This document shows, one piece after another, positions 1 to 35,134 of a stretch of DNA of 35,134 bases. A program made the position numbers and the translations under genes. This DNA is from Lachnospiraceae bacterium (lineage in GTDB: Bacteria; Bacillota; Clostridia; Lachnospirales; Lachnospiraceae). Below the pieces are notes generated by a model that saw only the letters and a list, made by a program, of their open reading frames with translations, was not told the DNA's origin and ran no database searches. Positions within the stretch are counted from its first letter, which is position 1. Each line of letters begins with the position of its first letter. The stretch spans positions 1 through 35,134 of the forward strand of contig JAEEIK010000038.1 in NCBI GenBank assembly GCA_016281335.1, written 5' to 3'.

Positions 1-406
1 GAAGATACAGGGGATCCCACATGTCTCCGTAACCTATATCACGGAAGTTGAGCACTACCACCTTGTATCCGTGATCCTTTGCGAAACCGCCGGTACGCAC
101 GTAAAGCTCGGCCTTGGGGTCGGTAACGACATATGATTCGCCGGCACGGATGAACATGTTAAGTGTGGGCATACAGAAGATACGCGTCTTCTTGGAACCT
201 GTTGCACCGAAAATCAGTGTATGGGTATCTCTTCCGTCCAGATAAGCCGTATGTCCGTCTGACATAACGGGGATACCGCCGGTAGGATATACGGGATCGG
301 AAAGATTTACATAGGTAGCTGAGCGCTGTATCTCTTCGATACTCGCCCAGCGGGTCTGTCCGGTATTACTCTTATATCTTGTATTATTGATCTGACTGCT
401 GCTCAT
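1..406 (-). CDS. VirD4/TraG-like coupling ATPase, N-terminal part only
   Basis: The first 135 codons of a gene that runs off the left edge of the window. The translation has a P-loop region at residues 67-74 (GATGSKKT) and the motif YVVTDPKAELY at about 92-102, followed by GYKVVVLNF. This is the usual layout of the nucleotide-binding domain of VirD4/TraG type IV coupling proteins, which energise DNA transfer in conjugative elements. The start ATG has a GGAGG site 9-10 bases upstream. Oddities: the P-loop has Lys where GxxGxGKT normally has the second Gly, and no N-terminal membrane segments precede the ATPase domain. It lies 27 bases downstream of the next gene in the same direction and is probably co-transcribed. 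Whether a transfer system is intact cannot be seen from here. Confidence 0.75.
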   Translation of the reverse strand, partial: MSSSQINNTRYKSNTGQTRWASIEEIQRSATYVNLSDPVYPTGGIPVMSDGHTAYLDGRDTHTLIFGATGSKKTRIFCMPTLNMFIRAGESYVVTDPKAELYVRTGGFAKDHGYKVVVLNFRDIGYGDMWDPLYL

Positions 407-433
407 TTTATATAACCTCCTGAGTTTTTTGTC

Positions 434-1384
434 TTAAACTGTGATAACGTTTCTGCTTCCGCCCAGATGCTTGGATATGGTCACACCACCGGTGCTTCCT
501 ACCTGCTCCGAGTTCTCGGATTCATTGCTGTACTGCTCGGTAAATACTTTAGCGTTGTTCCAGAGCAGCTGTGATACATAAATTCCGTCGGGTGCAAAAT
601 CGTTTATCATTGCCTTGGTCACCACGCCGTCGTAAGGCGGTGAGGAGGTGTATACGGAATAAACGATATCGGATGCCAGTCTGTTGAGCATGGTATAACC
701 TGCGAAATACTTATCCTCACGCATACGGTTCACTGATGCGACTACCATTGCTTCAGCTTCAACATCCAGATTGAGACCGTATTCTGCGATCTCTCCCTTA
801 ATATAATTACCCAGTTCTTCCGAATCGGGAAGATGCATCTCTATTGACTGTATTCTGAAGAACATAACGAGCATCTGCATGAGCTGCTCAACTGCTTTCT
901 GATTGTAATTGGGAATGTGGAAAACATACAGTATATCTTCATCCATGCTGGCGAGATATTTCAGCACATTGATGAAATGAGTCTCATGGAAGTGCTCCAT
1001 CCACTCGCTCACATCTATTGAAAGAACTCCTCTGTACTCGGAGCGGAAGCCTGCAGCATCCCTTATCTTCTCACCGATCTTCTCGATCTCAAATGCTTCT
1101 TTCTCCTTAGGCACATATGAGAGATAATACTCGAGGCATTTTACGCTTCCGTAAAAATCGATCAGATTGCCGGCGCTTACAAGGAAGCCCGTAAGCAAAC
1201 TCAAAAGGTTATCGTTGTCGATACCGTTGTCCGACGACCATAACATGTTGGGCAGTACCAGTCCCTGTTTAGCGTGGAACTTGTACACATTATCACTCAG
1301 CCTCTGCCACTGGTCGATGACATCTTTGAAATCCTCCAAGCCATGTAACGCCATTATCGCGTTATAATACACATTATCCGCCAT
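434..1384 (-). CDS. Degenerate AAA+-like protein of unknown function
   Basis: A 316-residue soluble protein. I chose the ATG beginning MADNVYYN because GGAGG lies 5 bases upstream; an in-frame GTG eight codons earlier has no such site. Residues 46-66 (LPNMLWSSDNGIDNDN, then LLSLL) look like an AAA+ P-loop strand in which the GKT residues have become DND. A hydrophobic strand at about 151-157 (ILYVFHIP) and a later helical region at about 160-225 resemble a Walker B strand and lid. No intact Walker A exists, so nucleotide hydrolysis is unlikely. It precedes the VirD4-like gene by 27 bases and has its own promoter. The AAA+ assignment is inference from strand and motif order; a role as partner or adaptor of the coupling ATPase is plausible but unproven. 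Confidence 0.5.
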   Translation of the reverse strand: MADNVYYNAIMALHGLEDFKDVIDQWQRLSDNVYKFHAKQGLVLPNMLWSSDNGIDNDNLLSLLTGFLVSAGNLIDFYGSVKCLEYYLSYVPKEKEAFEIEKIGEKIRDAAGFRSEYRGVLSIDVSEWMEHFHETHFINVLKYLASMDEDILYVFHIPNYNQKAVEQLMQMLVMFFRIQSIEMHLPDSEELGNYIKGEIAEYGLNLDVEAEAMVVASVNRMREDKYFAGYTMLNRLASDIVYSVYTSSPPYDGVVTKAMINDFAPDGIYVSQLLWNNAKVFTEQYSNESENSEQVGSTGGVTISKHLGGSRNVITV

Positions 1385-1452
1385 GCTCTCCTCCATTCCT
1401 GCTTTCACGCTTTTAAATTTTTAAGTGGGTAAGCTTGTACTCAACTCAAAAC

Positions 1453-1481
1453 ATTATATCAGATATATGTGTATTTGACTA
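1453..1481 (-). promoter_or_regulatory. Extended -10 promoter for the AAA-like/VirD4 pair
   Basis: TATAAT at 1453-1458 preceded by TGA (extended -10), a 17-base spacer and a weak -35 (TAGTCA, 1476-1481). It lies about 70 bases upstream of the ATG at 1384. Confidence 0.6.
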
Positions 1482-1535
1482 TAGAATATTCGAAAAAAAT
1501 GAAAATAATTAGTGAAATTGTACAGATGTGCGGGA

Positions 1536-2462
1536 TCAGGGCACTATGGTAAAACTGGAAGCCGCAGCGCCTCTTTCTATCTCATCGGGAGTATGTACCT
1601 TTGAAGTGAAATTGATGCCCGAAGAAGAATAGCTTCCCTGCTGAATTGTATTGTTATATATATCATGCCCCAGTCCGTCATAATCATCACTTCCTATATA
1701 AGAAAGGATGGAACGGATGACCGTCTTTACATAATCGGAAGGAGATCCCTCCGGCAGCATCTCCACCGCTGTCGCATCCCCTGCTGCAGAAGGGCTTATC
1801 TTCAGACGTACTTTCAGATCATTGCCCTCCTTCGCTACGATGTATTCTCCATCCTTGCCGGATGACTGCAGCGAATAACCGCTGTTGGCAAGAGAGTTAT
1901 TAAGCGCAGAAACCAGTGCCTCTCCGCTGAGTGCAGCTGAGCTTGTACCTGTCGGTGTGGGCTGCGCTGCCTCTGTTGGCTGTAAAGTATTTACGGTATA
2001 GTCAGATTCCGTCACCGGAACAAGATCTTCTTCTGTGATCGCCGTATCAGCCGGCGTCGGTGAAGGCGGTATATATACGGGAGCTTCCACATGCGGGGTT
2101 TCCTCGCTCAGTATCCTGTTGATCTCAGCTTCGGTGGATACCTCTTCCTCAGGCTCCTCTCCCTCGGGATAGACGACACCCGTTTCCCTGCTGTACTGTG
2201 CCAGCATCGGAGAATTCTCGGGATATTCCAGCGTGCCGTTCTCATAAAGCTCCGAATAATCCCTTACAACATTGCCGTATATGCCTATGTTCGGATCCCT
2301 GAGGCAGTCTTTACATATATATCTGGTAGTTCCGTTGATATCATATTCTTCACAGAATCTGGATTCGCCGCAATAACTGCAGACTACTTTACCACAGCCC
2401 GTGGTCAGCAGAAGGAATAGGAACGGTATCAGAAGTTTTAATACAAAATCACTTTTTTTCAA
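1536..2462 (-). CDS. Zinc-ribbon lipoprotein of unknown function
   Basis: A 308-residue predicted lipoprotein. A TTG start at 2462 is preferred: it follows AGAGGTG (2470-2476) by 7 bases and gives a compact signal peptide (KKSDFVLKLL then a hydrophobic stretch) ending in the lipobox TTGC at Cys23. Immediately after are Cys28, Cys31, Cys37, Cys50 and Cys53, in CxxC...CxxC arrangement typical of a small zinc ribbon. Residues about 95-165 form a Pro/Thr/Ser/Glu-rich linker that would hold the C-terminal domain (about 165-308) away from the membrane. That domain matches nothing I recognise. The gene starts only about 30 bases past the terminator of tRNA-Arg, leaving no visible room for a promoter of its own. 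The function is unknown. Confidence 0.75.
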   Translation of the reverse strand: MKKSDFVLKLLIPFLFLLLTTGCGKVVCSYCGESRFCEEYDINGTTRYICKDCLRDPNIGIYGNVVRDYSELYENGTLEYPENSPMLAQYSRETGVVYPEGEEPEEEVSTEAEINRILSEETPHVEAPVYIPPSPTPADTAITEEDLVPVTESDYTVNTLQPTEAAQPTPTGTSSAALSGEALVSALNNSLANSGYSLQSSGKDGEYIVAKEGNDLKVRLKISPSAAGDATAVEMLPEGSPSDYVKTVIRSILSYIGSDDYDGLGHDIYNNTIQQGSYSSSGINFTSKVHTPDEIERGAAASSFTIVP

Positions 2463-2493
2463 GATCGGACACCTCTGGAAAAGCAATTTGCTT

Positions 2494-2524
2494 AAACAAA
2501 AACCCCGGTTTTATTTCCGGGGTT
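2494..2524 (-). terminator. Intrinsic terminator of tRNA-Arg
   Basis: An 8-bp stem (AACCCCGG / CCGGGGTT, 2517-2524 with 2501-2508) with an 8-base loop, continuing into a T-rich tail on the minus strand. It lies just downstream of the tRNA and upstream of the lipoprotein gene. Confidence 0.8.
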
Positions 2525-2528
2525 CAAG

Positions 2529-2602
2529 CGTGCGCGACAGGATTCGAACCCACGACCTTCTGGTCCGTAGCCAGACGCTCTATCCAGCTGAGCTACGCGC
2601 AC
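2529..2602 (-). tRNA. tRNA-Arg (anticodon ACG)
   Basis: A 74-base cloverleaf with acceptor arms GTGCGCG / CGCGCAC, D-arm TAGCTCAG, anticodon loop CTACGGA (anticodon ACG) and T-loop GGTTCGAATCC. The discriminator is G and CCA is not encoded. ACG would be read as ICG after A34 deamination. Confidence 0.95.
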
Positions 2603-2622
2603 ATTGTTTTTACACGCTGAAT

Positions 2623-2651
2623 AGATTAACACGTTGCACCCTAAAAGTCAA
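2623..2651 (-). promoter_or_regulatory. Promoter of tRNA-Arg
   Basis: TTGACT (2646-2651), 17-base spacer, weaker -10 TAATCT (2623-2628), about 20 bases upstream of the tRNA. It is back to back with the promoter of the plus-strand HD gene. Confidence 0.5.
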
Positions 2652-2666
2652 GCAATACGCAAAAAC

Positions 2667-2697
2667 TTGTGGATTTATTTTAATACCGTGGTATAAT
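2667..2697 (+). promoter_or_regulatory. Promoter of the HD-domain gene
   Basis: Extended -10 TGGTATAAT (TATAAT 2692-2697) with an imperfect TTGTGG at 2667-2672 (19-base spacer). The start codon at 2734 follows a GAAGAGGG ribosome site. Confidence 0.6.
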
Positions 2698-2733
2698 TTA
2701 TCATAGCATTAATTATAGAAGAGGGCCAAAAAG

Positions 2734-3231
2734 ATGAACCAAAAACGCGAAGCCGCGGTATCGAATAATCTTAAGCGTTACGGGCAGCACATAATTGACT
2801 CAGCCGAATTTGCCGAGACCTTTTCCCAGACTCATCATATAGACACGACTGTCGGGGACCATACCCTTTATGTCTCAAAAACCAGCCTGCGTATCTGTTA
2901 CTACCTTAATAAATTACACATACATACCGAAATCCCCGATGTGGTCGTCGGCAGCCTCTGCCATGATCTCGGGATAATAGGAAGAGATGTAAAGTTCTCA
3001 AGCAAGCGTGAGTGTTATCGTGATCACCCTTCAGACTCCGTAGAGGTTGCCAGGAAGCTTCACCCTGATCTCAATGCCAGGACCGAGAAGATGATCCGCC
3101 ATCATATGTGGCCCTATACGTTAAAATCCCCCGGTTCAAAGGAAGGTTATATACTTGTGGTTGCGGATAAATACTGTTCGATCCGGGAAGGCATGAGAGT
3201 TATAAAGAAAAGGCTGATTGATAAATTTTAA
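2734..3231 (+). CDS. HD-domain phosphohydrolase
   Basis: A 165-residue soluble protein with the full set of HD-superfamily metal ligands in order: His43, the HD pair His77-Asp78 in SLCHDLG, His98, the His123-His124 pair in MIRHHMWP, and Asp145 in VVADKYC. HD proteins are metal-dependent phosphohydrolases, often acting on nucleotides or phosphodiesters; the substrate cannot be read from this sequence. The length fits a stand-alone HD domain with no partner module. It is a single-gene transcription unit: its own extended -10 promoter lies upstream, an intrinsic terminator follows within 80 bases, and both neighbours are on the other strand. Confidence 0.85.
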   Translation: MNQKREAAVSNNLKRYGQHIIDSAEFAETFSQTHHIDTTVGDHTLYVSKTSLRICYYLNKLHIHTEIPDVVVGSLCHDLGIIGRDVKFSSKRECYRDHPSDSVEVARKLHPDLNARTEKMIRHHMWPYTLKSPGSKEGYILVVADKYCSIREGMRVIKKRLIDKF

Positions 3232-3270
3232 ATATTTATTATATTTACATTATATTTATACGTAAAACAT

Positions 3271-3307
3271 AAGCCCTGACAGCAATTTTATGTGCCAGGG
3301 CTTTTTT
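3271..3307 (+). terminator. Intrinsic terminator of the HD gene
   Basis: Stem AAGCCCTG (3271-3278) / CAGGGCTT (3296-3303) followed by a T run. The 173 bases between it and the convergent lipoprotein gene (3308-3480) are AT-rich, and I see no gene or clear terminator there. Confidence 0.8.
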
Positions 3308-3480
3308 CTCGATTCACATAATCATTTTACCGGGCTGTTTCATCCTATAATTCAGCCAAAATTCATTTTATTATATCGTGATTTTATATATATTTTTATT
3401 TATACTATTTTATGCATCTTTTCTTTCTTCGCCCTGCCGTCAGGTTTACCGATTTCCGTTATATTTTCACTATCATACCC

Positions 3481-5736
3481 TTATAACGTCGAAGGCTTTA
3501 TTTGCAAGCTTTCTATCTGGTCCAAATAGTCATAAAATGCTGTCATTTCGGTCGGAACAGTGGTCATATCCACTTTTTCGACTGAAAACAGGTAAGTTTT
3601 CTGTCTCCTGTATACCGGAAGCTCTACTGCCAGGTCCGTGATATGGTCCAAACAATTCTTATAGGCTTCCGGCTGTTTATCCGGGTCAGTTTCATTCATT
3701 GCTACATTGATCAGGGCATCCAGCTCCTTATCATAGATCCTGTACATATATGCGTTCCTACCTTCCGAATGGTAGTTGTTAAACAAGTCGGAATAAATTT
3801 CCGAAGGCCATGCCGCACACCAGAGATCCGCAAGCCCGCCTTCTATATCTGTCCACAGCATATAAGGATCATCCAGATCGTTGACCGTAAGTTCAAAACC
3901 TATAGTCTTTAAATCTGCCGCTGCCTTGTTCAATATCTCCATTGAGGGGTGGTCTCCCTCCCCTCCTCCGGAAACGAAAGCATCCAGCTTAAGTTCCACT
4001 CCATCGGGAGCCGATTTAAGTTTGCCTCCCGAAACTTCAAAACCTGCCAGTTCAAAATAATCAAGCGCCTTATCCATGGCATCTTCCGTAAGATTTGAAG
4101 CAGAAGCGCTGTCTTCCCCCAGCAGCCAGGTAGTATCACTTACGGGATAATCGCTTATCCTGGCGCTCTCTCCGTAATATCCCGCTATTGCATCTTCCCT
4201 GTATGCCGACAGCACCGTTAATATTGCTTTTCTGAAATAAACAGAATCGGCAGAAAGAGGATCATCTCCGATTTTAACCCTCTGTAAGTTCATTCCTATA
4301 TAACCGTAGGAATCCGCATCCTTCTTATAGCTTATTATGCCTGTTGTCTTTGCAAGCTCATCTGCTGTATTCTTATCCGGACTGCTGCAGACTATATCAA
4401 CCCTGCCTTCCGCAACGGCCTGCACTGTCTCATCATGTGCCACTTCACAGACTTTTATCTCAGCTGTAAGTGGCTTTCCTTTGAAATAAGACTCATTGGC
4501 TTTAAGTGAATATACACCGTCTTCAAAGCTTTCAAAAACATAGGGACCTGCACCTGCAGGATCCTTAGCCTCCCTCAACGCAGTGATATCTCCTTTGTTA
4601 AAGCCAAAGGATGAAGCAGCATCATACTTATTCATATCCCCGTATATATGCAAAGGCAGGATATTGCAGTTCAACGCATAAATATCCGAAGCAGCCGGAG
4701 TATCGACGATCACTTCAAGGGAATAATCTCCGGTTTTGACGATCCCTTCAATAGTTTCCGCGCTCTCCCCGGTCTCTATGGTATTTTTATATTTATCCGG
4801 AAGAAAGTCGGTGATATCACTTTCCACCTTTTCCTTATCCGACAGTTTCCTTATATTCCCGTCATACTCAAGCATCATTTCATTGAAAAAGTCCTTTGCT
4901 TCAGGTCCGTCTGCGCCATCGAGAGTCCACTGTATTTTGCTTATCGAGGAAGTAATGCTTAAATCCTCATTTATATAAGCATAGCCCCGGTTAGCCATCG
5001 CATTGGCTATGCTGTTTGCATCTATCTTCTCTATCCCGGTGATCATGCCCTCCGCAACGCAATGATCGGCAATACTCTGCGCGAACTTTTCCCCGGCTTC
5101 GGGCAGATCTTTTTCAAAGAAGGTCTTCTGCTCTTCCTCGCTGTACAGTTCAAACTCTGTATTATCCTCACCCTTTTCGATCAGTATATCAAGCAAGGCC
5201 ATGGATGAACTGCGGTATGCTTCAAGTCCCCTTATGGGCAGTTTCGCAAGTTCAGCGCCTCCGTCGTAAGAAGGGTCACACATAACATAATAAGTAAAGA
5301 TCACATCATCCGCCGTTAGCTTCTCCCCGTCGGAAAAACACACATCATCACGAAGATCAAAGGAATAGACAGCGCTGCCGTCTTCGTTCTTTTTCACTTC
5401 GCAGTCGGCCATGCCGCTTTCTTTCCCTTTATATACGATCCCGCCCTGCCTGTCAGTCTCCAGCAGCCTTACATTTATCAGTTTGGAGAGTATCTCATCC
5501 CCTTCATTTACAGAAAAAAACGGGTTGTATCCCCCGCTCAGTGCTTCCGTTCCTATAATAAGAGGCTCATATACAGCCTCTTTTTCTTCTTTCGCTTCGC
5601 CCTCGGATTCCGAAATCCCGGCCTGTGTTCCGCTGTCTGCCGGATCCGAAACCGCGCTTTCGCCTCCGCCACCCGCACAGCCGGCGAAGATCAGCATACT
5701 TCCCGTTATGATCAAGGGCAACAATGATCTTTTCAT
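3481..5736 (-). CDS. ABC transporter substrate-binding lipoprotein, family 5 (oligopeptide type)
   Basis: A 751-residue lipoprotein. The start at 5736 (MKRSLLPL) leaves 4 bases after the upstream stop and gives a signal peptide ending in the lipobox FAGC at Cys20. An acidic Ser/Gly-rich linker follows. The family 5 solute-binding signature is clear (DGEKLTADDVIFTYYV, and later FELTV...DPYMLWTDIEGGLADLW). These proteins capture peptides or similar solutes outside the cell for an ABC importer. It is longer than the usual 500-600 residues, with extra sequence between the signature and the second lobe (about residues 180-310). No permease or ATPase gene is adjacent. Its partner in the operon is an oligopeptidase, which fits a peptide role, but the ligand is inferred. 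Confidence 0.85.
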   Translation of the reverse strand: MKRSLLPLIITGSMLIFAGCAGGGGESAVSDPADSGTQAGISESEGEAKEEKEAVYEPLIIGTEALSGGYNPFFSVNEGDEILSKLINVRLLETDRQGGIVYKGKESGMADCEVKKNEDGSAVYSFDLRDDVCFSDGEKLTADDVIFTYYVMCDPSYDGGAELAKLPIRGLEAYRSSSMALLDILIEKGEDNTEFELYSEEEQKTFFEKDLPEAGEKFAQSIADHCVAEGMITGIEKIDANSIANAMANRGYAYINEDLSITSSISKIQWTLDGADGPEAKDFFNEMMLEYDGNIRKLSDKEKVESDITDFLPDKYKNTIETGESAETIEGIVKTGDYSLEVIVDTPAASDIYALNCNILPLHIYGDMNKYDAASSFGFNKGDITALREAKDPAGAGPYVFESFEDGVYSLKANESYFKGKPLTAEIKVCEVAHDETVQAVAEGRVDIVCSSPDKNTADELAKTTGIISYKKDADSYGYIGMNLQRVKIGDDPLSADSVYFRKAILTVLSAYREDAIAGYYGESARISDYPVSDTTWLLGEDSASASNLTEDAMDKALDYFELAGFEVSGGKLKSAPDGVELKLDAFVSGGGEGDHPSMEILNKAAADLKTIGFELTVNDLDDPYMLWTDIEGGLADLWCAAWPSEIYSDLFNNYHSEGRNAYMYRIYDKELDALINVAMNETDPDKQPEAYKNCLDHITDLAVELPVYRRQKTYLFSVEKVDMTTVPTEMTAFYDYLDQIESLQIKPSTL

Positions 5737-5740
5737 CTTC

Positions 5741-7408
5741 TTATTTCCCCCATATGCTCTCAGCGATCCACCTGATACAGTCCTCGTCAAAAGGTGACTT
5801 AAGACCGCACTCCTGCAATTCCTCTTCATAGGGTTTCTTAACCGACAGGGCCGCTAATTTCATATAATCCTTCCATGCTCCATCGAAATCCTTATCCATC
5901 CTGATCTTGAACTGCATTGCACATACACTTGCAAGCACATAATCAATATAATAGAAGGGACTGTGGAAAATATGTCCCTGCTTCTGCCAGAAACCGCCTT
6001 CAGAGAAGAATCCTTCACCATCGTATTTTAACCAGGGTCTGTATTCTTCTTCGAGTTCCAGCCATACATTCTTTCTCTGCTTCGGAGTCATATCCGGCTT
6101 CTCATATACTATGTGCTGGAATTCATCTACCATGCAGCCGTAAGGAAGAAAGATAATGGAATCTTCCAGATGCATCTCAAGATACTTCTTAGCCTCATCC
6201 CCGAAGAATCTGTCCATCCATCCATAGGTAAAATATTCCATGGACATGGAATGTATCTCGGCCGTCTCCATGGTCAGATCGTTTGCTTCCCGTATCTCTT
6301 CGTTCCTGGTGATATAGCCCTGGAAAGCATGTCCGCATTCATGGGTTATCACATCCACGTCCGAGCTGGTCCCGTTGAAATTGGCAAAGATGAAGGGATA
6401 TTTATAGTCGGGCAGATAAGTCATATATCCTCCGGCTTTCTTGTCCTTTCTTCCCAGCACATCAAAGAGTTCATTCTTCATCATGAACTCGAAAAACTCT
6501 CCTGTTTCCGGTGAAAGCTCTTTATACATCTGTGCTCCAGCCTTCAATATCTTTTCGGGATCATTAAAAGGCTTGGGATTGCCGTCTTTAAAGAAAACGT
6601 CATTATCATATATCTTAAGTTCGGAAACTCCGATACGTTCACGTCTTTCCTCATGTATCTTCACCGACAGCGGCACAAAATACTTCTTAACTGCTTCCCT
6701 GAACTTAGCTACCATATTCCTGTCATAACTGTTTCGTCTCATTCTGTAATAGCCAAGCTCACGGTAATCTTCATAGCCCATCATACGAGCCTGTTGTGTA
6801 CGGTTCTTTACCATTCTGTCATAGATATCATCTATCTTCGGAGTAACCGCAGAAAAATATCCTTCCATTGCCTTCCATGCGCTTCTTCTGTGTTCCCTTG
6901 AAACATCAGTCAGATGCGGTCGCAATAATGACAGATTATAAACTTCACCTTCAAAAGGAATTTCAGCTGATGCTATCAGCTTATCATAAGCCATCTGCAG
7001 CTCGTTTTCTTCCTTCTTAAGCTCCTTGGTCTCTTCGCTGAAAGCTTTTTTATCAAGTTCCAGATTGATAAAAGCAAGCTTGCCGATCCTGCTTTCCAGA
7101 TAATCCCTGTAGGGAGAAGCCAGCATCAGTTCGCCGTATTCTTTCAGTTCCATGGCAAATTCCGGATCGAAGGCATTATAATATGTTTCTTCGGCATCGT
7201 AGAATTCGTCTTTTGTATTAACGGAATTGCGTATCTCGGAAAGAGTACGCTCTGTCATGATATGGTCTTTGAGCAGATACAGATCCTGATGCACCTTAAA
7301 CTGCTCTTCACCGCAGACGGCTGCCTGAAAGCGTACTTTCAAGGCAGCCATTTCTTTTTTCATATCTTCGAGTTCTATCCTTTTATAAGGGATCTCGCTA
7401 AAGGTCAT
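5741..7408 (-). CDS. M3-family oligoendopeptidase
   Basis: A 555-residue cytoplasmic zinc metallopeptidase of the M3 (oligoendopeptidase F / thimet) family. The zinc motif HECGH is at residues 356-360, and the third ligand is probably Glu384 in ETAEIHSMSME. The helical N-terminal half and the C-terminal region around FFSEGGFWQKQGHIFHSPFYYIDYVLA, which carries the family Tyr/His substrate-binding residues, are complete. It has no signal peptide. Such enzymes cut short peptides in the cytoplasm. Its ATG overlaps the stop of the dynamin-like gene (ATGA), indicating translational coupling, and the solute-binding lipoprotein follows after 4 bases. That order suggests imported peptides are its substrates. 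Confidence 0.93.
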   Translation of the reverse strand: MTFSEIPYKRIELEDMKKEMAALKVRFQAAVCGEEQFKVHQDLYLLKDHIMTERTLSEIRNSVNTKDEFYDAEETYYNAFDPEFAMELKEYGELMLASPYRDYLESRIGKLAFINLELDKKAFSEETKELKKEENELQMAYDKLIASAEIPFEGEVYNLSLLRPHLTDVSREHRRSAWKAMEGYFSAVTPKIDDIYDRMVKNRTQQARMMGYEDYRELGYYRMRRNSYDRNMVAKFREAVKKYFVPLSVKIHEERRERIGVSELKIYDNDVFFKDGNPKPFNDPEKILKAGAQMYKELSPETGEFFEFMMKNELFDVLGRKDKKAGGYMTYLPDYKYPFIFANFNGTSSDVDVITHECGHAFQGYITRNEEIREANDLTMETAEIHSMSMEYFTYGWMDRFFGDEAKKYLEMHLEDSIIFLPYGCMVDEFQHIVYEKPDMTPKQRKNVWLELEEEYRPWLKYDGEGFFSEGGFWQKQGHIFHSPFYYIDYVLASVCAMQFKIRMDKDFDGAWKDYMKLAALSVKKPYEEELQECGLKSPFDEDCIRWIAESIWGK

Positions 7409-9936
7409 TCTTTCTTCTCCTCGCTCGGAGCCTCTTCAGCCCATATACGTCTGTTGAGTTCCTCGTCCTTCTTGCCTATCATTTCAAGTACGTCTCTTGC
7501 TTTATTCTGCTCCTCGATGGCCTTGGTCTCATCCTTTATGAGAAGTTCAAGACTGCCGGATACGGTATCGATGTTGTTCTTGAACTCTTCCACCATCTGA
7601 GCCGTACGCTGTCCTGCAACCTTTATGATCTCTTCCTTATATGCTATGAACTGTTCAACAGTCTGCGCATTGAATGCGCGCTCAAGGTCACGCTTGTAAG
7701 CTTTCTTATCCATAGTGTTGAAGATAAGGATGGCTTTCTGCTCATTGATGTAATCATTCATCTTAAGTGCGCCGATTTCCGAAGGAGGAATCTCGGTATC
7801 GGAAATGTTTGCTATCCTTCGGATCAGGCCTTCATCAATACCTTTGTATTCCTTGATCTTCTGTACTATGATGCCCTTGAGTTCCTGCACCTGTGCAGCC
7901 AGTATCCTTCCTCTTATCTGCTTGTAATAATCATCGATCTCCTGGAGATATCTGTTAAGCTCACTTATGATGATCGTATTCTTCTTCTCGAATATCTCGG
8001 GCTTAAGAGCGATCCACTGCATCTTATCGGCCTGACGGCTGGCAGCTTCCTGGCGTCTCTCTATTTCCTTAACGAGTTCCTTTATCTCATCAACCTGAGT
8101 CTCCAGACTGTCATCGGTTATTCTTGCAACAAAGGTAGCATGCGCCTGCTCTATGTCTTCCACCATGGTAGTCTTCATGAGCTTGATATTTTCTTCTATC
8201 TGCTCTTTTGACTTTCTGGCCTGGCTCTCGATTGCCTCATAATCTGACTTAACGAATTCGATAAGTCCTTCTATGCCGTCATAGAGTCCCTTAGCCTTTA
8301 CGGCCAGGGCATATTTCTGTGCATACTTGATGATCTCCTGCTCTATCGCATAGAGTCCGGAGTTGATATATATCCTTCTGACGACACCGTTTAACGAAGT
8401 GTCACAGCTCTTAAGCTGCGCATCGCAGTCTTCGATCAGCTGCTTGGTCTCGAAATCGGCATTCGCAAGTTTGTCATATCTGTAGAACATACCGCTGTCC
8501 GAAGAGATAGCGGTCGGCTTCTCTGTAAAGGGATCAAGCGAGGGCTCGTTGTTGATCTCATTCTTGTGGTTGGCAAGCCACATACGCTCGTCTTCAAGAT
8601 CCACATCGCCTTCTATTGCCTTGCTTATATAACCTGCTTTCGCAGAGACGAAGAAGAGTCTGGACTCGGCGAGATCGATCACTCTGTCCTCTTCATCATA
8701 GATCTTATCATCTTCCTTCAGGCTGACCAGCACCTTCTTGTTTCTTAAAAGCTTCAGATCCTTACTGGACTTGGTATCCGCCTGGTTAATGACATGGAAG
8801 GATCTGTCCAGATCTATGGAAGCTCCGGCTTCGTCCTTCTTGGTATTCTTAAAGCCGCCTATCAGCTTGTAAAGAACAGAGTTACCTGTACCTTCCATCT
8901 TGGTAGGCTCATATACAACTATCAATATTGAGTTGGTCTGCTGCTGAAGCGCATCCTTAAGGATCAGCAGATGCTCGCTGGCATTTGAATCGGTACCCGG
9001 TGTATCAAAGAAAGTAAAGTTGATATTCTTGCACAGAGGTATCGGATATCCTACTTCTATGATACCGCCTACATAACCTGAGCCGTCCTGCTGCTCATGG
9101 TTGGGCACGTCATTGAGCTTCTTGAGTATCCTGCAGAGCTGCTCATGCTGCTTGAGTCCCATCTGCGCAACAGCGGTTATCTCCTTTGCCAGCATATCTC
9201 TCATGCGCTCGTCGGTATTGCCGAGACCTCTTAATATCTCAAACTGATCTATGGCGCCGTTCCACATGATCTGTATCAGGTCAGGTCTTGCGTCCTTGGT
9301 GGTATTCACAAAGAAAGAAACACGGGGTATCTTCTCGTTCTTGATCTTGAACATCTTAGCCGTCTCGGAATTGATGCTCTCGGGAAGTATCCTCTTTCCT
9401 ATTATCGCATTTATGAATGTGGATTTACCTGCGGAATAAGTACCTACAAGGCAGAGATTGATCTCATCCTTGTCAAGGGAAGTACGCTTTTCTTCGAAAA
9501 GCGCTTTTCTCCTTAAGAAAGTAACTCTTGCCTCACTGTTCTTCAGCTGGTCTTCGAAACTGCCGATGGTCTCATCGCAGAACTTTGATATTTCTTCATA
9601 GATGACCGAAACACTGGGAAGCTCGATATAATCACTTATCTTGAATATCTCTTTGCCCTTGGTCTCGTTATAATCATCGATCTTTCTCTGGATATCCTCA
9701 TAATCGATCTTGGTACCCTTGAAGGTAAGCGCTACGGTATCGCGTGAGAACTGCTCCCAGATATCATCAAAGAATTTTTCACCATGATTCTGTAATAAAA
9801 ACTCGCCCGATCCCGGTCCGTATTTCTCAAGTCTGGGACACTCATCATAAGGTATTTCAACGAACTCTCCCTTAAACTTTCCCAGAAAACGTATCTCCTT
9901 CTTGACCGGATGATACATAAGCATTAATTCTTTCAT
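7405..9936 (-). CDS. Bacterial dynamin-like GTPase
   Basis: An 843-residue GTPase of the dynamin superfamily. G1 is GTYSAGKST (165-173), with the threonine switch region following, G3 is DTPGTDS (311-317) and G4 is NQADTK (384-389). A roughly 155-residue N-terminal extension precedes the GTPase domain. The C-terminal half (about 500-830) is long charged helix, expected to form the stalk and coiled coil. There is no strong membrane segment or paddle, so membrane binding would be peripheral. Bacterial dynamin-like proteins remodel or repair membranes. The ATG has GGGGG five bases upstream. It leads a three-gene operon with an M3 peptidase (4-base overlap) and a peptide-binding lipoprotein, an unexpected partnership. 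Confidence 0.88.
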   Translation of the reverse strand: MKELMLMYHPVKKEIRFLGKFKGEFVEIPYDECPRLEKYGPGSGEFLLQNHGEKFFDDIWEQFSRDTVALTFKGTKIDYEDIQRKIDDYNETKGKEIFKISDYIELPSVSVIYEEISKFCDETIGSFEDQLKNSEARVTFLRRKALFEEKRTSLDKDEINLCLVGTYSAGKSTFINAIIGKRILPESINSETAKMFKIKNEKIPRVSFFVNTTKDARPDLIQIMWNGAIDQFEILRGLGNTDERMRDMLAKEITAVAQMGLKQHEQLCRILKKLNDVPNHEQQDGSGYVGGIIEVGYPIPLCKNINFTFFDTPGTDSNASEHLLILKDALQQQTNSILIVVYEPTKMEGTGNSVLYKLIGGFKNTKKDEAGASIDLDRSFHVINQADTKSSKDLKLLRNKKVLVSLKEDDKIYDEEDRVIDLAESRLFFVSAKAGYISKAIEGDVDLEDERMWLANHKNEINNEPSLDPFTEKPTAISSDSGMFYRYDKLANADFETKQLIEDCDAQLKSCDTSLNGVVRRIYINSGLYAIEQEIIKYAQKYALAVKAKGLYDGIEGLIEFVKSDYEAIESQARKSKEQIEENIKLMKTTMVEDIEQAHATFVARITDDSLETQVDEIKELVKEIERRQEAASRQADKMQWIALKPEIFEKKNTIIISELNRYLQEIDDYYKQIRGRILAAQVQELKGIIVQKIKEYKGIDEGLIRRIANISDTEIPPSEIGALKMNDYINEQKAILIFNTMDKKAYKRDLERAFNAQTVEQFIAYKEEIIKVAGQRTAQMVEEFKNNIDTVSGSLELLIKDETKAIEEQNKARDVLEMIGKKDEELNRRIWAEEAPSEEKKE

Positions 9937-9996
9937 GTCAACCCCCTGAACACGGAATTAAACCGGCACGACTCTGGCCGGACACAAGCTGTGTAA

Positions 9997-10025
9997 ATTA
10001 TACTAAATATAGTGGTATAAATCAA
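9997..10025 (-). promoter_or_regulatory. Promoter of the dynamin-peptidase-lipoprotein operon
   Basis: TTGATT (10020-10025), 17-base spacer, TATAAT (9997-10002). The leader of about 55 bases contains a small CCGGC/GCCGG stem-loop before the ribosome site. Confidence 0.75.
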
Positions 10026-10055
10026 TAGCGATTATTCAATTTGTGGATTTTTGTT

Positions 10056-10088
10056 GTGGCGGCCATGCCGGCCGCCACCATCTTTTTT
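10056..10088 (+). terminator. Hairpin after the large secreted-protein gene; T tract only on the plus strand
   Basis: A perfect 9-bp GC-rich stem (GTGGCGGCC 10056-10064 / GGCCGCCAC 10070-10078) with a 5-base loop, followed on the plus strand by a T6 tract at 10083-10088. On the minus strand, where both flanking genes lie, the downstream tail is A-rich and not U-rich. It may still end or protect the minus transcript, but its signature is of a plus-strand terminator. Confidence 0.65.
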
Positions 10089-10091
10089 AAC

Positions 10092-13000
10092 TTAGTTTTT
10101 GATCGTCACGTTGCTTCTGCTGCCTTCGAAATTCTGCTTCTCCAGTGCACTGACGGTGGCTTTCGCTCCTGCCTTGTCCGTCAGTACTACCTTAAAGCTC
10201 TTCTTTATCTTTCCGGCACCCTTAAAGGTATAGGTCTTGAAGTATTGCTTATCTCTTTTCTTGCCCGGTACCTGCACCTTAATCTTGAGCTTCTTTAATT
10301 TCCTGATACTTCCGTCTTCATTGAGATCGATCTCATTATTCCTGAAGCCTGCCCACAGAGTCACTTCCGCAGCTTTGCCAAGGTCGATGGGAACTATCTT
10401 AAAGGTATACGGCTTATCACTGAACTCCTTATTCAGTGCCTTTACGAGTTCATTCAGGGCTTTTTTATCATTGCCTTTGATCTTTGCTTTTTTGAGCGTC
10501 TTCTTGTCTAAGCTGATACGTACGGTGAAACTGCCCTCGCTGTTTACCTTCTTTTCCTTGCCTATCTTTATACTTACCTTAAACAGTTTGTTAAGATCAG
10601 CCTCTTTATTCAGATCTTTTATGGCCTTATCCAGTCCCGTGGCAGTCACTTTCGCAATAACACCGTCTTTAGACAGCGCTGCCAGCTGCTCTTTGGTGAT
10701 CTTGCTGCCTGTCCAGGTCACAGCTTTAGGATATGCCACCGTAGCCTCTACCGAAACATCGGCATCATTTATTTTGCTCTCCTTCTTCGGAGTAAATACA
10801 AGCTGTTTCTCTGTATCCGGCTTGCCATCCTCCTTATTCTCTTCCTCTTTGTTTTCCTCTTCCTGCTTATTCTCTTCAGGATTATTCTCTTCCTGCTTCT
10901 GCAGCTTCTGTATCGGCCTGGTCTCTTTATGGCTCTCATCGTTCTCGCATACTCTTTCTTCCAGGCCTTCTTCTTCCTCAGTAGCTTCCTTTACCACTTT
11001 CCACACGCCCCATTTATGTCCTGTGGGCGCGGTTACCTTATTCTCGCTGACTATCACGTCATTGCCACAGCCCTCACAGTGGTAATGCCACTCCTCAACA
11101 TATGAACCGGCAGTCTCGCAGCCTGCAGGAACTTCTTTTGTCTTTATGGGCACAGTTCCTTCAGGACGTACATGGGCTGCTTTAACCGGAATATAATATA
11201 CAGTGTAATTCGGTTCCTCATAGATCGGGCCATAAGTATATCCTTGATACTTAAGGGCGGTATTCTCTCCTATGTAGCTGTTAAAACGGAGTTCTTCGAT
11301 ATCCACATAAGTATCGTCCCAATACGGATCAGTGATCTTAAAGGTATAAGTCTTTTCACCATTGAATACGGTATTTTCGCTTAAAGATACATGTTCCTCG
11401 CTTTCATCCACAAGGTCAAAAGCTCCTGCGGTAATTCCCGCTTCGAACTCTGCCGCCTCAGCGATGGTCAGGTCGTAATCTGCCCTGGTCTGTCCGCAGG
11501 TCGGAGGCTCTATGCTCTTAAGCTCTGCGCTCTCCTTCTCCTGCTTCCACTGAAGATATATGGTCAGATCCTCTTTCAGCTTGTCGTTGCAGACAGCGTC
11601 ATCATCTTTCATTAGTTCATCATAACTGCTGTATGAACGCTTCTTTCCATAACACCCCAGATTAAATTCATATCCGTTTTGTTCAGCGATCTCCGCCGGG
11701 GGATAATATCCATTGAATTCTTCAGCATCCATTGTGCCATGATCAGTGCAAATGTTCTCGTAATCCGCATAGCTGAGTTCGTTACCCAAGGCAGGCACAT
11801 CCACCATAAGCGCATCGAGTATGCTGAAATCCCCTTCGCTCAGAACCGTTCCCGCAGGCACAGCGCTTATACTGTGCACGCATTTTGTAACTCCATCCGG
11901 ATAATTAAAATCAAGAATGACATCGTAGAAATATTTGTCAGGCACAAAGCCAAATACGACATAATAGTATATGATGTCATCATCCCCGGAATAATGCTCA
12001 AGTGTAGTACGCTCTCCGTTTATGCTTATCTGCGGCAGGTTATTTTGATCAATATAACAACCTTTATTAGTATTAATGTATGCCCATGCGTAATACTGCT
12101 TTCCCTTTTCCAGTTCAGCGTCATAATCAAGTACCGTATTTCCGTCTTTATCTTCCGTTATGCGCCAGAGGCCGATGTTGAGCTGATTGTTCGCATCAGC
12201 GCCAAGGCATAAGTAAAAATCTGCTACCAATGTTCCCGGCTCCGGTACTTCAAATTCGAAGTCAGCCGCCGTAGCTTTTTCCTCCCTCACCCAGCTTGCC
12301 TTTAAGCAGATATCGTCGGTGAGAGAAGGCAAAAACTGCTGACTTACCCACTCATTTTCCGCCTCTTCATCATCAACGTACCAGTGATCGAGCAGATACT
12401 CTGTCCCGTCAACACTTGCCTTGAGATTGTCAAGCGCTTCCATGGTATCCGTATCCATCAGCTCACTTATAGTAGTAAAGCCTTCCTCAAATTCATATTC
12501 AGCCTTTACGCCCTCAGGAAGTGTTCCTATCCCCTTCAGATCAAAGCTGAGTTTATGGGATAAAGCTGTACCAAAGGTATATTTCTTGTAAAACAGGATG
12601 TCGCAATCCTCACAGGCGGGATGCTTTGTAAGTTTTTCGCCTCCCATTGTTACCGTCAGATCATTTTTGTCTATGGAATAGCCTTCTGCTCCTACGATCC
12701 TGAATATTGCAGCATAGGAATGATCCGTCGTTATCGCCACCGTCGCTTCCGCTTCCTGATCAAGTGATGCCGTAAATCCGCAGAACAATACTTCGGCCCC
12801 GTCGGAAACATCGGAGATAATGACACTTTCTTCAGTGGGTATGGTTCCTCCCACTTCCGGGTTCAATCCGCTCACCGTAAAGCTTACGTCGGTTACAGGT
12901 TCCAGCCACACTGCTTCCCAGTTCACATTATCTGCCAGCCAGCATTCACAAGTGGGATCGGCGACAGCCCCGCTTTCGATCATTTTCCATCCGCCGAATA

Positions 13001-14030
13001 CATATCCCTCTTTTCCCATATGCGGAAAACCGAAGGGATAATGATATGCTGCCGAATAGGTATATTGGTCATTTTCCTCATCATATTCAACAGTTTCTTC
13101 ATCCTCATTATAAACAAATGATATAAGCTTCCCTCCGTTCAGCTTAAATGTCATGTTCACATCGGAAGCAACCGTCCATTTAATATGAAGTTCCGTTTCT
13201 TCCGGTACTCCGTCAAGCGCTTTGCCCTCAAATTCTTCTACAAGGCAGCTGCTGTCCGGTTTGTAGCCCGTCCATGCCACTCTGTCCAGGTTATCATCAT
13301 ATGCAGGCAGTTTAAGCTTACGTTTGATCTCTTTAACAATGTCTGCACGGGTAGCAGACTCCGGAATCTGCAGCCATATATAGCTCTCATCATAGTTCCC
13401 GCCGTAATCCGGGATTTCATGTTCTCCGTACTCACTCATATTAAAGCCGCAGACATTGATATCGGATCCGTCATATGCATGCAGTTTATATGTCCTGAAC
13501 TTTTCAAATCTTACATACAGTACCGAGCCTTCCAGAGCCTTTGCAAACGCAGCGCTTAAGTCTGTTGTTTCTCCGCCTTCAACAACGTTTTCGTCATAAT
13601 CATCCTTGGTTATGGCAAAAACCAGCATTTTTGTAGCTACGTTACTGCCCAGATATGAATAATAGCCATCATAATCGCTCCAATACTCCATGATCGAGTA
13701 GTTTTCCGGAGCAACAGCATTTATCCCGTCATAATCATCCAGTACTACTCTCATAAGATATACAAATTCGGAATTGATATCTGAAGAGGGATTAAAATAA
13801 AAATAATTGACTTCTTCGTCCGCCTCAAATACGATAGGAGCTTCGGCGCTTGTGTCAATTGCATCTTCGGGATAAGTATACTGAATCGTTATACCGGTGT
13901 TCCCCGCTTCTTCCTTCACTTCCTCCGCGAAGGCTCCCAATAATGCCTCCGGAGCCATACCTGCGCAGATCACCGCGCACATTATCATTGCAATAAATCT
14001 TCTGAGCTTGTCTTTCATCCTGTTCATCAT
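10092..14030 (-). CDS. Large secreted surface protein with InlB-like and Cys-rich segments
   Basis: A 1312-residue exported protein. The signal peptide covers residues 1-35 (charged start, hydrophobic core, AFAEE cleavage region). The body is Tyr/Asp-rich beta-type sequence, with an InlB/Listeria-type repeat at about 290-378 (FGGWKM...VNWEAVW) and another likely one at about 500-582. Residues 970-1043 form a Cys/His-rich segment (HYHCEGCGN, TGHKWGVW, ERVCEN) of a type I associate with secreted proteins of this family. An acidic Glu/Asn/Lys linker (1045-1075) leads to a basic C-terminal module (about 1080-1312) that resembles the end of the 857-residue protein at 31971-34544. No LPXTG, SLH or catalytic motif is visible. 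AGAGG precedes the start, and only 9 bases separate it from deoD. The function is unknown; adhesion or wall association is inference. Confidence 0.75.
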   Translation of the reverse strand: MMNRMKDKLRRFIAMIMCAVICAGMAPEALLGAFAEEVKEEAGNTGITIQYTYPEDAIDTSAEAPIVFEADEEVNYFYFNPSSDINSEFVYLMRVVLDDYDGINAVAPENYSIMEYWSDYDGYYSYLGSNVATKMLVFAITKDDYDENVVEGGETTDLSAAFAKALEGSVLYVRFEKFRTYKLHAYDGSDINVCGFNMSEYGEHEIPDYGGNYDESYIWLQIPESATRADIVKEIKRKLKLPAYDDNLDRVAWTGYKPDSSCLVEEFEGKALDGVPEETELHIKWTVASDVNMTFKLNGGKLISFVYNEDEETVEYDEENDQYTYSAAYHYPFGFPHMGKEGYVFGGWKMIESGAVADPTCECWLADNVNWEAVWLEPVTDVSFTVSGLNPEVGGTIPTEESVIISDVSDGAEVLFCGFTASLDQEAEATVAITTDHSYAAIFRIVGAEGYSIDKNDLTVTMGGEKLTKHPACEDCDILFYKKYTFGTALSHKLSFDLKGIGTLPEGVKAEYEFEEGFTTISELMDTDTMEALDNLKASVDGTEYLLDHWYVDDEEAENEWVSQQFLPSLTDDICLKASWVREEKATAADFEFEVPEPGTLVADFYLCLGADANNQLNIGLWRITEDKDGNTVLDYDAELEKGKQYYAWAYINTNKGCYIDQNNLPQISINGERTTLEHYSGDDDIIYYYVVFGFVPDKYFYDVILDFNYPDGVTKCVHSISAVPAGTVLSEGDFSILDALMVDVPALGNELSYADYENICTDHGTMDAEEFNGYYPPAEIAEQNGYEFNLGCYGKKRSYSSYDELMKDDDAVCNDKLKEDLTIYLQWKQEKESAELKSIEPPTCGQTRADYDLTIAEAAEFEAGITAGAFDLVDESEEHVSLSENTVFNGEKTYTFKITDPYWDDTYVDIEELRFNSYIGENTALKYQGYTYGPIYEEPNYTVYYIPVKAAHVRPEGTVPIKTKEVPAGCETAGSYVEEWHYHCEGCGNDVIVSENKVTAPTGHKWGVWKVVKEATEEEEGLEERVCENDESHKETRPIQKLQKQEENNPEENKQEEENKEEENKEDGKPDTEKQLVFTPKKESKINDADVSVEATVAYPKAVTWTGSKITKEQLAALSKDGVIAKVTATGLDKAIKDLNKEADLNKLFKVSIKIGKEKKVNSEGSFTVRISLDKKTLKKAKIKGNDKKALNELVKALNKEFSDKPYTFKIVPIDLGKAAEVTLWAGFRNNEIDLNEDGSIRKLKKLKIKVQVPGKKRDKQYFKTYTFKGAGKIKKSFKVVLTDKAGAKATVSALEKQNFEGSRSNVTIKN

Positions 14031-14039
14031 CCTGTCCTC

Positions 14040-14774
14040 TTATTTAGTTAATTTATCCATCTCCACTGCAGTTTTCAGGGCTATCTCCATCATCTGGGTA
14101 AAGCTGTTCTGACGTTCCTCTGCAGAGAGCGCCTCATGGGTAAGTATATGGTCCGATACGGTGAAGAGTCCGAGGGCTCTCTTGCCGGCATAGGCTGCAT
14201 TCATATAGAGACCTGCGGTCTCCATTTCAATGCAGAGAACGCCCATCTTCATCCATTTATCGTTTGCATCTGACTGGGCATCATAGAAAGTATCCGAAGA
14301 AAGGATATTGCCCACATGATATCTGGCTCCCACTTCCTTTGCCTGCTCAATAGCCGTGGAAAGCAGACCATAATCCGCTACCGGAGCAAAGGTTCCGGGC
14401 AGTTCGAACTGTCTTGCATAATTACTGTTTGTGGATGCGCCCATGGCAAATACTATGTCCCTTACCTTCACATCCATGTTTATCGAGCCCGTAGAGCCTA
14501 TACGTATGATATTCTCCACTCCGAAAAAATTAAAGAGTTCGTAACTGTATATGCCTATGGACGGGATTCCCATACCGCTGGCCATAACGCTGACCTTAGT
14601 TCCGTTGTAGGTTCCGGTATATCCCTGTACTCCGCGGACATTGTTCACAAGCTTTGCGTTCTCAAGGAAATTCTCCGCTATGAATTTGGACCTTAAGGGA
14701 TCACCGGGCATAAGCACGGTCTTTGCAAAATCATCGGGTGTCGCATTGATATGCGGTGTAGGAAATGCTGCCAT
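14040..14774 (-). CDS. deoD: Purine nucleoside phosphorylase, DeoD type
   Basis: A 244-residue match to hexameric DeoD, which splits purine (deoxy)nucleosides with phosphate to give free base and (deoxy)ribose 1-phosphate in cytoplasmic purine salvage. Recognisable elements are GDPLRSKFIAE (phosphate and nucleoside binding, about 24-34), IRIGSTGS (about 90-97, phosphate contacts), CIEMETAGLY (sugar binding, about 181-190) and TVSDH with the catalytic Asp. The length agrees with about 235-240 in the family. AGGAGG lies 7 bases before the ATG. It is the middle gene of an operon: 11 bases after the kinase-like gene and 9 before the large secreted-protein gene. Confidence 0.96.
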   Translation of the reverse strand: MAAFPTPHINATPDDFAKTVLMPGDPLRSKFIAENFLENAKLVNNVRGVQGYTGTYNGTKVSVMASGMGIPSIGIYSYELFNFFGVENIIRIGSTGSINMDVKVRDIVFAMGASTNSNYARQFELPGTFAPVADYGLLSTAIEQAKEVGARYHVGNILSSDTFYDAQSDANDKWMKMGVLCIEMETAGLYMNAAYAGKRALGLFTVSDHILTHEALSAEERQNSFTQMMEIALKTAVEMDKLTK

Positions 14775-14785
14775 TTTTTACCTCC

Positions 14786-15382
14786 TTATAAACATGCCTT
14801 AATGAGTTCTATGCTTTTGTCTATTCCCAGCTTGGATGTGTTGACGCAAAGATCGTAATGCTTGGCATCGCCCCATTCATGATCGGAATAATAGTTATAA
14901 TAACTTGCCCTGTCCTTATCACCGCGCTGGCAGGTACTCTCAGCTTCTTTTCTGCTCATATTGTGAAGTTTCATAAGTCTCTCTATGCGCCATTCCATGT
15001 CCGCATGCACAAAAACATTGAGCAGAGGATCGCGGTCAGCCAGCACATAATCCGCGCAGCGGCCTATGAATATGCCGGGTCCTTCATCCGCAAGTTTTTT
15101 GATCGTATTGAATTGTGCAAGGTAAATATCCAGAACCAGCGGCCTCTGGTAAGAAGTACCGTATCCGCCGATGCCCATCGCCAGTGAATAAAGAAAGCTG
15201 TTCGTGGGCCTTTCATCATGCTTTTCAAAAATCTCTCTTGAATAACCGCTCTTTTTTGCGGCTTCATCAAGTATTTCCTTGTCATACACGGGAATGTTCA
15301 GTTCCTCGGCAAGTCTCTTTCCGATCTCCCGGCCTCCGCTTCCCAGTTCCCTTCCTATAGTGATAATCTGCCCCTGTTTCAT
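14786..15382 (-). CDS. Cytidylate-kinase-like protein
   Basis: A 198-residue protein of the cytidylate-kinase-like P-loop family. The start at 15382 (MKQGQIITIGREL) is set by GGAGG 8 bases upstream; the frame open further upstream has no such site and overlaps the promoter. The glycine-rich GRELGSGGREIG (10-21) takes the place of the nucleoside-kinase P-loop, and GIFIGRCADYVL with a following FVHAD strand and R-rich segment (WRIERLMKLHNMSRKEA) resemble the CMP-kinase core and lid. True cytidylate kinases are usually about 220 residues, and this subfamily is uncharacterised, so the substrate is open. It is the first gene of the deoD operon, which suggests nucleotide salvage. Confidence 0.8.
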   Translation of the reverse strand: MKQGQIITIGRELGSGGREIGKRLAEELNIPVYDKEILDEAAKKSGYSREIFEKHDERPTNSFLYSLAMGIGGYGTSYQRPLVLDIYLAQFNTIKKLADEGPGIFIGRCADYVLADRDPLLNVFVHADMEWRIERLMKLHNMSRKEAESTCQRGDKDRASYYNYYSDHEWGDAKHYDLCVNTSKLGIDKSIELIKACL

Positions 15383-15403
15383 AACCCCCACCTCCTTTGC
15401 TTT

Positions 15404-15432
15404 ATTATACTTTCGGAAAAGCCATAAATCAA
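15404..15432 (-). promoter_or_regulatory. Promoter of the kinase-deoD-secreted protein operon
   Basis: TTGATT (15427-15432), 17-base spacer, TATAAT (15404-15409). Both hexamers equal those of the dynamin operon promoter. Confidence 0.75.
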
Positions 15433-15446
15433 CCTTTAAGATAAGC

Positions 15447-15476
15447 AAAAAAAGAAGAGCGCCACTTGCGCTCTTC
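15447..15476 (-). terminator. Intrinsic terminator of cheY
   Basis: A perfect 8-bp stem (GAAGAGCG 15454-15461 / CGCTCTTC 15469-15476) with a 7-base loop and seven T on the minus strand, 22 bases past the cheY stop. Confidence 0.9.
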
Positions 15477-15497
15477 CGAAATGATCATATAAATCTG

Positions 15498-15857
15498 TCA
15501 GCCTACAACCTTCTTGACTGCCTCGATAACACGGTCTGCCTGGAAAGGCTTAACAATAAAGTCTCTTGCGCCTGACTGGATGGCTTCGATGACCATGGCC
15601 TGCTGTCCCATAGCCGAACACATGATGACCTTGGCTCCTCCGTCACTGGCTTTTATATCCTTAAGCGCCTGTATGCCGTCCTTCTCGGGCATTGTGATAT
15701 CCATAAGTACAAGATCAGGCTTAAGCTCTGTATACTTGCTGACCGCAACTGCTCCGTTTTCAGCTTCACCGGCTACTTCGTATCCGTTTTTTGTCAAAAT
15801 GTCTTTTATCATCATTCTCATGAATGCTGCGTCGTCAACTACAAGTATCTTGGCCAT
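15498..15857 (-). CDS. cheY: Chemotaxis response regulator CheY
   Basis: A 119-residue single-domain receiver. The start at 15857 (MAKILVVDD) sits 8 bases after GGAG; a GTG three codons upstream lies too close to that site. The acidic pair Asp8-Asp9, phospho-acceptor Asp53 in LMDITMPEKDG, Ser81 in CSAMGQQ and Lys103 in IVKPFQ are all present. The sequence style (VVDDAAFMRMMIKDIL) is that of the CheY of Firmicutes and Thermotogae, which binds the flagellar switch. It is monocistronic: a sigma-D-like promoter lies upstream and a strong terminator downstream. No other che genes are adjacent. It is also a possible phosphate acceptor for the distant kinase cluster at 21287-29809, but nothing in the sequence shows this. 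Confidence 0.93.
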   Translation of the reverse strand: MAKILVVDDAAFMRMMIKDILTKNGYEVAGEAENGAVAVSKYTELKPDLVLMDITMPEKDGIQALKDIKASDGGAKVIMCSAMGQQAMVIEAIQSGARDFIVKPFQADRVIEAVKKVVG

Positions 15858-15922
15858 TTTATTCACTCCTCATTTACATAAATAATTAATGTCCGAAACA
15901 CACTATAAACATGATATAACAA

Positions 15923-15950
15923 AAATCGGCTTTTGTCTATCATTTTTTTA
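15923..15950 (-). promoter_or_regulatory. Sigma-D (flagellar)-type promoter of cheY
   Basis: TAAA (15947-15950), 16-base spacer, GCCGATTT (15923-15930), close to the TAAA-N14-16-GCCGATAT form used by sigma-D/FliA in Firmicutes. It lies about 65 bases upstream of the cheY ATG. Confidence 0.7.
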
Positions 15951-15989
15951 TGCAATCTCAACATATACCCGCCACTTTTATGGGGGCAC

Positions 15990-16018
15990 TTTATTTTTTT
16001 TTGCCTGCATAGTATAAT
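15990..16018 (+). promoter_or_regulatory. Probable promoter of ahcY
   Basis: A perfect TATAAT at 16013-16018, 45 bases before the start, with only a weak -35 (TTTATT, 15990-15995). A ribosome site AAGGAGA precedes the ATG. No riboswitch fits in the short leader. Confidence 0.5.
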
Positions 16019-16063
16019 ACAAGCCGACATCATTGTCAAATAAATCTAAGGAGATAAATCGAT

Positions 16064-17311
16064 ATGGCCAGCGAGATCAGAGACATAGCTCTTGCCCCCT
16101 CCGGAGAACTTAAGATCGAATGGGTTAAAAACCACTGTGACCTGCTCCGCACTCTCGAGGAGGAATTCACTAAGACCAAACCCTTTACCGGTAAGAAGAT
16201 CGCTCTTTCGGTACATCTGGAAGCCAAGACCGCATATCTGTGCAAGGTACTTGCTGCAGGCGGCGCCGAAATGTATGTTACGGGTTCTAACCCTTTGTCG
16301 ACCCAGGATGATGTGGCTGCTGCCCTCGTTAAAGCCGGTCTGGAGGTTCATGCATGGCATGCCTGTACCGAAGAGGAGTACAATGCGCATATAAAAGCCG
16401 TCCTTAAGGTTGGCCCCAATATCATAATAGATGATGGCGGAGATCTGGTACATATGATGCATACCGAGTTCAAAGCCCTGATCCCTAATGTGATCGGCGG
16501 CTGTGAAGAGACCACTACCGGCATCATACGTCTGGAAGCAATGAACAGGGACGGAGAGCTTCTCTTCCCCATGGTCAAGGTCAATAATGCACAGTGCAAG
16601 CATTTCTTCGATAACCGCTACGGCACGGGCCAGTCCGTCTGGGACGGCATTAACCGTACCACCAACCTTATAGTAGCCGGCAAGACCGTTGTTGTGGCAG
16701 GTTACGGCTGGTGCGGCAAGGGCGTGGCAATGCGGGCAAAAGGTCTCGGCGCAAAAGTGATAGTTACCGAGATAGATCCGGTCAAGGCAATAGAAGCAGT
16801 CATGGACGGTTTTGAAGTAATGCCGATGAAAGAAGCTGCTGCCCTCGGCGATTTCTTTGTAACGGTTACAGGCTGTGACAAAGTAATAGATGAAGAAGAT
16901 TTTATGGAGATGAAGGACGGCGCGATACTCTGCAATGCAGGCCACTTTGACTGTGAGATCGACATGGCCGGTCTTCGCAAAATAGCCGTAAACAGCGCAG
17001 AACTCCGCAATAATATTATGGGCTACACCCTTTCCAACGGACGCACCCTTGCGGTTCTCGGTGAAGGCCGTCTCGTGAACTTAGCCTGCGGCGACGGACA
17101 TCCCGCAGAGATCATGGACATGAGCTTCGCGATCCAGGCTCTTTCCGCAAAATACCTTGTAGAACACGGAAGCGAGCTTAACTCAAAGCTCATCGATGTG
17201 CCTGAAGAGGTAGACAGGGATGTGGCCGTGAGAAAGCTCGCTTTCCTCGGTAAGAAGATCGATAAGCTGACACCCGAGCAGGAAAGATATCTTAATTCCT
17301 CCTCGCTCTGA
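16064..17311 (+). CDS. ahcY: Adenosylhomocysteinase (archaeal-type, short form)
   Basis: A 415-residue member of the S-adenosylhomocysteine hydrolase family, which uses bound NAD to split SAH into adenosine and homocysteine in the methyl cycle. Visible elements are SVHLEAKTAYL (His51 region), DDGGD (123-127), GCEETTTG (146-153), the KVNNAQCKHFFDNRYGTGQS block (172-191), the NAD motif GYGWCGKG (213-220) and GHFDCEID. It is shorter than the 430-480 residues of most bacterial and eukaryotic enzymes and ends without the usual KPDHYRY-type tail, as in archaeal and Thermotoga enzymes. It converges on an SAH/MTA deaminase gene with a 2-base gap. Related archaeal enzymes can prefer S-inosylhomocysteine, so the true substrate is uncertain. 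Confidence 0.93.
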   Translation: MASEIRDIALAPSGELKIEWVKNHCDLLRTLEEEFTKTKPFTGKKIALSVHLEAKTAYLCKVLAAGGAEMYVTGSNPLSTQDDVAAALVKAGLEVHAWHACTEEEYNAHIKAVLKVGPNIIIDDGGDLVHMMHTEFKALIPNVIGGCEETTTGIIRLEAMNRDGELLFPMVKVNNAQCKHFFDNRYGTGQSVWDGINRTTNLIVAGKTVVVAGYGWCGKGVAMRAKGLGAKVIVTEIDPVKAIEAVMDGFEVMPMKEAAALGDFFVTVTGCDKVIDEEDFMEMKDGAILCNAGHFDCEIDMAGLRKIAVNSAELRNNIMGYTLSNGRTLAVLGEGRLVNLACGDGHPAEIMDMSFAIQALSAKYLVEHGSELNSKLIDVPEEVDRDVAVRKLAFLGKKIDKLTPEQERYLNSSSL

Positions 17312-17313
17312 GC

Positions 17314-18591
17314 TTAACCTATACGATCCATTATATTTTGTGTTTCATGAAGGATCCTCTCCTCGTCAAGAGTGAGGATCTTTCTGTTTTCCATGGTTAT
17401 CTCGCCGTCGATGATAACGGTGTCGGCCTCGCTGCCGTTTGCGGAATAAGACAGTGACGCCACGGGATCATTCTTGGGCCACATGGACGGCTGCTTCATA
17501 TTCCATATGACAAGATCGGCCTTCTTGCCCTTTTCTATGCTTCCGCATTCCTTATCGAGTCCCAGGGCTTTTGCCCCGTTTATCGTTGCCATCTCAAAGG
17601 TCTCCACGGCGCTCACGCACTGGGGCGTTGCATGTGTACCCTTATGTATCAGGGCAACCAGGCTCATCTCATGGATAAGATTGAGCGCGTTGTTTGATGC
17701 CGCACCGTCAGTACCCAGGCAGACATTGATGCCCTTAGCCATCATTTCGGGAACAGGAGCAAAGCCGTTGCCAAGCTTCATATTGGAAGCAGGGTTGGTC
17801 ACTACGCTCACATTCTTTGCTGCCATTATATCCATATCGTGCTCATCAACCTGTACGCAGTGAGCTGCAATGAAAGGAACTTCGAAAAGTCCGCAGCGTT
17901 CAGCCAGCTCGATCGGTGAGCAGCCGTAATCTTTCCTGCAATTCTCTATCTCGGTCTTTGACTCGGACAGATGCATATGTATGCCCATTTTTTCCTTAAC
18001 GGCTTCCTTTGCAACGATCTTAAGATACTCCTCATCGCAGGTGTACGGCGCATGGGGCCCCAGTCTGAAACTCAGTCTGTCACAGTCCTTAAAAGCATCC
18101 CTTTCCTCATAAGCCTGCTTAAGCCTCATGCTTCCTGCCTCGTCTGTTCCGCTTCCCACCAGACCTCTGCATATCACTGCTCTCATACCCGACTCTTTTA
18201 CTGCAGCAGTGGTCTGCATGATATTCATCTGCATATCGTTAAAGCAGGTGGTGCCGCTCTTCATCATTTCAACTATGGCCAGCTGCGCTCCCCAGTATGC
18301 ATCCTTATCTGTCATTTTCTGCTCTATGGGATCTATGCGTCCGAAGAGCCAGTCCATAAAGGCCAGATCATCCGCGCAGTTTCTCATGAATGACATATAC
18401 GAATGGGTATGGGCATTGATAAGTCCCGGTGTCAGCAGCCTGTCCGTCCCGTCTATCACCTTGTCTGCCATAAAGCCTTCCGGCTCCTCATTGATCCCGG
18501 CTATCAGCTTTCCCGATATATACAGATCGATATCCTCCACCCTGACGGGATCATTCAGTATCGCCTTTATGTTTTTTATGAGTATGTTCAT
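17314..18591 (-). CDS. mtaD: 5-methylthioadenosine/S-adenosylhomocysteine deaminase family amidohydrolase
   Basis: A 425-residue metal-dependent amidohydrolase. Metal ligands are seen as His61 and His63 (NAHTHS), His205/His207 (IHMHLSES, with Glu210), His244 (AAHCV) and Asp295 (GTDGAASNN). The GLVGSG and RLGPHAPYTC regions fit the MtaD/SAH-deaminase group, which deaminates 5'-methylthioadenosine, SAH and sometimes adenosine to the inosyl forms. GGAGG lies just upstream. The gene follows the glycosidase-like lipoprotein by 14 bases, and its 3' end meets ahcY tail to tail. The product of this enzyme on SAH, S-inosylhomocysteine, would be a candidate substrate for the neighbouring AhcY. Relatives in the superfamily act on other amidines, so the exact substrate is moderately certain. 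Confidence 0.88.
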   Translation of the reverse strand: MNILIKNIKAILNDPVRVEDIDLYISGKLIAGINEEPEGFMADKVIDGTDRLLTPGLINAHTHSYMSFMRNCADDLAFMDWLFGRIDPIEQKMTDKDAYWGAQLAIVEMMKSGTTCFNDMQMNIMQTTAAVKESGMRAVICRGLVGSGTDEAGSMRLKQAYEERDAFKDCDRLSFRLGPHAPYTCDEEYLKIVAKEAVKEKMGIHMHLSESKTEIENCRKDYGCSPIELAERCGLFEVPFIAAHCVQVDEHDMDIMAAKNVSVVTNPASNMKLGNGFAPVPEMMAKGINVCLGTDGAASNNALNLIHEMSLVALIHKGTHATPQCVSAVETFEMATINGAKALGLDKECGSIEKGKKADLVIWNMKQPSMWPKNDPVASLSYSANGSEADTVIIDGEITMENRKILTLDEERILHETQNIMDRIG

Positions 18592-18605
18592 TTCCTTCCT
18601 CCTCT

Positions 18606-20138
18606 TTATTTTATTGTTATCTTTACATCAGCCTTAAGCGCTTCCATATCCGTTCCGGGCACATAAGAAAAATGAAGCGTCTTCTCTCCCGGCGTATTCA
18701 GATCATCATCGCAGCTTATCGTATAACCCGTGCTGTAATCATAATACATTCCGTCTTGTCTGGTATTACCGTGATTTCTCAGGCAGGTCTTTTGATCTGT
18801 CGCGGTCTTAGTATAGTTAAGCGTACCTGCAGGTGAGAACGAAGTCTTTTTCAAAGTTGCTGCTTCCACGCTCCCGTATCCGCCGACTACCCTGTGTTCG
18901 ATGTTCTCGTCACTTATTATCTGTTTTGAATAAACCCTTCTTTTCGAAGTCCTTCCGTTATCATTATCAAGGATCTCATATACGCTTAGGGATGCAGCTA
19001 TATCTTCAAGTGAAGTACCTGCAGCATAACCCTCCTGCGCAAGGTCCTTTACTTCCAGTTCTCTCGGCACCGCGCTCACCGGCACGCTGTTATCGGAAGT
19101 AAAGACTATGTATGCAGGTATCTTGTTCAGTCCCTGCATCCTGGAGAGCTGATTCACCTGAAAACCGTTCTCGTCCTTTACTGCAAGCACTGTCTCCGTA
19201 CTGGTGCCTCCGTCAAGATTATAAGCAAATACACAGCCCTGTTCCAAAGCCGCCTTTGCGGCATCGGACAGGCTCCAGTCGCTGATGCTGCTGAGTATCA
19301 CATAGCCGCCGTCGGCCTTTACACCGAATATCTGTCTTCTGGCTTTCGTCGTATAATGCGCAACATAATTGTCATAGCCGTGAAGCGCGGCATCACCTGC
19401 GTCATAGAGATTGATGCCTCCCACCAGTATAGGTACAAAGCCGGTCACGGCGCTCCTTATCTTTCTGCCGTTCAGCTTCTCGCCGTATATATCGTAGTAA
19501 TAACTCTCACCGGCCGCAAGCGCATCGGCATCGGCATAATAGTCGGCCCAGCCTACGTTTCCGCCTTCATCTATGACCAGTATGTCACATTCACTGTGAT
19601 CGACGGTCTCAGCGCTCTTCAGTACCACGCCGTCTGCTATTATCACACCGTCCGGATCATTTCCGTGATAACAGTATATGTCGGAACTCTGAGTGTCGTA
19701 AAAGATACCGGAGTTGATGGCAAGCATTATATTCTTTTCCTCGCCCACTTTTTCCACCATCTCCGTTACTTCCATGATGCCGGACAGATCACCGCTCCCG
19801 GCCCCGTCAGGCGCGTATACGGAAGGTGTAAGACCATAGACTGTTATCACCTGATACTTTCCGTAAGAAGATTCGCTTATGGTCTCGTAATCCACCGAAT
19901 ATCCTTCTTCTTCAAGTCTCAGCTGTTCCAACTGTTGCGTCTTGTTATCTACTGTTTTTTTATCGTTTATGCTCTCTGCAACGGCTTCATGTTCGCTTTC
20001 GCCTTCGGCTTTCCCGGCTTCCTTCATATCCAGATATGCCAGTTCTTCTTCACGTCCGTTCAGATTATATCCTTCATTTCCGCAGCCGCAGATCAACACA
20101 GCAAGCATTATCGCCACTGCCAGTTTCTTTATCTTCAT
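18606..20138 (-). CDS. Phosphodiester glycosidase (NAGPA)-family lipoprotein
   Basis: A 510-residue lipoprotein. The start at 20138 (MKIKKLAV) gives a compact signal peptide with lipobox ICGC at Cys19 and a GAGAGG site 9 bases upstream; the frame open further upstream runs into tRNA-Leu and is not used. After an acidic linker, residues about 95-347 resemble the phosphodiester glycosidase domain: AINSGIFYD (140-148), TGFVPILVGG (232-241) and YNLDGGTSTETV (306-317), the family's most conserved block. This domain in bacteria is usually found on extracytoplasmic proteins acting on glycan phosphodiesters. Residues 350-510 contain no known domain. It is co-oriented with the deaminase gene 14 bases downstream; no metabolic link is evident. 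Confidence 0.82.
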   Translation of the reverse strand: MKIKKLAVAIMLAVLICGCGNEGYNLNGREEELAYLDMKEAGKAEGESEHEAVAESINDKKTVDNKTQQLEQLRLEEEGYSVDYETISESSYGKYQVITVYGLTPSVYAPDGAGSGDLSGIMEVTEMVEKVGEEKNIMLAINSGIFYDTQSSDIYCYHGNDPDGVIIADGVVLKSAETVDHSECDILVIDEGGNVGWADYYADADALAAGESYYYDIYGEKLNGRKIRSAVTGFVPILVGGINLYDAGDAALHGYDNYVAHYTTKARRQIFGVKADGGYVILSSISDWSLSDAAKAALEQGCVFAYNLDGGTSTETVLAVKDENGFQVNQLSRMQGLNKIPAYIVFTSDNSVPVSAVPRELEVKDLAQEGYAAGTSLEDIAASLSVYEILDNDNGRTSKRRVYSKQIISDENIEHRVVGGYGSVEAATLKKTSFSPAGTLNYTKTATDQKTCLRNHGNTRQDGMYYDYSTGYTISCDDDLNTPGEKTLHFSYVPGTDMEALKADVKITIK

Positions 20139-20173
20139 CTTTTCAAACCTCTCACCCATTCTATCACACTTCC

Positions 20174-20201
20174 TTGACATTTGTATCATATTTTGTATAA
20201 T
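20174..20201 (+). promoter_or_regulatory. Promoter of tRNA-Leu
   Basis: Consensus TTGACA (20174-20179), 16-base spacer, consensus TATAAT (20196-20201), 14 bases before the tRNA. Confidence 0.9.
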
Positions 20202-20215
20202 TATATATCGGATTT

Positions 20216-20299
20216 GCCGGCGTGGCGGAATTGGCAGACGCGCGGGACTTAAAATCCCGTGATGGCGACATCGTACCGGTTCGACCCCGGTCGCCGGCA
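20216..20299 (+). tRNA. tRNA-Leu (anticodon TAA)
   Basis: An 84-base class II tRNA: acceptor arms GCCGGCG / CGCCGGC, anticodon loop CTTAAAA (anticodon TAA), long variable arm (TGATGGCGACATCG) and T-arm GGTTCGACCCC. Discriminator A; CCA is not encoded. Confidence 0.96.
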
Positions 20300-20310
20300 T
20301 CATACTCGAG

Positions 20311-20341
20311 GGGGAGCTGACACGCTGCCCCTTTTATTTTT
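20311..20341 (+). terminator. Intrinsic terminator after tRNA-Leu
   Basis: Stem GGGG-AGC / GCT-G-CCCC with one bulged base and loop TGACAC, followed by TTTTATTTTT. It ends only about 22 bases before the AEC transporter start, so that gene probably depends on read-through. Confidence 0.7.
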
Positions 20342-20363
20342 GCAAAGCAGGAGTCATAATAAA

Positions 20364-21290
20364 ATGAGTTTATCCGTTCTGATCCAGCAGATGCTGGTTA
20401 TCCTGATACTCGTATCCATCGGCTTTTTACTCTACAGAAAAAATGTTATAGACAATGCCACTTCCAAAAAGCTCTCGGCTATCGTAGTGGACGTCTGCAA
20501 TCCCGGTCTCATCATGGCCTCGATACTCTCCGGCGGCATCACCGCCACTCACAGGGATCTGATCGTTGCCGTATGCCTGGGCGCCGCTTTCTACCTGCTG
20601 CTGATCCTGCTTGGTTTCATCATTCCCCTGCTGCTTCGCGTCGGTAAAGGCGAACGGCGTTTTTACAATCTCATGACTGTTTATACCAATACCGGCTTTC
20701 TTGGTATTCCCTTAGCACGAGCCATACTGCCGCCCAATGCCGTATTGTATGTTATCGTCATAAACATCTTCTACAGCCTGCTTTTCTATACCCACGGTCT
20801 TACGGTGCTCGGTCCCGGCAAGACCGGAGAGAAGAAAAAAAATCCGCTGCTTTCGATCATCAACCCCGGAACGATAATGGCCGTCTTAAGCCTCTTTGTA
20901 TTCTGGTATGAAATAAATCTTCCTCCCGTACTTGCAAACACCGTGCAGTATGTAGGAAATGCCACCGTATTTTTATCCATGTCACTTCTCGGCGTATCGA
21001 TAGCCAGATCGCAGATAGCAAAGTCACTTAAGGATCTGCGCATCTGGGGATATATACTTCTGCGCATGCTGCTGGTACCTGTAGCTATCGTACTGATAAT
21101 GCGCGCAGCCGGCTTTGACAATACTGCGGTCCTTGCTATGTGCTTAATGGCTGCGGTTCCGGTCGGCAATCTTCCGATGATACAGGCAGAAAAAATAGGA
21201 GAGGATACCCGCATCCTCTCCTCAGCAATAGCAGTCACCACTGCAGTCTCACTGTTAACCATCACTCTGTTGTTGTCCTTCTTCTCTTAA
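20364..21290 (+). CDS. AEC-family (auxin efflux carrier-like) transporter
   Basis: A 308-residue integral membrane protein of the AEC family, with about ten hydrophobic segments in the pattern of five-plus-five helices. Typical features are LVSIGFLLYRKNVID at the start, KLSAIVVDVCNPGLIMASIL, TNTGFLGIPLARAILP, and the late AAVPVGNLPMIQAEKIGEDTRILSSAIAVTT segment. Bacterial members export malate or other small organic compounds; the substrate here is unknown. The start at 20364 is preferred because CAGGAG lies about 10 bases upstream and the longer reading frame would include tRNA-Leu and its terminator. Its stop codon shares the bases TTAA with the stop of the convergent DegV-kinase gene. Confidence 0.9.
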   Translation: MSLSVLIQQMLVILILVSIGFLLYRKNVIDNATSKKLSAIVVDVCNPGLIMASILSGGITATHRDLIVAVCLGAAFYLLLILLGFIIPLLLRVGKGERRFYNLMTVYTNTGFLGIPLARAILPPNAVLYVIVINIFYSLLFYTHGLTVLGPGKTGEKKKNPLLSIINPGTIMAVLSLFVFWYEINLPPVLANTVQYVGNATVFLSMSLLGVSIARSQIAKSLKDLRIWGYILLRMLLVPVAIVLIMRAAGFDNTAVLAMCLMAAVPVGNLPMIQAEKIGEDTRILSSAIAVTTAVSLLTITLLLSFFS

Positions 21291-24028
21291 TACTCGGTAA
21301 AGAACAGCAGGCCGAAAGTGCCCGGTCCGCAGTTGGCGGCTATACTCGGTGAAGCCTTCTGTATGAAGACTTCATCAAAGCTTGCATATTTCTCTGCCAT
21401 TGCCTTTACTTTCTCCAGTTCTCTTGTGGTCATCCCTACATAGGTGATGAACAGCATTCGCGTATCTATCTTATCCTGAACATTAAAGGCATTTGCGATA
21501 TATCTTTCCCATGCATGCTCCCTTGATCCGAAATACACCTTTGCCACCTTCATCCTGCCTTTCTTAAGGGCCACTACAGGATGGACCATAAACGCGTTCG
21601 CCATGCTTCCCACACCGGCTCCCACCAGTTTCTGCCTTACCAGGAAATCCAGAGTATCTACTATAAAGCTGGTATGGACATGGCTCTTCATTTTCTCCAT
21701 CCTTAAGATTATGGCTTCGGCGCTCATTCCCTCATTGGCAAGCCTTGCTGCTTCTATTGCCATAAGTCCCAGACCGCTTGAGAGATGGCCGGAATCGATC
21801 ACGCTCACGTTTCCGAAGTCTTCCGCCACATCCATTATACGTGAGTATTCTCCTTCTTCCAGCCCGCTCGAAAGCGACAGATAGATGATATTGTTTGCTT
21901 CATCCAGACGATCCGAAAAGAATTTTTCCAGCTGCTCCGGATAAGGCGGAATTGCTTTTGCAAAAGAGTCAGGGTCTGACATATACGCCATCAGTCCGCT
22001 GGTCTCTATCTCAATACCGTCCTTGAATACACCGTCACCGGTCTTTACGATATGGGGTATCACTGCTATGCCGTATCTGGCCTGCAGGGCTGCGGGAATA
22101 TCCGCAACACTTCCGGCGGTTATCCTTACCGCCGATTTTTTCTTATGCTCTCTTATCCACTCGATACTCTCCTCTTCGAGAGACTGCGTCGTATGTGTCA
22201 CCGTGATCAGTTCCTTGGGAAGCAGACGGTATACGGTATTCTCAAGTTCTTCACCTGTGACAGGCTTCATCAGATATCCGTCAAAACCTTCCCTTGCATA
22301 CATGCTCTCGTTATCGCTGCCCGCATTGGCGGTAAGAGCAACGACTCTTGTATCATGGCAGAATCCTCCGGTCTGGTTCCTGATAGCATGCATGCACTCG
22401 ATACCGTCCATACCGGGCATCTTATGATCCATCAGTATCACATCATAATGCTTATCAACTGTTTTCTTTAAGGCCTCAACGCCGGACTCCGCAGTATCGA
22501 CCTGCACCTTCGTTTCCTTAAGCAGCTTTTCGACTACCATAAGATTTGCTATGGTATCATCCACCACCAGTATCTTTGCTTCGGGTGCTTCGAAGGATTC
22601 CACATACTCATGTTCCTCGCGGGACTTGCCGTGACGATGTTCGATATCCAGCTCGCCTACGGGTTCTTCGTTTACTATCTTCTGGGGAATGCTTATGACA
22701 AAAGTCGAACCCTTGGTATATATGGAATTGACGGTGATCTTTCCTCCCATCAGATCTGTCAGGTTCTTAACAATGGATAAGCCGAGACCGGTTCCTTCAA
22801 TGTAACGGTTCTTCGCTTCATCTACGCGCTTAAATGCAGTGAACAGATGAGGCATGCTTTCCTTCTTTATACCCATGCCCGTATCGCTGACCGAATAGGA
22901 GACCATCACACTGCCGTCACCGTTTCGTTCACTCTGTATCGCAAGCCTTACATAACCTTCGCTGGTATACTTTATGGCATTATTCAGTATGTTGATGAGA
23001 ACCTGTTTTATCCTGACTTCATCTCCGTACAGTTCGGAAGGGAGTTCCGGGGATATATCCACATGAAAGGCAAGATTCTTTTCCCTTGCCTTTATCCACA
23101 GCATTCCGACTATATCGGAAAGCATGTCGCCTGTACGGTACGGCGCATTGTTCAGCTTCATCTGCCCTGATTCAAATTTAGACATATCAAGTATGTCATT
23201 TATAAGATGCAGCAGCATATGACTTGCAGCCTGTATGTTCTGGGCATCTTCATTTATCTCTTCCGAGGCATTCTGCCTCAGTATCATTTCGTTAAGGCCT
23301 ATGATGGTATTTATGGGGGTCCTTATCTCATGGCTCATGTTAGAAAAGAAACGACTCTGGGATTCGTTAAGCTTTTTGATCTCTTCCCCCTGTTCTTCCT
23401 TTTCCAGTATCTGCTCCCTCATCATATGTTTCAGATATGATGTTAAACATCCCAGCACAAGCTGTACTGCAACGAAGATGGCAAAGTCCCTGAAGTTGCT
23501 TCCGCTGATCGCACTGTCTGTTCCCTCGTTTAAGTACAGTGCCAGCACTACCGCGTCCGATATGCCTGTCAGGAAAAGATATATCCTTACATCCTGATAA
23601 AAACAATAGGGAATACAGAAGGAAACGATCATAAAAAGCATGGCATCTATTCCGCCGTAGGCTATGTTATCAAGCATGATCATCCTTATCGCCCAGGCCA
23701 GGGTAAAAAGAACCATGATACTGTTGATCGCAGGTATCTTCCTGTAATTATCATCAAATCTGCGGTCCAGTACCAGCAGTATGATCACATATAAAGCAAT
23801 GACTGCGCCCATGCCGAGATAGGAAACTCTGTACTCTCCGATAAAGGCTTCGTTCGCATATGATTCAGGCCATATATATGAAAAAATGAAACAGGCACAC
23901 ATAGCCAGAGTGATCACCGGTCCGACGATCATCGAGGTATTGACCGACTCACGTATACCGGTTTTTCTTAAGGCTTCGAATCTCGGATTTTTCTTTGGAC
24001 GAAATACATAATCGAAAAATTTTCTCAT
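21287..24028 (-). CDS. Hybrid histidine kinase fused to a DegV (fatty-acid-binding) domain
   Basis: A 913-residue membrane kinase. About six hydrophobic helices (31-200) form the sensor. A coiled linker leads to the H-box SHEIRTP (phospho-His233), then N-box (Asn350), DTGMGI (382-387) and GTGLGLSI (412-419), all intact. A receiver follows (about 484-602; Asp534 in LMDHKMPGMDG, Lys588). Residues about 633-913 form a complete DegV domain: the TAGSVADIP opening, YLSLSSGL, VIDSGHLSSGLGLMAIEAARL, FIVDTLDFLV and HPVVALKKGRM all match DegV/FakB proteins, which bind one fatty acid. I know of no described kinase-receiver-DegV fusion. The start overlaps the upstream kinase stop by 4 bases. No FakA-type kinase is in the window. 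The DegV domain may sense a lipid or be controlled by the receiver. Confidence 0.92.
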   Translation of the reverse strand: MRKFFDYVFRPKKNPRFEALRKTGIRESVNTSMIVGPVITLAMCACFIFSYIWPESYANEAFIGEYRVSYLGMGAVIALYVIILLVLDRRFDDNYRKIPAINSIMVLFTLAWAIRMIMLDNIAYGGIDAMLFMIVSFCIPYCFYQDVRIYLFLTGISDAVVLALYLNEGTDSAISGSNFRDFAIFVAVQLVLGCLTSYLKHMMREQILEKEEQGEEIKKLNESQSRFFSNMSHEIRTPINTIIGLNEMILRQNASEEINEDAQNIQAASHMLLHLINDILDMSKFESGQMKLNNAPYRTGDMLSDIVGMLWIKAREKNLAFHVDISPELPSELYGDEVRIKQVLINILNNAIKYTSEGYVRLAIQSERNGDGSVMVSYSVSDTGMGIKKESMPHLFTAFKRVDEAKNRYIEGTGLGLSIVKNLTDLMGGKITVNSIYTKGSTFVISIPQKIVNEEPVGELDIEHRHGKSREEHEYVESFEAPEAKILVVDDTIANLMVVEKLLKETKVQVDTAESGVEALKKTVDKHYDVILMDHKMPGMDGIECMHAIRNQTGGFCHDTRVVALTANAGSDNESMYAREGFDGYLMKPVTGEELENTVYRLLPKELITVTHTTQSLEEESIEWIREHKKKSAVRITAGSVADIPAALQARYGIAVIPHIVKTGDGVFKDGIEIETSGLMAYMSDPDSFAKAIPPYPEQLEKFFSDRLDEANNIIYLSLSSGLEEGEYSRIMDVAEDFGNVSVIDSGHLSSGLGLMAIEAARLANEGMSAEAIILRMEKMKSHVHTSFIVDTLDFLVRQKLVGAGVGSMANAFMVHPVVALKKGRMKVAKVYFGSREHAWERYIANAFNVQDKIDTRMLFITYVGMTTRELEKVKAMAEKYASFDEVFIQKASPSIAANCGPGTFGLLFFTEY

Positions 24029-26589
24029 GCTTCTTCTCCTTCCGGATCAAATTCCATTATGTCCGTCTCTTCTTTGTCCGGTTCTGCAGCCTTAACATCA
24101 TCCGCATTTTCTCCGAGACATTCCCTCAGACCATCGGCAAGTTTTCTGTATTCCGTCATCGACACTCCGTCTTCCTGCCATATCTTTTCTTCCACACCGG
24201 CTTTGGCTGCTTTTTCAAGCTCAAACATTTTATCCGAAACACTCATGCAGCCTATCATCTTTGATGTTCCTTTGACTGAATGCACGATTATCTCGTAACT
24301 GCGAAGATCTCCTTTTTTGAAACTTTCCTGTGCTTCGGCTATCTTTCCGGGAGCATCGTCCGCATACTGTACCAGCAGCTGTTTGTAGAAATCCCCGTCG
24401 TTCTGGCAATAGCGCAGGCCCATCTCGGGCTTGATGCCGAGCTTACGAAGTTTTTCATAGAATTCTTTATCATCATTCTTTTGTTCTTTCTTTTCGTTCC
24501 CGCTCGCAGTATCAGGTTTTTCTTTTATTTCCGGAATTTCAACAGTGAGCGCCGACTTGGGCAGGACTTTTTTCATTATCCTCTCCAGTTCACTTATCTC
24601 GATCGGCTTGGCAAGGAAAGCATCAAAACCTTCTTTGATGAACATTTCCCTGGCAGTGCTGACTGCGTTTGCGGTAAGCGCAACAATGGGCACGTCTTTC
24701 TTTTCTTTACCGTATGCCGCCCTGATACGCTTCATGGCTTCCACTCCGTCCATACCCGGCATCATGTGATCCATGAAGATGATATCGAATTCGTTCTCGC
24801 GTATCCTGTTGACTGATTCTTCTCCGGAAGAAGCGGTGACGACTTTCATGCCATAGCTGCCGAGTATCTCTCTTGCAACCATATGGTTCATGGGTTCATC
24901 ATCTACCACGAGGGCCCTTACACCTCTTGCATAAAGTCTTCCCTCTTCTTTTTCATAGTCCCCGGGATCAGCATTCAGGAATGAGATAATAGGGAAGCAG
25001 TAGAAAGGTTTTCTTATCACCTTTATGTTTGATGACTTCGGTATCTCAAATGAATCATCCGCAACTACGGCAACCAGCACGTCTTTCGAGAGCTCATCCA
25101 TGAAATAAGGATCTTCTTCATACTCTTCCTTACCGACAAAGACATGGGTAAAATGTTTAGCTTTTGTCAGCTTCTTAAAGGCTTCCATATGATCCGCACG
25201 CTGCAGCATCACGTTCAGGCCAAGTACCAGATCCTTGACCATCGAATTATAGAATTCCCTTACATGCGGATTAGGATACTTTTCAAAATGCAGATAAGCG
25301 CCGACAACAAGGCGTTCGGGTTTTCTCACGCTCATGCAGCCTTCCGGATCCACTACCTCCTGAGGTATGCTGACACGCACCGTGGTCCCCTTGCCCTCTT
25401 CACTCTCTATCGTAAGGAAACCTTTAAGACTCTTTGTAAAACCGTTTACTATAGACAGGCCAAGCCCCAGACCGCTGGTGGATCTTGATCTTCCCGAATC
25501 TGCCTGATAGAAGCTGTCGAGTACCTTCTCCATTTCTATATTGCTCATGCCTATGCCGGTATCTTTTACTTCTATCAGCAGGTTAATCCCGTAATCACGT
25601 TCTTCGGAGGTGATGTGAACGTACACGCCTCCTTCTTTTGTGTACTTAAGACCGTTATCTATAAGATGTTTCAGTATCTTCTTGAGTTTTCCTATATCAC
25701 TGCTCATCACAGCCGGAATGGTGGGATCCACATCAATGACCAGCTCCGTGTTAGCTGCCCTGTGGGGTGATATCTCCGTTACGATATCATTCAGCATTGA
25801 AGAAAGCATGTACTCTTCATTGTTGACCACCAGGGAATCCATATCTATCTCGGAATGATCAAGTATGTCGTCGATATGATCGCCGACTCTTTTTCCTGCC
25901 TCCGATACCAGTACCAGATTACGCTTTATCTCCTCATCGTCTTCTTTTTCCATGCATATCCCTGTCAGTCCTATCACGGCATTGATAGGTGTACGCAGCT
26001 CATGTGATATGTTTGCGAGGAAATCATTCAGCTTCTCGGTATTCTCAGCCAGCGCCGCGTTTTCCGCTTCCGACTGTTCCATTATGCTGTTCCATTTATT
26101 TATGATGCCTCTTGCGAAATAACAGAAGAAGCTGATAACAACAAGATGTAACAGTGTTCTTGTGACAGTCAGCTCATCAAACTCATATCCTGCATTTAAC
26201 ATCTGGATAATGTCATATGCCATTACCACATAATAAGTGATCTGCGCAAGTGTTATAACTCCCGAAATACCGGTAGAAACAAGGATCAGTATCAGCAGCG
26301 CCATAACAAAACCGATATCATAGGTACTCGTTAGATGCGCGCCGTAGAAGAAAGAAAGCATCATCATGAAGATCGAATAGATCCACACTCTCATCTCACT
26401 TGTAAAAGCCTGTCTTATATGCAGAAACCATGCAGATAAAACCCCCACTACCACCAGTATCAGTGCCCATTTTTCCCATCCGAGAAGTATGGCTTCTCCT
26501 ATCAGGGCTATTGAAAACATGGTATAACAGAAAAGTATCGCAAGATGTGATGCTCCGAAATAATCTTTTTTCTTTTTTTCCTTATCCAT
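24025..26589 (-). CDS. Hybrid histidine kinase with pseudo-receiver, receiver and HPt
   Basis: An 854-residue multi-pass kinase. About six hydrophobic helices (14-160) form a membrane sensor. The H-box SHELRTP carries His196, the ATPase domain has Asn312, DTGIGM (343-348) and SGLGLGLSI (372-380). Residues about 424-537 look like a receiver fold that ends in KVIRKPF but lacks the phospho-acceptor Asp, hence a pseudo-receiver. A canonical receiver follows (about 556-677; Asp607 in FMDHMMPGMDG, Lys661), then an HPt domain with VHSVKGTSKMIG (His770). The chain therefore offers a full His-Asp-His relay. It starts 20 bases after the upstream kinase gene and its stop overlaps the DegV-kinase start. 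The signal is unknown. Confidence 0.92.
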   Translation of the reverse strand: MDKEKKKKDYFGASHLAILFCYTMFSIALIGEAILLGWEKWALILVVVGVLSAWFLHIRQAFTSEMRVWIYSIFMMMLSFFYGAHLTSTYDIGFVMALLILILVSTGISGVITLAQITYYVVMAYDIIQMLNAGYEFDELTVTRTLLHLVVISFFCYFARGIINKWNSIMEQSEAENAALAENTEKLNDFLANISHELRTPINAVIGLTGICMEKEDDEEIKRNLVLVSEAGKRVGDHIDDILDHSEIDMDSLVVNNEEYMLSSMLNDIVTEISPHRAANTELVIDVDPTIPAVMSSDIGKLKKILKHLIDNGLKYTKEGGVYVHITSEERDYGINLLIEVKDTGIGMSNIEMEKVLDSFYQADSGRSRSTSGLGLGLSIVNGFTKSLKGFLTIESEEGKGTTVRVSIPQEVVDPEGCMSVRKPERLVVGAYLHFEKYPNPHVREFYNSMVKDLVLGLNVMLQRADHMEAFKKLTKAKHFTHVFVGKEEYEEDPYFMDELSKDVLVAVVADDSFEIPKSSNIKVIRKPFYCFPIISFLNADPGDYEKEEGRLYARGVRALVVDDEPMNHMVAREILGSYGMKVVTASSGEESVNRIRENEFDIIFMDHMMPGMDGVEAMKRIRAAYGKEKKDVPIVALTANAVSTAREMFIKEGFDAFLAKPIEISELERIMKKVLPKSALTVEIPEIKEKPDTASGNEKKEQKNDDKEFYEKLRKLGIKPEMGLRYCQNDGDFYKQLLVQYADDAPGKIAEAQESFKKGDLRSYEIIVHSVKGTSKMIGCMSVSDKMFELEKAAKAGVEEKIWQEDGVSMTEYRKLADGLRECLGENADDVKAAEPDKEETDIMEFDPEGEEA

Positions 26590-26609
26590 AAGCGCTTACA
26601 GTCCCCTTG

Positions 26610-28838
26610 CTATCTGCTTTCCTTAAACACAGTGCCAAGCAGCTCTTTATAACTCAAAAACAGTCTCAGTAATTCTGCGTTATTATCACTGATATATGCC
26701 TCATCTTCACGCTTCCCTGCTTTCTCCAGCATAAATGCTTTCTCCGAGAGTTCATCCGCTCCTATAATCAGGGCCGAACCTTTAAGTGAGTGCACGCTGA
26801 TCGCATAGTTTTTATAATCTCTTTCGGAGAAGAAATGCTCTATCTCCTCTGCCTTTTCATCTATCGTATCGTAAAATACTTTTAATACATTCAGATATGC
26901 TTTTGCACTGCCGCTGTTCTCTATACCCTTTACCGTATTGATCCTGTCCTGATCTTTAAGGCAAGCCAGTTCGGGCGAGGATGCCTCCTCCTCTGCTTCC
27001 GTTTCCATGACAGTAAGTTTATCCTTAGGCAGATATGTACGGAATAGTTCCTCAAGTCTGTCGGTATTTATCGGCTTGGTCAGATAATCATCAAAACCTT
27101 CGGAAATGTATTTATCCCTCGCTCCAGATATCGCATTTGCCGTAAGACATACCGCTGGAGTATTTAAACTCTTCGCTTCCGTGTTCTGACGCAATTCATG
27201 GAGCACTTCTATTCCGTCTTTGACCGGCATCATATGATCAAGGAAGATCAGATCATATTCTTTATCAGCGGCCATTCTCAACGCTTCCTCACCGCTTTCA
27301 GCCATATCTATCCTGACTAAGGTCTGCTTAAGGAGACTCTTGAATACCATCAGGTTCATGGCATTGTCATCTGCTATCAATACCCTGGCATCCGGCGCCG
27401 TAAAACTTACTTTGTATTTCTTTCTTCCTTTGAGCAGAGTCCCGTATGCTTTTTCATAATCACCCAGCTGTTCCCATTTTACAACACCCTGCTTTAAAGT
27501 AAAAGAGAACTTTGATCCCAGGCCGTACATACTCTCCACCTTCAGATCGCTTCCCATCATCCTGAGGAGTCTCCGGGTGATGCTCATACCAAGGCCCGTG
27601 CCCTCTATACTCCTGTTCCTTGCTTCATCAACACGCTCAAACTCCGAGAATATCCTCTCCAGATCATCTTTTTTTATACCTATGCCCGTATCCTTTACAG
27701 CCACCTTGAGCAGTATGCTTTCAGCTTCATCTTCTGTCTTTTCGTAGGCTATCGAGAAAGTGATATACCCCTTTTCCGTATATTTCACGGCATTGGAAAG
27801 TATATTTGTTATCACCTGCTTGATGCGTACATCATCGCCACGCAGCATTTTGGGCAGACTGCTGTCAAAATCAAGTTTAAGCTCAAGGCCTTTTTCGTCA
27901 GCTCTTTTCTGCACCATATTCACCAGATCGTTTATGACCGAAGACAGATCATAATCAACCGGTATTATCTCCATCTTTCCGGCCTCTATCTTTGAAAAAT
28001 CCAGAATATCGTTTATTATACCGAGCAGCGTATTGCCTGCAACTTTTATTCCTTCGGAATATGCCACGATATTTGTGTCATCACATTCACGCAGTATCAT
28101 CTCGTTCATGCCAAGCACGGCATTCATAGGAGTACGTATCTCATGGGATACGTTTGAAAGAAAAGCGGACTTTGCCTCACTGGCTGCGATGGCCCTTTCT
28201 GACACGTCCTTTTCCTTCTTCAGATTTTTGTACTGCTCTATCAGGCTTTTATAATGGTTCGACATGATGTTGCTTAAGCTGTAGCCGGCAACTATCATAA
28301 CGATGGTCTCTATGGTAAGGCCGCCGAGACGGCTTACAAAATAATCATAGGAAGTTTCAAAATCTATCCTGCGCGCAGTAAAATATGATGACATATGCCA
28401 GGTGGCAAATACCATGAAGCCGTAATTGATCACGACAGCGAGGGAATACAGATTAAAATCACAGAACTGCAATGATAAAAGCGGAATAAGAAACCAGGTG
28501 ATATAGATGGTAAGATGCGCGCTGTCCATTACCACCAGCAGCACATCGATAGCAAAGAGTGCGAGGATGGATGTGAGCATTGATGAAGAAAACCTTTTCA
28601 TCATATGTCTGTGAAGCAGGGCCAGCACAGCCATGAATGCCGAGATAAACATGGCAGTATAATAAGTCACTCCGTGAAACACATTGAATTTAACAGCTAC
28701 GGCAATGAACGGCCCCGCAAGTATACAGACCAGCAACACCTTATTAAACTGCTCATTGATCATCTTCCGGTTTTCAAGCAGGAAGCTGTCAAAATCCGAG
28801 ATGTTTTCCCGGGCTATCAGTTGCTCTCTTTTATCCAT
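26610..28838 (-). CDS. Hybrid histidine kinase with receiver and HPt
   Basis: A 742-residue membrane kinase with about six hydrophobic helices (34-190), a coiled linker, H-box SHEIRTP (His232), N-box Asn349, DTGIGI (383-388) and GTGLGMSI (413-420). A receiver follows (about 484-603; Asp534 in FLDHMMPVKDG, Lys588 in LTKPI), then an HPt domain containing VHSLKGSALIIG (His683). All relay residues are intact, so His-Asp-His transfer should be possible within the chain. Its ATG overlaps the upstream stop in a TAATG junction. The segment from the ATPase to the receiver (WEQLGDYEKAYGTLL) is closely matched in the upstream gene product, which appears to be a reduced paralogue. The signal is unknown. 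Confidence 0.93.
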   Translation of the reverse strand: MDKREQLIARENISDFDSFLLENRKMINEQFNKVLLVCILAGPFIAVAVKFNVFHGVTYYTAMFISAFMAVLALLHRHMMKRFSSSMLTSILALFAIDVLLVVMDSAHLTIYITWFLIPLLSLQFCDFNLYSLAVVINYGFMVFATWHMSSYFTARRIDFETSYDYFVSRLGGLTIETIVMIVAGYSLSNIMSNHYKSLIEQYKNLKKEKDVSERAIAASEAKSAFLSNVSHEIRTPMNAVLGMNEMILRECDDTNIVAYSEGIKVAGNTLLGIINDILDFSKIEAGKMEIIPVDYDLSSVINDLVNMVQKRADEKGLELKLDFDSSLPKMLRGDDVRIKQVITNILSNAVKYTEKGYITFSIAYEKTEDEAESILLKVAVKDTGIGIKKDDLERIFSEFERVDEARNRSIEGTGLGMSITRRLLRMMGSDLKVESMYGLGSKFSFTLKQGVVKWEQLGDYEKAYGTLLKGRKKYKVSFTAPDARVLIADDNAMNLMVFKSLLKQTLVRIDMAESGEEALRMAADKEYDLIFLDHMMPVKDGIEVLHELRQNTEAKSLNTPAVCLTANAISGARDKYISEGFDDYLTKPINTDRLEELFRTYLPKDKLTVMETEAEEEASSPELACLKDQDRINTVKGIENSGSAKAYLNVLKVFYDTIDEKAEEIEHFFSERDYKNYAISVHSLKGSALIIGADELSEKAFMLEKAGKREDEAYISDNNAELLRLFLSYKELLGTVFKESR

Positions 28839-29809
28839 TAAGGCTCTGCTCCCTTTATTATCTTATCTGCAGGCAGATGCTTAAGCAGTATATCTTCAAG
28901 TTTTTCCGAAGTAACGGGTTTAGCCAGATAATCGTCAAAGCCTTCCGAGAGATACCATTTTTTTGCCCCGGAAATGGCATTGGCGGTAAGACATACCATG
29001 ACAGCGCTCTTTATGCCATTATCACCGTTCATTTCACGCAGGGTTTCTATCCCGTCCTTATCGGGCATCATATGATCGAGGAAGATCATATCATATTTCT
29101 TTTCTGCTGCTTTTGCTATCCCTTCGTCACCGCTTACAGCGGTATCTATCCTAACCTTCGTATGCTCTAACAGACTCTTTATCACTTCAAGGTTCATGAT
29201 ATTATCATCAACTATCAGTATCTCAGCCTCAGGACAGGTGAAGTTCTCTCTTATGGACATGCGCTTTCTTAAGTCTTCGTTATATGCTTTCTCAAAACTG
29301 CCGAGAGGTTCCCAGGCCGCAACTCCCATTTTCATAACAAAGGAATACTTTGCGCCAAGATCCGCTACGGTCTCTGAATTTAAACTGCTCCCTGATGTCT
29401 CGCAAAGTTTTCTTAAGGAAGCAAGTTTTTCTTCCTCAATACCTTTTCCCGAACACATCACACTGAAATCAAGCATCACTTGTTCGCTGTCTTCTTCCTG
29501 CTTTTCAAAAGAAAGGCCGAATACTATTTTACCTTTATCCGTATATTCTGCTGCATTGACTAAGAGTTCCGACAGCAGCTCTTTAAGCTCTTCTTCGTTT
29601 CCGCACAGTCTCCTGGGTGTGCTCCAGGCAATATCGAAGACCGTTTCAAGTCCTTTCTTTACGCATGCCTCTCCCAGCAGATCCGCAAGGCTGCACATCG
29701 TCGGAAAGAGATCGAAATATTCTCCCTGTATCTCTTCTTTGTTCTGCTCTGCTACCGGCTCTTCTTTTTTTCCGCCGATCTTCTTAAAGAATTCTGCTAT
29801 CGCGCCCAT
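28838..29809 (-). CDS. Kinase-like protein with decayed ATPase domain plus intact receiver
   Basis: A 323-residue soluble protein. I place the start at 29809 (MGAIAEFF) because the frame open upstream of it crosses a strong hairpin. Residues about 30-165 resemble a histidine-kinase ATPase domain: the N-box Asn85 survives (LLVNAAEYT), but the G1 box reads CSGKGI in place of DTGxGI, the G2 glycine loop is missing, and there is no membrane region, H-box or phospho-His. A linker (WEPLGSFEKAYNEDL) and receiver (about 195-313; Asp245 in FLDHMMPDKDG, Lys297) follow, closely similar to the next gene. It cannot act as a kinase. A role as phosphate acceptor, sink or scaffold for the neighbouring kinases is inferred. 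Confidence 0.82.
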   Translation of the reverse strand: MGAIAEFFKKIGGKKEEPVAEQNKEEIQGEYFDLFPTMCSLADLLGEACVKKGLETVFDIAWSTPRRLCGNEEELKELLSELLVNAAEYTDKGKIVFGLSFEKQEEDSEQVMLDFSVMCSGKGIEEEKLASLRKLCETSGSSLNSETVADLGAKYSFVMKMGVAAWEPLGSFEKAYNEDLRKRMSIRENFTCPEAEILIVDDNIMNLEVIKSLLEHTKVRIDTAVSGDEGIAKAAEKKYDMIFLDHMMPDKDGIETLREMNGDNGIKSAVMVCLTANAISGAKKWYLSEGFDDYLAKPVTSEKLEDILLKHLPADKIIKGAEP

Positions 29810-29827
29810 CTTTTTGATACCTGTCTC

Positions 29828-29864
29828 ATAAAAAGTGTGGTAGTTCTTATGCACTACCACACTT
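29828..29864 (-). terminator. Hairpin between the chemoreceptor and the kinase genes
   Basis: A perfect 11-bp stem (AAGTGTGGTAG 29833-29843 / CTACCACACTT 29854-29864) with a 10-base loop. Only a short T run follows on the minus strand. No promoter is visible between it and the kinase genes, so it probably attenuates or processes a shared transcript and does not fully stop it. Confidence 0.6.
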
Positions 29865-29881
29865 CGTTTTCCTCCGTCTTA

Positions 29882-31855
29882 TCAGGATATATGGAAAGTC
29901 TCTACCGTCTTCTGCAGATTCTCTGCCTTATCTGATATAAGATTCACTTCCTTTGCAGTCTCTTCCGAATTGGCGGTTATATCCTGTATGCTCAGATTCA
30001 CTGACTGTATCGCGGAATTCAGATTCTTCTGCGAATCATTGAGTCTCTCAAGTGAATCATTGATATTGGTCATGGATGCAGCCAGCTCCTCTGCTCCTGC
30101 GCCTATGGTAGCTGACTCATTGGCATAGAACTCCGCATCACTCTGATAATCCTTTGCAAGGGTTGCCAGTGTTCCGTAATCCCTCATTACATCCTCGCTT
30201 AAGAAAGTGATGACCTTGGTGCTTTCATCCGAAAGCCGCTTTACGCTGTCCATAACCTTCTCGATTATGCTGTTGATCTTCTCTATCTCATTGGCTGTTG
30301 TCTGTGAGAGATTCTTGATCTCGTTTGCGACCACGGCAAAGCCCCTGCCCGCATCGCCGGCTCTTGCTGCCTCTATTGAAGCATTAAGAGCAAGAAGATT
30401 GGTCTGGTCTGCAATCTCATTGATGCTGTTTGATATATCCGATATCTGCTCTATGACCTTTGTATCTTCTATGGCTTCTGAGAGCTTCCTGCTGCTGTCT
30501 TCGGCTATGGAAACAGCCTTATTACGATTCTCTATGATCTCCGGTAAGGTCTCATCTATATGCGCTATTATCTCACCGGCTTTCTCTGCCATCTTCTGTG
30601 TATCGTTGGCCAGCGATTCCACCGCATCGGATACTTCGGCACTCATGGTAAAGATATTGTCGATGTTTCCGGACTGCTCGTTTGTATTCTCACTGGCTGT
30701 CTCCATGGCGTTGCATACGTTTTCTATGCTGTCGTTCATGGCAAGCACATGATTATTGGTATTCTCTATCTCGCGTCCGATAGCTTCCGAAGCCGTTGCC
30801 GTATCTCTTATGGTAGAAAGGAATCTGGTTTCCAGCTCATCGAGAAGATAACTGATCTCATCATTCTCGGAAGGCATGTCCTTTACGTTTTCCCTGCCTA
30901 CTACCCTGTCCTTAACGAACAGACGCATACGGCTAAGCTGCGCGAGATGTGAATTAAGTCTCAGTCTTACCACCACTATCGATATGATCGTGATAAGTAT
31001 AGCTGCGCCGATACCGAGGAGCACCACTCTTCTTAACTTTGAATACTCAACCGAACGTGACTGGGATACGCCGAGTTTCCATCCTGTTATCTCTATCGGC
31101 GAGATCACCATCATCTTTGTATTGTTATCGTAATCCTTTACTATCTGCACGCCCTTTGCATTCTCATCAAAAGGCACGACATCTGCAAGCTTTGTGGTGC
31201 CGTCTTCGGTAGGGTTAAATGCCTCATTGGGATGAACTATCACCGAACCGTCTCCTGCCAGAAGGAAGCTCTGCATCGTTTCATCGGATGCTATATCATT
31301 GACTGTTTCAAGCAGCGAATCTAGTGAGATATCAGCCAGCACCGCACAGGTATGTCCCTCGCACTTATAGGGCACCGTAGCGGATACTATCATAGATCCG
31401 GTTGCGAAATCCTGATAAGGATCCGTATAGACCAGATGTCCGGCTGCCTGTGCATCTATCCACCAGCCTCTGGTGGTCGGATCCAGATCCAGTACAGAAT
31501 GATCGGCAGGGTATACACCCCCGTCATAATCGTAGCAGACATAATACATTAATGCTGCCGGGTTTACTTCCAGGCACTCTGCAAGATAATCCATAATGGC
31601 ATCGGTATCTTCATAGGTAACTGTGGAAAGGCTCCTGGACATCACCGTTACCAGATCGCCCTGTTCCTTCAGCCAGGCATTTATAAGTTTAGCGTTATTA
31701 TTCGCATCGACCTCGACTTTCTCCCTGCTGTTTTCCTCAGTGACCCTCGATGTCTCCACCGCGCTTATCAGCACAGTAAAAAAAGCCGTGACAACAATAA
31801 ACAGCATTACTATCAGGACTATCCTGTCTTTGATGTGCCACATCAATTTTCTCAT
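29882..31855 (-). CDS. Methyl-accepting chemotaxis protein with dCache sensor
   Basis: A 657-residue chemoreceptor. A first membrane helix (11-32) precedes an extracellular double-Cache domain (about 35-270). The second helix (276-297) leads to a HAMP-like linker and a long cytoplasmic coiled coil, whose tip [21 protein letters not shown], continuing [18 protein letters not shown] (480-517), is the conserved CheA/CheW contact. Within the sensor, Arg129, Trp131, Trp132, Tyr143, Asp145 and Asp175 (TTRGWW, YTDPYQD, ADIS) are placed as in amino-acid-binding dCache receptors such as PctA, so an amino acid ligand is a reasonable guess. No C-terminal CheR-docking pentapeptide is seen. A ribosome site GGGGG precedes the ATG. 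It heads the run of kinase genes. Confidence 0.93.
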
Positions 31856-31888
31856 GATATATTACCCCCTCATGTCAGAATGATAAGT

Positions 31889-31922
31889 AAAAGAAAAACG
31901 GATGTGGATTGCTCCACACCCG
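31889..31922 (-). terminator. GNRA-loop intrinsic terminator, overlapping a transcription start
   Basis: A 10-bp stem with one G-U pair (31899-31908 with 31913-31922), loop GCAA on the minus strand, then TTTTTCTTTT. It terminates the secreted-protein gene upstream, yet its 5' arm coincides with the predicted start site of the chemoreceptor transcript. Confidence 0.8.
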
Positions 31923-31925
31923 TAA

Positions 31926-31954
31926 ATTATACCAATCGCCTGTACAAAAGTCAA
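31926..31954 (-). promoter_or_regulatory. Promoter of the chemoreceptor/kinase operon
   Basis: TTGACT (31949-31954), 17-base spacer, extended -10 TGGTATAAT (TATAAT 31926-31931). The predicted start is around 31918-31920. The form is sigma-A, not the flagellar sigma-D type seen at cheY. Confidence 0.8.
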
Positions 31955-31970
31955 AACAATTTGCCTTTGT

Positions 31971-34544
31971 TTATTGGGCTGAGGCCTGTACCGTTACGCA
32001 TCCGGTATAGTTCTTTTTACCGTTTATCTTCACCGTGCCGTCTTCCTTGGCATTTGATGTAAAGTACATTTTAGCAGTCAGCTTTACAAGTTTTTCGTCT
32101 GTTGCCTTAAACTTAACTTTTACAGACTTTATCTTGCTAAGGGAACCGTCTTTTATTTTGAAACTGCCATCGCTGTTTGTTTTGGCAACGACCTCAACGC
32201 TGCTCATATCTGCCAGGGATACCGGATTAATGGTGTATTTTATCCTGTTGTCCTTCTTCTTAAGCTCTTTGTTTGCGGCGGCCACTACCTTTTTAATGCT
32301 TGATAATTCAGTCTTATTCAGGACATTATTAGCCCCCTTCTTTACGCTTAACTTGGCATAGAACTTTGCTTCCCCCGCATCCTTATTCTTGGAGGAGGTA
32401 TACTTAACGTTCAGAACGTCTTCGGCTTTAACCGTTTCCCTTATGCCCGCTGCCTTAAGTACTCCGGATAGATTGATTAGTTCCGCATCAGCCGCTTTTA
32501 ACATATCGGGGCTTATCTTCTTTCCTGTATAGCTTATCGCATCCAGATAGTTGAAGCCTACCGTCCCCTGCACCGTTTCGGTTTTGGAAAGCTTTGCGGT
32601 GAAATTAACGGAAACAGACTTGAATGATGGTATCACGTATGCATCAATATCCATGTCGGATATCCTGGTAGTGGAATCATCATCTCCGACACTCTTTCTC
32701 TCTACCACAACTTTACATTCTGCCTTTTCTCCGCCGCTGTTACATGTGGCGGTGATCGTCGTCTCCCCGGGTTTTACAGCGGTAACTGTACCGTCAGCAT
32801 CCACTATTGCTACAGCCGTATCTGCGCTCGTCCAGCTGAGTGATTTATCCGCAGCATTGTCAGGGGTAACCGTTGCATCAAGCTTTTTACTTTCACCCAT
32901 CTTGAGTGTTATGCTGCTGTCCTTTAATGCTACCGAGGTTTTTACAGGATTCCACTTTGCGTAGATTACTGTATCTGCCGTGATCGGCGTATCAAAACTG
33001 AATTCTGTGGTCAGTGCGCTGTCGCTGTACCAGCCGCCGAATATACTTCCGCTCTTTGTCGGATCTGCAGGCTTAGCAGCCTTTTCTCCGCTTGTGATAT
33101 TCTGAGCTCCGATAGCACTGCCGCCATTGGTTTCAAAAGATACCGTATATACTGTCGGAGCATTACCTGCTGTCCACTTTGCATATAAGGTTATCGATGC
33201 TTCAATCGTGGAATTAAAATCGAAGGCTGTGTTAAACGTACTGTCAGTATACCATCCGGCAAAAGTGAAGCCCTCCTTCGTCGGATTTGTAGGCTTGACG
33301 GCTTTACCGCCTATTTCTACTGTCTGGTTAGCTACGGCACTTCCGCCATTGGAATTAAATGTTACGATATATGAGTTTTCAATCCACTTCGCATAAAGCA
33401 CAATATCTGCAGTGATCGGAGTGTTAAAATCAAACTTCGTATTAAGCGTACTGTCACTGTACCAGCCTGCAAAGCTGAATCCTTCTTTCGTAGGCGTAGG
33501 TTCTTCTGCTTTAGCTCCGCTTATAATATTCTGTGCTCCGATAGCACTGCCACCATTGGTTTCAAAAGATACTGTATATGTTGCCGGAGCTTCGCCATCG
33601 GTCCACTTGGCATATACGGTTGTCTCCGCTGCAATCACATTATTAAAATCAAACGGTATGGTAAGTTCGCTGTCCGCATACCATCCCGCAAAGGTACATC
33701 CTGCCTTTGTCGGGTTCGCGGGCTTTACTGCTTTTTCCCCGTCAATCACGTATTGAGCTTCTATAGCACTCCCGCCATCGGTATTAAAAGTCACCTTATT
33801 GCTCAAAGCATTATAAGAGCCGATTCCTTTGATCTTGAAATGGTATGATGAACCGGTAGGCGCCTGTATTTTGAACTTGACATACGCCAGCTGAGCAGCA
33901 GCCTCACTTCCATTTATTTTAGTAGGCTCGTGGTACCAGGCCGGCTGGCTAAACCCACTCCAAGGAATATTTTTGAGTACACCGCCTTCACCGGTGGGTG
34001 CTTTTGGAAGACTACATTCCGGGTTGGCATAGCTGATTGTCATCTCCGTGTCTGTTTCCATGCCAAGTAGAAGGGTTGCCGGATAATCACACTCATAATA
34101 AACGGACAGACCGCCCCAATCCGAGGCATCACACGCTACAAGCTCCCCACCTTCGTCTTGCCCCACTATGCTGAAGCATATATCTACGTACGGGTTATAT
34201 GTAAGTTTACCTCCGTCGTCGAGCATGGCCGTGCCGCTGATGCCCTTATTCGCTTGGACGTGTGCGTTGTTGATTGGGGCGTCAGGGTCGACATCGTAAG
34301 GATCATCCCAAACCACCGTCGAATTTCCGTCATCAGCATTGTCAGTGGCAACAAACCATTTTCCCCCGGTTCCGGTTGCGTTTTCAAATCCCGTCGTGAC
34401 ATGTGCTATGCCATCTTTGCCCAGCCACTTAAAATCTGTTCCCGCTTTCACGGAAGCCGGCGGCATAACACCAAAAAACAGTACTACTGCCAATATAAAA
34501 CTGATTATGCTTTTTGTTAATCTTCTGCTTTTTCCTTTTTTCAT
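31971..34544 (-). CDS. Secreted InlB-repeat/BIG2 protein with carbohydrate-binding-like N-terminus
   Basis: An 857-residue exported protein with a signal peptide (1-34; KKGKSRR, hydrophobic core, SVKAG). Residues about 36-245 form a beta-rich domain with GGLSVYYECDYPATLLLG, WSGFSQPAWY and AYVKFKIQAPTG; from memory this recalls carbohydrate-binding jelly-roll domains of fibrolytic bacteria, a tentative match. Four InlB B-repeats follow (about 249-314, 324-387, 392-457, 466-531), each with GG.A and F.GWY.D....(F).F...I.A....YAKW. Next is a BIG2 immunoglobulin-like domain (533-614), then a basic C-terminal module (625-857) resembling that of the 1312-residue protein. No LPXTG or SLH anchor is visible. 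GAGAGGGTGA precedes the ATG. A role in adhesion or substrate binding is likely but unproven. Confidence 0.85.
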   Translation of the reverse strand: MKKGKSRRLTKSIISFILAVVLFFGVMPPASVKAGTDFKWLGKDGIAHVTTGFENATGTGGKWFVATDNADDGNSTVVWDDPYDVDPDAPINNAHVQANKGISGTAMLDDGGKLTYNPYVDICFSIVGQDEGGELVACDASDWGGLSVYYECDYPATLLLGMETDTEMTISYANPECSLPKAPTGEGGVLKNIPWSGFSQPAWYHEPTKINGSEAAAQLAYVKFKIQAPTGSSYHFKIKGIGSYNALSNKVTFNTDGGSAIEAQYVIDGEKAVKPANPTKAGCTFAGWYADSELTIPFDFNNVIAAETTVYAKWTDGEAPATYTVSFETNGGSAIGAQNIISGAKAEEPTPTKEGFSFAGWYSDSTLNTKFDFNTPITADIVLYAKWIENSYIVTFNSNGGSAVANQTVEIGGKAVKPTNPTKEGFTFAGWYTDSTFNTAFDFNSTIEASITLYAKWTAGNAPTVYTVSFETNGGSAIGAQNITSGEKAAKPADPTKSGSIFGGWYSDSALTTEFSFDTPITADTVIYAKWNPVKTSVALKDSSITLKMGESKKLDATVTPDNAADKSLSWTSADTAVAIVDADGTVTAVKPGETTITATCNSGGEKAECKVVVERKSVGDDDSTTRISDMDIDAYVIPSFKSVSVNFTAKLSKTETVQGTVGFNYLDAISYTGKKISPDMLKAADAELINLSGVLKAAGIRETVKAEDVLNVKYTSSKNKDAGEAKFYAKLSVKKGANNVLNKTELSSIKKVVAAANKELKKKDNRIKYTINPVSLADMSSVEVVAKTNSDGSFKIKDGSLSKIKSVKVKFKATDEKLVKLTAKMYFTSNAKEDGTVKINGKKNYTGCVTVQASAQ
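32952..33800 (-). repeat. Four tandem InlB B-repeat units within a gene
   Basis: Four units of about 64-66 codons. Units 2 and 4 are most alike, and stretches around 33100-33150 and 33530-33580 are nearly identical at the DNA level, suggesting recent duplication or gene conversion. Confidence 0.85.
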
Positions 34545-34601
34545 TTTTTCACCCTCTCAAATATATGGCCGTTTTCGTTGCAAAAACCTTTCTGAAGAAA
34601 T

Positions 34602-34630
34602 ACTTTAGCATAATGTCTTTTTTATTTCAA
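34602..34630 (-). promoter_or_regulatory. Promoter of the InlB-repeat protein gene
   Basis: TTGAAA (34625-34630), 17-base spacer, TAAAGT (34602-34607), about 60 bases upstream of the start. Confidence 0.55.
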
Positions 34631-34657
34631 CCCTGCCGCTCTTTTACAAAATATTAA

Positions 34658-34687
34658 TGAAAGAGCGTTCTGCCAGCAGAACGCTCT
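34658..34687 (-). terminator. Strong hairpin, probable terminator
   Basis: A 12-bp perfect inverted repeat (AGAGCGTTCTGC 34662-34673 / 34676-34687). On the minus strand it is followed by TTTC and an AT-rich tail. No gene is seen between it and the tRNA terminator at 34751; 34688-34750 looks empty. Confidence 0.6.
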
Positions 34688-34750
34688 CACCAGATACCGA
34701 TTCAATATCGCCCTCATCCAACAGATGATAATACAGTTTCCTTGCCGCTG

Positions 34751-34795
34751 GTCCACACGAAAAAAACACCCGTAAGGTGTTTTTTTCGTGTGGAC
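34751..34795 (-). terminator. Terminator of the tRNA cluster, overlapping a tRNA 3' end
   Basis: A 20-bp perfect stem (34751-34770 with 34776-34795) with loop CGTAA and an internal run of seven A/T, bidirectional in form. The last five bases of the right arm are the 3' end of the CAT-anticodon tRNA. Confidence 0.85.
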
Positions 34796-34864
34796 CCTCG
34801 GGGACTCGAACCCAGGACCGACCGGTTATGAGCCGGTTGCTCTAACCAACTGAGCTAAGGGTCC
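34791..34864 (-). tRNA. tRNA with anticodon CAT (Met, or Ile2)
   Basis: A 74-base cloverleaf: acceptor GGACCCT / AGGGTCC, D-arm TAGCTCAGTTGG, anticodon loop CTCATAA (CAT), T-arm GGTTCGAGTCC, discriminator A, no encoded CCA. It is not an initiator type. The GGACC start and TTAGCTCAGTTGGTTAGAGC context also resemble tRNA-Ile2, whose C34 becomes lysidine; sequence alone leaves Met versus Ile2 open. Confidence 0.93.
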
Positions 34865-34888
34865 ATATGTACTTATTTAGTACTGAAA

Positions 34889-34961
34889 AGCCGATGATCG
34901 GACTCGAACCGATAACCTGCTGATTACAAATCAGCTGCTCTGCCAATTGAGCCACATCGGC
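34889..34961 (-). tRNA. tRNA-Thr (anticodon TGT)
   Basis: A 73-base cloverleaf: acceptor GCCGATG / CATCGGC, anticodon loop TTTGTAA (TGT), T-arm GGTTCGAGTCC, discriminator T, no encoded CCA. It lies 24 bases upstream of the CAT tRNA on the same transcript. Confidence 0.95.
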
Positions 34962-34983
34962 GTGCCTCGCACGCCGATGTGGC
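34951..34983. repeat. 15-bp perfect inverted repeat over the 5' end of tRNA-Thr
   Basis: Arms at 34951-34965 and 34969-34983 with loop CTC. One arm is the first 11 bases of tRNA-Thr plus 4 leader bases; the other lies wholly in the leader. There is no T tail, so it is not a terminator. Confidence 0.9.
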
Positions 34984-35041
34984 GATACGAGAAAATATCT
35001 TTTTAAACAGTTTTTTCATCTTTTGTGAAATTCCCTGTTTA

Positions 35042-35113
35042 TGACTCCAACGGGAATCGAACCCGTGTTACCGCCGTGAAAGGGCGATGTCTTAACCGCT
35101 TGACCATGGAGCC
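35042..35113 (-). tRNA. tRNA-Glu (anticodon TTC)
   Basis: A 72-base cloverleaf: acceptor GGCTCCA / TGGAGTC (one G-U pair), anticodon loop CTTTCAC (TTC), T-arm GGTTCGATTCC, discriminator A, no encoded CCA. It is the first visible tRNA of the cluster. The 80 bases between it and tRNA-Thr hold the repeat at 34951-34983 and a weak imperfect stem-loop at 35004-35041. Confidence 0.95.
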
Positions 35114-35134
35114 CGAGCTCCCCGAGTTGGGCTC
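35109..35134. repeat. Inverted repeat over the 5' end of tRNA-Glu, cut by the window edge
   Basis: GAGCCC (35109-35114) pairs with GGGCTC (35129-35134), extended by one G-U and one A-U pair inside. The inner arm includes the first bases of tRNA-Glu. The outer extent lies beyond the window. Confidence 0.6.

Follow-up and report, generated by a model that had tools for sequence, protein, structure and literature searches.

The HK-REC-DegV gene and its domains

The window, that is, the whole stretch of 35,134 nucleotides analyzed here, contains a run of signaling genes on the minus strand (Table 1). One of these encodes a histidine kinase with a receiver (REC) and a C-terminal DegV domain (HK-REC-DegV). 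The gene is a single frame of 913 codons that starts with ATG and has no internal stop. A sequence-only reading of the DNA had proposed an uninterrupted frame at these coordinates. That reading also described six hydrophobic helices, an intact H-box/ATPase core, and an intact receiver, and we recovered all of these. A hydropathy script placed the hydrophobic segments at residues 34-52, 68-86, 101-119, 122-140, 147-165, and 181-199. The HATPase_c domain retains Asn350, Asp382, Gly384, Gly412, and Gly414. The receiver Asp (Asp534) and Lys (Lys588) are each retained in 48 of the 49 hybrids described below. With an H-box His, N and G boxes, and the receiver Asp and Lys, the protein has the elements of a hybrid histidine kinase.

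Table 1. Features of the HK-REC-DegV locus
Feature	Position in window	Strand	Basis
HK-REC-DegV gene, 913 aa	21287-24028	-	Frame, Pfam, TIGR00762
Six transmembrane segments, residues 34-199	23432-23929	-	Hydropathy script; helices in full-length model
HisKA, residues 224-288; phospho-acceptor His233 at 23330-23332	23165-23359	-	Pfam, 65.9 bits
HATPase_c, residues 335-450	22679-23026	-	Pfam, 92.6 bits
Receiver (Response_reg), residues 486-599; Asp534, Lys588	22232-22573	-	Pfam, 84.1 bits
Linker between receiver and DegV, residues 600-633; residues 612-628 with pLDDT < 50 (full-length model)	22130-22231	-	
DegV domain, residues 634-911, complete fold	21296-22129	-	Pfam, fold model
Partner kinase HK-REC-Hpt, 854 aa	24025-26589	-	Hpt 23.7 bits, just below cut-off of 24.6
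Second HK-REC-Hpt kinase of the same gene run, 742 aa	26610-28838	-	Pfam
Partial HATPase and receiver, no HisKA match, 340 aa	28838-29860	-	Pfam
Methyl-accepting chemotaxis protein with dCache domain, upstream end of run	29882-31855	-	Pfam

The C-terminal domain belongs to the DegV family and has a complete DegV fold, in agreement with the earlier proposal of a full-length domain from about residue 633. The Pfam match (PF02645; 139.1 bits, E = 2.4e-40, cut-off 27) covers positions 2-279 of the 280-position profile, and the TIGR00762 DegV model scored 151.5 bits against a cut-off of 99.7. An AlphaFold2 model of the domain had a pLDDT of 89.5 and a pTM of 0.87. Foldseek searches with this model matched 2dt8 (E = 2.6e-24) and 1pzx_B (TM-score of 0.85 by query length), and the best 45 matches were all DegV/FakB chains. 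A model of the full-length protein had a pTM of 0.42 and was unusable for contacts between domains.

The BarA, ArcB, and TorS models were among the best NCBIfam matches to the window protein, at approximately residues 204-623, although none came close to its cut-off. These proteins have a kinase and receiver core in common with the window protein. BarA and TorS end in an Hpt domain, as do the window's own kinase paralogues. In contrast, the window protein ends in DegV.

Relatives of the HK-REC-DegV protein

The window genome encodes a second HK-REC-DegV protein, and we found 47 more in genomes of the same family and 80 in named genomes; the counts are not independent, because the two genome sources have some loci in common (L043 and L160, for example, seem to be the same contig). 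HK-REC-DegV is a recurrent, conserved architecture and not a one-off. Among 49 hybrids (the window protein, its paralogue, and the 47 same-family proteins; 50 rows were scanned and a HAD-DegV row, L089, was subtracted), the scan detected DegV in 49, HATPase in 48, REC in 47, and HisKA in 46. The H-box His is in the same frame as DegV in 46 of the 49 hybrids, and an H-box motif is in the DegV frame in 77 of the 80 loci of named genomes. Because relatives carry both parts in one frame, we could rule out the possibility, raised earlier, that a sequencing error had joined two separate genes. Two hybrids (L075 and L086) matched only HATPase and DegV, with no HisKA, REC, or partner kinase, and six have an Hpt domain downstream of DegV. 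Our search of the DegV/FakB literature is in line with the view that no HK-REC-DegV protein had been described: among the papers listed, none was on such a protein, and in those with DegV beside kinase terms the DegV passages concern stand-alone genes.

By NCBI family, the 80 named loci are from Lachnospiraceae (38), Oscillospiraceae (19), Eubacteriaceae (3), or genomes with no family (20), which rules out confinement to the window's own family. In a survey of 398 genomes of the phylum, with mostly six candidates scored per genome, frames longer than 500 aa among the matches listed were all from the window's own family (two in G000, G444, and G180), except for a 580-aa frame in G268. Rumen and gut samples account for many of the genomes that carry hybrids. 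We rejected plasmid cargo by tblastn against plasmids: at least 5000 records matched, none of the 5000 retrieved had a single region spanning 80% of the query, and coverage was at most 53% in the ten records listed.

The hybrid DegV domains formed one clade, which also takes in two unfused DegV proteins (L091 and L093). Recruitment of DegV into signaling probably happened once. Mean pairwise identity in 34 sequences was 0.55 for DegV versus 0.19 for the N-terminal membrane part. The glycines of the segment after the DSG motif are mostly retained in the hybrids (G752 in 40 of 50 and G754 in 45 of 50).

FakB residues are replaced in the hybrid DegV domains

DegV/FakB proteins are fatty-acid carriers in lipid metabolism. 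According to excerpts of a study of Staphylococcus aureus FakB1 and FakB2 (PMC8892158), FakB1 Arg205 functions in FakA docking and membrane encounter and is fully conserved in FakB, Arg173 is needed for catalysis, Thr62, Ser95, and His270, and also Ser171, form a carboxylate network, and FakB proteins without this network are unstable. The hybrid domain has the full-length DegV fold in common with these proteins. It differs in its fusion to a kinase and receiver, in replacement of the docking Arg and network His, and, in the window's subclade, in replacement of the catalytic Arg as well.

The residues at the FakB positions of the window protein are Ala692, Glu724, Gln799, Leu801, Phe833, and Asn899. 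Phe833 replaces the docking Arg and Leu801 the catalytic Arg, and Ala692, Glu724, and Asn899 replace the network residues Thr62, Ser95, and His270, with the Thr column aligned less surely than the others. The Ser171 column does not discriminate, because most DegV proteins have Gly there.

The complete five-residue FakB set was found in none of 50 hybrids versus 25 of 28 other DegV proteins, the latter comprising 23 stand-alone DegV proteins, four PDB chains, and L089. The 23 are 19 of the best 20 frames shorter than 400 aa together with L090 (a 695-aa open frame in one listing versus 292 codons from stop to stop, and left out of A1), L039, L040, and one of the two L041 DegV genes; the 20th frame, L094, is a hybrid at a contig end and was moved to the hybrid set. 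The docking Arg, taken as Arg202 of FakB2 (structure 4x9x, in which chain numbers are higher by 20) and equated with FakB1 Arg205 by motif, was present in 1 of 50 hybrids, none of the 80 further loci, and 26 of the 28 other DegV proteins. Phe occupies this column in 70 of the 80 further loci. At Arg170 (FakB2 numbers, as below), Arg was found in 24 of 50 hybrids and in none of the 80 further loci, 77 of which have Gln. At His266, the 50 hybrids have Asn in 45 and His in 1, and the 80 loci have Asn in 78, Ser in 2, and His in none. The loss comes in degrees among hybrids that do not belong to the window protein's subclade, and 17 of 50 hybrids keep Thr/Ser61, Ser93, and Arg170.

On the basis of these residues, we rejected a canonical FakB identity for the hybrid domain. 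The earlier description of a complete DegV/FakB fatty-acid-binding domain thus holds for the fold and fails for the functional residues of FakB. The link between DegV and a phosphorelay is supported, and a FakB-like holder of fatty acid for FakA is not supported, because the residues are replaced. A phospho-switched carrier fed by FakA is unlikely. The window genome does have a FakA, so its absence is ruled out, and FakA and the DegV family and fold are what favor a domain that holds fatty acid for FakA and so links phospholipid supply to the phosphorelay. We consider this very improbable given the near absence of the docking Arg and the His. In addition, alongside its single FakA the window genome encodes three stand-alone DegV proteins in which the FakB set is complete, so the fatty-acid kinase role is already covered.

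At some head-group positions (Ala692 and Leu801), the window protein does not match the rest of its subclade, and its head-group site could be decaying. This might point to a chance fusion that has been tolerated without function. Such a relic is scarcely credible, because the DegV domain is conserved: it forms one clade in many genomes, with the identity given above and an intact frame. The uniformity of the replacements suggests that selection favored a different ligand, rather than that the site decayed.

The partner kinase and gene neighborhood

The stop of the HK-REC-Hpt gene overlaps the HK-REC-DegV start by 4 bases (ATGA) in the window, with AGGAG just upstream. An HK-REC-Hpt-type partner kinase was found at -1 of HK-REC-DegV in 107 of 127 loci, a set that mixes the two genome sources, with genes called by a longest-frame rule and two (L055 and L155) of 129 lost. 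The two genes overlap in 73 of the 107 loci, by exactly 4 bases in 49, and 42 of 43 partner kinases scanned have Hpt.

The overlap suggests a fixed complex, and DegV might be a ligand-free scaffold that joins either the two coupled kinases to each other or one kinase to a regulator. A scaffold is also favored by the missing carboxylate network, whose loss makes FakB proteins unstable according to excerpts of PMC8892158. However, the replacement at the old head-group site is uniform and polar (Asn in 45 of 50 and 78 of 80), and the glycines after DSG are mostly retained. We regard a scaffold as unlikely.

A gene with an HD-GYP or GGDEF motif, that is, a c-di-GMP gene, was found at -2 in 60 of 99 partner loci (HD-GYP in 46), and neither motif was found in the other 39. 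Profiles confirmed HK-REC-Hpt beside REC-HD-GYP in the paralogous locus of the window genome (L038) and in L042. No HD-GYP or GGDEF gene was found adjoining the window pair, where the -2 gene encodes another HK-REC-Hpt kinase. In 126 hybrid loci, HD-GYP, GGDEF, and H-box motifs were found in 50, 29, and 123, respectively, compared to 2, 2, and 2 of 20 stretches around stand-alone-length DegV frames, a small control with shorter stretches that includes the contig-end hybrid L094. The two GGDEF and two H-box cases are L091 and L093 themselves, and no H-box motif was found in the other 18 stretches.

Excerpts of the published description of RpfC and RpfG (PMC3749722) present RpfC as a hybrid kinase with a receiver and Hpt that works with the REC-HD-GYP regulator RpfG in DSF sensing in Xanthomonas. 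Judged by domains alone, this pair is resembled at many loci by two adjacent genes, one for the partner HK-REC-Hpt kinase and one, at -2, for a REC-HD-GYP protein. The hybrid loci differ by adding a second kinase with DegV, and the window locus differs by having no HD-GYP gene.

Position in the protein bears on whether DegV is an input or an output. The HK-REC-effector order is typical of many output fusions. In the window protein, DegV likewise follows the receiver, by way of a linker modeled with low confidence, and the membrane part is variable, as inputs may be. Phosphorylation of the receiver could then gate binding or release by DegV, a phospho-switched carrier without FakA. This seems distinctly unlikely to us: the unfused clade members L091 and L093 lack a receiver and yet each adjoins an HK-REC-Hpt gene, and the six hybrids with Hpt after DegV indicate that DegV is not always last in the chain. 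Read from the sequence, the receiver-then-DegV order leaves either one as a possible input.

A possible role for the recruited DegV domain

Our favored reading, held with about even confidence, is that DegV was recruited as a regulatory module, one that probably senses a ligand, into a phosphorelay of two kinases that resembles RpfC/RpfG. HK-REC-DegV would be one half of the phosphorelay, and the HK-REC-Hpt protein from the overlapping upstream gene the other. The DegV domain would be a former FakB-type fatty-acid carrier that was recruited into signaling. Its fold is kept, and its FakA-docking and FakB-type carboxylate residues are lost, in the window's subclade together with the acyl-phosphorylation residue. 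The hybrids have a conserved set of their own, with Asn in place of His266 and, in the subclade, Gln at the Arg170 column and Phe at the Arg202 column. DegV would then most likely bind a ligand in the cytoplasm and thereby regulate kinase activity; a lipid sensor, as suggested earlier, is possible. Phosphate from both kinases would pass to the partner Hpt and from there to a response regulator, which in many loci would be a protein that synthesizes or degrades c-di-GMP. We infer ligand binding by DegV, control of the kinases by that binding, and the direction of phosphate flow.

More tentatively, and with considerable doubt, DegV with its redesigned head-group site might be the receptor in RpfC/RpfG-like lipid or amphiphile signaling of anaerobic rumen and gut Clostridia. 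It would read a neutral or non-carboxylate acyl compound, from the cell itself or its neighbors, and set c-di-GMP through the two coupled hybrid kinases. A DegV clade with uniformly replaced carrier residues, fused to or beside hybrid kinases and often near c-di-GMP genes, would, if this is true, be a new class of intracellular receptor for kinases. The hosts are often rumen or gut bacteria, for which, to our knowledge, little is known about attachment and motility signals.

There are partial parallels for a DegV-like protein with another function. Excerpts of a report on Streptococcus pyogenes FakB4 (PMC10138225) describe a stand-alone protein that is not used for feeding exogenous fatty acid into phospholipids and is thought to bind endogenous acyl chains. 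By this description, FakB4 resembles the hybrid domain as a DegV protein outside exogenous fatty-acid use; it differs in being stand-alone, in being named a FakB, and in having no kinase link in the excerpted description. Foldseek also matched the DegV domain weakly to the DhaQ structures 2iu4 and 2iu6 (TM-scores of 0.56 and 0.58 by query length). DhaQ, a paralogue of DhaK, is a co-activator of the dha operon in Lactococcus that acts with a transcription factor. It is a regulator of similar fold, with a transcription factor rather than a histidine kinase as its partner.

Domain order and fold of the window protein

The sequence-only reading had placed six hydrophobic helices, a kinase core, a receiver and a DegV domain in a single frame. 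We found this frame on the minus strand, encoding a protein of 913 aa with six membrane segments, HisKA, HATPase_c, a receiver and a full-length DegV domain, in that order (Pfam; hydropathy). The full extent of the DegV domain was borne out by both domain search and structure prediction. The domain scored 139.1 bits and covered positions 2-279 of the 280-position profile (Pfam). A model of it, built from a 48-sequence alignment, had a pLDDT of 89.5 and a pTM of 0.87, and its 45 best matches in the PDB (Foldseek) were DegV/FakB chains, with DhaQ/DhaK and the C-terminal domain of FakA ranking well behind them. No description of an HK-REC-DegV protein appeared among the papers listed for DegV or FakB terms, mostly papers outside subscription; in the listed papers that mention DegV beside kinase terms, the DegV passages concerned a stand-alone gene each time.

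Hybrid proteins in other genomes

The HK-REC-DegV order, first read from the window, recurs elsewhere. A second such protein (902 aa) is encoded in the same genome (C73, locus L038). A match (E ≤ 1e-12) was present in 138 of 200 same-family genomes, and we examined the 49 listed matches from outside the window's genome with open frames of more than 500 aa. These comprised 47 hybrids, a HAD-DegV fusion (L089) and a short frame (L090). In the resulting 49 hybrids (47, the window protein and L038), DegV was matched in 49, HATPase in 48, REC in 47 and HisKA in 46 (a scan of 50 rows, including L089). One hybrid, L064, is truncated by a contig end, and two, L075 and L086, had only HATPase and DegV matches. 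Six hybrids of 1117-1152 aa (L067, L070, L071, L073, L074 and L076) carry an Hpt domain C-terminal to DegV.

A scan of named genomes gave at least 591 pattern matches, at least 560 of them relatives. Among the best 80 of these relatives, an H-box motif and DegV share one frame in 77; of the other three, L155 and L171 run off their contigs, and L145 has a frame of 596 aa that is closed but lacks the motif. The 80 loci are assigned (NCBI) to Lachnospiraceae (38), Oscillospiraceae (19), Eubacteriaceae (3) or no family (20), and many record titles of named-genome relatives name rumen or gut samples.

L075 and L086 are long DegV proteins with neither a HisKA or REC match nor a kinase partner upstream, and are perhaps kinases that have lost phosphotransfer. 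The separate fusion L089 keeps the FakB residues.

FakB residues in the hybrid DegV domains

According to PMC8892158, Thr62, Ser95, Ser171 and His270 of FakB1 surround the carboxylate, Arg173 acts in catalysis, and Arg205 acts in FakA docking and membrane encounter. We mapped these residues onto FakB2 (4x9x, chain number minus 20) as Thr61, Ser93, 168, Arg170, Arg202 and His266. Position 168 was excluded from the diagnostic set because 24 of the 28 other DegV domains carry Gly there. The FakB2 numbering is supported by a constant offset and the motif.

The window DegV domain had been read as a complete DegV/FakB fatty-acid-binding domain, of which the FakB part did not hold: the complete set was present in 0 of 50 hybrids (the 49 together with L094, a fragment at a contig end that has the receiver and DegV), compared with 25 of the 28 other DegV domains. 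The three exceptions were L090 and two unfused members of the hybrid clade, L091 and L093. Position His266 is Asn in 45 hybrids, His in one and other residues in four; in the 80 named-genome loci it is Asn (78) or Ser (2). Arg202 is kept in 1/50 and 0/80, respectively. Position Arg170 is Arg in 24/50 hybrids and Gln in 77/80 named-genome loci. The Thr61 column is less surely aligned (Pro in 29/80). Thr/Ser61, Ser93 and Arg170 are all kept in 17/50 hybrids, and beyond the subclade of the window protein the loss is therefore graded. At the FakB positions, the residues of the window protein are Ala692, Glu724, Gln799, Leu801, Phe833 and Asn899.

Judged by these residues, the hybrid DegV domains are not FakB. 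The positive residues are lost, which speaks against FakB-style binding of a plain carboxylate. The head-group residues are replaced in a uniform manner and the carrier function is lost, a pattern that suggests a different, putative ligand rather than decay. Over 34 sequences, conservation (mean identity) was seen in HisKA (0.83), HATPase (0.74), REC (0.65) and DegV (0.55), but not in the membrane part (0.19).

A tree of 78 DegV domains places the 50 hybrids, L091 and L093 on one side of a branch of length 0.63 with support of 100/100. The hybrids alone need two label changes (a single change in 16% of bootstrap trees), and the two unfused members, L091 and L093, may therefore have lost the kinase part or represent an older unfused state.

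Partner kinase and c-di-GMP genes

In 107 of 127 loci, the immediate upstream neighbour of the hybrid gene, on the same strand, belonged to one kinase cluster (single-link clustering; the hybrids themselves also fall in it). Of the remaining 20, 11 had less than 1.5 kb upstream and nine had another gene. Partner and hybrid overlap in 73 of the 107 loci, by exactly 4 bases in 49, and any gap is at most 30 bases in 99; the window pair overlaps by 4 bases, with AGGAG upstream of the hybrid start. HisKA, HATPase and REC were present in all 43 partners scanned out of the 107, and Hpt in 42. L091 and L093 also lie directly 3' of an HK-REC-Hpt gene, with overlaps of 13 and 4 bases, and a REC-GGDEF gene follows L091. 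Thus, in loci allowing the test and with nine exceptions, DegV of this clade pairs with an HK-REC-Hpt kinase, fused or not.

Among 99 loci with both a partner and a gene at -2, the latter was a regulator of one cluster in 66, with motifs for HD-GYP (45), GGDEF (17), both (3 of these) or neither (7). With one further HD-GYP gene outside the cluster, a c-di-GMP motif occurs at -2 in 60/99. The 27 regulators scanned out of these 66 matched REC (27), HD (19) and GGDEF (16). The L038 row reads REC-HD-GYP, HK-REC-Hpt, HK-REC-DegV, EAL protein. In eight loci among L077-L088, -2 is a receptor-like cluster gene of ~450 aa (MCPsignal confirmed in L081). In the window, -2 is another HK-REC-Hpt gene, followed by a partial HATPase-REC gene and a chemotaxis receptor; the 19 window proteins scanned gave no HD-GYP, GGDEF or EAL match.

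Architecture, partner and residues were measured in this analysis. In the simplest working model, the DegV regulator would read a cytoplasmic or membrane-derived candidate compound and set two coupled kinases, and phosphate would exit via the partner's Hpt.

Seven loci among L077-L088 have a ~170-aa gene at -3 that is CheW-like by eye.

Other genes in the window and its genome

Coordinates of the hybrid gene, its partner and other features
Location	Coordinates	Strand	Feature	Source
Window	7405-9936		Dynamin-type GTPase, 843 aa
Window	10092-14030		1312-aa protein without Pfam match
Window	14040-14774		Phosphorylase superfamily
Window	16064-17311	+	S-adenosylhomocysteine hydrolase
Window	17314-18591		Amidohydrolase
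Window	21287-24028	-	HK-REC-DegV hybrid
Window	24025-26589	-	HK-REC-Hpt partner
Window	28838-29860		340 aa; HATPase fragment and receiver without HisKA, between two signalling genes
Window	31971-34544		Four Flg_new repeats and Big_2 domain	Pfam
L007 (same genome)	1438-1896		Short DegV-like frame, 152 aa, part of profile only
L041 (same genome)	7885-9663		Two tandem stand-alone DegV genes
L089 (same family)	9160-10830		556 aa; HAD hydrolase (3-196) and DegV (269-546)

The 340-aa frame at 28838-29860 resembles a decayed kinase, and the L007 frame is perhaps a DegV remnant. The phosphorylase, hydrolase and amidohydrolase genes (14040-18591) are clustered as in SAH or purine salvage.
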